Position numbers and translations under genes: made by a program. Below, piece by piece: positions 1 to 64,000 of a stretch of DNA of 64,000 nt. Numbering within the stretch: the first letter of the stretch is position 1; each line of letters opens with the position of its first letter. Source of the DNA: Macrosoma leucophasiata (lineage: Eukaryota > Arthropoda > Insecta > Lepidoptera > Hedylidae); NCBI GenBank assembly GCA_036365455.1, contig JAWQUS010000019.1, forward strand, positions 10,144,001-10,208,000. The letters are read 5' to 3'. Below the pieces are notes generated by a model. That model was given only the letters and a program-made list of their open reading frames with translations, was not told the origin of the DNA and made no database searches.

Positions 1-79
1 CCATTTTTCGGTATAGTATATTAGGTAGTGCGGTGGTGCCTACGACCCCGAGCTCCGTCACTGGAGCTCTACCACCAGT
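1..79 (-). repeat. SINE-A head, cut by window start
   Basis: Reverse complement of the family head (gagctccgtcactggagct, accaccagt). Confidence 0.7.
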
Positions 80-734
80 AAAAAAGTATACTGGAAGTCT
101 AGACTTCTAAACCAATCTAGTTAGGTTGGTATCTCACAGAGCTTAGTACCTAGATCATAAAGTTCAAATTAATTCCTGGCACGCTCAGGTCAGGCGGAAC
201 GTGACATTTTTACGTGCATGCAGCCAGCGTTCATAAGACGTTTATTTTTTTTTTAATTTATTTATTGTTATTAATTGTTTGTCACAGGTGTACAGGTTTT
301 TAATAAATACAATATAGTTCCATTGCAACAATACATTTCTACTTTCTTCTTTCAATTACGTTATCACATCAACCAACTTTACTAAGTTTTGTTTAATTTT
401 AGGGCTCCTACAAATATTTAATTTTTCTAAAAGTGTTCTTATATTTGTTTTTATGTTATTTTTCGCATAAACACATATATATACTTTAAAAAAAATTAAA
501 AGAAAAAGGCGAAAAATTTTTAATTCAATTTGTCTTAAAAAAAAATTTTTTTACTAGCATGTGTTATTGCTAAGAATAATATAAAAACTATTATTAAGGT
601 TAAAGCGACGTGTTTACGATATTTAATAAACTGCTAAGGTTAAGGTTAGGTTGCCTAACTAGCAAACTAGCATTGTTGGCAATAGATGTCGATACTAAAC
701 TACTAGTAAAGATTTGACAACTCGGGTGTGGACT

Positions 735-838
735 TCGGCAACTCAGTTGGAAGAGCGGCTGGACTATATTCCCAGTAGCCGCGAGTTCAAGTCTCGCCCG
801 AAAATAAATTTTTCTTTCCATTTTTCTTTTTAAAAAAA
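735..838 (+). repeat. tRNA-like repeat copy
   Basis: 'ggaagagcggctggac' and GCGAGTTCAAGTCTCGC (T-arm-like), then 'ttttctttccatttttc'. Same family as 24039-24352. Confidence 0.65.
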
Positions 839-1044
839 TATTGTGTTCTTATACGTTAGCACTTAGAACATTATCACACTCGACACATGTAAATCACCAG
901 TATGAGAGCGCCCTAAGCTCTCGTTATGACGTCACCCCATTACAAAATTGTCTCAGCCGCATCTCATTACCGTGTTGACCATGAATTGTGTAACACAAGC
1001 TTTTACGATTGTTATGCAAATGTTACAATTTGTGCAAGGTTTGT

Positions 1045-1169
1045 TTTTATGTAACGAAGGTGGCAACACGCGTGCAGTTCACATTGATGTTAAGTGATGA
1101 CTGGAGCCTATAGACACCCGCACAAAGACCAGAGTTCAAAATGCAGATGCGTTGCCACCCCTGACACCT
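1045..1169 (-). repeat. SINE-A tail fragment
   Basis: 'gcagttcacattgatgttaa' to 'gcgttgccacccctga'. The flanking stretch 'ctcattaccgtgttgacc' recurs at 961 and 1321, so the fragment sits in a locally duplicated region. Confidence 0.65.
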
Positions 1170-1473
1170 TTTTTCTTCTTTCTGTTTTCCTTCTCAAGTA
1201 ACTGTTTATTAATTATGGATAACGAGGAGGTTCAGGCTAAATTATTTTGTACTAAATACCTTTAGAACATGAAATATGGTGCCATGTGATGTAACTTCAA
1301 CACAAACTTGTCTCATCCGCATCTCATTACCGTGTTGACCATGAAATGTGTAACACAAGCTTTAACTATTGTTATGCTAATGTGACACTTTGTGCAAAGT
1401 GTAGTAATATTATTTTTACGGCATCGAAAGAATCAGGGCAAGAGCCATGTATACATAGATTTGTACAGAGAAA

Positions 1474-2168
1474 ATGAAAAAAAGGTACAAGGTAAAAAAA
1501 ACTTTGAAATATTATCTAAGGAACTTAAAAAGCATTGGTATTTGGAACATTTTTATCCGGAATAAAATTGGTATTTTTCGGAAGTTCCTTATCGCGCTAG
1601 AATCGAAACATCTCAGCCAGCGGGCTCGACTAGCCTTACTTAATGATGTACTTACTCCAACGCTTTTATATGGAAGGGAGAGCTGGGAAAATCCAATGAC
1701 TGTAATCCCAAAATCAGCCCCAAAAAGAGCATGAAAGTAAGTTAAGCGTGGTCGAGATGAGATCTTTGCGCAAGATCTGCGGTGTATCACTCACCGATCG
1801 CGTTCGTAACGAAGATGTAAGAAAGAGGCTTTGTGTGAATGATAGTATCGGTGAAAAATGAAAAAAGGCATGCTCCCATGGTTCGGGCATATAGAAAGAA
1901 TATCGAATGAGCGAATGACTAAACAGATATACAATGCGAATGTGGATGGTTGCAGAGGCCCAGGAAGGCCAAGACTGACCTACCATGACCAAATAGGTCG
2001 AGTTCTGTCTGATGGTGGGGTCAAAAGTCTTAGGAATCGGCGTGCATGTATGAAGAGAATGATGAAGGGTAGACGAGGCACGACAGGTATGTCAGGACCG
2101 GGATATCTGGCGCTCTACACTCTCTGCCTACCCCGTTAGGGACCTGGCGTGAAGATACATACATACAT
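1474..2168 (+). mobile_element. RTE-like LINE 3' fragment
   Basis: Broken frames contain LSQRARLALLNDVLTPTLLYG and LPWFGHIERISNERMTKQIYNANVDG (in pieces), then RRACMKRMM, the usual C-terminus of RTE-type polymerases, ending in 'ggcgtgaagatacatacatacat'. Related tails are at 57000-57180, 59757-59950, 60358-60640 (minus) and 57940-58007 (minus). Confidence 0.8.
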
Positions 2169-2191
2169 AAATATCCTTATCGCGCGGTACG

Positions 2192-3221
2192 CTGGCTAAA
2201 GGGGCTATCGTCACGAAAACTCCTCACGACACTTTTCCTATAGGGCGTAGCGCTCGGAGAGGCAGCAGGCCGAGTTTAGGATTCGACTTATTCGTTCTCT
2301 CTCTCTCCCTCTCTCTCGACAGTGACAAGCCACGCGACACGCACGTCTGCTGTGTATGCGTACATTGTTCTGTCGTGTTCGTGTGTATGGAGTTTTGGTT
2401 ATTTTTAATATTTAAAAAAATAAACAATGGATTGTGAAAGTGATTCATTAGAAGTTGAAGAGGAACTTCGTTCCAATCGGATGTCCCACATGTGACACCT
2501 CAGACAGTTTACTGAAACAGTAACATTACAGTTCACACCAACTATAAATATCTGACACTGTATAATCCAATTTCGACAGCCCAAATCGGGGTCAAGGTAC
2601 GCCCATAATCTTGTTTGGCAGGGCGCGTCGCTTGTTAGATTTAGTTTTCGGATTTTTGAACCAAAACAGCGGTGGATCGATATATATCTGTGACAAACAA
2701 GTGGTTCACATTTTATGGCAAGTATTATTGTCCAAAACAGGTGAGGTCCTGAGGGAATAACCATCCAAAGTTTTAATTCATCACGGGGATTGTTATTCAT
2801 TATAAGGTAGGTATTTATGTCTAATTTATATATTGGCAGGATGAAAGCGAACTGCTGCCAGATTCTCCTCGCGCAACTCATCTATACTAATCCCCTTATT
2901 CATAAACGTATTTTAGCTAAAGTGTTGCTAATCTCTCCTTCGTCTTTTTCTATCCTGCACATTTGACAATGCAACTGACAAAGACAAAGCATTCTATAGC
3001 TAAAACGTTCCTAATGTACGTTTATGAATAAGAGGTAAGTGTTCGGGGCGACTTGTAACTAACTTCATGGACGCATTAAGGTTTTGCGTGTACTGTACTG
3101 GATATTGTGGATGACGCCGTACAGAGCGGCCGTACAGAGCGTCACGCCGGGCGTCTTTCATAATTACAACTGCTCAACGTCGCGTCGCCGTTCCGCCACG
3201 CCACGCCGGCTGTTTAGCCAG
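2192..3221. mobile_element. Possible non-autonomous element
   Basis: Ends in CTGGCTAAA / TTTAGCCAG with GC-rich terminal zones unlike the AT-rich surroundings. There is no clear target duplication and no transposase; a short frame at 2427 (MDCESDSLEVEEEL) leads nowhere. It contains the foldback MITE above. Weak call. Confidence 0.25.
2892..3034. mobile_element. Foldback MITE
   Basis: Inverted termini CTTATTCATAAACGTA...TACGTTTATGAATAAG with related inner arms (ttagctaaagtg / tagctaaaacgt). The same unit occurs in the composite repeats at 39902 and 58980-59060. Confidence 0.8.
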
Positions 3222-3224
3222 ACC

Positions 3225-3844
3225 TTTCGTTAGTACAAAAGGTTCCAGTTGGTATAATCCTTTTTTTTAATTTGACGTATGCAGACGGCTCTTTTCGGTA
3301 GTCTACTCAGGACAATCAGCGAGCACAGAGGGGTCAGCCCGGTCAGCCTTAATATTTAAGCAATTGCCTAATGCTAAGGCATAACCGATAAGGTGACATT
3401 AACAGACCGCACCACGACTTTACTTTCATCACAGTACGCTTAGAACTGTCAAAATTTAATAGGAAAATATATTTATTAGTGCACTCGTGGAGTAGTCGTA
3501 AAGGATTCAAAAGCGTATCGCACCAAACCGAGAACCGTGACGCGTGAGGAAATGTTACCCCGTCCCGTTCGTCACGATCCTTGAAACTCGTGAATAATTT
3601 ATAGCTTCGGCGAAGGGTTCCATTAACAATGCCTGGACTTAAGTATTTAGTCGCTTGCGCTAGCTCACAAAAGTTATTTGGGAATCTCTTATTTAAAATA
3701 TCACATTACAACTGTTGCGTATTGGGATTAAATTTTTCAGTAATATAGGTAGCTTATTTTATGCACACTCCTAGCTGTGCCAGCGAATTCGTCCAAAGGG
3801 GATAAGAATGAACTATGAATTAATATTTACTGTTGGTAGATTTC
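3225..3844. other. No gene seen
   Basis: Mixed composition. A half-copy of the 4111-4240 MITE arm (acagaccgcaccacgactt) lies at 3402-3455. Confidence 0.5.
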
Positions 3845-4080
3845 CAGTGTAGGAGCTCGGGGGCGTAGTTACCACCACATTAACTAATCTATCTGCCGCC
3901 AAATGGTAGTGTTCATCTCTATCGTGTTCCGTTTAGATGGTAATGTCTGGTCCTGTAATAGCTATCACAGATATTTAACACCTTTATTCTCAGGGGTGGC
4001 AACACATCTGCGTTTTGATCTCTGATTTTTGTGTAGATGTCTATAGGCTGCAGTCATCACTTAACATCTTACACAAAGGT
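3845..4080 (+). repeat. SINE-A, diverged subfamily
   Basis: An older variant with 'ctatctgccgccaaatgg' and 'gctatcacagatatttaac' in place of the standard middle. Confidence 0.6.
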
Positions 4081-4110
4081 TATAAAATTATCCCTCAAGA
4101 AACTAAGGGC

Positions 4111-4240
4111 GAGATTCACAGACCGCACTACGACTTTACTTTCATGCAAAGTACGCTTCGAACTGTCAAATCCCATACTGTACTGACAGTTCTAAGCATA
4201 CTTTGCTCAAAGTAAAGTCGTAGTGCGGTCTGTGAATCTC
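4111..4240. mobile_element. Palindromic MITE
   Basis: Near-perfect arms of about 60 bp starting GAGATTCACAGACCGCACTA on both strands, with a ~10-bp centre. No transposase. Confidence 0.88.
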
Positions 4241-4560
4241 ACCATAAGACGCGGGCGTACCGACTCGTAATTTCAAGTTAGCGAGTGATCAAAGAGCGAG
4301 TGAATGCGAAAGTTTACGAGTATGGTTTGTTACGCTTTCACGAAAAAACTACCAAGTAATTTGAATTAAATCTTCAATATCTTTTTATAATATCAAAATT
4401 ACACATAGAAAACTTTTAATTTGTTCCACCTTCCATTATTTTAAAAGCATATTATGGCCCGTAATAACTATCACAGAGACATTTAACTATGATCTCAGAA
4501 GTGGTCACTCATCTGCATTTTTACCGCTGGTTTTCGTGTGTCTACAGTTTGTAGTCATCA

Positions 4561-4898
4561 CTTAACATCCATGTTAACTGCATGCATGTTTGCCATTAAT
4601 AGTCGTAACACACGTCCGGATTTGGTACGGAGCGGACAGCGGATTCGGTACGCTCCGAATCAAATCTGGCCGTGTTTAGAGGACATAGAGCAACACCGGA
4701 GGGGAGTAGCCACATGCAGCCTTACATCACTTAACATCCATGTTAACTGCATGCATGTTTGCCATTAATAGTCGTAACACACGTCCGGATTTGGTACGGA
4801 GCGGACAGCGGATACGGTACGCTCCGAATCAAATCTGGCCGTGTGTAGAGGGACATAGAGCAACAACGGAGGGGAGTAGCCATATGCAGGCTTTCCCC
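4561..4898 (+). repeat. Tandem duplication of a 169-bp unit
   Basis: Two units, each starting 'cttaacatccatgttaactg' and containing 'acgtccggatttggtacgg' and 'gagcaacaccggagggg'-like ends. The second leads into the full MITE at 4853. Confidence 0.85.
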
Positions 4899-5140
4899 TC
4901 TGTCAAAGTACAAGCCCAAATGGGCCTATACCTGTCGCCTAGATGTTTAAATGTGTGCGTGAAATTGTTTCTGTATTTTGTTAAAGTCAAGGTGTGGGTT
5001 TCGTAGTAATAGACGATTTTTGTAGTGTGCGCACGCATTTCCCCCGCAAAAAATGACAGACTGCTTTGCATCGGTAATAAACGCTATGGCTACTCCCCTC
5101 CAGTCCGCCGCGGCCGGTGGCCCGTGTTGCGCGCTATGGT
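4853..5140. mobile_element. MITE-1 (catagagcaac family), reference copy
   Basis: The ends are imperfect inverted repeats: 'catagagcaac...ggaggggagtagccata' at the left and 'tatggctactcccctcc...gttg' at the right. The interior includes 'ctttcccctctgtcaaagta' and 'gacagactgctttgcatcgg'. Other copies: 5592-6358, 8725-8803 (fragment), 40545-40825, 51565-51780. Confidence 0.82.
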
Positions 5141-5752
5141 AGAGGAGTCCGGCAAACAGAATTATTTTATTAATCAACTCCGAAGCGGTCCGCTCGCGCA
5201 GGTTTGGCCAAACCGACCGGTCGTTTGTTACTAGGTACTATTAGTAAGTACATAAAAAATACAGAATTAAAACTGACTTCTTGCTGTCTCGATGTTATCG
5301 ATAAATAAAAGAGATTAGTAATCTTGATATACATGTATACCTCAAAAGAAAAATAAAAAGACCCACAATCAAACCGTACACATCTACGTACGATAAAACA
5401 ATGCATTTGTTATCTGAGAGACATTATCTCGCTGATATCGGTGACTATTGCCAAACTGATTCCGTAATAGACTCTGCGAAGTTGTTTTTCATACTTCAAT
5501 AGACATCAGAATGTTGTAATCGCGAGATGATGGCGTCAAAATGACGTAATGTCCGTCGCTTGCGTCGGGGACGTGTTGGTCCATCTCCGCCATAGAGCAA
5601 CATGGGCCACCGGCCGCGGCGAGTAGCGCCGCAGAGGAGTAGCCATATGCAGGCTTTCCCCTCTGTCAAAGTACAAGATCAAATGGTACTATGCCTGTCG
5701 CCCAGATGCTTAAATGTGTGCGAGAAATTGTTTATGTATTTTGTTAGAGTCC

Positions 5753-5996
5753 AGGGCTGCGACCGCCTATCGACATTGCTGTCATTGTCGTTGCTGTCAA
5801 ATTTTAAAGCCGATTTTTACTTGAACCAAATATCAATAATGGAAATAATCTACCATTATCGCTTGTTTATTACCTACTAAAGCGAGAACATCAATCAGAT
5901 GATCACTACCACTTTTAAAGGAGTTACAAATCGACATGAAAACTTGACAGCAATGACAATGCCAACAGCAATTTCGATAGGCGGTCGCACCCCTGG
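5753..5996. mobile_element. Palindromic hAT-like MITE
   Basis: Termini CAGGGCTGCGACCGCCTATC and, inverted, CAGGGGTGCGACCGCCTATC, followed by inverted 'attgctgtcattgtc' sub-arms. The CAGGG start is typical of hAT elements. Confidence 0.78.
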
Positions 5997-6024
5997 TGTG
6001 AGTTTCGTAGTTTCCGCCGTAATA

Positions 6025-6194
6025 GCGCCCTGTAATTTCCGGCACAGAGGAATAATACTTTAGTCCTCAGGAGTGGTAACATCTGCATTTTGACCTTTGG
6101 TCGTTGTGTTTGGTGTCTATAGGCCGCAGTCATCACTTAACGTCTGCTGACTGACGAACTGCATGCTTGTTTGCCACTTCTATAACATAAAAAA
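6025..6194 (+). repeat. SINE-A copy nested in a MITE
   Basis: Truncated copy from 'ccctgtaatttccggcac' to its A-run, inserted in the MITE at 5592-6358. Confidence 0.75.
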
Positions 6195-6689
6195 ATAGAC
6201 GATTCTTGTAGTGTGTGTGACGTGTGTGAGTATCACACGTAGTTTCTCCCGTAAAAAAATACTAGACTGTTTGGCATGGGTAATAGACGCTATACGCTAT
6301 GGCTACTCCCCTCCGGTCCACCGGGGCAGCCGGTGGCTCGTGTTGCTCTATGCTCTCCAACCAATGGCGGAAGAATTATCTTCTAGCGATCAAATTGTAT
6401 CGCCAATTTGCATGCCAAGCTTGGCGATTATGGCATTTCCGCTCATGCCTCCATCTTTGGTCCAGCAGTGGACATCTTTCGGCTGTTATGATTATGATGA
6501 ATGGACGTCAGTTTGGTTGGTTTGGCTATTGAATACATGAAAAAACCCGTTCTTTTTACTAAGCGCTTGAAAGGGGTTAACTCATTCTAGTTTTAACTGT
6601 TAGTTTGGATTAATTTTTGTTCGGCTTAACCGTTACAGAGATATGCCTGACTTGGTTAACCCAAACTAAACGAAACTGTCTTCAGTTGT

Positions 6690-6748
6690 CTTATCAAAAC
6701 CCTTTCAAACCCCATCTCAAAGATAGGGTTTGAAGAGGTTTTGATAAG
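6690..6748. repeat. Hairpin
   Basis: CTTATCAAAACCCTTTCAAA and its inverse form arms of about 23 bp with two mismatches around a 13-nt loop. It may be the centre of a larger foldback element. Confidence 0.75.
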
Positions 6749-7003
6749 ATTTTTTAGAGGCTTTAGAGGCGTAATATACTCGAGTACTCGAATACTTGGT
6801 AATATAAAGAAGTTCCATTATTTGCGAAGGTGTTTTTATAAACATGACATTAATCCTTATCAAAATAAATATGTTATTCATCACAAATATTTAATTTAAA
6901 ACGGAAATGTCCTGTACTTCATTCGATTCAAATCAATATCTTGGGAAATATCGTAGTTTTAAAATAACATCTCAGGAACGACTTTTTTATGTACTTAATA
7001 AAA

Positions 7004-7254
7004 GTGGCAAACAAGCATGCAGTTCACATTGATGTTAAGTGATGACTGCAGCGTATAGAAACCCACACAATGACCAGAGGTCAAAATTCAGATGCGTTGC
7101 CACGTTATGCCTCTGTGATGGTAATTACAGGGCCGTACATTACCACCTGACCGGAACACGATAGTGCTGGACACTACCATTTAGCGGCAAGTACATTAGG
7201 TAATGCGGTGGTGCCTACGCCCACGAGCCCCGTCACTGGAGCTCTACCACCAAT
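7004..7254 (-). repeat. SINE-A, near full-length
   Basis: Reverse-oriented; starts with 'aagtggcaaacaagcatgc' and ends at 'gagctctaccacc'. Confidence 0.8.
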
Positions 7255-7436
7255 GAAAAGACTAAATCGATTTTTAAAATTATTTTAGTGTAAGATATTC
7301 AATTTATCGAGGAAGGTTACAAACATCACGCTAAGATGAATAAGAGAGGAGCAGTAAATTTTGAGCTTGCCTTGCGTGCGTAAATGGTGAAAGTTACACA
7401 AAAATCGTTAGTTGTTGCGTTGCATTGTCTTTGTGG

Positions 7437-7720
7437 TTGTTGGTGGCATTGGTGGCGTCGGCAGCGTTGGTGGCGTTAGTGGCGTTGGTGGCGTTAGTGG
7501 CGTTGGTGGCGTTAGTGGCGTTGGTGGCGTTAGTGGCGTTGGTGGCTTTAGTGGCTGGCATTGATAGTGTTGGTGGAAGTGGTAGTGGTGGCGTTAATGG
7601 ATTTGGTGGCGTTTATTGCGTTGGTGGCATTGGTAGCGGCGGTGATGGTGATGGTGGTGGCGGTTGTGGTGACGGTGTTGATGGTGGTGGTGGTGGCGTT
7701 ATTGGCGTTGGTGGTTCATG
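7437..7720. repeat. GGTGGCGTTAGTGGCGTT minisatellite
   Basis: Tandem 9-bp GTGGCGTTR units, regular at 7462-7553 and degenerating on the right to GGTGGTGG. Its long open frame (Val-Ala-Leu repeats) is a by-product. It is followed by an RTE-like 3' fragment at 7795-7885 (gattagcgcgttcaaacaaa). Confidence 0.9.
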
Positions 7721-8413
7721 GCGCTCCGCTCCTATTCGTCTTAGCGTGATGATATATAGCCTTAAGCCTTCCTCGCTAAATGAACTGTCTAACATTGAAA
7801 GATTTTTTCAAATCGGACCAGTAGTTTCTGAGATTAGCGCGTTCAAACAAACAAACAAACTCTTCAGCTTTATAATATTAGTTTAGATTTTCGCTCGGTC
7901 AGTTACATGTGACTCTGTCATGTGTTCGCATGTGACTAGCAGCCTATGTGCTTTCATCTCCGATGGCCATCAATGCGTCTATACAATATCATGTAGAGAG
8001 AACCATTAACGTAAACCAAATTGTTTTAACTAACCAAAAGTGTTTATGATCCAAAATTTACCTAAATTTATATCCATAAAGCTGCCCAAAGTCACTTTTC
8101 CACGCGAACGAAGTCGCGGGCACAGCTAGTATTAAAATAAAACCCACAATATTATAAATAAATAATTTTATTTTTTTATATGTATTTGTTTTTTTATGAC
8201 TACTATGTATGTTAAAAAATACTTAATAAGAACAAGAATAAATGAGCGAATAGTAATAACTAATAACGGTGGCCCAGAGCAGCTTGTGGCGAATACAACT
8301 ACAACATAATATATTAATAAGAAAATGTAATCTCAAAAATGTCTCTGTATATAAGACTCTTTTGCAATATTTATCGATAACTATCCACAAACCGACAACA
8401 ACACTATCGATAA

Positions 8414-8478
8414 GCGGCACCGGCGACAGCGGCTTCTCGGAAACGAACTCGGATCAGTCGCTCGACCCATCCCCGTGT
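8414..8478 (+). other. Exon-like coding island
   Basis: 65 bases of GC-rich, GC3-biased sequence in an AT-rich desert, open on the plus strand (GTGDSGFSETNSDQSLDPSP), between an AG and a GTATAAG. TATCGATA (DRE-like) occurs at 8372-8379 and 8403-8410. There is no neighbouring exon. It could be an orphan exon, a pseudogene scrap or chance. Confidence 0.25.
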
Positions 8479-8934
8479 CGTATAAGGCATACCAAACATT
8501 GCGCCCGACTGTTTTGTTTATATCAGTCCGAAACAACACGACCGATATTATGGCATTTTGTACCTTTAGCTTGATGTGTTAGATCTCTTTTTACAGAAAA
8601 CAACACAGCAAATCAGCATTTTTTTGGACGTCCGTTCAGTCGCACAACTAGATTTAGTCTAATGAGCAGTCAAGCTGCAACTAGTTTTATTATACGCACA
8701 GGATTTTTTAAAGCATTTAATCTTGTACTTTGACAGAGGGGAAAGTCTGCGTATGGCTACTCCCCTCCAATCCGCCGCGACCGGTGGCCCGCGTTGCTCT
8801 ATGGTTGGTATTGAATGAATGAGTGATATAATTTATAAATGAGGATAACAAATTGTTTATTTCTTTATACCTATAAATAGGTCATTATTAATTGGCAATA
8901 ATTGGTAGGTTGTTTTGATTTTGTAGAATAATGG

Positions 8935-9064
8935 CCGAATACTCAAACGTCACTCAATTTTAAGCAACGCTCAAATGTGCGCTATCTCTATCGTTTGAAC
9001 GTGTTTTATAAAGACAGAAGACTTTTAAGTCCCACTTAGATTTAAGTGACGTTTGAGTATTTGG
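8935..9064. mobile_element. Foldback MITE
   Basis: Ends GGCCGAATACTCAAACGTCA and its near-perfect inverse (tgacgtttgagtatttggcc), with a ~60-base centre. Confidence 0.85.
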
Positions 9065-9099
9065 CCGTAAGACAATTCTATTGTTTTGTATGCCAAGTT

Positions 9100-9650
9100 G
9101 TACAGGAAAATACAATTAAGTATACCTACCTAAACATACTTTTCTAAAATCAATATAGATGATTATTTTTTTCTGTGACTGACATAATACAAAAAAAAGT
9201 CTAAATTAATCATTTATTTTAGGTGAACATTTCTGAAGACATACAAGTGGTACATATTTTGTGGAATCATCCATATATGTATATTAATAGAATTTTTATT
9301 AGATAGGTATTGTTCATCAAGTTTGTTACTAATGCTAAATTAAGTAAATAGTAGTACATATTTGTATACCTAATTAAAAAAAAAAGGAAATTGAACAAAT
9401 ATGATATTACAATTTATTTGAACTGAAAGTTGTTGTTGCAAATACATTTTATATTTTAAGTAATAAAAACAGTCTTGGTAATATTAAAAAGATTCTATAT
9501 TAGTATGGTATTATAAAGCTAAAGTTGTTTGTTTGTTTATTCAAATACTCTCTTAGGAAATATGGGTTTGAATTGAAAATAACTTTATTTTTGTGTTGGA
9601 GAGCCTCAATATTTATTGAGGCAGGCTATAGGCTATAACATCATGATTTT
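9100..9650. other. No gene seen
   Basis: AT-rich sequence with no open frame, repeat family or RNA gene that I recognise. Confidence 0.5.
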
Positions 9651-9651
9651 T

Positions 9652-9806
9652 TTTATGTTACAGAAGTGGCAAACTAGTGCCTAAGTGATGACTGCAGCCT
9701 ATAGACACCCACACAAAGAACAAGGTCAAAATACAGATGCGTTACCACTCCTGAGGCCTAAGGTATTATGCCTCTGTGCCGGAATTTACAGGACCGTATA
9801 TTACCT
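9652..9806 (-). repeat. SINE-A, truncated
   Basis: Reverse-oriented 3' half (ttatgttacagaagtggc ... ggaccgtatattacc). Confidence 0.75.
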
Positions 9807-10447
9807 CTTATTGATACAATCAATAAGAGCTAAGTATCAATGAAAATAGGAAAAAAAACGTACACACGGTACAGTTAATCTATCTTAAAATGTATAACAA
9901 CCATTTTGACATAATGAATGAAAAAAATAAAAATATTTGTAAAATGCTTTCAGTTAGAAAAAAAACCTAAAAAAGAACCAGGATTTCCCCTAACGAATCC
10001 AAGTTTAGACTTTACAGTTCTCAACTGATCTAACAAGGTTAAATTTCAATCTGTACAAAGAAAATGGTGTCTGTTTGTAGTAAATAAAATAAATCTTTTT
10101 ATTAAATGCTTGTTTTGATACACACACGGTACCTACATATAATCAAACAACATTTTTTAGAATTTCTATCTGTAGATATGTTTGTTCCAGCTAATCTCGG
10201 GAATGGCTTAACCGATTTTGACGGGACTTTCACTGGCAGATAGCTCATGTTATAGGTATAACCTAAACTACTTTTACTATGAAATATATTATATTATACT
10301 TGCTGTGCCCACAACTACGTCTGTGTAGATACTGAATAACAGTATATAGTTCGAGTCTCGTCTGAAGTCAAATTTTTCTTTCCATTTTTCTTTAAAATAT
10401 ATTTGTTGTCACAGGCACAGCTGGTAATAGTAATAAAATTGACTTAC

Positions 10448-12236
10448 GTTTTCCCAGTATGAGCCGAGGACTGATTGGTGGCCTATCTCCAACAGAAAAC
10501 GTACTGTTCAGGTTGGAATCCTTCAGCGAATTGTTATTATACTTCTTCACACTCTCCGCCCATTCATGTATCCACGTTTTGTCACCTTTACATCTATTTA
10601 GACTCAAATATGATAATTTATTCACTACTTGATTGGAAGTTATGTCCGAAGCAACGCTATCCTCACACAGGGCCCTCTGAGCGTTCTTAAGTGCTGTACT
10701 TTCGAATTTAGCATCAACAAGGACACCTTTATTACTAGGTAATGATACTGGGACAGAGGATTCCCTAGATAACCTATGCACATAGTCTGTTTGGTCTATT
10801 TCGGATTTAGTTAGGCTACAACGTCTCCGGCTTGGTACCTCCACTTTTATAGGCTTTTTAGAACTCAACACCCCTGATGTAGTCACTGATGTAAAGCTAC
10901 CAACATCTACGTCCTCACCGTACTTCGTCGGAGACTTAGAAAAGGTCTTTTCAGTTATTGTCCGTACTCTATTCTTAATTTTTTCTAAATAACTCCGAGT
11001 AGACTTAATTTGTTTGGACGTTTGTGCTGCCAGATCATTTTCAGTCGGTGATTCATAGCAGCAAGATATTTCTAGAACATTCTTATCTTTTGATACTTTA
11101 TTAGGTAGTTCAAATGTTTTGTTCGTTGCTAGCGGACTCCGTAATGCTATATCTCTTCTGGGTTCCTTTGTTATGACCCATTGCGGGTTTGGGAAGTCAA
11201 AGACTAGTTCTGGATCCCTCTCGACACTTGTACACTTTTTTAACTTGTTTTCTATAGCATTATTTTTTATGTCTGCACCAAAAGTCCTGTCTATGCTCAT
11301 CCTAGCTTTTTGTTCTTCAGTGTAATTATCACCTTCTATTGTATATGTGCCCGTAGATGAATTATTTGATTGTCTGTCAACATCATCATCTATGAATAAT
11401 GGCTCAGGTTTTGGTGGACATTTTTTAAATAATAAATCTGGTGTTTCTGACATAGCTCTCACTTTTCTAGGGCTTTTTGATTGCTCGGGAGTAGACAAAC
11501 CATTATCCGGTGTTAAAATATCCAGTTCTGGGCTAGAAATATCAGTTAGCATCACACCTTCCGGACTCCTATCGATTATATCTGTAATAGGTTTGATTTG
11601 GTAGCTAGACAAGTTGCTATAACTAGGAGTCCTATGGACATCTCTAACGTAGGAACTGTTTGAGTTTTTCAATGGTAAATTTAGTGCCTGTCGCGAGGTG
11701 AAGTTGTCGCTTCTAGACATTATACTATCGACTATTGGACTTTTCGATATCCTACGCGGAGGGGTGCCTTCGACGGGTGATTTTACAGTTCTATTGCTGA
11801 TGGGACTAGTGATTTGCAGTCTATCGACATTTTGTGCTAACGGGCTGCTTCTTAGTTTCACTGAACCGGATAAACCACTGTCTTCCTGGTCAGACGAGAA
11901 ATAGCCCTCAGAGTTGTAACCTTGCGCTTTTCTAGGCAGTTTAGCGCTCATCGGAGGCCTCTGCAACGTCGGGCTCGGCCTGGTGACGCCTGCGGACATA
12001 CTCTGAACCCTCTGGTGTCTCGCCTGAGACTTCTTGGCTAGCTCTTCGAGCCTGCGATTGTCGATTGGTTTCGTATCACCAAAGTCGATCGTAAATGCCA
12101 TCGGATGCGGTTTGGGTGTACCTGGCTCTGATTTCTCCTCGATGATCCCATTTTTACTACCTTCTCCTTTACTAGGACCCCCCGGATCACTGTCCTTCGT
12201 TATAGGACTGGATACGTCTTCAACACTAACACTCAT
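10448..12236 (-). CDS. First coding exon of a large Ser/Pro-rich protein, possibly CEP170-like
   Basis: One open exon of 596 codons plus one base, ending in a GTAAGT donor at 10447-10442; the rest of the gene must lie to the left or outside the window, and I found no convincing further exon in 1-10.4 kb. I chose the ATG at 12236 (MSVSVEDVSSP); an in-frame ATG 26 codons upstream starts a less plausible extension. The protein is low-complexity and rich in Ser, Pro, Thr and Asp, with many SP/TP sites (SPTLQRPP, RSSPLAQ, LSTPEQSKSP, SPTKYG), so it is probably phosphorylated and largely disordered. The segment MAFTIDFGDTKPIDNRR resembles the short FTIEFDD-type motif of CEP170 proteins (centrosomal and microtubule-binding), but no FHA domain is visible here. 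The identity is tentative. The exon diverges from WDR43. Confidence 0.75.
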
Positions 12237-13601
12237 ATTTTTCAAGGATCTAATGACATCATATTCACAGACACGTACCGTAAACCTTTGTTTCACTAGA
12301 AAGTTGCACAGCACTCACTGAATTTATGAAAAGAAAAAAGAATTGTAAACGAAAAGTGGAACGAGAGCGCTATTAAAAAAATGTACTACTAAATCTACAA
12401 CATTCGTTCGCGTATAGATCTCGCTCGCGAATCAAATCAAGACGACAGAACGCAACGCGATAACACACACTACAAAAAACAAAAACTACAAAAAGGTGAT
12501 TATGAAATTAATAGTTGTATTTTTCGTCGTCATATGGCAACACCTTTATGGAATGCATTTATTTGGAAGTTTTGGCGGGAACGCAGAAAAGAGCTGTGTC
12601 GCTGCGTGACATTATTTTCGAAATTTGTGTATAGTCGCGTTTTTATATGTAAAAATGGTTGGATTTTTATCATAAAGCATTCGATAATGTTCACGAGTGT
12701 AAGAAAGTGATATTATGAAGTGAAAAGTGATTTTTCGTATTGCCTCCAAAACATCATAAAACTCCTATTAAAGTCCCCATCGCTTTACTGGAGCCATCCC
12801 ATCATCTCATCATATTCCTCATGGAAGCATTTAATCATCGTCATCTTCCATATGGATATTAATTAATTTAAAGAAATGTGAAATTCAATATGTATACGAC
12901 TGAAAGACTTTGTATCTATGGTCATGATTAAATAAAAAAAAATGCATTTAATTACCACCAATTAGAAAAGAGTTGTAGCAATTTTCTTAGATTTGATTGG
13001 TTGTTGCACTCAGAGTCGTCGCACTCGTTGCCACTGTGCTCGTTGCCCTACCTCAACTACTTCACGTCTTTTACGGAACATTCGAAATAATACAGGGAAT
13101 ATTAATTATGAGATCAACAAAACTTTTACTATTATGCTTAGTGAATTAGAGAACATAAACATGGCCACAATCAAAAAATGGATTATGTTTGATAAACGTG
13201 AAATGTCAAATATATTTAAAATCAACACACGTAAATAAATTTATTAACTTGAACGTTACCTTTTTCTTTCCAAATATTATGATCGAGCAACATTCATTTT
13301 CGAATTGAACACTCTGTTTAACGCAGTGTGAAATAATTACCCTTCATATTATAATATTAGTATTATATCGTTTTCACATATGCATTTTTGCACATGCATC
13401 TTGCAATAGTTATTTTAATAGTCAAACTATTCCTGTGTATTTTTAACTAAGATAACCGGGGGTTAAGCATATTGTTTTATAGAGAGTAAATTCTGTTTGA
13501 ATATATTAGAACGTGCAGCGAAACGCAACCACATGTTGTCGTGTGTCATGTCAGAATGTCAGAATGTCAGAATTCATAAACGTCAAGCAATTTTAGGAAA
13601 T
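12237..13601. promoter_or_regulatory. Shared divergent promoter region with an E2F-like site
   Basis: This 1.37 kb separates the divergent starts of the CEP170-like gene and WDR43. It holds no repeat I recognise and presumably both promoters and 5' UTRs. TTTGGCGGGA at 12571-12580 matches the E2F consensus core; whether it functions is unknown. A 5' non-coding exon of WDR43 could be present, but none can be fixed. Confidence 0.4.
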
Positions 13602-16600
13602 ATGGCAGAGGCCGCCTTTTCCGAGGATGGAAATTATTATTCAGCGATAAGCCAGGACGGTAGATTGAGAATATGGGACACAGAAACTAATGTTCTGAAG
13701 CAGGAGTACACACCCGATTTGCATTTAACGTCGCCACCTTCATGTTTACAGTGGATAACTGTCACTCAAGTTCCCGTGAGTACCGCACGTGGTTTTTCAT
13801 AAAAACGAAACTTTACAAACTTTTTTCCTGCATGGTTCATATGTAAATTTTTGTTTATGTATTAAGAACATAACATGTAGTCCTTTTAACTGTCTGATCT
13901 TAATTACGCAGTAATCAAAACATATGAAAACATAACCTATTTTCAGGGTACACAAAAAAACGCTAACAAAAGATCGAGTGCGAGTGAACAAGAAACGCAG
14001 TGTATAGCATTAGGGACGAGCAGTGGAAAGATATTAATCTACTCTGTGACACAAGCTAAAGTTGAGACGGTGCTAATAGATAAGAAAAATAATGAGATTC
14101 ATGCTAAAAAAGTATCAGCCTTAGATTGGAGGAGACAATTCGGTTTGTTCAGCTTTTCTGACGATGTGGTGCGAGAGTGGGACCTACAGAGTGGGTCGAT
14201 TAGGAATAAGTACAATGTGCATGTTGCCAGTACAAATAAGCAAGCAAATAGTATAAGCGCAATCAAGATTGTACCACACAGTTTGGTAAGTTATTTCTTG
14301 TGGAATTATTTATTAAATAATCTTTATTGTAGAATTGTTAATTTAATCCATGTTACATAGACTTATCTAAATAGGGCTTGACTAAAGGATGAAAATGAGC
14401 TAAAAAGTGAATTAAATAAAAAAAACATACAGCTCGATTATAACTTATCACAGAGACATAAAACTAAGGTGATAAACCATGTTATCAGGGCAATGCATCT
14501 GCATTTTGACCTCTGGTCTTTACGTAGATGTCTATAGGCTACAGTCGTCTCTTAACATTCAAGTGAACTGCATACCTGTTTGCCACCTTCATAACATGGA
14601 AAAAAATGTTGAAGTGAAAATTAAACTCTTCAAATGTCATAAATACAGCCAAGAAAGTGTTTTTAACCAGTCAAGTCATGATAAAAATTGACAATAGGGA
14701 TTCTGTGCTATCTTTTTGCTCAAAGCCTATACAGGTGGCCCAACTAGTGATGTCCAACAATTTTTTTTTGGGTTCCTCACATCTGGGGGTGTATGAAAAA
14801 ACCCCATTTTTGTAGTTTTGAAAGTTTTAATTTTTTTAATGCTCTTATATTTTTTTTGCCAGCAAGGTTTAAAAAAAAATTTTTGTAATACTGTCCTAAT
14901 AAAAAAAAAATTCAACTTCCTGAAATTACTTAAGGTTAACCAAAAAAGGCTTGAAAGTTTTTAAGTAAGATTTACTCAATCATTCAACTTCAATTTAAAA
15001 ATACAAAAAGTAGTTTAAATAGCTACTGGTTGAATATAAAAAAAATGCAGAGTCCTAAGCTAAGCTTAACTTATAAAAAGAAATAGTACTTCATTGGAGA
15101 TTTTCTTTTTGTAATTGGCCTCCAAAGGCCTAAAAATTATTTCTAAAGCATTAAAAATTATTTTGTTTACTTTTTATTATTCCCATGGTAAGTGAAACTG
15201 AATAATATAATTATTTTAAAGAAAAATGGAAAGAAAAATTTGACTTCAGGCGAGACTCGAACTCGCGGCCACTGGGAATCTAGTCCAGCCGCTCTTCCAA
15301 CTACCTACTTCGGTAACTCAGTTTTTATTTCCATTTTTCTTTAAAATTAATATATTTCACAAGCATGTGTTAATGCAAAATAATATAAAACAATGAATAA
15401 TATAATTTTAAATAAATTTTATTTAATATTAATCAAATACCCTATTATAAAACCCTAATCTTCTATCAACAGAAAACAACCGTCAGATTCCTCTTAGTGG
15501 CGTCATGGCAGGTGCGTTTATGGAGGTTGCACAATTCAGATGCCACTGTGGTCAAATGTCTGGGTCACAATGCGGCACCCCGGGCACTGTTGACACTAAC
15601 CACAGTGAAAGACACTTGTTGGCTCATAGAGGGATCACAGTAAGTAAAATATTTTACAGTTAGCTCAAATAGGGCAATGACCTCTTTTTCTGTTAAATCC
15701 CTGCGATTTAGATATATGTTGCTACACACTCGTATTTTTATCACAGGTCTTTGCGATTTCGTATATCTCTTAAAAGGACAAGAGGTCCACTTTGGGCCCG
15801 CACCTTGTACACTATATCAAAAGATAGAGAAAAAATATGTAGAATCATGGAAAAATACTCAAAAAATAATTTGAATCATTGTTTTTTTGTATATGAAAAT
15901 ATTTATTTTATGTAATTTTTGTATGACAATAATATGTCAACATGCTGCTACTATGACATTCTTGTTTTTTAAATATACTTACGAGAGTTAATTGAAGGTC
16001 TATTAAACGATTTGAATAGAAAATGATTAGGTTGCTGCTTCTCACTATAGTGTACAAGGTGTGGGCATAAGCTCCATATATATATATATTGGAATGTCTC
16101 CTTTTCGTAGCCCCTGAACACGTGGGAGTCGTAGTCATTCACACGCTCAGATTTAGCAATATGCTTGCCCTCTGGGTGTATTTACACCGAACTTTCTCAT
16201 CATAGTACATAGTACCTTGTTCTTTGTGTGAGTATCTATAGGTTGCAGTCATCACTTAACGTCAATGTGAACTGCATGTTGTTTACCATTAAAAAAAAAT
16301 AAAAATTACTATAAAAAAAATTTCACAGAACCGAACGTCTCCTATCCTGCTGGGACGTAACAATAACAGCAGACCTGCTGCCCCACCAGAACGGTGAAGA
16401 GGTGACACCAAACAAAAGGCAACGACGGAAGTCTGCCAGCATTCCCACTGTACCCACTCCGACGTACAACTTCGTTCTAGAAGATGCTCCGCGGCTGATC
16501 GATGTGGATGTGAAGGATGAGGGCACCAAGATGTGCATCGCCGCTGTCACCAGGAGCGGTGTTGTGCATTATTATGGACATATGTTAAATGGGTATGTAA

Positions 16601-19600
16601 TTTGATTTGAAAGAATAATGAATCTTACTGGTGGTAGAGCTCCAGTGACGGAGCTCGCGGGCGTAGGCACCACCGCATTACCTAATATACTTGCCGCTAA
16701 ATGGTAGTGTTCAGCACTATCGTGTTCCGGTCAGGTGGTAATGTACGGCCCTGTAATTTCCGGCACAGAGGCATAAGACCTTAAGCCTCAGGAGTGGTAA
16801 CGCATCTGCATTTTGACCTTGGTCTTTGTGTGGGTGTCTATAGGCTGCAGTCATCACTTAACATCAATGTGAACTGCATGCTTGTTTACCACTTCAATTA
16901 CATAAAAAAATAATAATAATAATTGAATGAAAAAAAACGCCGCTATATGGTAGTGTTCAGCACTATCGTGTCCCGGTGAGGTAGTAATTTACGGCACCGA
17001 GGCATATCACCTTAGGTTTCAGGAGTGGCAACGCATCTGCATTTTGACCTCTGGTCATTGTCTGGGTGTCTATAGGCTGCAGTTTTCACTTAATATCAAT
17101 GTGAACTGCATGCTTGCTTGCCACTTTCATTACATAAAAAAAATGTCTTCAGGTGGGATTTGAACCCGGACCACTGGGATCTCTAGTCCAGTCGCTCTCC
17201 CAACTGAGCAACCGATTCGGGTTCGAGTCCCATCGGAAGTCAAAATTGTTACTTTCCATTTCTCGTTTTAATTCGCTTGCCTGTGTTTTTGTGAAAAATG
17301 TAATAAAAGTCCCACACCAGGTATAACCTATGTTGTGGGTGCCGTTGTACACACACAACACATACACAAACACCCAGACCCGAAACAAATATCTGTAGGC
17401 CATACAAATATTTGTCCCGGTGCGAGGATCAAACCCGCGACCCTTCCAATCAAACGGTCGTCTCACACCGCTAAACTAACTAAATCGTCTTGGTAAAATA
17501 ATAATATAATTTCAGTCACAGATCTCAAACTGCCTCAGTAGCCCAGTGGTAGCAGGCCACTACTACTACGCTGGGGTCCTGGGTTCGATTCCCGGCTATC
17601 AGAGATAACGGTGTAAAGTCCTTTATCTCTGGTTCTATTGGGATTTTTCAATTGTCTGGAAATTTCCCAGTACCTCGAAGTTTGGTAATGTGCCCGGAGA
17701 TATCAACAGGCTCGCCACCTGTTACATGGGCCAAAACGTAACCGGCGAATCGTGGGTGTTTGCATGTATGCTTGAATGCATGCATGCATGCATTTACCTC
17801 TGCCTACCCTTTCGGGGATTACAGGCGTGAAGTTACGTTTTTTTTTTTACGTTTTACAGATCATCAACGAAGCCAATAAAGCCATCGGTGACGATTCAAG
17901 TGACAACGGGCGATGCCAAGCCTTTACCGCTGCAGTGCTGTAGGCTGCCCGCTTCCGGGGACATCGTCCTAGGGTACTCCAGTGGGCCTGTGCTCATGTT
18001 TGAGAAAATCGTAAGTTCCATATATCTTATCTTATTGAGGGGCCAGCTGTTAAACTGGGACACTTCAACCCCTTGGGATCCTTTGTGTTCAAGTTCCATA
18101 TAAACAGACTTTATAACTTCGTCTGCACAGATACTGAACAATAATTTTGTTAAATTCTACGCGGTTAAAATCGCGGGCACGGCTAGGCTAAATTAAATAA
18201 ATATGTTTATGTTAACCGTATTCAACTCTGTTAAAAAGTTTTGAAGCAGTGCTTGAAGTAAATTTTCATTTGACTGTAACTGTTTTTTTTTTCTTTTAAC
18301 CGTTTAAAGCGCGAAAAGTACTGTAGAAGTAGAGCTCTAGTGACGGAGCTCGCGGGCGTAATCACCACCTAATATATTTGCCTCTAAATGGTGTTCAGCA
18401 CTATCGTGTCCCGGTCAGGTGGTAATGTATGGCCCTGTAATTTCCGGTACAGAGGCATTACACCTTAGGCCTCAGGGGTGGTAACGCATATGCATTTTGA
18501 ACTTGCATTTGGCTATAGGCTGCAGTCATCACTTAACATCAATGTGAACTACATGCTTGTTTGCTACTTCCATTACATGCAGAAAAACACTCGAGCGGAA
18601 ACGCGAGCAACAGTTAGTTTGTGTACAGGTTGTCCCAGAAATAAAACGATACACCGAAAACGGGTGACAGACCAAGTCATGACAGTCATCTGAAAAATGT
18701 AAAAAAATAATAATAATAATATTTGTCATGTATTTTTAATATTAGGATTTTAAAAATATCGGATAAACCGACATCCTGCAAAAATCCTTCAAGTTCCAAA
18801 ACCATAAATATTACTCTCTTGTAATTTCCCCCCCTGTATTGTAGTCATGACTAACCCTTCTGTAAACTACAGTCTATAATAAAAATCCCAATAATATAAA
18901 AAATACATGACATTTTTTTTTTCACGTTTTTCTGATTTGTTATGACTTGGCCTATAACCCGTTTTCCGTTTATCATTGATTTCTGGGACAACCTGTATAT
19001 GTTTTTTTCTGTGTATGTTTTTTTCTTATTTAAGCTATTCTTTCCTGATACGTTATTTATCTAACACATAGAACTTTAAAGGCGAGATACGCTCTTTCCT
19101 ACTACATATTATTTATTGGTAGAGCTCCAGTGACGGAGCTCGCGGGCGTAGGCACCACCGCATTACCTAATATACTTGCCGCTAAATGGTAGTGTTCAGC
19201 ACTATCGTGTTCCGGTCAGGTGGCAATGTACTGCCCTGTAATTTCCGGCACAGAGGCATAACACCTTAGGCCTTAGGAGTGGTAACGCATCTGCATTTTT
19301 ACCTCTGGTCATTGTGTGGGTGTCTATAGGCTGCAGTCATCACTTAACATCAATGTGAACTGTATGCTTGTTTGCCACTTTTAAAACATAAAAAAAAATA
19401 TATATATTTAATCAAGATTATATTATCCACAGATACCGGACATAAAAACAAAAACTCAAGTCCTTATACGAGGTGACGTGAAGGCGGTGAAGAAGAAAGG
19501 CAAGAACGATGCCGCCAAGGTGCGGTCGGAGGCGACCGGCGACGTCGCCTACCTGGAGCCGCTCGGCGGCGTCAGCAGGAAACGGGACGCGCCGGGGGGA

Positions 19601-22600
19601 AACGTTAGTATTGTACTATTTATTTTTCGCATGAAACACGTGCGAGTGAACTTTTAGAAATTAAAGAAAAAACCGAAGTCCCCAGTAGCTTAGTGGTAAA
19701 GCGGCTGGACTGGTTATCCTGAGGTCGCAGGTTTGATTCCTGTCCGAAGTCAAATTTTTCTTTACGTTTTTTCTTTAATTTCTAAACGTTAGTATTACAT
19801 TATACATAATGAAATGTTGTATACAACGTGTAACAGGATAACAATATATAATTATTAATATAATAAATAATAAAAATTAATAATAACATTAATTTCTACT
19901 ATTTTATTTCATACATCGATTATCTATACAAATAAATAAAATTGGAGGGTCTGATTGTAATAAAAAATAACCGCTTTTTACTAAATGCGTGTGTATGTAT
20001 AAGCGATACATATACTAAAACAACTACTTTTACAATTTAAGTCTGTCTGTCTGTCTTTCTGTCTGTCTGTCTGTCTTTCTGTCTGTCTGTCTTTCTGTCT
20101 GTCTGTCTTTCTGTCTGTCTGTCTTTCTGTCTGTCTGTCTTTCTGTCTGTCTGTCTATCTGTCTGTTTGTTCCGGCTAATCTCTGCAACGGCTGGACCGA
20201 TTTTAACAGGACTTTAACTGGCAGATACTTTATGTAATAAGGAGTAACTTAGGCAATTTTTATACTAGCTGCGCCATTGATGTACAAAAAACCCAAGATG
20301 CACACTCAACGTCTCAAAACCGTCCGCTCGCAACTAGCGCTAAAATGAACATTTAGCGCTCATTTCAAATAGTATCAGGTCAATCCTAGAGCAGTTCGTA
20401 CGTTAAAAATTGTAAAAACAATACGTCTATACCGATGAAAACGGATAAAATATCGTACTTTCGGTAAGAAAAAGACTTTATTGGTTTACATTTGTCATAT
20501 AAATGAGTAAATATAGCGATTTTGAATTGATTTTGATTTAATTTTGTTTATAACCTCACTCATCGATCTAAGTATAATACGGCAAACAAATAGTTGCACG
20601 GTCTACGGTCATAGAAACGTATTGGGCTCATTTTGTTTTAGTCGTATAACGGCTCTGTTCTTGTCAATGGAGTCGATTTTCTAAAATCACACATATTTTT
20701 TATTACTTATTTAATAATTAACTTTTAAAGTATTTATTTAATAATTAACTTTTTGATTAATATAATATATTATTATGTATTACATACATTTTTAGTATTT
20801 AATAATTTGATAATTGACATAGACAAAGTGACCTAATTTGTTAGTAATATTATTAACAATTTATGGATTTTATATTATTTAATCAATCCATAAAATTATT
20901 ATTATTCCTTTTTTATTTCATTTTAATACATACCAAATATTTATACATACATAATTAAACTAAAAACATAATAATATTATTTCATATCGCATAGCTATAT
21001 AAATTGTAATATGGGCATAAAACATTTAAAAACTGTGAACGTAAATTTTACAAACTCGATAAAATATGCACCTGTAATAAGATACAAAAATAAATAAAAC
21101 AAAATATTTATATTATTATTTAATTTATTTGACTCTATTCAATTCCTTGTGCCACTCATGAATTTCGGTCGTAAAGGAGATGTTGCGAGCTCGGCTCTGG
21201 TTCGTACACGTCCTCAAAAAATGGGTAAATTAAAGAAGAATCCGAGAAAAATACAATTAATTTATTCAAGAATATATTTTAGAGTTACAACCACATTTAA
21301 TTCAAACGATTTTATCATTTTCAACTATGTTAAACATGGCGGCGATACAGCCGACACTTGGGATCAATCGATTTCGATAGTATTTAGAAAACATTACTTT
21401 TATCTCCAACTACTATAAATCAAAATACAATTTAGAAAATGAAAATGTCAAAATGACATCGCCCGTCATATTCGCCATGTTGGTTTTGAGTTGCAATTCT
21501 AACTGCAAATAATGTTTTGTAACTGCAAACCAAGCTAAATAAGTGAAAATATGCAGTAAAAAACGTTTTTATATTGATTTTGCCTGTTCAATGATATTGT
21601 GTACAATACATGGCCGGAGGTCCATACATTTTTGCAACATCTCCTTTGTTTAGTTTTTGCATATTGTTTTAAAAAGAGAACTTAAAGTCGTACTAATAAG
21701 GTTCACTTTGTAAAAAAATAAGGTCATGTGTTATCTATAACTACGTTAGTACAACTGACGACAGTTTCGAGTGCGAAGTTTGTTCGCGACTGTGCATCTT
21801 GGGTTTTTTGTATATCAATGAGCTGCGCCCACGACTTCGTCCGGGTAGATACTGAACAATCACAAATTCTCACGCTGACGAAGTCGCGGGCACATCTAGT
21901 TTAAAATAAAATGCACGTATCAACGAGTTCTAATAAACTTGTTGAGACTAGCATGAGGTGGCCCGTTGGCCCGTCTGCTCGTCTGTCAGTCTTGCGACAT
22001 AAAAAGCTGTTAATTCGCAGGTGGAAGTGTCGATGGAGGCGCGTCTGGCGAACCTGACGGTGGACGTGAGGGGGGGCGGGGGGAGGGGGGCGGCCGTCAG
22101 CCAGAACCTCACCAAGCTCCTCATGCAGGCACTACACTCCAAGGACAGGAGGTCAGTATGTCACATAATATATCACGTCCTTAGCAGTCTCTATACGGGA
22201 ATAATTACCCGTACGAAACCGGTGCCTTAAAAACACGGTGAAGCCTTGGCCGTTTCATTCGATATTTCAAAGGCTTTCGATAGAGTTTGGCACAATGGAC
22301 TTGTTAGTAAGCTTCCATCTTATGGGCTACCTGCTGACTTATGCATATGGATAGCAGATTTTTTGAGGGAACAATCGTTTTGTGTGGTCCTCGATGGCTG
22401 CTCATCTCATCATATAAATGCTGGTGTACCTCAAGGGTTAGTACTCTCTGCGACTCTGTTTCTGCTGCACATCAACGACTTGCTCGCACCCGGCATTCTT
22501 GGCTACGCCGATGACACTACAGTTGTGGTGGGGTACGAATCCAGTCCTCGAGCTGGCCCAGCGGAAATTCAGGCGCTGAGAGAGGACATGCTTGAGCGTA

Positions 22601-23597
22601 TGAACTTAGCACTAACATCCGTGTCAGAATGGGGTGAAACCAATTTGGTCAAGTTTAACACCCAAAAAACTCAGACATGCCTTTTCTCTGCAAAAAAGAG
22701 CCCGTTTTCCTTCTCCCCAACGCTAAATAATGAGCCCATAACTTTGGCAGACCATTTAGACCTATTAGGTGTAACTTTAACACCCACGCTGAATTTTTTT
22801 TTTTTTTTTTATGTTTTGGAAGTGGCAAACAAGCATGCAGTTCACATTGATGTTAAGTGATGACTGCAGCCTATAGACACCCACACAAAGACCAAGGTCA
22901 AAATGCAGATGCGTTGCCACTCCTGAGGCCTAAGGTGTTATGCCTCTGTGCCGGAAATTACAGGGCCGTACATTTCGGTATTTACCTTGATAGCAAGGCT
23001 AAATTAGCTGGTATGAAGGTTGGGGTCCTGAATAAGGTTAGGAGGTACTTCACACCACGTCAGTTGCTTAATTCGTATCAAGCACAAGTTCGGTCGTGTA
23101 TGGAGTATTGTTGCCACCTTATGGACGGGTCGGCCAAATACCAGCTCGAAGCCCTTGAGTCGGTTGATCGGCGTGCTGCGAGAATAATCGGAGACACAAA
23201 GCTAGTAAACACGAAACTGCTCAGTCTTGAACATCGCCGTAAAGTGGCGTGTCTCTCAATTTTCTATAGGATCCATTTCGGCGAATGTGCGAACGATCTA
23301 CACAATCTGATTCCCTCCTCACCTTTTTACAATAGGACAACTAGGAGAACGGCGAAATATCATCCCTACACAGTGAACATACCACAAATTAGAACGAAGC
23401 GTTTCGGCTCTACATTTATTATACGTACAGCTAAGTTATGGAATACTTTGCCGGCTTCTTTGTTTCCAAAAAACTACAACCCGGGCATCTTCAAATCTAG
23501 AGTGAATAGGTACTTTCTAGACCAACGTGCTTCATCTTCGGCCACATCTTCACTTTCCATCAGGTGAGTTGGTGGTCAAACGTTGGTCTATTCAAAT

Positions 23598-23628
<31 letters not shown>

Positions 23629-26600
23629 CATCAACTTCTACGGCCCTGTAATTTCCGGCACAGAGGCATAACACCTTAGGCCTCAGGAGTGGTAACGCAT
23701 CTGCATTTTGACCTTGGTCTTTGTGTGGGTGTCTATAGGCTGCAGTCATCACTTACCATCAATGTGAACTGCATGCTTGTTTACCACTTCCATTAAGTAC
23801 ATAAAAAAACATCATCCCTTTTACCCTATTCTACTAGCTTATATAGTTACAGTAGAAGCTCTTTATTCGCGGGGTATACGTTCCGTAAATATGCCGCGAA
23901 TGCCGAAATCGTGAATACGGAATGGTAATTTATTATATAGAATTATACGTTCCTAGGCGACGTAATAAAAAAAAACAAACACATATAAAAACAATTGTTT
24001 TTATATTATTTCGCATTAACACATGCTTGTGAAATATATTTTATTTTTAAAGAAAAATGGAAAGAAAAATTTGACTTCAGGCGAGACTCGAACTCGCGAC
24101 CTACTGGGAATCTAGTCCAGCCGCTCTTCCAATTGAGCTACTGAAGCCCTGCCTAACTAGCATAGTTGGTAATAGATGGCGCTACTGCTATCATAAAGCA
24201 ATGCAATAGATGTGAAGGAAAGATTTGACAAATCGGGCAGGGCTTCAGTAGCTCAAGTGGAAGAGCGGCTGGACTAGATTCCCAGTAGGTCGCGTGTTCG
24301 AGTCTCGCCTGAAGTCAAATTTTTCTTTCCATTTTTCTTTAAAAATAAAATACATATAAAAACATTTAATTTTTTTGACCATTTTGTTACATATCTTCAG
24401 GTTTATGCCATGGTCCAATTGTGGCAGTATTCAATAATATACTTTATGTTTTGAGTAACAAGTTTGTTTTATCTACATTTTCTGTTTGTTTACATACCTA
24501 CTTAAAACACCGACCGCGGCGAAGGCGACTTTACCTCAAAGGAATCGTCGAATGAAACAAACAACGGCGTTAGCTTTTGAAAACAATCTAGGCATAGATG
24601 TAATAAAGTCTATTTTATTTATCTCTTGACGCGTTGACAAAGGATACCGAATACTTTTTATTTAGGGACATAATATATAATAATATGTACCGATGTACCG
24701 ATTCAATCCGCGAATAAAGAAATCTCAGGCCGCAAATATAGGACTTGAGTCGCATTTTTTCAATCCGCGATAAGTAAAAACGCGAATGAAGGAAGTGTGA
24801 ATAAAGAGCTTCTACTGTATGCATTCACATTAGTGATTGGTGAATATTGCAATATTCATTATTATTATAATATTTAGAGTTAGAGTCTAAAGAAATCTAA
24901 AAAAAAAACAAGCTATTATGTGATTCTTGAAATTCATAATAATAATAGTACGTAACTTCACGCCTGTAATCCCCGAAGGGGTAGGAAGAGGTAAATGCAT
25001 GCATTCGATTCGCCGGTTACGTTTTTGGCCCATGTAGGTAACAGGTGGCGAGCCTGTTGACATCTCCGGGCACATTACCAAACTTCGAGGGTACTGGGCA
25101 ATTTCCAGAAAATTGAAAAATCCCAATAGAACCAGAGATAAAGGACTTTCCACCATTATCTCTGATAACCCCCTACCCGGGAATCGAACCCAGGACCTCA
25201 GCGTAGTAGTAGTGACCTGCTACCACTAGGCTACTGAGGCAGTTATATTAGTTATAATAATAATGAATATAGGGCCTCCTTAGGCCTTCTTTTGACTCTG
25301 TACCAGAAATTACAGGGCCATACATTATTGTAACATACATTTTGTTTCACTTGTAATATATCTGCTTAATATTCCATTTGTAACATATTTAAACGGACAA
25401 TTTTGCATATTGTTCGACTTTTAACATTTACTTTGTGGTCCACTTGTAACGTGTACCATCACTACCATCGAAGTGGCGTCCAGTAATTCACGACATAAAA
25501 CATGATGATGTAGTGGAACTTTACTTTGTGTATTTTGTAAACGTTAATTTAATTTAATTTATTTTGTATTAAACAATTGGTTAAATCTTATAAACTACGT
25601 TAAACAATTATTAATTATATGTACAAACTTAATCCTAAACTAAATATAAACACTGTGTAAAAACTAAATATAAACATCTTATAAACTAAATATAAACATT
25701 GTATAATAAAAACGAATAATAACATGTAAAACTAATAATAAATAATAATTAACATAAATTTTGTATAGTATAAAAATATGTTTACATACATGCAGACATC
25801 CGTATGGATTTTATTAGTAGTGATGCGAGGCGGTGCTCGATGCACCCGAGACCGCCCGATCCCTCCCGAACGGCGACCGGCTACCTGCGCGTACGCCGTC
25901 GCCAACACGGCAGGACAATGCAGTCCGATCGTATCTGCTATCGACGCCAGACGCATATCGCTCGCTTGCTCTACTTGACACTCGCGAATATATCTTAGTG
26001 CTTGCCGCTGTTATATCTTAGTGCTTTCGCTTCTATTATCTTTCTTCCGTGCTGTCATATTACCCTTCTGTCTTTATATATGTAACGTGTGATTGTAGTG
26101 TGTAATAAACTTTGTGAAATAAGTGTGTTGAATATTATTCCCGGAACTGTAAGTACCGTACGCCTATCACACACCACTACCTATCCCGCTAAAATGATGT
26201 TTCGCAACTCGTCGCATAAAATATGTATTGCGATATGTCATGTTGGTGCTTGCGTTCGCACTGCTGTCAAGCCATCAATCATTTTAGTGAAACATCTCAA
26301 GATTTGTTGTTATCTGTGTTTGCATTAACTTATAACATGTCTTTTATTCATGTTTGTCTATGACATGTCTAAGTTGACGTTTGCATTGTCACTAGAAAAA
26401 TATTACAAATCACACAATTTGTTCTAAATTAGAGTTTTTTAAGTTTTCCGAACCATCTGGTAAACACGAAACATGTAGTGGACAAGATCCAATACCCTGA
26501 GTGTAAATCTGACGACCTAATCAAACAACATGTTCCAAGACTTCTTATTGATAAAACTTGTTGCAATTCAAATCTTTTGATTTGTTGTCTTTTGTTTGTC

Positions 26601-29600
26601 TTTTACATGTTTCATGACAGTGCAAACGAGATACGCGATAGAGCTGAGTCGATCGCGAGCGATAGAATCACTTTGATTGAATCACGATCCTAACACAAGT
26701 GATCGGGTCGTGACGTACAAAAAAAGTCGATCATTTGGATCCTTTGGGTCATTGGGTACTTTGTTTCTCGTGAACTCTATTATAAAACTGATAGAGTACA
26801 CTTCAGTTTGTTTACAGTTTTATCGATCATGCTCCCCTGCACCATGTCATCTAATTGTAAAATTTATGCGCTACCAAATGTCAATTTGTAAAGGTTGTTT
26901 ATTCTATATAATCGCATTGTATTCTATGCAATAGCTTTACCGGTGCAGTTCCTGAATGCCGATTTTTTTCCTATAAATTAATCCTATTTACTTATAAAGT
27001 TTCAGAATGAAATTATTGTTAAATAATTGAATTGTATTAACATGATAAATAGCCAGCGACATAATGTGTGGATCGCGGTCTCGAGTCTTGCATCCTTATC
27101 AGATGGATCTCGAATCACGAGAATCATGAGCTACAATATACGTTTGAGCGAAATCGAGTCGCGACCCAAATGACCCAAACGATCGAGTCATTTAGACTCG
27201 ATCACCTTGTCAATGGGTCGCGATCGACCCGAATCTCGACGAAGGAGTGATCGACTCAGGTCTAATACGCGATGCAGTGATTTTAACATGTTGTTACATG
27301 TGTGTTCCACTTTAATACTGACAGTCACATTTTATTTTGATTTAATACTTTGTTCCATTATCATGCTGAAATTCACATTTTGTTCCACGTTCATACTGAC
27401 AGTCACATTTTGTTCCAGTTTAATACTGACAGTGCTACAAAAAGATGACCCAGCGGTGGCAGACAGAACAGTATCAGCGTTGCCCGCAGACTACGTACCG
27501 ATGTTGCTGGAGCAGCTAGCAGATATGGCCACAAAAAAAACTAGCCAGTGAGTGCCTTTTTCTCAATAACTAACATATTTAAAATAACAATTATGAAATC
27601 ATGATTCTTTGAGATTAATTCTATAAGGACAGTTTTACATGATAGTAATAATGGGCACGAGTCTCTCGCCTTTTTTTTAGAAAAATAAGAAAAATGGCGA
27701 AAATTTTTTTGGCTTCGGGCAGGAATCGAACTTGCGACCTCAGGATGACCAGGTTTGATTCTTGCCCGAAGTCTATTTTTCTTTTCCCATTTTTCTTTAT
27801 TTTCTAATGTTTTCTTTTAATTGTATTTTTTTTTGTATTCCAGATGTGGCTCGGTATGCACGTGGGCGACAGCCTGCGTGTCGCGGCACTCCGCCCTCCT
27901 GCTGGCCTCCCTCCGCGCGCCCGCCGCCGCACACCTCACACACCTGCTGGCCGTGTTCACTCACAGGTACAGTACCCAATAAGGGTTCCCTAATCCACTG
28001 CGGCCACTGCAAGAGGTGTTTTTTTATGTAATGGAAGTGGCAAACAAGCATGCAGTTCACATTGATGTTAAGTGATGACTGCAGCCTATAGACACCCACG
28101 CAAAGACCAAGGTCATAATGCAGATGCGTTACCACTCCTGAGGCCTAAGGTGTTATGCCTCTGTAACGGAAATTGCAGGGCCGTGTATTACCACCTGCCC
28201 GGAACACGATAGTGCTGAACACTACCATTTAGCGGCAAGTATTAGGTAATGCGGTGGTACCTTCCCCCGCGAGCTCCGTCACTGGAGCTCTACGTAGAGA
28301 AATACGTAGAGAATATGTAATAATACTAAGTATAGAATGGATACTTCGACTTCCCCGCCCGATTTCCCCGCCTCACCCAACCTCCTCCCCTCTTATGGGC
28401 GAAGGTTGGTGTTCTGCGTGCTACGCACACAGGTGCACGTGTAAATAAATATATAAATAAGCCTTTTTATTCTGTATCTATAGGGTTACAAGTTTTCATG
28501 TATGTATTTTAATTTCTATTAACAAGTTTATAAATAGTGTTATTTGTTAGTTCCTAGTCTTATACTATGTTAGTAGTGTTAGTAAGACACAGTCCCGTTT
28601 TGGATGTAGGCCTCCTCCATCCTTTTCCAAATCTCCCGGTTTTTGGCCAAGTTGAACCATCTACTGCTAGCTGTCTGGGCTATATCGTCAACCCAACGTT
28701 TATTAGGTCAGCCAACCTTCCTGTTTCCTAGTGGACCTTTCCAGATTGTTGTTCTCCTTGTCTACCGGTTATCAGGAAGTCGTAAAACATGACCTGCCCA
28801 GAGCCATTTGAGTTGAAGTGCATGTTTTAATGCATCTGTTAATTTGGTTTTGCTTCGTATGGTTACGCTTTTTACTTTCTGTATTTTTCTTACTCCTGTG
28901 ATGATTCCTTCCATGGATCTCTGGGTGGTTGTAATTTTCTGTTGGAGTTTCTTAGTGTGGACCCAGGTTTGACATCCATATAGCAGACTAGGTTATATGC
29001 AAGTGTCCATTATAATTTTCTTTAGGTCCAAGGTGTGATTTCCTTTTAAAATTTCTTTCAGTGACCAAAATTTTCTCCAAGCTATTTTTACTCTTCGTTG
29101 TATTTCTTCTTCATTACTACTAGTACTGAATGTCACTTGTTTGCCTAGATATATGTAGGTTCCTGCATACTCTATGTTATTTCCCTTGACCTGAATTGGA
29201 TTTTTAATGCTGTTTGTCATTAACCTAGTTTTATTTGGGTTCATTTCTAAGCCTATTCTAGAGCTTTCACTATCTAATGAGCAAATCATTTCCTCTAGAG
29301 TATATGATGTTTCTGCCAGGAGAACTATGTCATCTGCAAATCTCAGATGGCTTATATATTTTCCACCTATTTTCAGGCCTATGTCTGACCAGTTTAGTTT
29401 CTGGAAAATGCTTTCTAGTACAGCTATGAATATTTTAGGTGAGATGGGGTCCCCTTGTCTCACGCCTCTTTCGATTTTGATTTGGATGCCTCTTGTCTCT
29501 AGTTTTACTTTGCTTGTACTATTTTCATAGATATTTTTTAGTATATTTATGTATTCACTGTGAACATTAGAGAGTTTCAGTGCATTTCAGATTGAGTTAT

Positions 29601-32600
29601 GACTTATAGTATCGAAGGCTTTGCTATAATCGATGAAGACTAAATACAGAGGTTTGTTGAATTCTTTATACTTCTCCATTATCTGTTCCAGTGTCTGCAG
29701 ATGGTCTGTTGTGCTATAGCATGATCGGAAGCCAGCTTGTTCTACTGGTTGTGAATTGTCTATATCTGGAGATATTCTCCTTAAGATTATTGATGCAAAC
29801 AGTTTGTATATACTTGCCATTAAACTAATTGGCCTGTAATTTCCTATATCTAAAGGGTTTCCTTTTTTGTATAAAAGTGTTATTTCGGAATTGCACCATT
29901 GTTTTGGAACTGTTTCATAATGCAATATATCATTGAAGAGCTTGGTGAAATGGTGACGTAAAACAGGTGTACCTACTTTGAGGGCTTCGTTGGTTATACC
30001 ATCATGTCCTGGACTTTTCTCGTATTTTAACTTTCTTATGTGGTCATACACTTCTTCTTCAGTTATTGGCTTTACTGATGTTATAGATCTATTACTAATT
30101 GATGTTTGTGCATTTTCAATGTGTATCCTTTTTCTATACAGTTATCTATAGAAATTTGTAGCATGGTTGATCACATCATTTCTTGTTTTTGTTTCTTCTG
30201 TTTTAGATTTTAGTTTTTGAATCCATGTTTCATGCAATGCTAGATCTTTGGAAGCTCTTTTCGTACTTCTATATTTGGTAAGGTTTCTTGTGATTATGTC
30301 TTGTCTGTACTTTTTGTAATCTTGCTTAATAGATTTATTTGTAATTTTAAAGCGTTTAGTGAGCTCCTTTTTCATGAATTTATCTTTCGGTTTTATATGC
30401 ATTAATTCGGTGCGTTCCTTTATCAGTTTCTCTGTTTCTTCGCTAAATATGTTATTTCGTTTTCGCTTTTCGTTATTTGAGCTTAAACTTTGTGAAATGG
30501 ACTCTTCTATAATATTGTAATAATTCTGGATGCTCGAAGTTTCTTTCAACTTGTCTTCTAGATGAGATTTTAGGTTTCAGATATAATTATTAGTTTCACT
30601 GTCAGTTTTTAAAAACTTGGTTCAAGGTCTGAAGTTCTTTCTAGTCTTTTTAGGTTGTTTTAAATTCAAGAATGCTCGTATTTAATGTTGTTGAGTACCT
30701 CAGTGTTAGGTGACGGTGATTAGTTAATATAAAGTCAATTTCATTTCTTGTTTTTTGATCAGGCGATGTCTAAGTCCAACGTCAGCTTGCTTTTTTCTTA
30801 AAAAATGTGTTCATTATTGATAGCTTGTGTTCGAATGCAAAGTCTATGAGTTGGTTGCCGCGGTCGTTTCGTTCACCGTATCCGTATTTGCCCATTATCA
30901 GATTCTCTCCTTCTTTGGGGTGTCCTATTTTAGCGTTAAAGTCTCCCATTACTATCACTTTGTCTTCTGATTTAGATAGTATTTCTGTTATGGTGTAGTA
31001 GAATTTTTGGATCCCTTCTTCACTTGCTTTCTCTGTAGGTGCATAAACTTGGATTAATGAAATGTGCATATCTTCTAGTTTTAGTTGTAGTAAAGCAACC
31101 CTTTCTGAAAGACCTGTGTAATTTACTATGTTGGTCTTAAGTGATCTCTTTACCAGGAAGCCTATGCCGTGTCTCCCCTTGGTTTCTCCAATATAACATA
31201 GTATGTAGTCCTGATATTCTTCAATGTTGCAACTAATTCTCTTTACTTCTGAGAGGCCTATAATATCAAAATTTACGTTTTCCAGGGCATATGCAAGTTG
31301 TAGGTATCTTTCTGTTGAAGAGAGGGATCTAACATTGTATGTGCGTATTTGGGTAGCTAATCTTTTATTTTGTATTTTACTTGATGGAGGGTAGCAGTCA
31401 TCTTCCCCCACGGTGACTATCCGGATTGGGGTGCATGTCTCTAAAGTTGGGTTTCTCAAAGTTGCTTTGTCTGATTTTTCTTGGTTCCGGGTTTCTTGTT
31501 TTCGCAGGAGGCAGTTACAAGTTTTTTGTGATATCTGAGAGTGAGGCTGATCTACCTTGGGGCACATAGTTGAGTATATTAGGTTTAATCACATCGTTTG
31601 CATGTTTTTTAGGTGATTGTTTATCTATTATGTTGGTAGTATTGATTTTTTTATTTGTTGACATTTTATTATAAGGTGATACAGTCTTCTCTCTTTTTCT
31701 TTTTTGACTGCTCTCATTTGGCTTCTTTACAATTAGCTTGTCACCTTTTATGAATGCTATGTTACCCTTTGCTCTTTCTTCGTCGACCTTAGGCTGTAGT
31801 TGTTTTCGTGCTTCCAATATCTCTTTAGGGTAGTCTTCTTTTACATAAATGCCTTGCGGTAGTTGAGATTTAGTTTTCAAAATTTGATGTTTTTTTCCAC
31901 AGAGTTTTGATTGAGACTACTACCGGGCAGATGGAACTTAGATGGAACGCCAATTCTATAAATATTACTAATTTCTTGACTCCGTAATGGTATTCCTGAG
32001 TCTTCAACCATTTGTTTCACGTAGTCCACAAGTTCGGCTTCTGTTTTCCCTTTTTCGTCTATCCCGAAAAATACGAGATCGTATTTACGTTTATCTATTT
32101 CCATATTTTTTAGTTTTTTCTCTAATTTCGTTACTTGTTCCTTTAGATTTCGATTTTCTGTTAATAAGCTTTCCATTTTTTCGTTTATTGCCTCCGTGAC
32201 ATTTTTAGTTACTGCTGCAGTTATAATTAAAGTTTGTTGGTTCAATTTTTCGTCCATTTTAGTTAACAACAACTCTATCTTTTGGTCCATCGTGCTATGA
32301 ATAAAAAGGAACGCAATCGCTTCTCAAACGTCAGATATGATGTTGACACTCTTGTCACTTGTCAGATTCTGACAGTTTATTTGACATCGAAGAATTTTCA
32401 ATGAATTGCTGTTTCGAACTAAATTTTGCAACGATGAATACAACTTCAACACTTTGTAGCTTGTTTATTCGCTGTAGTCACTATTTATATTCACTCCGCG
32501 GATGTTTAATTTTGTGATTCGAGTCAGGTTTCGATAGTTTTAAGCGGTTTTACACAGTAAATTCAATAATTCTTTGTGGAGCTCATTGACGTACGACTGA

Positions 32601-35600
32601 ACATTTACGCGACCGGAAACGGAAAAAAAAGCATGTAAATACACGTCACTAATTGATCTCTGTGTAATAGAGATCAATATAAGCGTTTGCATGGAATTTT
32701 AGCGGAGTGTCCGCGGTGTGCCTTCGGTGTCAAGGGTGGCAACGTATCTGCATTTTGACTTCTAGGTTTTTTTTTGTAGATGTCTATTTACATTAAAAAT
32801 GTCTCATTTCCTCTTTCGACGCTGTAACCATCCGTGAAGTAATATTTGTTGTTATATTCCCGCAGACGTTCCAACCTGTGTCAACTGCTGAACCTGAAGG
32901 GCCGCGTGGAGCTGACGATGGTGCAGCGGAGGCACACCAACACCGTCGCCGAACAAGAACCCGTCCTACAGTATAAAGGTGAACATTGTTTAAAAAAAAC
33001 AAAACCGTGTGGTATCGTTCAAAGCTAAAACAAAGCTTATTATAAAAAATTATCTACATTACTTATTTTTGTAAGGAACATTCCTTACAAAAACTTATTA
33101 TAGGAAGCCACGTTCCAAAAGTTATTGCATATCCCAAAACTTAAGAAAATGACTTTAAACATGAAATCTATCAAATTATTTATAAATTATTCTGTTATTT
33201 AGATAGGTTACATGTTTTAAAGTCGTTTGAAGTATAAGTCATTTTCTTATTTTAAAAAAAATAAAATATGCCACTTCAATTCGAAAGGTATAGGAATAAA
33301 TAAACTTTAAAGGTTGACGAATAATATAAAATTAAAAAGAATATCAAAAATAAACACAATAATGTTTGGCTGTTGAGATTTGAACGAGCCGAGCCCGCCG
33401 GCTTTCCTCAAGCGTTATCCGTGTTATGCCATTTGTCTGTTTCTCGACGAGACAATTATTACAATAATAACCTTAGGTTGGTTACGAGTTACGGACCTTT
33501 TTTCTCCCGGTTATCGCACCCCTCCGCATCGTCCCGAACTTCGTTCCAAAAAATACGCTTACATTCACAGCACCAAACTAGGTATAAACCTGTGTCGTGG
33601 GTGCAATTGTACACACACAACACAATGAAATTGTAAACTGATTAGTGACACAGTATGCAATTAATTCGGCCGAATATTCGGTTCGGTGTAGGCAGAGAAT
33701 ATGTAATAATACTGCGTATAGAATGGACACTTCCCGCCTCACCCAACCTCCTCCCCTCTTATGGGCGACGGTTGGTGTTCTACGTGCTATCTGCGCACAC
33801 AGGTGCACGTGTAAATACACGTCACAGATTGATGTCTGTGTTATAGCCACGGAATAGATAAATAAAGATGGAATGGTAATGTGGGCGTGGCAAGCGCACC
33901 ACAACTATGCCTGAACACACACAGTTCGGCCGAACCATTCGTTCGCCGCTCGTAGTGTCGTGTAGACAGCTTAGAACAACACATCTCTGGGTAAAAATGC
34001 CGTTTTGTGTTATTTTAACACGTAAAATGAAAAGTAAGACCTCCAGTAAATCGAGGAGGTATAAGGAGGTTAAAGATATTTAATACCACCGTTCCCCTAA
34101 AAACCCTTAAATAATTATTAAATTGAACTAAAACGAAAATCTTCACTAGTGTTGTGATATATACAATATCGATATTTTTTTATGGACCATATCGATATTT
34201 GTATAGTTACATATGTAGATTTTTTTAAATATGACAGTGGTGGATGGAACATTAGCATCTGAAACACTAAACTGTGCCGAATCATTTTATGCATCATTAC
34301 GAAAATGAAAAGATGCAAAATGCGAATAAACCATTGTAGTATAACTACGAAGGAGGCAGATGTAACTAACGGCCACCGGGGTGGTAAACGCCACTTATTA
34401 GTGCCAACGGCCACCCCGGTGCCGGGCTCAGAGGGGGCCGATGGGAATAAACGAGTTTGACCAGTTGACAACTTTTTCGTCATATATTTTGACACCACTA
34501 TCGAATTCAACATCCTCAAGAACCATGAAAACGACACCCACGACGAAAAAGTTGACAACTCCATGCATCTTGGATTTACATTTTGACACAAATTGTCAAA
34601 TTGAAAAATTGTCACCTAATAAACCATTGCAGTATAACTACGAAGGGGGCAAATGAAACTAACGGCCACCTGGGTGGCCGTTGGCACTATTTATTCCCAA
34701 CGGCCGCCCCGGTGTCGGTCTCAGAGGGGGCCGATGGGAATAAAGGGAAAACGGATGACATTTTCGTAATCAGCACCCCAAGAATCCTCGAAATTGATAC
34801 CCATATCACATTTTGAAAAAAAAAAGTCTGTCCGCCATCTTGGATTTGAAAACGGATGCTATTTTCGTAATCAGCACCCCAAGAAACACCGAAATTGATA
34901 CCCATATCATATTTTAAAAGAGAAAATCTGTCCGCCATCTTGGATCTGAAAACGGATGCCATTTTCGTAATTAGCACCCCAAGAAACCTCGAAAGTGATA
35001 CCCATATCACATTAAAAAAAAAATAAGTTCTTTGCGGGGGACAATTATCATAAACTAGAGAAATAACACTATAAAGCAATATGGGCTCGGTCTAATAGTA
35101 TAATACTCATTATCAACATCAACATTTCAGCCGATTTCCATAGGTTTACAATATCTTGGATTCGAAAACAGACGCCATATTCGTAATCAGCACCCCAGAA
35201 AACCTTCAAATTGACACCCATATCACATTTAGGTTTCCGCCATCTTGTATCTGAAAATATAAGTCATTTTCGTAATCAGCACCCCAAAAAACCTCGAAAT
35301 TGACTCCTCTAATACATTTTTAAAAAATAATTATGTCTGCCATCTTGGATTCGAAAAAAGATGTCATATTCACCATTTACTAAAAACACTTGTGAATGTG
35401 CGACCACGACCACCTGCGACAATATTAGCTTCTGAGCACGGTTTTCACTAAACATCTCAATTGAGGTCACATTCAATACTCTTAAATAAAATAAAAATAA
35501 TTCATTACAAATCTTGTTTAACAAAAACACCAATTTCGATAATAAGATAAAAAGTCGATAAAATATAAAGAACATCTCTTAAGCTGGGATACCAGTAAAT

Positions 35601-36890
35601 AATTTTTTCCACGAAATAATTTGTGAAAAATTAGTATCAATATTGGATGTTTTTTATATATCACGATAATAACTATTAGAAATTAATTTAATCGAACGTA
35701 AAAAGTATGCCACACATTTACTATCATTATGTCAATGGAGTGATGTGCATTTATGGCATTTTTTAAATGTTATCTATGGTTCAGTAATTGCACGATCATT
35801 GTGGAAATGTTATAAACTGGTAATACAGTTTGTGGAAATTATGACATTCGAATATTTCGAATCAAAACGTCTTAACTTTGCGAAATCAGAGCCTACGAAA
35901 AGCAACCGAATTAATTAAGTTGAAAGAGTTAGTTTTGTGAGAAGTAAGTGTTTGGGAGTGGTCTATTTCAATTGACCAATTGCAGTTTGAATTGTCTGTA
36001 TAGTGTCAATGTCAATGTGTGCAACTGGCGACAGCGGTTTTAATATTTTTTTATTTATTATTGATTTATTCAGTACATTTCAAAATACACTTTTATACAA
36101 TAAGTACCGCACCACGAAAACCTCACAGGGTTTATCTGGGCGCCGGTGAGTCGCTAATTTTAGGCTTAGTGTAGTACCTTTTTAATTTATTACAGAAAAA
36201 TTTATGGTTTGTACTATACATAATTTGCAAATCTACAGGAAGTTTATTTAAATAATGAGATATTAGATAACTTATCACTCTAGTCCCATAGAGGTTGTTG
36301 CTTTTTGGCAGAATATACTTGTTTCGATTTATGAGTGTTCTCATGTATACAGGTCTTATATTTTCCACGAGAGAATCTAAGTTATTGTTTTCAGACAAAA
36401 TGATACTAACGACAATATGAAAATGAGTCTTTAGCCATTCTATCCTTATTTATCTATTCTGTGGTTATAGCAGAGAATATGTATTAATACTACGTATAGA
36501 ATGGACACTTCGACGTCCCGCCCGATTTGCACACATACACAACCCCTTCCTCTCTTATGGGCGACGGTTGGTATTTTGTACGTGCTACGCACACAGGTGC
36601 GCGTGTAAATACACGTCACTGATGGATAGAAACCAAATTAAGCGTTTGTATGGATTTTTGGCGGAGTGTCCGCGGTGTGGTATAGGTTAAACCGAATAGT
36701 ATTCAGTATTCGGTTATTCGATGAAACAACTATTTGGCGCATCACTAAATAAAATGTTGTGGTTCCAGACACGTCATCAGACGAGGAGATGGAAGTGGAA
36801 CGGTACCAGTCGGAGAGCGAGCATTCGTGGGGGGCGGACGGGGGGGAGAGCGACGACGGAGGCTCACACTCCTCTATGTCAGATGATTGA
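13602..36890 (+). CDS. WDR43: WDR43 / Utp5 homologue, complete 11-exon gene
   Basis: Exons: 13602-13775, 13947-14285, 15473-15639, 16329-16592, 17860-18010, 19433-19603, 22021-22151, 27419-27547, 27844-27966, 32866-32978, 36769-36890. Every junction is GT-AG and the phases close exactly, giving 627 residues (human WDR43 is about 677). The N-terminal ~365 residues are WD40-like (DGRLRIWDTETNVLKQEY; VVREWDLQSG; VRLWRLH; RLLSCWDV). Residues ~366-422 are Lys-rich. Exons 7-10 are the Utp12-type helical domain (VSMEARLANLTVD, TVLQKDDPAVADRTVSALP), and exon 11 is an acidic Ser/Asp tail (YQSESEHSWGADGG). The family belongs to the tUTP/UTP-A subcomplex of the SSU processome, which works in pre-rRNA transcription and early 18S processing in the nucleolus. 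Start: ATG in the context aaatATGG; the upstream in-frame sequence looks non-coding. The exon 6 donor is GTTAGT, weaker than the others. Introns 7, 9 and 10 are swollen by mobile DNA but the coding sequence is intact. Confidence 0.93.
14441..14602 (+). repeat. SINE-A, diverged
   Basis: In WDR43 intron 2, of the 'atcacagagacataa' subfamily. Confidence 0.6.
15215..15345 (-). repeat. tRNA-like repeat between inverted ends
   Basis: Inverted ends TTTTAAAGAAAAATGG / CCATTTTTCTTTAAAA enclose a minus-strand tRNA-like sequence with GCGAGTTCGAGTCTCGCC. In WDR43 intron 2. Confidence 0.7.
16630..16912 (+). repeat. SINE-A, full-length copy
   Basis: Reference copy of the commonest repeat here: 'actggtggtagagctccagtgacggagctcgcggg' at the head (in two pieces), 'gttccggtcaggtggtaatg' in the middle, 'gcatgcttgtttaccactt' and an A-rich tail. 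No convincing Pol III A/B boxes are seen. A second, 5'-truncated copy follows at 16942-17141. It is sense in WDR43 intron 4. Confidence 0.85.
16942..17141 (+). repeat. SINE-A, truncated copy
   Basis: Starts at the 'gctatatggtagtgttcag' segment and ends in 'cattacataaaaaaa'. Confidence 0.75.
17268..17490 (-). repeat. Another tRNA-like SINE
   Basis: The minus strand carries GTTTGATCCTCGC (B-box-like) and a tail with 'gtgtgtacaacggcacc'. A fragment recurs at 33545-33610. Confidence 0.55.
17532..17850 (+). repeat. tRNA-derived SINE-B
   Basis: 'gcctcagtagcccagtggt' and GGGTTCGATTCCCGG are the internal Pol III boxes. The tail 'gcatgcatgcatgcatttacc...ggcgtgaagttac' runs into a T/A-rich stretch just upstream of WDR43 exon 5. 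Confidence 0.85.
18330..18590 (+). repeat. SINE-A
   Basis: In WDR43 intron 5; small internal deletions at the head and before 'ggctataggctgcag'. Confidence 0.75.
19116..19398 (+). repeat. SINE-A, full-length
   Basis: Ends in 'cacttttaaaacataaaaaa' 35 bases before the acceptor of WDR43 exon 6. Confidence 0.85.
19654..19795 (+). repeat. tRNA-like repeat between inverted ends
   Basis: Inverted ends 'ttagaaattaaagaaaaa' enclose 'cagtagcttagtggtaaagc' and GCAGGTTTGATTCCTGT. In WDR43 intron 6. Confidence 0.7.
20041..20167. repeat. CTGT/CTTT microsatellite
   Basis: About 125 bases of alternating CTGT and CTTT tetranucleotides with a regular higher-order pattern (two or three CTGT, then CTTT). Confidence 0.95.
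20275..21820. mobile_element. Non-autonomous TIR transposon with 8-bp target duplication
   Basis: 1546 bp bounded by AGCTGCGC on both sides (20267-20274 and 21821-21828). The ends are ~31-bp inverted repeats beginning CATTGATGTACAAAAAACCC and matching the other end at all but about one position before diverging. It interrupts an older 'tactagctgcgcc|cacgacttcgt' repeat, which resumes exactly after it. The interior is AT-rich with no transposase; a 89-codon frame at 21149 has no recognisable motif. An 8-bp duplication and a CA-start ~31-bp TIR fit P-like or hAT-like elements. It lies in WDR43 intron 6. Confidence 0.88.
22246..23628 (+). mobile_element. Jockey/CR1-like LINE 3' half interrupted by a SINE
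   Basis: Two reverse-transcriptase blocks on the plus strand in WDR43 intron 7: 22246-22797 (FDISKAFDRVWH, GVPQGLVLSATLF, GYADDTTVVV) and 22978-23567 (GIYLDSKAKLAGM, YCCHLMDG, RTAKLWNTLPASLFP), then a long poly(A) at 23605-23628. A minus SINE at 22798-22977 separates them. The first block opens inside the palm, so the element is 5'-truncated. The near-complete second block suggests a young insertion. Confidence 0.88.
22798..22977 (-). repeat. SINE-A copy nested in LINE
   Basis: Family consensus on the opposite strand (gtggcaaacaagcatgcag ... cagggccgtacat), entering the LINE through a T-run that is its poly(A) tail. It splits the reverse transcriptase frame. Confidence 0.85.
23640..23812 (+). 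repeat. SINE-A, truncated
   Basis: Immediately follows the poly(A) of the 22246 LINE, as if inserted next to that A-run. Confidence 0.8.
24039..24352. mobile_element. Large palindrome of two head-to-head tRNA-like units
   Basis: Arms 24039-24153 and 24236-24352 are inverse copies. Each begins with TTTTTAAAGAAAAATGG and contains a unit that folds as a cloverleaf: acceptor GGCTTCA/TGAAGTC, D-stem GCTC/GAGC, anticodon loop CTAGATT, T-loop TTCGAGT. In WDR43 intron 7. Confidence 0.8.
24953..25243 (-). repeat. tRNA-derived SINE-B
   Basis: Same family as 17532 and 59148, in reverse orientation; the B box reads GGGTTCGATTCCCGGG on the minus strand. A tail-only fragment lies at 41711-41760. Confidence 0.85.
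25250..27418. other. WDR43 intron 7, gene-poor stretch
   Basis: No coding exon seen. 25450-26170 has a regulatory look, with a GC-rich block at 25825-25970 then AATAAA at 26104, and might be a solo LTR, but no bounding repeat was found. 27297-27440 holds degenerate repeats of 'gttccactttaatactgaca'. Confidence 0.4.
27680..27806. repeat. Short palindromic relative of the tRNA-like repeat
   Basis: 'gcttcgggcaggaatcgaac' faces 'gtttgattcttgcccgaagt'; the tRNA-like centre is reduced to a hairpin. It lies just upstream of WDR43 exon 9. Confidence 0.65.
28020..28292 (-). repeat. SINE-A, near full-length
   Basis: Starts 53 bases after the donor of WDR43 exon 9, in antisense orientation. Confidence 0.82.
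28302..28450 (+). mobile_element. MITE-2 (cctcctcccctcttatgggc family)
   Basis: Other copies: 33690-33850, 36468-36682, 56765-56998 (minus), and the end only at 32630-32728. Fuller copies end in 'ggcggagtgtccgcggtgtg'. Confidence 0.65.
28565..32335 (-). mobile_element. RTE-like LINE, nearly full length but decayed
   Basis: On the minus strand, in WDR43 intron 9. ORF1 region 32290-31515, broken once, has a coiled-coil start (heptads through KMESLLTENRNLKEQ) and a basic second part (QKRKREK). The endonuclease region 31567-30782 has VRSLS, IIGLSEVKR, QVYAPTE and GDFNAKIG. The reverse transcriptase region 30549-28993 has SPGHDGITNEAL, YRPISLMA, IDYSKAFDT, GDPISPK and RFADDIVLL (the FADD box), then the C-terminal part. 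Stops and frameshifts between the blocks show it is dead. The clade call (RTE/BovB-like) rests on the endonuclease and FADD context. Confidence 0.85.
33690..33850 (+). mobile_element. MITE-2 copy
   Basis: From 'gcagagaatatgtaataata' to 'cagattgatgtctgtgtt'. Confidence 0.65.
34360..35370. repeat. Complex minisatellite in WDR43 intron 10
   Basis: Units of about 99 bp carry 'attttcgtaatcagcacccc', 'gaaattgatacccatatcac' and 'gtccgccatcttggat'. Three are contiguous from 34748 and two or three more diverged ones follow 35150. At the left, two copies of a G/C-rich block (ggccaccccggtgccggg; gggggccgatgggaata) lie about 290 bp apart, each with a small palindrome. Confidence 0.85.
35371..36060. other. 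No gene seen
   Basis: Part of WDR43 intron 10. AT-rich, without a recognised repeat or open frame. Confidence 0.45.
36064..36410 (-). mobile_element. LINE C-terminal fragment
   Basis: An 88-codon frame with NNLYGTRVISYLISHYLN and LKRYYTKPK resembles the C-terminus of jockey/CR1-type polymerases. It is antisense in WDR43 intron 10, near the last exon. Confidence 0.5.
36468..36682 (+). mobile_element. MITE-2 copy
   Basis: Reaches the 'ggagtgtccgcggtgtgg' end, about 90 bases before WDR43 exon 11. Confidence 0.7.
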
Positions 36891-37014
36891 TAATATATTG
36901 TTTATATTAACTTGCGATTTTATTTCTTCCTTGTAATTAACCGAATCCACAGAAATGTATCTTATTATTCATCTATGACTTAAACAGACTGGCAAAGAGT
37001 AACAGACACGGATA

Positions 37015-37020
37015 AATAAA
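37015..37020 (+). terminator. Poly(A) signal of WDR43
   Basis: AATAAA 125 bases after the WDR43 stop codon, just before a minus-oriented SINE. Confidence 0.55.
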
Positions 37021-37039
37021 ATATTAGATTTTTTTTAAA

Positions 37040-37342
37040 TAACTGAGGTGGCAAATAAGCATGCAGCACATGGATGTTAAGTGATGACTGCAGCCTAGCC
37101 TATAGACATCTGCACAAAAATCCGAGGTCAACAAGCTTTGCGTTACCACCCCTGGACCGTAGTTGCGGTCCTGTGATAGTTATAACGGGGCCATACATTA
37201 CCATCTAACCGGAACACGATAGTGCTGAACACTACCATTAAGCGACACATAGGTTATGCGCTCGTGCCTACGCTCTCGTGTCCCTACACCACAGATCGCT
37301 ACTAGTCTACGCCCTACACTGTAACTCTACCACCAGTAAAAA
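37040..37342 (-). repeat. SINE-A, diverged full-length
   Basis: Lies just beyond the WDR43 poly(A) signal; has the 'gatagttataacggggcc' variant middle. Confidence 0.7.
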
Positions 37343-37629
37343 TAATATTTATATAGTATGAGGACTATCGTTTATTTGCTCACCAGTCGGCGCCACTGGC
37401 GAGTGAAGTCTTGAAGTCTGAAGTATAGCAGTTAGCTAATAAGGCGGGCGTTAAAAACAACCTTGGTTTAGAAAAATAAGATATTGCAACACTTTGCAAG
37501 TCATTCAGCATGCTTACTGAACTTTACGTCTTGACTGGAACACAAAATAGGTACCTGTAGCGTCCACTACATTAAGGCGCCAACTAGTGGAATACAATGA
37601 AACCTCACAGTACTTATCTAGTACGGTAG

Positions 37630-38534
37630 ATGGCGTGCATTCGAATTACATCGCACATGCGAAGATTTCTCAAGAGTTGGCATATATACAACTTCCCAAC
37701 GTCAACCGTTAGGCCGCGGCCCGCCAGGCGCTACCACCTCGCCTGGTCGGAGGATTCTCCCTTTTCGCCGGAGGAACACTTCCACCCGTTCCTCCACATA
37801 CCTTTTGAGTAAGTAAAGCTAACAAGAAATGCCATTTTGTTTATTGTTGATGCCTGATTAGGCCATAAGGAATTGCTTAGGGCACCATGCCGTGACGAGG
37901 GCATCAGAAGCAGAATTAACCACCATTTTTCTTGACGAGAATAAAAAGACAACACAACCCCATACTTTTTTTTCTCGTCGCTCAAGGGGAAAAAATTTTG
38001 AGATACACATTGCATCACGTGAGACGTTTCTACATATTCGTAGTAAAATAACGTAATGTTATTTACTATAATATCAGAAAAAGGCAAGCTACCAAAAAGA
38101 ATCTAGGAATCATGGCAAGCTCAATATTTGTACAGCCTTTCCTGGTGTTTAAAATATTTTAACTCACCGGAATTTATTGCTATTTCCTAGCAACAGCAGA
38201 ACCCCTCCATACTTAGCTTTACGACAATCGCAAACGTTCCGAATAAGTGTAGTCACCGAACGCTTAATTCAACCTGTTTATGCAACTACTAGCGGCCCGC
38301 CCCGACTTCGCGCGGGGTTCAATGTTACCTACCCTCTCCCTATTCCCTAGACTTCCTCTATGAATGGGCTATCTAACACTGAAATAATTTTTCAAATCGG
38401 ACTAGTAGTTCCTGAGATTAGCGCGTTCAAGCAAACAAACTTCTCAGCTTTATATTAGTATAGATTTAAAATTTTCAATTTTCAGGAGTCTAGAGAACCA
38501 AGATCTACAGCTTACTTCACAAGCAGTGGAATGA
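37630..38534 (+). CDS. Candidate small two-exon gene, 75 residues
   Basis: Exon 37630-37808 ends at a GTAAGT donor; exon 38486-38534 follows a pyrimidine-rich tract ending in ttttcag. The splice keeps frame (phase 2) and reads IPFE into SLENQDLQLTSQAVE, then stops, with AATAAA only 8 bases after the stop codon. The N-terminus is basic and hydrophobic with no acidic residue until residue 43 (MRRFLKSWHIYNF, RPRPARRYHL), like a mitochondrial presequence; the body is WSEDSPFSPEEHFHPF. ATG at 37657 (66 residues) is an alternative start. The intron contains an RTE-like 3' fragment. I do not recognise the family. The gene lies in the 2.7 kb between the convergent WDR43 and fibrillarin genes. It could instead be the last two exons of a longer transcript. 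Confidence 0.5.
38285..38466 (+). mobile_element. RTE-like 3' fragment
   Basis: 'gattagcgcgttcaagcaaa...cttctcagctttatattagtatagat', as at 7795-7885. It fills the intron of the candidate small gene. Confidence 0.6.
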
Positions 38535-38541
38535 TGAAGTA

Positions 38542-38547
38542 AATAAA
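38542..38547 (+). terminator. Poly(A) signal of the candidate 75-residue gene
   Basis: AATAAA 8 bases after the TGA at 38532-38534. A signal this close to the stop is unusual but supports this being a true 3' end. Confidence 0.45.
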
Positions 38548-38891
38548 AAGCATATACTGTCTCATACGCACCATCATTTATTTCATTCTCTTATAAACTT
38601 AACATACATCTCATATGTCCATTTACAACTAACTTACAATATATTGGCAGACTTGTTAACAACACAAAGAATACTTGTAAGAAAATACAATTTGTATTAG
38701 TATCTTCATAACCCGACATAATGTAAGGCAAGTCTTTTACATTTGAATATCATTTAAGAGATTTAAATTGGGTTTTCTATTGACTCGTAATACAGGTTTA
38801 TTGTAAATGCCGTAGCCATTTCTATTTCAACTTTATTTGTACGTGATATCAAGTACTGCAACATATGGGAACTGACCAAAAAAAAAGTGTC

Positions 38892-39172
38892 AGCTCCGAC
38901 GGGTTTATTCTCAGTAGTTATTAGTAGATTCATTAGTTCGATCGTCGAACTAGTAAGATTTTTTTTCTCATTTGTTCGACCGTCGAACTAGCGAAAATAA
39001 GTTTCTACTGTCAGCAAAAAAAAAAACTAACACCGAGCGAACCCGACCTAACCTGGCTAAGTCGGGAGCGCCCATGGTCCTCATCCCCTTTATTAGTACG
39101 ACGGTCGAACAAATGAGAAAAAAATTCTCACTAGTTCGACGATCGAACATAATGGGAATAAGCCCTCCGACG
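38892..39172. mobile_element. Foldback MITE with internal palindromes
   Basis: Long inverted arms: the ends read 'ccgacgggtttattc' / 'ggaataagccctccgac', then TTCGATCGTCGAACTAG-type units and 'ttttctcatttgttcgac'. Each arm also contains short self-palindromes (TTCGACGGTCGAA type). Downstream of the fibrillarin stop. Confidence 0.82.
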
Positions 39173-39591
39173 CACGACCATAGTTCACTCGGTGTGCGAT
39201 GAGGGGATCGCTAGTGTAGTCGCGCGTAACGCCTCAATATTCGTGTTACACTTGATTTTACTCCTCATAAAATATCCTAGGTCCTTCTAACTCAAATCGT
39301 TTGAACGAATATGCGTAACGCGACCAGTTTCGTTCAGTATGGTTCAGTGTAGCATTATTATAGTCATTAGGCATTTTAAAATGTTTGTTGTCGCCAAACT
39401 AGCGGTCGGAGCGATGACGTCAAGTTTCAACTATCGATACCGATGCAGAGGAAAAACAGAGAATCGATAGTAATTTTTCTATCATAAAGTCATTTCTTTC
39501 GAAACATACCGCGAAACTGGTTAAAATCTTTAACTCTTCAGAGTAAATAGTATAGTAAAATAACATTTTTAATACACAACATAGAATTTAA

Positions 39592-42500
39592 CTACGCCTT
39601 CGGCGGAGGCCTGAACACTCCTACTACAACCGCGTGATCTCTTTCATAAGGCTCTAATGTGAGTTGTTCTTGAGGTTTCAACTTGTCTGCTTGTAATTTT
39701 TTAACCTCGGCTGCAAACACTGCTTCTGGTTGCGCTGTCGAGTCTATACATGATGCCTGTGAAAGAAAATTTGATATGAATTATTATGTTCCTTTCGTGT
39801 TGAGTTTGAAATGATGTCGGTATAAACCTCAGTGAGAGAGTTCAATTTCATTCAACATGAAAGATTTAGATAGGTTTGTGTCATCACAGGAAGACTTACC
39901 CTCTTATTCATGCAGGATAGAAAAAGGCAAAGGACAGATTAGCAACACTTTAGCTAAAATACGTTTATGAATAAGGGGGTAAGTATTTACGCAGCTCTAT
40001 TCAGCATGAATAAAACAACAAAAATAAAATTCGTTGTCTCGTCTGTAAAGTCTGTTTATTTTATTTTAAAGAAACCATTTTTTTTTGTAATGGAAGTGGC
40101 AAACAAGCATGCAGTTCATACAGATGTTAAGTGATGACTGCAGCCTATAGACAGCCACACTAAGACCAAGGTCGAAATGCAGATGCCTTACCACTCCTGA
40201 GGCCTAAGTTGTTATGTCTCTGTGCTGGAAATATACAGGGTCGTACATTACCACCTGACTAGACCACGATATTGCTGAATGAACACTACCATTTAGCGGC
40301 AAGTATATCAGGTAATGCGGTGGTGCCTACGCCCGCGAGCTCCGTCACTTTAGCTCTACCACTATTGTGTTCCAACAAAACAACAGAGACAAATAACTGG
40401 ACCACTAATTGGTGGTAAGTAATTTTAACTGGTGGTAAAGCTCCAGTGTAGAAGCTCGAGGGCATAGACACCACCGCATTACCTAATCTATCTGCCGCCA
40501 AACAGTAGTGTTTCGGTTATATGGTAATATAGGGCCCCGAGACAGAGCAACACGGGCCACCGATCGCGGCGGACCGGAGGGGAGTAACCATAGCGTTTAT
40601 TACCGATGCAAAATAGTCTGTCATTTTTTGCGGGGGGAAATGCAAAACAGAACTACAAAAATCGTTTATAACTACGAAACCCACACCTTGACTAACAAAA
40701 TACAGAGACAATTTCACACACACATTTAAACATCTAGGCGACAGGTATAGGCCCATTTGGGCTTGTAATTTGACAGAGGGGAAAGCCTGCATATGGCTAC
40801 TCCCCTCCGGTGTTGCTCTATGCCCCGAAATAACTATTACAGAGACATAACAATTAAAATATCAGGGATGTCAACGCATCTGCATTTTGATCATGTCTTT
40901 ATGTGGGGGGGGGAGGGCTGCAGTCATCTCTTAACATCAATGTGAACTGAATGCTTGTTTGCTACTGAAAAAATAACTGTTTTGGCAAAGACATTTAAGC
41001 GTGCATGACTGTTCCGGATATATGTATTACTACGAAACTCACACCTTGACTTTAACAAAATACAGAAACAATTTCACGCACACATTTAAACATCTAGGCG
41101 ACAGTTATAGGCCCATTTGGGCTTGTAATTTAACAGAGGGGAAAGCCTGCATATGGCTACTCCCCTCCGGTGTTGCTCTATGCCCCGAAATAACTATTAC
41201 AGAGACCTAACAATTAAAATATCAGGAATGTCAACGCATCTGCATTTTGATCATGTCTTTATGTGGGGGGGGGAGGGCTGCAGTCAACATCAATGTGAAC
41301 TGAATGCTTGTTTGCTACTGAAAAAATAACGTTTTTCTTTCCTAAAAGTCTACAAAAATATATAAAATAAAATTCTTACCTTTATAGATATAACAAAATG
41401 TCCACCATTCTTCAGAAAGTGTTGGGCATTTAAACTAACTATCCTAGCTTGGTCGGGTTGCGCGACGTCCGCGAATATTGTGTCGACCATACCCACGAGC
41501 ATTCTGCAAGTACATGAAAAAGAAAAAAGGGTAAGAAATATGTAGGGGGTAGTTGAATATTGTACCTTTCTAGGTTATATCAGAGAGAGAGTTCAAGTTT
41601 GTATCAACATGAAAAATTTAGGATGTCTTGTATTCATCATTATATTTGTTATATTTACATTACAGTATTTTGTACAGTCCAATTTCAAACGAACATTATT
41701 TGTAGCAACGTAAATTGTAATCCCCGAAGGTAAATGCATGCATTCAAGCATATATGCAACACCATTTTTTTTGTATTTGTTCTTACAACTAACTATAAGA
41801 CACATTTTTATCGCTATTACATTCCAAAAGATTCCAAAAGAGAAACATTTTATTTTCTCCATACAAAAGTGACCCACCCTACTACTCAAGCCCCACTGCA
41901 ATCCAAGGATAGATAAGCGAGCTGTACATAGCCGTGGGCCATATTCGTGTACTCCACTCCCAGTGGAAACGTAGACGTTGAGCTATGTAACCGCCTATTC
42001 GAGCTAGCCACGCATGTGTCAATGACGTCAATCCATGTGTAGCCTCTTCGTGGGTTGCAGTGGACACTACCACATACAATTTCATATAAAGCGAAGCTTA
42101 ATACACGTGCGCAGTCTCTCCATGCGCCGCGGTGTTCTCCTCCACTAGAGAACCTTACTGGTGGTAGAGCTCCAGTGACGGAGCTCGCAGGCGTAGGCAC
42201 TTGCCGCTAAATGGTAGTGTTCAGCACTATCGTGACCCCGTCAGGTGGTAATGTACGGCCCTGTAATTTCCGGCACAGAGGCATAACACCTTACGCCTCA
42301 GGAGTGGTAACGCATCTGCATTTTGACCTCTGGTCTTTCTGTGGGTGTCTATAGTCTGCAGTCATCACTTAACATCAATGTGAACACCATGTTTGTTTTA
42401 CACTTTCATGCAGATGCGTTACCGCTCCCGAGGCCTAATGTGAACTGCATGCTTGTTTGCCACTTCCATTACATAAAAAAAGAAAAAAGGGCGATGGGGT

Positions 42501-45500
42501 CGTCACGTCACGATGACAACTTCCACAATATAAAAAAAAAAAACAATAATTTAGTATATATACTCAAATATTTTAGAAAACGTTATATAACTTACCTATA
42601 TTTCAATGGATGCCGGGCGTCTTCAATAATTGGAATGATATTCGTTCTTTTCTTGGCAACATTTATTAAGTCCCTTCCTGATCTGTGCGAGAATTCCACT
42701 GCATAAACCAAACCTTCCTGGGAACAATCAAACAATACTGTAAAGACATTTTACAGATTTTGTGTTCATGTCAATTTCTGTTAGTTAATCAGTTTAGTGG
42801 GTGATGATATAAGATAGTCTTCACAAATAGGTCAGAAATTTGTTTTCATCATTTTAACTATGTAATAGTCTTCACAAATAGATAGTAGGTTCTTGAATTT
42901 GTTACCTTAGCAAATAGTTCAAGACTCAGGATCAGGGACTCGTCCATATGTGAATGTGGCTTGGACGACGGAGACGTCAATCACATATTTTTGTCCTGTC
43001 CTCGTTATAATCGGTCCCAATTTATGAAAACTCTGCAGAAACTTGTCCCCTTTCCTATTAATATTCCTACTCTCCTATCCCTATCCGTATCAAATAAAAA
43101 AATCCTTTACTGTATTGTAAATTTTGTACATATAAATAAGATAAGACTGTAACTAATGTATATATATTGTTTTTTTTAATTGTCGAGTTATATAATAATA
43201 TTTTAAAATAGTAATACTAATATTTATCCATTACTTTTATCATGTGGCGTTGTTACTAACTACTAATCATTGGTTTTTCCATCGTAGATTAAATGAAATT
43301 TATAACGTGGCATAATTATTCGTAACGTTGCGTTAACTTTTTCAAAAATCAAACGTGATGCTGGCAGATACCTATCGGTGAAAGCCAAAATGGAAAAAAA
43401 AAAAAAAAAAAAATAGTTCAAGACGATCATTCAGTCAGTCACACAGTTGAATCGAATTATTGTAAGGCAGTAATGCTGCCACTTAGAGTGAACGTCAGTG
43501 ATATAACGCGGGTAGTTCTGAATCAAATGGGCAGAAGACTAGTGATAGTAGTAGTATCGTATCCTGATAAATATGGTTTCCCGGTCCGAAGGGTTTCTTG
43601 CCCGTTCTTCCCTGCCGGAGGTAATCGAATGGGCGGATCTTTGGCAATATACGACTTTCTTCTGCCAACCTGTGCTTTATTTCATGATCCGCTCGAGTGG
43701 ACCTACAGATGCTCACAAACACAACATAGGTCCATTAGTCGGATCTAGTTTCCAATTTATGAAAATAATATAATATTCATTTGAAGACAATTTTGACCTG
43801 GTAATACAAATGACAGAGTCAAAAAACTTAGAGTTACAATGTTTATTCATTACTGCTGCCACTGTGAATGCAGACGAAGTCGCTGGCACCAAATAGTTAA
43901 ATAAAAAATTATTAAGTTTGTATTCTAATTTTGAAAACTATCATACCGGTCCAACAATATCGGAGACATGGCTAACTGTAGTACCACTGGCTGCACCCAG
44001 GTACAACACTCGAGAGCCAGGCGGCATGTGTATAGCATCCACACCGCCCATTATAGCTGCTGCCAACTTCGATCTGAACGGATTCCATACTCTGTATTCC
44101 ACTTTCTCACCTTCAGTCTGAAAAAAATATTTAAGGCTGTTGACCATTTTCAATTTATAAGTGATTTTGGTATTTACTGGGGATTATTATCAGAAGTGGG
44201 TGTGTGGATATAGTCTTCATGACTAGGTCAAGATTAGAGGGACCACAATCATCATTTGATTCCTTTTGTATATACTCATGTAGGCCGGACGTCCTGAGGT
44301 GGGGATAGTCTACTTCACCGTAGGTGAGCGCATAAGGTGATGGCGCCTAATTAAACGTAAGCGCAACTGCCTAAGACCCCTGAGGGTTCGAACTTCTGCT
44401 TAGGACGTAGCGGAAGGGCAGATAAGACATATGCGATTCGGAGTGGTGCAACATTCACAACAATAAAAAAATAAAAAGACTGGGCAAACAAAAAAATAAT
44501 AGTGAAATTACATTATTTTTCGTAAACGTGAATATTCATGATATGAAAGTCCTTTTTCGTAATGCATAATCCCCCCATTGTTTTTTTTTTTTAATTAACA
44601 TCACAAGTCCCTTAATTTGTAGTCAGATTGCGTGGTGAGCCAAATATCCCAGTTCTCACAAACCTCTCGTGGTTCTTCTATATTCATTACTCTCTTCATA
44701 CAGGCACGACGATTGACGATTGATACTACACAACCTATTTGACGAACATCGGTCTGTTTTTGCCATCCTGGGCTATCTACTTTTGCATTGTATATCTATC
44801 AATCACCTTCAACATTCTTTATGCATATTTTGTGCTTAAAGTTACTACAAAAGAAAATCTACATATTTAAACTCACTTCAACTGATATCCTTTTCTCACC
44901 GTACACCTCTGAGCCGGGCACTAAATTCTTTGTCACCAACGCATCTTCTTTGCCTCTGGCTATGAAAACACCAGCGTGTCTGAAAATAAATTGCATGTTC
45001 AAGTATATGGAATCATTTTGGCAACTTAAAAATTTAGACATAACAATTGGATCAGTAACAAATGAAGTTGGCTTCAAGCGTTTGCTTTCAGAAGAACGAA
45101 AGTTATATGTTTAGCATCATATCAATTTAGCATTATATCATTTGTTCTAGGCTAGACCCATTAATTCAAACACTAGGTTATCCAAGTCTAAACTTGTATT
45201 TCTGACTCGCATCAGATATTCTACTGGCTTACATGTAGTACTATGGTGTGATATAGGGTATGGATTGCGAAACATTGGCACGTGACATAAATTTTGGGCA
45301 TGCAAGTTTTCACAAATTTACTACGAAATTAGAAAGAGTTAAAAATTGAAATAAAATGCCAAAATAACAATGACTATTTAAATTAATTTTAGTAGTGTTT
45401 TGATAGCACAGATGTCCTGTTTACCCTGGACCTTTATAACCAAAACAAGGCCTTTTCAAAGATTTTTCATGTAAATTATCCCACAGCACTTCCATGGCCT

Positions 45501-47566
45501 ATTTAAACTCTACTTTACAACAAAATGTGGATGCTGATACAAAAAATTTTGAACCACTGAAATAGGGATTTTGACCCGTACTCTGTGAAACAGGAATCTC
45601 TACCCTACCACCTAGCGCAGTCATATTAGGAACCTTATTATTTAAAAAACATTGTCAGCATTTTTTTATACACATCTGTTTCTAATTTGTATTTTTTTCA
45701 CAAACCTGTGTGGTTCGATGATAACTTGCTTGCCTCCCTTAAATCCTCCTCTCTTAGGGGGCCCACCACGACCGCGGCCTGTGAAGTAAATTTTCTGTTA
45801 AAAATATATAGTAATACAACTGTATGACATTTGGATAATAATAGTTGATCAGAAGTGGGTATGTGGTATCATAGTCTTCATGAATAGGTCAAGATTAGAG
45901 GGACCATTCTATCATCATGTAATCTAACATGGATTAGACATGGTAATAATGAAAACGAATTATTTAAATTCTAAATGCTGTTTTAATTTACGAGCAGATA
46001 CTAGACTTAAAACCATTGCTAATAAAAACTGGATCGTATTGTTGCATTTCAATGTTTTACCTCCGCCACCTCTCCCTCCAAATCCCCTCCCACCGCCGCC
46101 TCCGCGCTTCTCAAATTTGCCGCCACCGCCACCACCGCGGCCGCCACCGAAGCCCCCTCGGCCTCCGCCGCCGCCCCGACCGCCGAAGCCCCCGCGGCCG
46201 CCGCCTCGCCCGCCGAAACCACCCCGCCCACCGCCAGGACTATTGAATTCTGAAAAATAGAAATGTTTTACACAGGCTTTGGCACGTGACGACCCCACCA
46301 CCCCAGCGAAAGAATCTTTTTCGCTAATGAAGTTAGTCAATTCCGAACAATGGCGATCAAACCATTCCAATGGGATGATAGTTAGTGCAATTGCACAAGA
46401 TGGGCAGCAACTGCGATCAGTCATTTGATTATAAGCAGCCTCGCCTCGCCAAACCATCTTCATCACTGCATCTATCTAGATGCAGTGATGAAGATGGTTT
46501 GGCGAGGTGGGACCAGTGTCCCAAATCAGCACATTGGCTTGTTTCAATCTACTAATGGTTGTCTAGCTAGACCCCATTGAAATTCAATTGTCATATTTTT
46601 CTCGTGACTTGACGAGTTAAAGAAGTCTGGGGAAAAAAATTGTTGTTTATACTGTGTTTCCAAGTAGTATGAACTTTGGTGCACAAATTCATAACAATAC
46701 AGCTTGAGGGAGTAAATACTACAACTTAAGATTACTACATAAAAACTGGTCGCAATGTCCATGCTAATTGTAAAAGCTTGGGAAGTTTTATCTAAACAGC
46801 TACTTACAAAGCTGTTTACAGGAACCTAAAGAGAACCAGTAAGCACTAAAATAATACACCGAGAAATAGGTATTTAATGCGGTGCCTACATCCTAGAGCT
46901 CAGAGTTTAAGCATTTCAACTAAAGAATTGCATTGCTTCCATTGTGGATTGTATACCATGAATTACCATAAGGGAATTTACTCATGCATTTTTTCTTCAC
47001 ACGGCATTTACCTCACACATATAGCCAACTTAACATCTCTTATCATCAGCCTGTAACATATTTTTTTTTTTTTATTCTATTTTTTTAAAGGGGTTTTGTC
47101 TAACGACATGTCAACCCCATCGTACCCAATACAAACTTAAACCATTACTTCTCCAACAATTAAATTTACTAAAACATTTGGACCTCACACTTCATAACCT
47201 CAAAAGTAACTCGTGAATACGGGTCCTAATAATTGCACGTGGGAGTAACGGCACTGTATTAGTTAATAAAGTGGTTATGGTGCTTTTCAAGTAACTTTTC
47301 TGTAATTATAATAAAATGCAGGGATAAAGATTGAACAATCGACGACATAACCTTGCTAATAAATTTAGTTGAAAATCTTCGAACACGTATAAGTTGTGTC
47401 AGAATTTTAGCATCAGTTGTGGCGATTAATCTTCGTGTTTCTTTGGTATAATACTAAAATCAATACAACTAAAGAATATGATCAAATATCCACGCGGAGA
47501 CCACATGTAACATTTGATGATAATTGATATAGAAATATAAGTAAATAACTTACCGGGCTTGCCCAT
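39592..47566 (-). CDS. Fib: Fibrillarin, rRNA 2'-O-methyltransferase, complete 8-exon gene
   Basis: Exons in transcript order: 47566-47554, 46249-46061, 45778-45706, 44979-44877, 44117-43947, 42717-42596, 41503-41380, 39756-39592. GT-AG sites and phases close to 319 residues, the usual size. Exon 1 codes only for MGKP plus one base. Exon 2 is the GAR domain (RGG/GGRGGF repeats). Exon 3 gives [20 protein letters not shown]. The methyltransferase domain follows: [15 protein letters not shown], the SAM-binding loop [72 protein letters not shown], and the C-terminal [12 protein letters not shown]. Fibrillarin is the catalytic subunit of box C/D snoRNPs and also methylates histone glutamine. The gene converges on WDR43. 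Introns 2, 4, 5, 6 and 7 carry candidate box C/D snoRNAs in the sense orientation; intron 5 also holds an antisense LINE tail and intron 7 a duplicated MITE-SINE segment. Confidence 0.96.
39822..39893 (-). ncRNA. Box C/D snoRNA in fibrillarin intron 7 (candidate D)
   Basis: Minus strand: box C GTGATGA (39887-39881) and box D CTGA (39832-39829), 59 nt apart. The element before D, TTGAACTCTCTCA, has 12 nt complementary to the same 28S segment as candidate E and puts D+5 on the same A. It also shares TTTCATGTTGA in the middle with candidate E, so the two are paralogues. The terminal stem is weak (CC/GG after one unpaired base). Confidence 0.65.
39902..40420 (-). repeat. Composite repeat, copy 1 (with nested SINE-A)
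   Basis: Begins with a 'cttattcat...tttatgaataag' foldback unit, then 'gcagctctattcagcatg', a SINE-A (40085-40369), and ends at 'ggaccactaattggtgg'. The whole unit recurs in the opposite orientation at 58535-59060. It is in fibrillarin intron 7. Confidence 0.85.
40671..41330. repeat. Tandem duplication of a MITE-1 plus SINE segment
   Basis: Units 40671-40977 and 41029-41330 match closely, including the same G-run (tgtgggggggggagggctg) and the same SINE-A truncation. MITE-1 sequence starts further left at 40545. It is in fibrillarin intron 7. Confidence 0.88.
41576..41644 (-). ncRNA. Box C/D snoRNA in fibrillarin intron 6 (candidate E)
   Basis: Minus strand: TATA, box C ATGATGA (41640-41634), box D CTGA (41583-41580), TATA (4-bp terminal stem). 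The sequence just upstream of D, CTTGAACTCTCTCT, is a 14-nt complement of the conserved 28S rRNA segment AGAGAGAGUUCAAG (recalled). By the D+5 rule the target would be the A in AGAGA. No clean D'/C' pair is seen, although TTGA and GTTGATA-like sequences are present. Confidence 0.75.
42157..42480 (+). repeat. SINE-A with a duplicated tail
   Basis: The copy runs to 'cactttcatgcagatgcgtt' and then shows a second 'aatgtgaactgcatgcttg' tail before its A-run. It is in fibrillarin intron 6, antisense. Confidence 0.75.
42782..42860 (-). ncRNA. Box C/D snoRNA in fibrillarin intron 5 (candidate A)
   Basis: Reading the minus strand: 7-nt stem TAGTTAA, box C ATGATGA (42852-42846), D' CTGA, C' GTGAAGA, box D CTGA (42792-42789), then TTAACTA, which pairs perfectly with the 5' stem. 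The total of 79 nt is typical. The element upstream of box D is ATCACCCACTAAA; only 10 nt separate C from D'. It shares the segment around C' (CCTATTT-GTGAAGA-CTAT) with candidates B and C. Just upstream there is a partial duplicate of the C' region. This is the structurally clearest of the five. Confidence 0.8.
42905..43412 (+). mobile_element. LINE 3' end with poly(A)
   Basis: The frame around 42950-43150 includes [17 protein letters not shown], the zinc-knuckle-like ending of non-LTR polymerases, followed by AT-rich 3' UTR and an A-run ending near 43412. It is antisense in fibrillarin intron 5, next to snoRNA candidate A. Confidence 0.65.
44186..44260 (-). ncRNA. Box C/D snoRNA in fibrillarin intron 4 (candidate B)
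   Basis: Minus strand: box C ATGATGA (44255-44249), D'-like TTGA (44231-44228), C' ATGAAGA (44220-44214), box D CTGA (44193-44190); C to D spans 66 nt. Upstream of D' lies GGTCCCTCTAATC, whose core is complementary to the conserved 18S segment UUAGAGGGAC (recalled). Upstream of D lies CACACCCACTT. The terminal stem is weak (three pairs with a mismatch). It is a clear paralogue of the intron 2 candidate. Confidence 0.68.
44279..44445 (+). repeat. Unclassified interspersed repeat
   Basis: GC-rich block 'gtaggccggacgtcctgagg...gggttcgaacttctgct' with a B-box-like GGGTTCGAAC. In fibrillarin intron 4. Confidence 0.4.
45115..45700. other. Fibrillarin intron 3: no RNA or repeat seen
   Basis: Checked for box C and box D on the sense strand; none at snoRNA spacing. 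No recognised repeat. Confidence 0.5.
45843..45926 (-). ncRNA. Box C/D snoRNA in fibrillarin intron 2 (candidate C)
   Basis: Minus strand: box C ATGATGA (45918-45912), D'-like TTGA (45892-45889), C' ATGAAGA (45881-45875), box D CTGA (45852-45849); C to D spans 70 nt. It carries the same TGGTCCCTCTAATC guide before D' and ACCCACTT before D as candidate B, with substitutions elsewhere. Conservation is thus concentrated in the boxes and guides. The terminal stem is weak. Confidence 0.68.
46444..46507. repeat. Perfect 31-bp inverted repeat
   Basis: CCTCGCCAAACCATCTTCAT... and its exact inverse, separated by two bases (46475-46476). In fibrillarin intron 1, with no flanking duplication seen. Confidence 0.95.
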
Positions 47567-47740
47567 TTTCGAACTAAAAACTCCTTGTGCTTATAAAAGC
47601 GAATCACTGATTAATTTTAGCTATCTAAATACAAATATAACGTTTCTCTTCGTTGTAATCAGACGCCGCTCATAGCGCCCGCGCCATGCTGCTGCTACCG
47701 GAAATGAAGCCATTTTGAAATAAAATGAATTGACAGGACA
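47567..47740 (-). promoter_or_regulatory. Fibrillarin promoter and 5' UTR
   Basis: GC-rich patch at 47660-47705 directly upstream of the ATG, in otherwise AT-rich DNA; a pyrimidine-started TATA-like stretch (gcttttataagc) lies near 47590. The transcription start cannot be fixed. Confidence 0.35.
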
Positions 47741-47920
47741 TGGTAGGATTAGTTGGGGAGACGAGGATGATAATTTAATTAAACTACTACATAATACATA
47801 GACTGCCCAAATTCGAGAAAAAAGATTTATTTATTTATATTTCAATTTAATAAGTATGTATATTTATCGAATGTAAAAGTATATATAAAATCGTGTTATT
47901 TTATGCCTCATAGTCTAGAG

Positions 47921-48100
47921 CAGTGATTCCCAAAGTGGTCCATATAGACCCCTGGGGTCCGTGGGAATCGATGGGGGTCTACGTAGGCGTGAATAAAATT
48001 TGGAAATATGGGAATGTGATATAAATGTAACAAGGGGGTCCACGGAAACCAGAAAAAAATTTAAAGGGGTCTACAAGAAAAAATAGTTTGGGAACCTCTG
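47921..48100. mobile_element. hAT-like MITE with 8-bp duplication
   Basis: 180 bp with ends CAGTGATTCCCAAAGTGG and (inverted) CAGAGGTTCCCAAACT, flanked by GTCTAGAG / GTCTAGAA. A second copy, inverted, is at 48697-48862, and a third fragment at 48900-49030. Confidence 0.88.
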
Positions 48101-48696
48101 GTCTAGAATCTAGAAGTAACTATTTTAATAAAATTTAATATAAAAAATTTTAATAACATTGACCGATGTTAGCGCTTCTTTACACAACCTATCTGCCGCT
48201 AAGATTCAGCGATTTCATATATCCAATTTGAATGAAATATTTAGTCTTGTAAATAAAGCCTATCACTTTTTACTTCTTGCATGTTAGCTTAAGAAGCTTA
48301 GGTCTAATTTTAGGCGGATTTCATCGCTCTGAGAAATGATTTTAATAAAACGCAGTTTACCTTAATATTTACATCCAATTTCAACTTTATCACGAACAAT
48401 TCTCGTCGGTGAAATCCAAATAGTTTTTAATGAACTTGCTTAAAAACGTAAAACGTATTTTATAACGTATTATGCTATATGCAACTTTTATTGTTAACCA
48501 TGAGGTTCGGCAACTTAATCGATAATTTGTCCTAATTTATGAATGTGATTTTTCTCGTCTTCTCATACCGCTTTTGACATAGTAAAGTAATAACGACAAT
48601 CAGATAATTAAAACAAAGTTTTTACTCTAATAGGTGGTACACGTAAAGAAAAATAAAAGACGTACAAAGGAGGCAACAAAAGCGATTCATTTAGAC

Positions 48697-48862
48697 CAGA
48701 GGTTCCCAAACTATTTTTTCTTGTAGACCCTTTACAATTTTTTCTGGTTTCTGTGGAACCCCGTCCTTGCTACATTTATATCACATTCCCATATTTCCAA
48801 TTTTTATTCACGCCTACGTAGACCCCCATCGGGTCTCCCATGGACCACTTTGGGAATCACTG
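48697..48862. mobile_element. hAT-like MITE, second copy
   Basis: Inverse of the 47921 element (CAGAGGTTCCC ... GGGAATCACTG). Confidence 0.85.
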
Positions 48863-49472
48863 GTATGACGTAAGTAAATTGGTACTATCAGTGTATGTGT
48901 TGAGATCCATTATCGTGGACCCCCATTTTCATTTCATGGACACCCAAATTTTTTTTTTTACTGACTCAGACACCTTTCAGGTTGTCATAGACCCCCAGGG
49001 GTCGATATAGACCACTTTGGGAATCACTTATTTAGACGGTTAGGTTGCTGAAAATGGTAGATCACCGTTCAAGTTGGTCACACTGAATTAAACTTCCATT
49101 TTAATGCCCATAGACAATTTTAAACCCAATGTTGCCATCATGCCATTCTTAAGAAACGTAGTTATTTATAATATATAATATTTAATTTAAATTATGGGAA
49201 AAGATTCGTTTCTTACTGAATTTTAAATTATTTGTTGGATGAAAAGTATATCTACTCAATTATAGTTTAATATAGATGCAGCAATTGCATAATCTTGACT
49301 TGAAAACAGTTAACACAAGGATGCAACAAGAAACAAAATATAATATACCTACCATTTTATCTAGATTCATAGAACTAAGCAAAGAGTATACAAATACTTG
49401 AACTAAGTGCATACCGCAGCTGATAAGACTTAAGTGGTTAACACAAAGTACATTAATCAATCCACAATAAAC

Positions 49473-50805
49473 ATGGATAGCACTAACTTCGCCAATTTGA
49501 CCTTAAACGATTTCAAATGGCTTAATGAGCCTAGAAAATGGACAAAAGAAAATAATATACTTATGATGAGTACCGATAACAAAACAGATTTTTGGCAAGG
49601 GACCTATTATAATTTTCATTTTAATACCGGCCATGTATATGGAGTTGAAATCAAAGACGATTTCACTTTTGAGGTAAGTTTTTAACATAGCCATTGAAAA
49701 AATATTTATAATTAAACAAAAACCGACAAGAAATCTAAACTTAGTTCAACGTGTTGCGTGTCATAGGTACTTAGACTTTATTTTAGCCCACCATGGCCGA
49801 TGGCCCATTTTATTTTATTTTTTTACAGTGTTGCCAATTATGTTTTTAATATAATTTACTATTTTGGTACGTTTACAGGCCTGCATAGAAGCAAATTTTA
49901 CAACACTGTACGACCAAGCAGGATTCATGATATATTTAGACGAAAGACATTGGTTAAAAGCTGGAATTGAGTATAATGATGGACAACCTATGATAGGCAG
50001 CGTGTTCACCAATGAAATATCCGATTGGGCTACTGGTAATTAGTTAGAGCATTTTGAGCACGCATGGCCCCGCGGCTAATGTAGATCACAAGCGATTAGG
50101 TACTACTCTACACTACTCGGTTAAGCGATACGGGCGCGGTCGGCTGTGTGATGGGTGATGGGTGACCGCTAGTGGCAAATTAAATGCGCGTTTCCGTGCT
50201 TCGAAGGGCATGCTAAGCCGTCGGTCCCGGTTGCTATCGATAGATAGCAGTCGTTAAATCTTGCTGAAGGCCTTATGGGCGGTTTGAAAAACATCCGACA
50301 GTAGGTTAGCCACTAACCCGTATCTCACAATCCTGCATTGAAGCAGCGTGGTGGAGTAAGCTCTAGGCCTCCCCCCAAGAAGGGGAGAGACTCGTGCCCA
50401 GCATTGGGACGTATCAAAGGGTTGCCATTATTATATTATTTATTTAACATTTTATTAACTCAATCATTATCATAATGGCCGTTACCTACTGCAGTTAACA
50501 TTTATAAATTAAAGCATTGCTCTTAAAAAAATAGCATATGTTCATTTATTTTTACAGGTATTTTCCCCGGCAATCCAAACAAATTCTGGTTGCGCCTAAC
50601 AAGACTTCGCGACGTGATGTGCGTGAAGTACTCATGTGACAATATAACATGGACTCTTTTGAGGTTATGTTCGTTTCCCGCTATTCCCGCTGGACGCCAT
50701 TTTGTGGGTTTCATGTGCTGTTCCCCACAGAGGCAAGGGCTGGATGTAAAATTTAGTAATTTTACATTTTGTACACCTGCTGTTGATATATTGCATTCTA
50801 ATTGA
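49473..50805 (+). CDS. DUF1349 / REE1-like concanavalin-A-fold protein, complete 3-exon gene
   Basis: Exons 49473-49673, 49879-50035 and 50558-50805 give 201 residues with phases 0 and 1 and GT-AG sites. Sequence cues are FKWLNEPRKW near the N-terminus, TDFWQGTYYNF, EANFTTLYDQAGFMIYLDERHWLKAGIEYNDG in the centre (split by position, core DQAGFMIYLDERHW), NEISDWATG, and PAGRHFVGFMCCSPQRQGLDVKF near the end. This arrangement is that of the DUF1349 family, about 200 residues with a jelly-roll lectin-like fold. Its yeast member Ree1 affects enolase expression; the animal function is not established. The first ATG lies 39 bases inside a longer open frame that starts with GTG, so ATG at 49473 is preferred. 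Intron 2 contains a 5S-like SINE. There is no signal peptide or membrane segment, so it is probably cytosolic. Confidence 0.85.
50096..50440 (+). repeat. 5S-rRNA-like SINE
   Basis: Contains GATGGGTGACCGC, the 5S rRNA internal promoter motif, then 'ccgtgcttcgaagggcatgctaagccgt' in pieces and ends near 'gcccagcattgggacgta'. It is in intron 2 of the REE1-like gene. Confidence 0.6.
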
Positions 50806-51560
50806 TATAATGTGTGTGACAAGATCATTCTGAATGTACCTACATAGAAATAATTATAAATATCTGAAAAATCTGAATATTTTCATATTTGATTTTAATT
50901 AATAGATAAAACCAATGAGGTTAGAGGATTAATACATAGAGAAGACAACGGGAACCAATAGCCGGTTCCGTTTTTAAATTTGACTTGAATAGTTTTTGTT
51001 GATCGTGATTGAATAATATTTTAACATTACGAAAATCAAGCTAAATGGTTAAAATATATACGAATAGAGAATGTTTTCATGCATCAAATACATATGTATA
51101 AATGTAAAAGTTGATAACGTGACACCAAACACAAAGAGAACGCGTGACGTCACATCTTCATAAGCAATGTACCTATCTAGTATCGAATTTCACACTTCAC
51201 AGCTGTTTGTTTCGGAAGATGTGACGTCTAGAAGACGCACGAAGCTGCGTTGTGTCGTCGATGAGAAGACGCCATGACACTTCAGAGCGTTACAAGTAGA
51301 AATGGAAACGAATAAACCTATTTATCTTTAGTATTCCGTAAAAATATTAATATTTACGAAATAACAAAACTTTTTGGAAGGCATAAAAGCAGTTTTAGAA
51401 AACCTGTCAACCAGCCTATTCAGTTAAATTAATCAGTGTATCTATTTTGTAAACGGACAAGAGTTAAAGAGTTTAAACATTAATAATAATATAGTAAGAA
51501 CAATTCAAATTATTAAAAGGTTTGTTTATAGTAAAAAATATCAGAACAATTGCTTTAAAT
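50806..51560. other. Intergenic, no gene seen
   Basis: AT-rich. 51120-51290 is less AT-rich and has 'gacgtcacatcttcataagc' against 'gaagatgtgacgtc' as an imperfect inverted pair. No frame. Confidence 0.45.
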
Positions 51561-51564
51561 CATA

Positions 51565-51780
51565 GAGCAACGCGGCTCACCGGTCGCGGCGGACCGGAGA
51601 GACGCGTTGAAAATGCGTGCGACACACACGCACACTATAAAAATTGTCTACTACTACGAAACTCACACTTCACGCACACATTTAAACATCCAGGCGACAG
51701 GTATAGGCCTATTTGGGCTTGTTCTTTGACAGAGGGGAAATCCTGCATATGGCTACTCCCCTCCGGTGTTGCTCTATGCT
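51565..51780. mobile_element. MITE-1 copy
   Basis: Complete ends (catagagcaacgcgg / ccggtgttgctctatg), shorter interior. Confidence 0.8.
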
Positions 51781-52059
51781 TTAAATTAATGTGATATGGG
51801 TACAAAAATAACAATAATCAATTTATAAAATTATTTATTTCACATCTCTTGTCACACATTCCTATAATCTTATTGTCTTACAATTTGGAATGTACACATA
51901 GTGATATATTTTACATAGCATTTTTTCCATGAAGCACGCTGTAAATTATTTATCACGTTTATATTACATTCGATATTAAAATACAGCACAGTTACAAGTA
52001 AATGAAGATATACCTGACAATGATGGGATATATGTATACGATGAAAATAATAAGTTTTC

Positions 52060-52347
52060 TACTGGTGGTAGAGCTACAGTGACGGAGCTCGCGGGCGTAG
52101 GCACCACCGCATTACCTAATATACTTGCCGCTACATGGTAGTCTTCAGCACTATCGTGTTCCGGTCAGGTGGTAATGTACGGTTCTGTAATTTCCGGCAC
52201 AGAAGCATAACAACTTAAGCCTCAGGAGTGGCAACGCATCTGCATTTTGACCTCGGGTCATTGTGTGGGTGTCTATAGGCTGCAGTCATCACTTAACATC
52301 AATGTGAACTGCATGCTTGTTTGCCACTTCTATTACATAAAAAAATA
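52060..52347 (+). repeat. SINE-A, full-length
   Basis: Complete head to A-tail. A minus-oriented truncated copy lies at 52556-52720, after the AATC microsatellite. Confidence 0.85.
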
Positions 52348-52451
52348 CGCGTATGTTTAAGTGCGTAGGGCTTGTGTCATTGCTTGGCCTATTACAATTT
52401 AAAATTCAGTATTTTGCCGTGAAATCTCAATCGGCTCGCGCTTTTTTATGT

Positions 52452-52452
<1 letters not shown>

Positions 52453-52508
<56 letters not shown>
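52453..52508. repeat. AATC microsatellite
   Basis: About 13 copies of AATC. Confidence 0.97.
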
Positions 52509-52509
<1 letters not shown>

Positions 52510-53179
52510 TCATTTATTTACTAGAATGTAGTAAGTACATGCAGGTACAGATGTTAACAAACAAGCAAACAAGCGTGCAGCTTACATTGATGTTAAGTGA
52601 TGACTGCAGCCTATAGACATCTACACAAAACACAGAGGTCATAATGCAGATGCATTGCCATCCCTGAGACCTAAGTTGTTATTATGTCTCTGTGATAGTT
52701 ATTACGGGGCCATACAAGTGATATCAATTCGATTATTTTAAATTATTTCGAATGCAATTCGAAGCATAGATAGATCCCTAAACTTTTTTAAATAATGTGT
52801 ACCTACGACGACATTGTAGATACAATTTTTTTTTACAACATTTTTAATAGACTTGGAAAAAAGGAGGAAGTTATCAATTCGTCGGAAACTTTTTCTTTTA
52901 ATTTTTCATTTAATTTTTTTTTTACTAAGTATAACGTGAAAAATAATGAACATCGCGCATGTTAAATTAACATTTTATACTTATTTGAAATCTAATACTT
53001 ACAACTAACATAGGTGCTAATAACTAGAAATGCTTCTATGTTTTGTTTACTTACAGCGGATCATTCGACAATCACGCAATTAAACTACAATCAATTCAAC
53101 AAAATATACACTTGAACGAAAGGGTCGGTCTTATAGGCGACAGTTAGGTCTTAAAGGGTAAGTTAAACACGTTTTATGT

Positions 53180-53645
53180 AATAGAAGTGGCAAACAAGCA
53201 TGTAGTTCACATTGATGTTGAGTGATGACTGCAGCCTATAGACACCCACACAAAGACCAAGGTCAAAATGCAGATGCGTTACCACTCCTGAGGCCTAGGG
53301 TGTTATGCCTCAGTGCCGGAAAATTACAGGGCCGTACATTACCACCTGACCGGAACACGATATTGCTGAAAACTACCATTTAGAGCTCCATTGACGGAGC
53401 TCGCGGACGTAGGCACCACCGCATTACTTAATATACTTGCCGCTAAATGGTAGTGTTCAGCACTATCGTGTTCCGGTCAGGTGGTAATGTACGGCCCTTT
53501 AATTTCCGGCATAACACCTTAGGCCTGAGGAGTGGTAACGCATCCGCATTTTGACCTTGGTCTTTGTGTAAGTATTGACATAGGCTGCAGTTATCACTTA
53601 ACATCAATGTAAACTGCATGCTTGTTTGCCACTACCATTTCATTA
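53180..53645. repeat. Head-to-head pair of SINE-A copies
   Basis: A minus copy (53180-53386) meets a plus copy (53384-53645) at their heads and shares only a few bases, forming a long imperfect inverted repeat. Confidence 0.82.
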
Positions 53646-53649
53646 AAAA

Positions 53650-54400
53650 AAGGGACCCAGCATTGGCCCGACAATAGCTATGCTACTTACTTCTGAGTGC
53701 ATGAATGCAAATACCCGATAAATTGATTAACTATTCATATAAAAATTAATAGGTTTTATCCTTTATAATTAGGTACCTGCATTATTTTTATTGCACTGTT
53801 GTTCCATATCAGGAACCTTTTGTTAGTTTTAATACAAAAAAAAATTCGCTGTGTTCGATTTAACAATATTATACTATGTATTTTACGATATATTATAGAA
53901 TACGATATATAGGTATTGAAATAACAGTGCAAAGTATTATATTGAATTAATTCGAAGTGACAAAATTGTAACGGAGAAATGAAATATTCAAATGTTAATG
54001 GCAAAAAAAAATAATAATTTCAAATCACCTAAATCAACTTACAATTGAAACACTACATACTAGAAACTAAACATAATTATCACATTGCTCTTCCAACGAT
54101 ATAGGTATTTTAAATAAAGAAAATTAACTTTAACATACAGTGAATAAGACATACAAAAAGATTTTTTTTCTAAGAAATAATTTTTGTTTTTTTTTGTTTG
54201 AAGAATGAATGAAGAGATTTAATCATACATAACGTTTCAACATATTATTTTAAGATGAAATTATTTTATATAAATATAGTATAGTTAATCCCTAATAATA
54301 TTATAAATGCGAAAGTAACTCTGTCTGTCTATCTGTTACCTTTTCACGTCCAAACGACTGAACCGATTTTAATGAAATTTGGTACAGATTTTTTTTTTAT
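53650..54400. other. Intergenic, no gene seen
   Basis: Very AT-rich. A 'tctgtctatctgttaccttttcacg' type repeat fragment lies at 54295-54400, interrupted by the mariner; its tail (gcgggcgaagccgcggttag) follows at 55730-55810. Confidence 0.5.
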
Positions 54401-54406
54401 TTTTTA

Positions 54407-55702
54407 CGAGCGTGGATCCAAAAGCCGTGGCCTAAACTATAAGGAGATAAAATATCTTTTTAAATTTACCGTCATTTGTTAGTGTGTCTCATATTAATTT
54501 ATTGTGCGCAGTTTCATTCCGATACTGCACAATATAAATTTTCTGTGATTATTTGTTTGAAGCATTCTGACGCGATTTTCAATAATGGAGAAAATTGAAC
54601 ATCGTGCAGTCATTAAGTACCTCAATAAAAAAGGCCTGTCACCAAAAGACATCCATCAAGATATGGTGGGCACTTTGGGGGAGTCTGCTCCATCGTATTC
54701 CAGTGTCAAGAAGCGGGTAGCTGAGTTTAAGCGCGGTCGTGAGAGCATTGAAGATGATCCTAGGAGTGGACGGCCTATAACCTCTACTACGAAAGAAAAC
54801 ATCGATAAAATTTGTGATCTCGTACTGGGTGATCGACGTTTGACCATTGGGAAGATAGCTGAGACAACAGACATTAGTTATGGCCGGGTGCAACACATAA
54901 TAACGAAAGAATTGGGATTCCATAAGGTTTCTGCTCGCTGGGTCCCGAGGTTGCTTTCAGCTGAACAAAAACGAGTTCGATTCACAATTTCGCGAGACTG
55001 TTTGGAACTTTTTGAGACTGATCCCGAGGACTTTTTGTCTAGATTTGTTACCATGGATGAAAGCTGGGTTCACCATCATATTCCTGAATCAAAGCAACAA
55101 TCCAAACAGTGGAAAAGATCTGACTCACCTACGCCGAAAAAGGCTAAAGTCGTTTTGTCGACTAACAAAGTCATGGCTTCTGTTTTTTGGGATGCGAAGG
55201 GCATTATTTTTGTAGATTATTTACCGAAAGGTCAAACTATTAATTCTAGTTATTATTGTAACCTTTTACGAAGACTCCGAGAAGAAATAAAAGAAAAAAG
55301 GCCGGGAATGTTGCGTAAGAAAGTTTTGTTCCATCAAGACAATGCACGTGTTCACACTTCGGTTGAAACAATGTCTGTAATCCATGATTGTGGCTACGAA
55401 TTGCTGCCCCACCCACCTTATTCGCCGGATTTAGCCCCCTCAGATTATCATTTATTTCCAAATTTAAAAAAACATTTGGGTGGCTCGAAATTTTTGACCA
55501 AAGATGAGGTGATAGTCGCAGTAAACGAGTATTTCGCCGACCTTCCGGAATCTTTTTTTTTTCGAGGGGATAAACAAGTTGCAGTTCAGGTGGAAGAAGT
55601 GTGTTGAGCTAGATGGAGACTATGTCGAAAAATAAAAATAAATTTAGATCCACTTTTCTTACATTTTCTTGGTCGGGCTTCGAACTTTTGGATCCGCCCT
55701 CG
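54407..55702 (+). mobile_element. mariner transposon, near-complete
   Basis: A 1296-bp element flanked by TA on both sides (54405-54406 and 55703-55704), the mariner target duplication. The termini are inverted repeats: both ends read CGAG, then GGATCCAAAAG about six bases in, with mismatches elsewhere. It lies between the REE1-like gene and the MADF gene and carries one transposase frame. Confidence 0.92.
54585..55607 (+). CDS. mariner transposase, catalytic core intact, C-terminus frameshifted
   Basis: A 340-codon frame. An N-terminal helix-turn-helix DNA-binding region covers about residues 1-112, followed by the linker motif WVPRLL (119-124). The catalytic triad is D158 (VTMDESW), D252 (HQDNARVH) and D287 ([13 protein letters not shown]); 34 residues between the last two fit the mariner D,D34D signature. 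After the T-run near 55552 the frame drifts to an atypical end (VAVQVEEVC). The family-like ending ([14 protein letters not shown]) is in another frame and stops at 55633-55635. So one indel removes the last ~18 family residues while the catalytic domain stays open. It was probably active recently and may now be inactive. Confidence 0.9.
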
Positions 55703-55810
55703 TATATAGAGAATTTTTTTTTATATAGATAGAGCTGACTTTAAGAAAGAACATAGGCTACTTAGTTATTTATAAAACGACACCCACGCGGGCGAAGCCG
55801 CGGTTAGTCT

Positions 55811-56700
55811 ACTATAAATATAGTAATTAACAAAAACATACAACCAAAAACGTTTTTAAAAAATTTAAGTAATTTTTGAAAATAATTAATAAAGTTAAGA
55901 ATGAATGAAGAAATAACACATGACCTTTCAACAATTATTAGAATTATATATAATTTCAACTTAAAATAATAATCACACGTTTATGACGATTTAGTATAAT
56001 TTAAAGATTTTTTGATCATCATACTATGAAATCACTTCAATTATCTCACAATTTTATAAAATCTTAACTTAGAAATGAGAACAGGAACTGTCGATGTAAA
56101 ATTTTGGAATTTAAACGCAACCATCATGCATCAATATACTCATGAGAAAAACAAATGGTTGAAAACGTAGTAAGATATCCATTATTATACACACATTTAC
56201 ATACGTAGATTGCTTGACATATATACAATTATTGTAGAAATTAAATTTGCGGATTTTCTCGCGTATACAACACTCCCAAACTTCTTCATTTTTAATTTCT
56301 ACAATGTATGAAGCTCGCGAAAACCTACGAAAACGTTATATATACAATTAATTACATAATTACAGTTAAATACAAATAATAAAATAGGCTATTATATACT
56401 ATTATTATTCTCTACAGCGACTCCTTCCTTTCATAGTACATACCTACACTTAAGAGACATTACTTTTGAATGTATCAATGACTCAATCAATCAGCTACAA
56501 GCTAGCGAAACATATTGATGTAAATTCGAAATATGTAATAATGAAAACATAAAAGGAATAGAATTCAAGTAAACCAGTGTCCCACAATCCGGTTTGTGGC
56601 TTCAAGACCTAATTAAATACTGTTTTAATCAATGTAATGATTAACGAAAAACTCACATTCGTCTTTTTTCAAACGTAATATTTATTTCTTTTTATGTACA
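55811..56700. other. Intergenic, no gene seen
   Basis: AT-rich. 56220-56340 contains an imperfect inverted pair (acaattattgtagaaatt / aatttctacaatgta). Confidence 0.45.
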
Positions 56701-56764
56701 TAATTGGAAGTGAGTCCCAAAACACAGAATAAAATATTTATTGGCAAATTATTGATTGTTACTA

Positions 56765-56998
56765 AAATCACTTGAGTCACACCGCGGACACTCCGCCAAA
56801 ATTCCATACAAACGCTTAATTTGGTCTCTATTACACAGACATCAATCAGTGACGTGTATTTACACGTGTACCAGCGCGTAGAGAACACCAACCGTCGCCC
56901 ATAAGAGGGGAGGAGGTTGAGTGAGGCGGGGAAATCGGGCGGGACGTGGAAGTGTCCATTCTATTCGTAGTATTATAACATATTCTCTGCTTGTGTGA
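56765..56998 (-). mobile_element. MITE-2 copy
   Basis: Fullest copy, in reverse orientation (caccgcggacactccgcc ... ttctctgc). Confidence 0.72.
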
Positions 56999-56999
56999 A

Positions 57000-57185
57000 G
57001 ACTGACCTACTTCGACCAAATAGGGCGAGTACTGTCTGAGAGTGGTCAAGGGTCTTAATAATCGGCGTGCATGTATGAAGCGGGTGATGAATGTAAAAGA
57101 AGCACGGGAGGTGTGTCAGGACCGAGATATCTGTTGCTCCACACTCTGCCTACCCCGTAAGGGACTTTGCGTGAAGATACATATT
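57000..57185 (+). mobile_element. RTE-like LINE 3' fragment
   Basis: Diverged copy of the same tail (gaccaaatagggcgagt ... ggcgtgaagatacat is recognisable), abutting a G/C-rich MITE. Confidence 0.65.
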
Positions 57186-57374
57186 TGATTGAAATTACTG
57201 ATAACAAGTGATTAATTTTCCTTTCATACCATACACATTTAAAGATATATGTTTATAACTTCCAATTTTGCCAACTTGAAAAATAAACAAAATATAATAA
57301 ACCCCTCATAAAGACAAAAATCAAGAAAAACAAAACACAATACGCGAACCAAAATAAAATTTCGATATTTTTCT

Positions 57375-57380
57375 TTTATT
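57375..57380 (-). terminator. Poly(A) signal of the MADF-BESS gene
   Basis: TTTATT on the plus strand (AATAAA on the coding strand), about 150 bases beyond the stop codon. Confidence 0.5.
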
Positions 57381-57527
57381 TGCATAATGCCAGAACAAAG
57401 TTTTTATATCCAAAGTTCCATCATCACAATGGATGTCAAATCAAAGGGGTATTAAACCCAATACCATATCTTAGACACAAAACATCTTAGATATATAGTT
57501 TTAACCCTGTACGCTTAGTGGTGGCGT

Positions 57528-60500
57528 TCAAGCTCCATTCTGTTCCGTATAGTCCATGGGTTCGGTTTTCACTGATATCTGCACGTTTTGAGAGACCGGA
57601 GCTATTTTAGATCTTTCCAAGTTGTACATCTGCAATACAAAATAGTTTTTTTTAAGTTGGTTTATATAACAAACTACTATGCTTATATATCTTTGTCGCG
57701 AATAATCATAGTTGACATTGGTGGTAAATTAACAAATATCCTATCTATATACAATGTGTAACAGAATTAAATCGATAACTGAATCGATTTCAGGTGTTTT
57801 TAATATAGGTAAAAATAAGTCCCAAAATTAATTACAATTAAAGAAATAATGGTCACCCATTTGGCGAACAGTCAATACAAACGAAAATGACACTAACATC
57901 TATATATACAAATAAGTAAAATTGGAGTGTCTGTTTGTATGTATGTATGTATCTTCACGCCAGGTCCCTAACGGGGTAGGCAGAGAGTGTAGAGCGCCAG
58001 ATATCCCGTGTCTGTTTGTAATATAAAAATAACCGCTTTTTACTAAATGCTTAATTTTGTATACACGGTACATATACCAAAACAACATTTTTTTCAATTT
58101 TTGTCTGTCTATTTGTTCCTGCTAATCTCGGGAACGGATGGACCGATTTTGACGGGACTTTCACTGGCAGATAGCTGATGTAATAAGGAGTAACTGAGGC
58201 TACATTTATACTAGCTGCGCCCACGACTTCGTCTGGGTAGATACTGATCAATCATAAATTCTCAAGCGGAGGAAGTCGCGGGCACAGCTAGTAAATAATA
58301 ATTTAGGAAATAAAATCGTGAAAATGAAGCTTATTACTAGCGAATGTGAAATAGAGGTGCACAGGATACGCAACATCACATTGCGACAGTGTGGTTGCGT
58401 GAGTAGGTTTGTGTTCTATGTGCAGCCGTAGGTAGAGGTAATGTAAGTTTGCGTAGGGTGTGCATACTATTAGTAAAAATTGAGGAAATCTTATTTCTAA
58501 AATGAAAAATATTAACCCTCTTATTAGTGGTTAGCACCAATTAGTGGTCCAGTTATTTGTCTCTGTTGTTTTGTTGGAACACAATAGTGGTAGAGCTAAA
58601 GTGACGGAGCTCGCGGGCGGAGGCACCACCGCATTACCTGATATACTTGCCGCTAAATGGTAGTGTTCAGCACTATCGTGGTCAGGTGGTAATGTACGAC
58701 CCTGTATATTTCCAGCACAGAGGCATAACAACTTAGGCCTCAGGAGTGGTAAGGCATCTGCATTTCGACCTTGGTCTTTGTGTGGCTGTCTATAGGCTGC
58801 AGTCATCACTTAACATCAATATGAACTGCATGCTTGTTTGCCACTTCCATTACAAAAAAAAATGTTCGGCTTGTGACGCATGGTTTCTTTAAAATAAAAT
58901 AAACAGACTTTACAGACGAGTCAACGAATTTTATTTTTGTTGTTTTATTCATGCTGAATAGAGCTGCGTAAATACTTACCCCCTTATTCATAAACGTATT
59001 TTAGCTAAAGTGTTGCTAATCTCTCCTTTGCCTTTTTCTATCCTGCATGAATAAGGGGGTAAATATATAAATCTGTAATTTCAGTACATGTATAATGATT
59101 ACAACTCAATTTTACAACGGGTCGGACAGAGTGTTTTATAACCGTTAACGTAACTTCACGTAACTTCACGCCTGTAATCCCCGAAGGGGTAGGCAGAGGT
59201 AAATGCATGCATTCAAGCATACATGCAAACACCCACGATTCGCCGGTTACGTTTTGGCCCATGTAACAGGTGGCGAGCCTGTTGACATCTCCGGGCACAT
59301 TACCAAACTTGAGGTACTGGGAAATTTCCAGAAAATGGAAAAATCCCAATAGAACCAGAGATAAAGGCTTTTTCACCATTATCTCTGATAACCCCCTACC
59401 CGGGAATCGAACCCAGAATCTCAGCGTAGTAGTAGTGGCCTGCTACCACTAGGCTACCGAGGCAGTTTTTAACCGTTACACGTTGTATATATAAAAAGTC
59501 CATCGCGGACAAACACCGCCACATAATTTATGAATATTAAGAGATTATACTCTGTGGTTATTACCTTCATAAAGAGAGGTGTGGAGAGTTGAGCGACGCT
59601 GGTGGCTTTACTGAGCGACTCGTCCATTTCCGACGCGAACGTCACATCGACGGGCGGCACCTTCATCTTGGGATAACGTTTCCGAGATAAGTGCTCTTCT
59701 TCGGAATCAGACGGCGGTGGTCGGATCTAAAAATAAATAAAACAACTTACGAATTGACCAAGACTGACCTACCATGACCAAATAGGTCGAGTTCTGTCTG
59801 ATGGTGGGGTCAAAAGTCTTAGGAATCGGCGTGCATATATGAATAGAATGATGAAGGTAGATGAGTCACGGGGGGTGTGTCAGGACCGGGCTATCTGGCG
59901 CTCCACTCTCTGCCTACCCCGTTAGAGACCTGGCGTGAAGATATATACAAACACAAACTCAAACACAAAAATTCGTTTAATCACTTGGAAATAATAGAAT
60001 TTGCTTGTGATAGGTCAAATTAGAAATATAAAATTAAAGCGAATAACAATTGATACTGAGTTGATTAATATGTCAAGGTTAACAAAATAAAATAAATAAT
60101 GGTCCAAAACACTAAATAATAAAAATAGGTATCAACAGAATGTTCCAAAACACTAAATAATAAAAATAGGTATCAACAGAATGTTCCAAAACACTAAATA
60201 ATAAAAATAGGTATCAACAGAATGTTCCATACTCTCTTTTACAAACGGCAAGAAAAGACTAAACAAAAAAATATGGGACATTCTTTGTCATTCACACACA
60301 ATAACTTACGGTGGAATTTACTAATATTCTTAGATGATTTCACTACTGTATTCCCTGAAGAGATACGTCAAGTCCTTTAGGGGGTAGGCAGAGAGTGTTA
60401 AGCGCAAGATATCCCGGTCCTGACAAACTTCCCGTGCCTCATCTACATTCATCATTCTCTTCATACATGCACGCCGATTCCTAAGACTTCTGACCCACCA

Positions 60501-63500
60501 TCAGACTGTACTCGACCTATTTGGTCATGGTAGGTCAGTCTTGGTCTTCCTGGGCCTCTGCAACCATCCACATTCGCATTGTATATCTGTTTAGTCATTC
60601 GCTCATTCGACATTCTTTCTATATGCCCTAACCTAATTTTTTTTTTCTGCTGTCATCACTTAACATCAACGTGAACTGCATGCTTGTTTGCCACTTCTAT
60701 TACGTAAAGAAAGCTTTATGTATGGTTGTAGCTTTATGGTGGAGGGACATAGAATGACTCTTTTTCTTTTCTTTTTACTCCTTGTTATCAGTTTGTAAAG
60801 GGGAAATGAGACATTCTACTGATATACTTTTTACATTAGTTTATTACATTTAGTTTTATCTTAGTCATATTCTTGACTTTACATATATTTTTTATCTTGT
60901 TTGACATGTATATATCAATTGTTATTCACTTTAATTTATTTTGTTTGTTTTTGACGTGTCATAAGAGGTGCCTGTCACCCTAAATGAATAAATGAGTTTC
61001 TGATTCTGATTCTGGTTAGTAAGAATTAATAGTGTCTTCATATTAAAAAAATTAAAAAGACCTATTTACCTTCCTTGGACGTCCAGGCCCTCTCCGTTTG
61101 GGCGGCATTGGTAAAGGCGACGGTGACCGAGGCTGGGGATAAACAATAATTACTTATTATGTACTAGCTGACCCAGCAAACTTCGTATTGCCTCAGAATG
61201 AAAGAACGTGTCAACGGTACGGATTATTTGTATGGGAAAATAAAATTGTGCTTTTTACTGTTTCCCTTCAATTTCTTCATATTTTCTTACCTTTTAAACC
61301 TTCCCTGTACTTCCAAAAATCATTCAAATCCAAAATCAGCCAAATGGGTCCAGCCTTTCTAAGTTTTAGCGAGACTAACGAACAGCAATTGATTTTTATA
61401 TATACAAATATTCTAAAATAATATTTCTTACTGGTGGTAGAGCTCCAGTGACAGTGCTCGAGGGCGTAGGCATCACCACATTATCTAATCAATCTGCCGC
61501 CAAATAGTAGTATTATATAGTGTTCAGCACTATCGTGTTCCTGTTAGATGGTAATGTATGGCCCGTAATAACTATCACAGAGACAGAATAAAATTACTAA
61601 GGTCTCGGGAATGGCAACGCATCTGGATTATAAACTCTGGTGTTTGTGTATATTTCTATAGGCTGCAATGATTACTTAACATCAATGTGAACTGCATGCT
61701 TGTTTGCCACCTTCATTAAATTTAAAAACCTTCATTAATTAAAAAAAGGCTTCATGAGACATCGCATGTAAATTTTTGTTAGGATGTCTATAGCAATCAT
61801 TACTTAACATCCATACTTAACATCCATATGAATTGAATGCTTGTTTGCGGCAGTGCCGGATTAGCCATATAGCAGGAGTAGCAAATGCTACGGGCCCCGC
61901 GCCATTGGGGGCCCCGTGACTGTGCCCAAAAAAAAAACACAAATATTTAATACACCTTAGCTATTCTCAAAGGGAGCGTAGACCACTAATTATATAGGTA
62001 CCTATATTATTATGTTGCAAGTTGGCGATACCACAATACTTACAGGGGGAATCCCCTAAATTTGTTTTCGATTCCTTTTCGTAAATGTTGTTTTATTCAC
62101 ATCCTAAATTTCAGTAGGCAATGTAACTCTAGGGCCCCATGGTCACATTTGCTACGGGCCCCGCACCGGCTTTATCCGGCACTGGTTTGCGGGGTGATCC
62201 CGCGGATCAATGTACGAAGAAAAAAAAAGTAAAACAACACATACCCGTCGTTTCCTAATAGGTCTACTACCATCAGCGGACCGCGTAGTCATAGACAGTC
62301 TAGATTCACGTGCTTTTGAATCCATACTCTCCTCTTCTTTTGCAAGTATACCACTCATTTTGTTCTTAAAAAAGCTGTCTTCCGCCATCTTTAGCGCTTC
62401 AAAACACTTGTGCCCTTGTAAAGCGTATCTAATTATTTTTAGGACTTCAATCCGGCAGAGCAATCTTGTATCATCGTCCATTTTCTTGAATAGAGGAATA
62501 AGGGAGTTCATGAAAAGTTTGTCGTCATCAAAGTGGTCGTCAGGGAGGATGGAGTTGGCATCTATTTTGATTTCTAAAGAATTCTTCTTATCATCTATTG
62601 TCGCTTGGCTGCATTTGTCTTGTGTCTGTTTTTCTGGCGGGTCCGGCTTCGTTTTGAGGTCTAGAGGCTTATCTGTGATCTCGTGTTTGATTCGTGGCAA
62701 GTCTTCCGGGGGCGGATGCTGGGGTGAGTTGGAGACTTCGGAGAATGATTCGTATTTGTCTTGGGAGTATCTTGGTTTTCTGGAAATAAAGAGATGTTAC
62801 GGTCCGATTATTTAAGCTACAGAAACATATACTATTAAGTTATGTTAGGTAGATTTCCTAAGGATTCGAGGAATCTATAATCGCAGGAAGAACAATTACG
62901 TCACATTGTAATGCCCTATCAGACACAGACGCCGCTACAAGCCACAATTACTAAACTCACGCTTGTAGACTGCCGGGTAGGAGGCGTGGCAAAATGAGTA
63001 AATCAGCCTTATAACACCTTTACGCTAAGTACTTTCACCGTCACTCCTTGAGTCATAGAATATGAATGTTGAACCATCCTGTGTCGCTGGTGCTAAATTA
63101 AGATCTAAATCGACTAAATGACAAATCGATTCATCAGCATCGTCAGCAGGAAAATATGTGTTTGCAATACTAGTCGACTTCAAATAGTTAGAGAGTAAAG
63201 AACCTGTTTTCTCTTTTTGGGGAGGAGTTCAAGTTTAAAAAGCTAGATCGAGGACAATGATGACATAATACTCACTTATTCTGAAGAGCTCGCAGCAAGA
63301 ATGACATCTGTTTGTGGTACTGATGGCGGCGGCTGCCATTAGGGGACTATTTTGCTGCCGATACGCCTTGGTGAACGAGTCCTCATACAGATAATGCCCA
63401 AGCAAACACTCTAGGACTCCCGCTAGTGTCCTACCAAAAAGAGTGGCGTGACGAGAAACGCAGCCACACTACGTCTTTGCATATATTACAAGCGGTCACC

Positions 63501-63771
63501 GAAGGCAGGAAGAAGGGAAAAATAGTCACGTAGTAGGGGTACGTTCCCTAAGAATGAACCTGTTTTCTTTTTTGGAGAGGAATTCGTTCAAAAGATAGAT
63601 GACATAATACTCACTTATTCTGAAGAGCTCGTAGCAAGAATGACATCTGTTTGTGGTACTGATGGCGGCGGCTGCCAGTGGGGTACTGATCCGGCGTCGC
63701 GCACTTGCCCTGACGATACGCCTTGGTGAACGAGTCGCGGATGGAACGCCATCGCTTTTGCACCTCCTTAC
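57528..63771 (-). CDS. MADF-BESS protein with AT-hook, 5' partial
   Basis: Visible exons in transcript order: 63771-63615, 62779-62245, 61132-61070, 59726-59565, 57629-57528, joining in phase to 339 residues plus stop. Exon 1 here is the second half of a MADF domain (KEVQKRWRSIRDSFTKAY ... YHKQMSFLLRALQ); the first half lies beyond the window. The long exon carries a BESS-like motif (DDDKLFMNSLIPLFKKM). A 63-base exon encodes an AT-hook (KRRGPGRPRK). The last exon ends in SVKTEPMDYTEQNGA. IKHE and VKTE both fit the SUMO consensus. MADF-BESS proteins are insect DNA-binding transcription factors that oligomerise through BESS, so a nuclear sequence-specific regulator is expected. A damaged duplicate of the MADF exon lies in the next intron, and a mariner begins 55 bases upstream of the first visible exon. 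Confidence 0.85.
57940..58007 (-). mobile_element. Short LINE tail insertion with 13-bp duplication
   Basis: 68 bp of the RTE-like 3' end with a (tgta)n tail, flanked by GTGTCTGTTTGTA at 57927-57939 and 58008-58020. This is a severely 5'-truncated target-primed insertion inside a 'tactagctg' repeat. Confidence 0.85.
58535..59060 (+). repeat. Composite repeat, copy 2 (inverted)
   Basis: Inverse copy of 39902-40420, with the same nested SINE position and the same outer ends. Confidence 0.85.
58575..58862 (+). repeat. SINE-A inside a composite repeat
   Basis: Carries the 'agctaaagtgacgg' head variant also seen, inverted, at 40085-40369. Both sit inside the same longer repeat. Confidence 0.85.
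59148..59469 (-). repeat. tRNA-derived SINE-B with 9-bp target duplication
   Basis: Head at the right: 'ctgcctcggtagcctagtgg' (A-box-like) and GGGTTCGATTCCCGGG (B-box), body ending in 'ggggattacaggcgtgaag'. TAACCGTTA flanks it at 59139-59147 and 59470-59478. Confidence 0.88.
59757..59950 (+). mobile_element. RTE-like LINE 3' fragment
   Basis: Close to the 3' part of the 1474-2168 element (cctaccatgaccaaatagg ... ggcgtgaagatatata). It lies in the MADF gene intron, antisense. Confidence 0.75.
60104..60226. repeat. Three tandem 41-bp units
   Basis: Three apparently identical copies of a unit beginning 'ccaaaacactaaataataaa'. In a MADF gene intron. Confidence 0.95.
60358..60640 (-). mobile_element. 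RTE-like LINE 3' fragment
   Basis: Reverse complement of the same 3' segment, longer than the 59757 copy, sense with respect to the MADF gene. Confidence 0.75.
61430..61725 (+). repeat. SINE-A, diverged full-length
   Basis: The 'taataactatcacagagac' subfamily, with a tail fragment repeated at 61795-61855. A tail fragment also lies at 60650-60715. Confidence 0.7.
62780..63199. other. MADF intron, no further exon seen
   Basis: No repeat recognised. It ends where the duplicated exon segment begins. Confidence 0.45.
63200..63382 (-). pseudogene. Decayed duplicate of the MADF exon
   Basis: This segment is a close copy of 63557-63739, which contains the 3' part of the MADF exon, its donor and flanking intron. 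The copy keeps the GTGAGT donor and the sequence behind DSFTKAYRQ. A replacement/deletion of about 16 bases then shifts the frame, so the motif around YHKQMSFLL is lost, and the acceptor half was not duplicated. It lies in the intron between the real MADF exon and the BESS exon. Confidence 0.75.
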
Positions 63772-63826
63772 CTGTAAAGGAATGATTGGCATTATTTATG
63801 TAGTTCGAAGATGCTTTGGGTTTATA

Positions 63827-64000
63827 CGAGGTTGAATCCAAAAGTTCGTGGCCCAAACTACAAGGAGACATGACATCTTTTTTAATTTACCGTCATTTGT
63901 TAGTATGTCTTCTATTGATTTATTGTGCGCAGTTTCATTCCGATACTGCACAATATAAATTTTCTGTGATTATTTGTTTGAAGCATTCTGACGCGATTTT
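63827..64000 (+). mobile_element. Second mariner copy, cut by window edge
   Basis: It begins after TA at 63825-63826 with CGAGGTTGAATCCAAAAG and then follows the 5' untranslated part of the 54407 element closely to the last base of the window. It is in the same family and orientation, inside an intron of the MADF-BESS gene and antisense to it. Confidence 0.85.

What the first reader, a model, noticed from the sequence alone, without database searches (positions are those of the whole stretch)
39822..45926. Fibrillarin introns host a set of five box C/D snoRNA candidates
Introns 2, 4, 5, 6 and 7 each contain one sense-strand unit with box C (RTGATGA) and box D (CTGA) 59-70 nt apart, or 64 nt with internal D'/C' and a 7-bp terminal stem in intron 5. 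They fall into two paralogous groups (A/B/C and D/E), as expected from intron-to-intron duplication. The host encodes the methyltransferase that such guides direct. Arabidopsis fibrillarin genes are known to host the C/D snoRNA U60, so this would be an independent, larger case in an insect. I am not aware of a described insect example.
Basis: partly seen in the sequence, partly recalled or inferred. Interest (0 to 1): 0.92.

Follow-up and report, generated by a model that had tools for sequence, protein, structure and literature searches.

The report
Six snoRNAs inside moth/butterfly fibrillarin gene
Six of the seven introns of this insect's fibrillarin gene each carry one small guide RNA of the kind that fibrillarin protein uses to methylate ribosomal RNA, so one transcript would supply both the enzyme and several of its guides; it is an unusually full example of an arrangement known from plants and from related genes.

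Summary
The gene (minus strand, 8 GT-AG exons, 47566-39592) encodes a complete 319-aa lepidopteran-type fibrillarin. A scan of all seven introns finds such units in introns 2-7 only, box D 70-76 nt from the 3' splice site in each although these introns span 282-1623 nt. That is where intronic C/D snoRNAs are expected. Similarity between the intron 2 and 4 units starts at box C and stops one base after box D. Five of six units have an rRNA guide: intron 3 to 18S AAGAACGAAAG; introns 6 and 7 to 28S AGAGAGTTCAA, as SNORD81; introns 2 and 4 to 18S TTAGAGGGAC, as SNORD127 but one nucleotide shifted. Intron 5 has textbook boxes and a 7-bp stem but no target. Limits: no Rfam gathering score is reached, the rRNAs tested are not from insects, the 28S site was found in 1 of 22 stretches plus an insect primer, and there are no expression or cross-species data. 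Very probably real snoRNA genes; a new member of a known kind.

The parts
39592..47566 (-). Host gene: fibrillarin, 8 coding exons (47566-47554, 46249-46061, 45778-45706, 44979-44877, 44117-43947, 42717-42596, 41503-41380, 39756-39592), 319 aa with GAR domain and methyltransferase domain
   Evidence: All 7 introns GT-AG, in-frame joining; Pfam Fibrillarin PF01269, 362.6 bits; fibrillarin chain 7mq8_SC E 6.8e-136; highest identities, 97-99% over residues 80-319, are with Lepidoptera among the 120 proteins listed
45849..45918 (-). Intron 2 C/D unit (E2): C ATGATGA, D' TTGA, C' ATGAAGA, D CTGA; D' guide GGTCCCTCTAA
   Evidence: 70 nt, box D 70 nt from 3' splice site; D' guide pairs over 10-14 nt with 18S TTAGAGGGAC in 4 of 6 SSU stretches; 4 of 2000 shuffles as good; 90% identical to intron 4 unit, from box C to 1 nt past box D
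45052..45120 (-).
   Evidence: Rfam SNORD59 32.9 bits, gathering 45, E 8.3e-4 and 9e-5; box D 72 nt from 3' splice site; 11-14 nt pairing with 18S AAGAACGAA(A/G)G in 5 of 22 stretches; 2 of 2000 shuffles as good
44190..44255 (-). Intron 4 C/D unit (D4): C ATGATGA, D' TTGA, C' ATGAAGA, D CTGA; D' guide GGTCCCTCTAA
   Evidence: 66 nt, box D 72 nt from 3' splice site; pairing with 18S TTAGAGGGAC listed in 3 of 6 SSU stretches; 12 of 2000 shuffles as good
42789..42852 (-). Intron 5 C/D unit (C5): C ATGATGA, D' CTGA, C' GTGAAGA, D CTGA, 7-bp terminal stem TAGTTAA/TTAACTA; target unassigned
   Evidence: 64 nt, box D 71 nt from 3' splice site; stem; shares its 3' half with the intron 2/4 units; no convincing rRNA duplex
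41580..41640 (-). Intron 6 C/D unit (B6): C ATGATGA, D CTGA, 4-bp stem; D guide AACTTGAACTCTCTCT, SNORD81-type
   Evidence: 61 nt, box D 76 nt from 3' splice site; AACTTGAACTCTCTC shared with the Rfam SNORD81 consensus; 12 nt pairing in 1 of 22 stretches, L002; 14 nt abutting box D match an insect 28S-D2 primer; 24 of 2000 shuffles as good
39829..39887 (-). Intron 7 C/D unit (A7): C GTGATGA, D CTGA; D guide TTGAACTCTCTCA, SNORD81-type
   Evidence: 59 nt, box D 72 nt from 3' splice site; GAACTCTCTCACTGA identical to the SNORD81 and nematode ceN114 consensus; 11 nt pairing in L002 only; 54 of 2000 shuffles as good

Best explanation
Introns 2-7 of this fibrillarin gene each encode one box C/D snoRNA. 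Each is released from the spliced, debranched intron by exonuclease trimming after a C/D snoRNP, fibrillarin included, assembles on it about 70 nt upstream of the 3' splice site. The mature snoRNPs guide 2'-O-methylation of rRNA: the intron 3 unit at the SNORD59 site of 18S, the intron 6 and 7 units (isoforms) at the SNORD81 site of 28S, and the intron 2 and 4 units (isoforms) at the A of 18S TTAGAGG. The intron 5 unit is a snoRNA with unknown target. Shown: gene structure, boxes, spacing to the splice site, guide identity, box-bounded similarity of the intron 2/4 pair. Inferred: expression, processing, snoRNP assembly, methylation.
For: C/D pairs in introns 2-7 with box D 70, 72, 72, 71, 76 and 72 nt from the 3' splice site; of 2,000,000 random placements none had a span of 6 nt or less (smallest 34). 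Simulated introns and the antisense strand lack this placement. [quoted passage not shown] that 70-76 nt to the splice site and insects fit this is my inference. Guides: of 2000 shuffles each, 2 (X3 D'), 4 (E2 D'), 12 (D4 D'), 24 (B6 D) and 54 (A7 D) match or beat the observed rRNA duplex. Guide identity with SNORD59 and SNORD81. A 28S primer used on a beetle in PMC10829047 (one passage) pairs with 14 nt of the intron 6 guide up to box D and 12 nt of the intron 7 guide. Intron 2/4 similarity (90%) runs from the first base of box C to 1 nt past box D, none detected in the flanks; intron 6/7 similarity (42 nt) ends exactly at box D.
Against: No unit reaches an Rfam gathering score; the best Rfam match of intron 7 is SNORD29 (23.5 bits) and of intron 5 snR61 (24.8 bits), whose guides are not shared. 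Stems touching the boxes are weak in introns 2, 4 and 7: in the strict scan only introns 5 and 6 pass. Folding energies are ordinary for all six (z -1.53 to +0.31). Seven of 12 guide stretches tested are no better than shuffles, and with 12 tests only X3 and E2 pass a Bonferroni cut; B6 and A7 rest mainly on SNORD81 identity and the primer. The stretches for that test were chosen. The rRNAs come from unidentified, non-insect eukaryotes in bacterial MAGs; the 28S site was in 1 of 22 stretches. PMC13228274 (section 6) describes human-specific methylation in 28S 398-400 and 18S 1383-1668 relative to Drosophila, so the intron 6/7 and 2/4 sites may not be methylated in flies. No expression data and no cross-species alignment.
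Confidence: 0.92

Rival explanations
1. Some of the six are functional guides, but one or more (best candidate intron 5, then the weaker copy of each pair) are decaying duplicates or orphans without rRNA guide function.
For: Intron 5 guides find no rRNA duplex beyond shuffles (D: 1453 of 2000, D': 172 of 2000 shuffles as good or better). It shares only its 3' half with introns 2/4. The D-side guides of introns 2 and 4 have no good target either.
Against: Intron 5 has the longest terminal stem of the set and sits at the same 71 nt spacing, which a dead copy need not keep. Only non-insect rRNA was searched, so a target may have been missed.
Confidence: 0.3
2. The units act in cis: snoRNP assembly on fibrillarin pre-mRNA controls its own splicing or stability, as SNORD86 does for NOP56, rather than mainly guiding rRNA methylation.
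For: The host encodes a core protein of the particle; NOP56/SNORD86 precedent (PMC11028025, passages).
Against: Five of six units carry rRNA guides; none overlaps a splice site, all lie 70-76 nt away at the usual processing position. No alternative splice form was examined.
Confidence: 0.07
3. The box patterns are chance or come from a repeat family that carries RTGATGA and CTGA mostly 59-60 nt apart.
For: 14 of 18 strict C/D hits in the window are, by eye, copies of such a repeat (TGTTAAGTGATGACTGCAGCC...CTCCTGAGGCCTA), one of them in intron 6 sense (42368-42298).
Against: None of the six units matches that repeat; blastn of each unit against the window (E 0.1) finds only its paralogues plus one 19-nt and one 17-nt match. 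The copy in intron 6 lies 794 nt from the splice site.
Confidence: 0.02

Closest known systems
Arabidopsis FIB1/FIB2 hosting U60.1F/U60.2F (PMC8053127, passages; Barneche et al. 2000 only as cited there)
   Same: Fibrillarin gene hosts an intronic C/D guide snoRNA for large-subunit rRNA
   Different: One snoRNA per gene with target 25S-G2125; here six units in six introns with guides for three rRNA stretches
Human NOP56/SNORD86 (PMC11028025, passages)
   Same: A gene for a core C/D snoRNP protein hosts a C/D snoRNA in its intron
   Different: SNORD86 is described as an orphan acting in cis; here five of six units have rRNA guides and none overlaps a splice site
Rfam SNORD59 (RF00273)
   Same: ACTTTCGTTCTT directly before an internal CTGA, identical and in the same register in the intron 3 unit
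   Different: Scores 32.9 against a gathering score of 45; box C is ATGATGC; hosts of SNORD59 elsewhere not checked
Rfam SNORD81 (RF00136) and nematode ceN114 (RF01618)
   Same: Guide TTGAACTCTCTC (SNORD81) or GAACTCTCTC (ceN114) before CTGA, same register, in the intron 6 and 7 units
   Different: In SNORD81 this guide precedes the internal CTGA (D'); here it precedes the terminal box D. Matches are far below gathering scores
Rfam SNORD127 (RF01186)
   Same: Guide core GTCCCTCTAA shared with the intron 2 and 4 units (consensus seen)
   Different: Used from D' not D, and with one more base before the box, so the fifth-nucleotide rule points one nucleotide 5' (A instead of G of TTAG). Rfam did not list SNORD127 for these two units

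Membership tests
box C/D snoRNA | Box C RTGATGA near the 5' end and box D CTGA near the 3' end | tested here: met
   5 of 6 units exact; intron 3 has ATGATGC, one base off
box C/D snoRNA | Internal D'/C' boxes | tested here: inconclusive
   Read by eye: clear in introns 2, 4, 5; D' clear and C' degenerate in intron 3; poor in introns 6, 7
box C/D snoRNA | Terminal stem bringing C and D together | tested here: inconclusive
   7 bp intron 5, 4 bp intron 6; 5 bp in intron 3 a little away from the boxes; under 3 bp next to the boxes in introns 2, 4, 7
box C/D snoRNA | Guide of 10 nt or more next to D or D' complementary to rRNA | tested here: met
   5 of 6 units (introns 2, 3, 4, 6, 7); not for intron 5. 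Non-insect rRNA plus one insect primer
box C/D snoRNA | Intronic position at a fixed distance from the 3' splice site | tested here: met
   70-76 nt in 6 of 6
box C/D snoRNA | Expression as a stable RNA bound by Snu13, Nop56, Nop58, fibrillarin | not testable with these tools
   No RNA or protein-binding data at hand
SNORD59 (intron 3 unit) | Rfam gathering score | tested here: not met
   32.9 of 45 bits; called SNORD59-like by guide, not filed as a member
SNORD59 (intron 3 unit) | Same guide and register to 18S | tested here: met
   ACTTTCGTTCTT/CTGA identical; 11-14 nt pairing in 5 of 22 stretches, none listed for the SSUs of L007 and L011
SNORD81 (introns 6, 7) | Rfam gathering score | tested here: not met
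   23.9 and 15.5 of 50 bits; the match fits only around the guide; not filed as members
SNORD81 (introns 6, 7) | Same guide and register to 28S | tested here: met
   Consensus identity; insect primer; 1 of 22 rRNA stretches

The most novel reading that the evidence does not exclude
The fibrillarin gene of this lepidopteran is a dedicated, self-regulating unit: nearly every intron yields a C/D guide, and snoRNP assembly on six successive introns of the nascent transcript lets fibrillarin level feed back on its own splicing while setting guide supply. The intron 2/4 isoforms would also direct methylation one nucleotide away from the SNORD127 site.
Probability: 0.08. Interest if true: 0.75.

Novelty: new member of a known kind. 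Interest (0 to 1): 0.45.

Why it matters
It couples production of the methyltransferase and guides for three rRNA stretches in one transcript, with one snoRNA per intron in six of seven introns. If conserved in Lepidoptera, it is a natural setting to test whether snoRNP assembly regulates the enzyme's own gene, and how guides spread between introns while keeping a fixed distance to the 3' splice site. It also predicts three rRNA methylation sites, two of which may differ from Drosophila.

Tried and rejected
Whole-genome search for this insect's own rRNA: the genome search did not complete. So rRNA from eukaryotic contamination in bacterial MAGs was used (15 loci; one search was given 9 of them and found rRNA in all 9).

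Relatives of the gene or units in viral contigs: none. Species-to-species conservation could not be tested; intron paralogues were used as a substitute.

Targets for the D-side guides of introns 2, 3, 4 and 5, and the D' guides of introns 5, 6 and 7: nothing beyond shuffles (a mismatch search of five of these gave no convincing site). One search, without the exact five-base seed, scored the intron 3 D guide higher (11 nt with one G-U, in L012), without a shuffle control. A near-match of the intron 5 guide to 18S CTTAGTTGGTGG has an internal mismatch and scores low.

Fold stability: uninformative. Intron 1: no C/D pair and no snoRNA match, which covers all but the 53 bases at its 5' end; its best Rfam hits are microRNA models on an inverted repeat.

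Human target numbers for SNORD59, SNORD81 and SNORD127 are recalled and left out of the argument; look-ups for them found nothing. The phrase search returned no paper at all, not even on Arabidopsis, so it is weak evidence of absence.

Full report
Host gene. On the minus strand, eight exons from 47566 to 39592 join in frame with GT-AG at all seven introns and give 319 residues with an RGG-rich start. Pfam Fibrillarin covers residues 88-314 at 362.6 bits. A full-length fibrillarin chain (7mq8, human by recall) aligns over residues 4-318. Of 7990 hits, 120 were listed: the top score is a longer dragonfly protein at 89% identity, while the highest identities, 97-99% over residues 80-319, are with Lepidoptera. 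The host is an intact fibrillarin gene of lepidopteran type; the species was not determined.

The units. A sixth, in intron 3, was found by Rfam as SNORD59 at 32.9 bits (E 9e-5 when a 921-base stretch is searched). A scan for RTGATG followed by CTGA, total length 55-80 nt, on all seven introns gave one pair in each of introns 2, 3, 4, 5 and 7, two in intron 6 and none in intron 1. The opposite strand gave one pair in all. Simulated introns with the same dinucleotide make-up had a pair in 0.35 of 7 introns on average and at most 3 (1000 simulations). The scan was written after the units were known, so its limits suit them; the controls used the same limits.

Spacing to the splice site. Box D ends 70, 72, 72, 71, 76 and 72 nt before the exon in introns 2 to 7, while box C lies 142 to 1492 nt from the 5' splice site. 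In two million random placements the six distances never fell within 6 nt of each other (smallest span 34).

Guides. The intron 3 unit carries ACTTTCGTTCTT directly before an internal CTGA, identical to the SNORD59 consensus, and pairs over 11-14 nt with 18S in 5 of 22 rRNA-bearing stretches (SSU of L015, L014, L013, L006 and the SSU part of L004; none listed for the SSUs of L007 and L011). The intron 6 and 7 units carry TTGAACTCTCTC before box D. The Rfam SNORD81 consensus has AACUUGAACUCUCUCACUGA and nematode ceN114 has GAACUCUCUCACUGA. The matching 28S stretch AGAGAGTTCAAG was found in 1 of 22 stretches (L002), but an insect 28S-D2 primer, AGAGAGAGTTCAAGAGTACGTG (used on a beetle, one passage of PMC10829047), pairs with 14 nt of the intron 6 guide right up to box D and with 12 nt of the intron 7 guide. 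The intron 2 and 4 units carry GGTCCCTCTAA two bases before a TTGA D' box and pair over 10-14 nt with 18S TTAGAGGGAC, present in 4 of 6 SSU stretches. SNORD127 has the same core with one base before its box, so by the fifth-nucleotide rule the predicted target here is the A, not the following G.

Control for the guides. Of 2000 shuffled guides each, 2, 4, 12, 24 and 54 match or beat the observed duplex for introns 3, 2, 4, 6 and 7. The other seven guide stretches, including both of intron 5, are not clearly better than shuffles. With 12 tests only introns 3 and 2 pass a Bonferroni cut; introns 6 and 7 rest mainly on identity with SNORD81 and on the primer. The D' boxes were chosen by eye, and the 7 of 22 stretches used were picked.

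What limits this. The rRNAs are eukaryotic rRNA found in bacterial MAG contigs, of unidentified and apparently non-insect origin. No unit reaches an Rfam gathering score. Stems next to the boxes are weak in introns 2, 4 and 7 and folding energies are ordinary. A Drosophila preprint (PMC13228274; abstract, section 6, legends and passages) reports human-specific methylation in 28S 398-400 and 18S 1383-1668 compared with fly. If these include the SNORD81 and SNORD127 sites (my inference, numbering not checked), the lepidopteran guides would mark a difference from flies, or the target calls are wrong.

Duplication. blastn among the 3' parts of introns 2-7 (from 100 nt upstream of box C to the splice site) finds introns 2 and 4 90% identical from the first base of box C to one base past box D and nothing outside. 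Introns 6 and 7 share 42 nt that begin inside the unit and end exactly at box D. Introns 2 and 5 share a 53-column stretch of the 3' half that runs 7 nt past box D; a few shorter matches of 10-21 nt link other pairs. Either the flanks have drifted while the units were kept, or the unit itself was copied; both fit functional snoRNAs. The intron 3 unit shows no similarity to the others.

False friends. A repeat in this window (TGTTAAGTGATGACTGCAGCC...CTCCTGAGGCCTA) carries box C- and D-like words 50-60 nt apart, mostly 59-60, on both strands and makes up 14 of 18 strict hits, by eye. One copy is in intron 6 sense at 42368-42298, 794 nt from the splice site. It is not counted as a unit.

Known context. 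Arabidopsis FIB1 and FIB2 host U60.1F and U60.2F (PMC8053127, passages). Human NOP56 hosts SNORD86, which senses NOP56 level (PMC11028025, passages). A Drosophila paper shows Myc binding at the Fibrillarin locus and speaks of 84 snoRNA host genes, but the passages I saw do not name Fibrillarin among them (PMC4430873). In the listings I saw no report of an insect fibrillarin gene as host; for most papers I saw only title and abstract start, and subscription papers are not covered.

Verdict. Six intronic C/D snoRNA genes, five with an rRNA guide, in the gene of their own methyltransferase: very likely real, a new and dense example of a known arrangement.

Noticed in passing
window 22857-22926, 28072-28141, 40131-40200, 52597-52667, 53222-53291 (+); 58740-58809, 52222-52292, 42298-42368, 23683-23752, 18472-18532, 16788-16857, 6067-6136, 4495-4561, 3990-4060 (-): Copies (grouped by eye) of a repeat with snoRNA-like RTGATGA/CTGA words 50-60 nt apart; a trap for C/D snoRNA finders in this genome.
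   Followed up: partly
window 46439-46512: Long inverted repeat in intron 1 that matches several Rfam microRNA models below their gathering scores; probably a small transposon.
   Followed up: no
window 40660-41340: Two direct copies of a roughly 300-base stretch in intron 7, seen by eye.
   Followed up: no
window 42865-42881: A 17-base exact copy of part of the intron 5 unit just upstream of it, possibly a remnant of another unit.
   Followed up: no
window 24072-24148 (-) and 24241-24317 (+): Two divergent tRNA-Ser (AGA) genes by ARAGORN; Rfam at gathering lists only the first, and also a tRNA-like stretch at 19685-19744 that ARAGORN does not.
   Followed up: no
window 49434-50805 (+): ORF fragments of an apparent protein gene upstream of fibrillarin on the other strand; not identified.
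   Followed up: no
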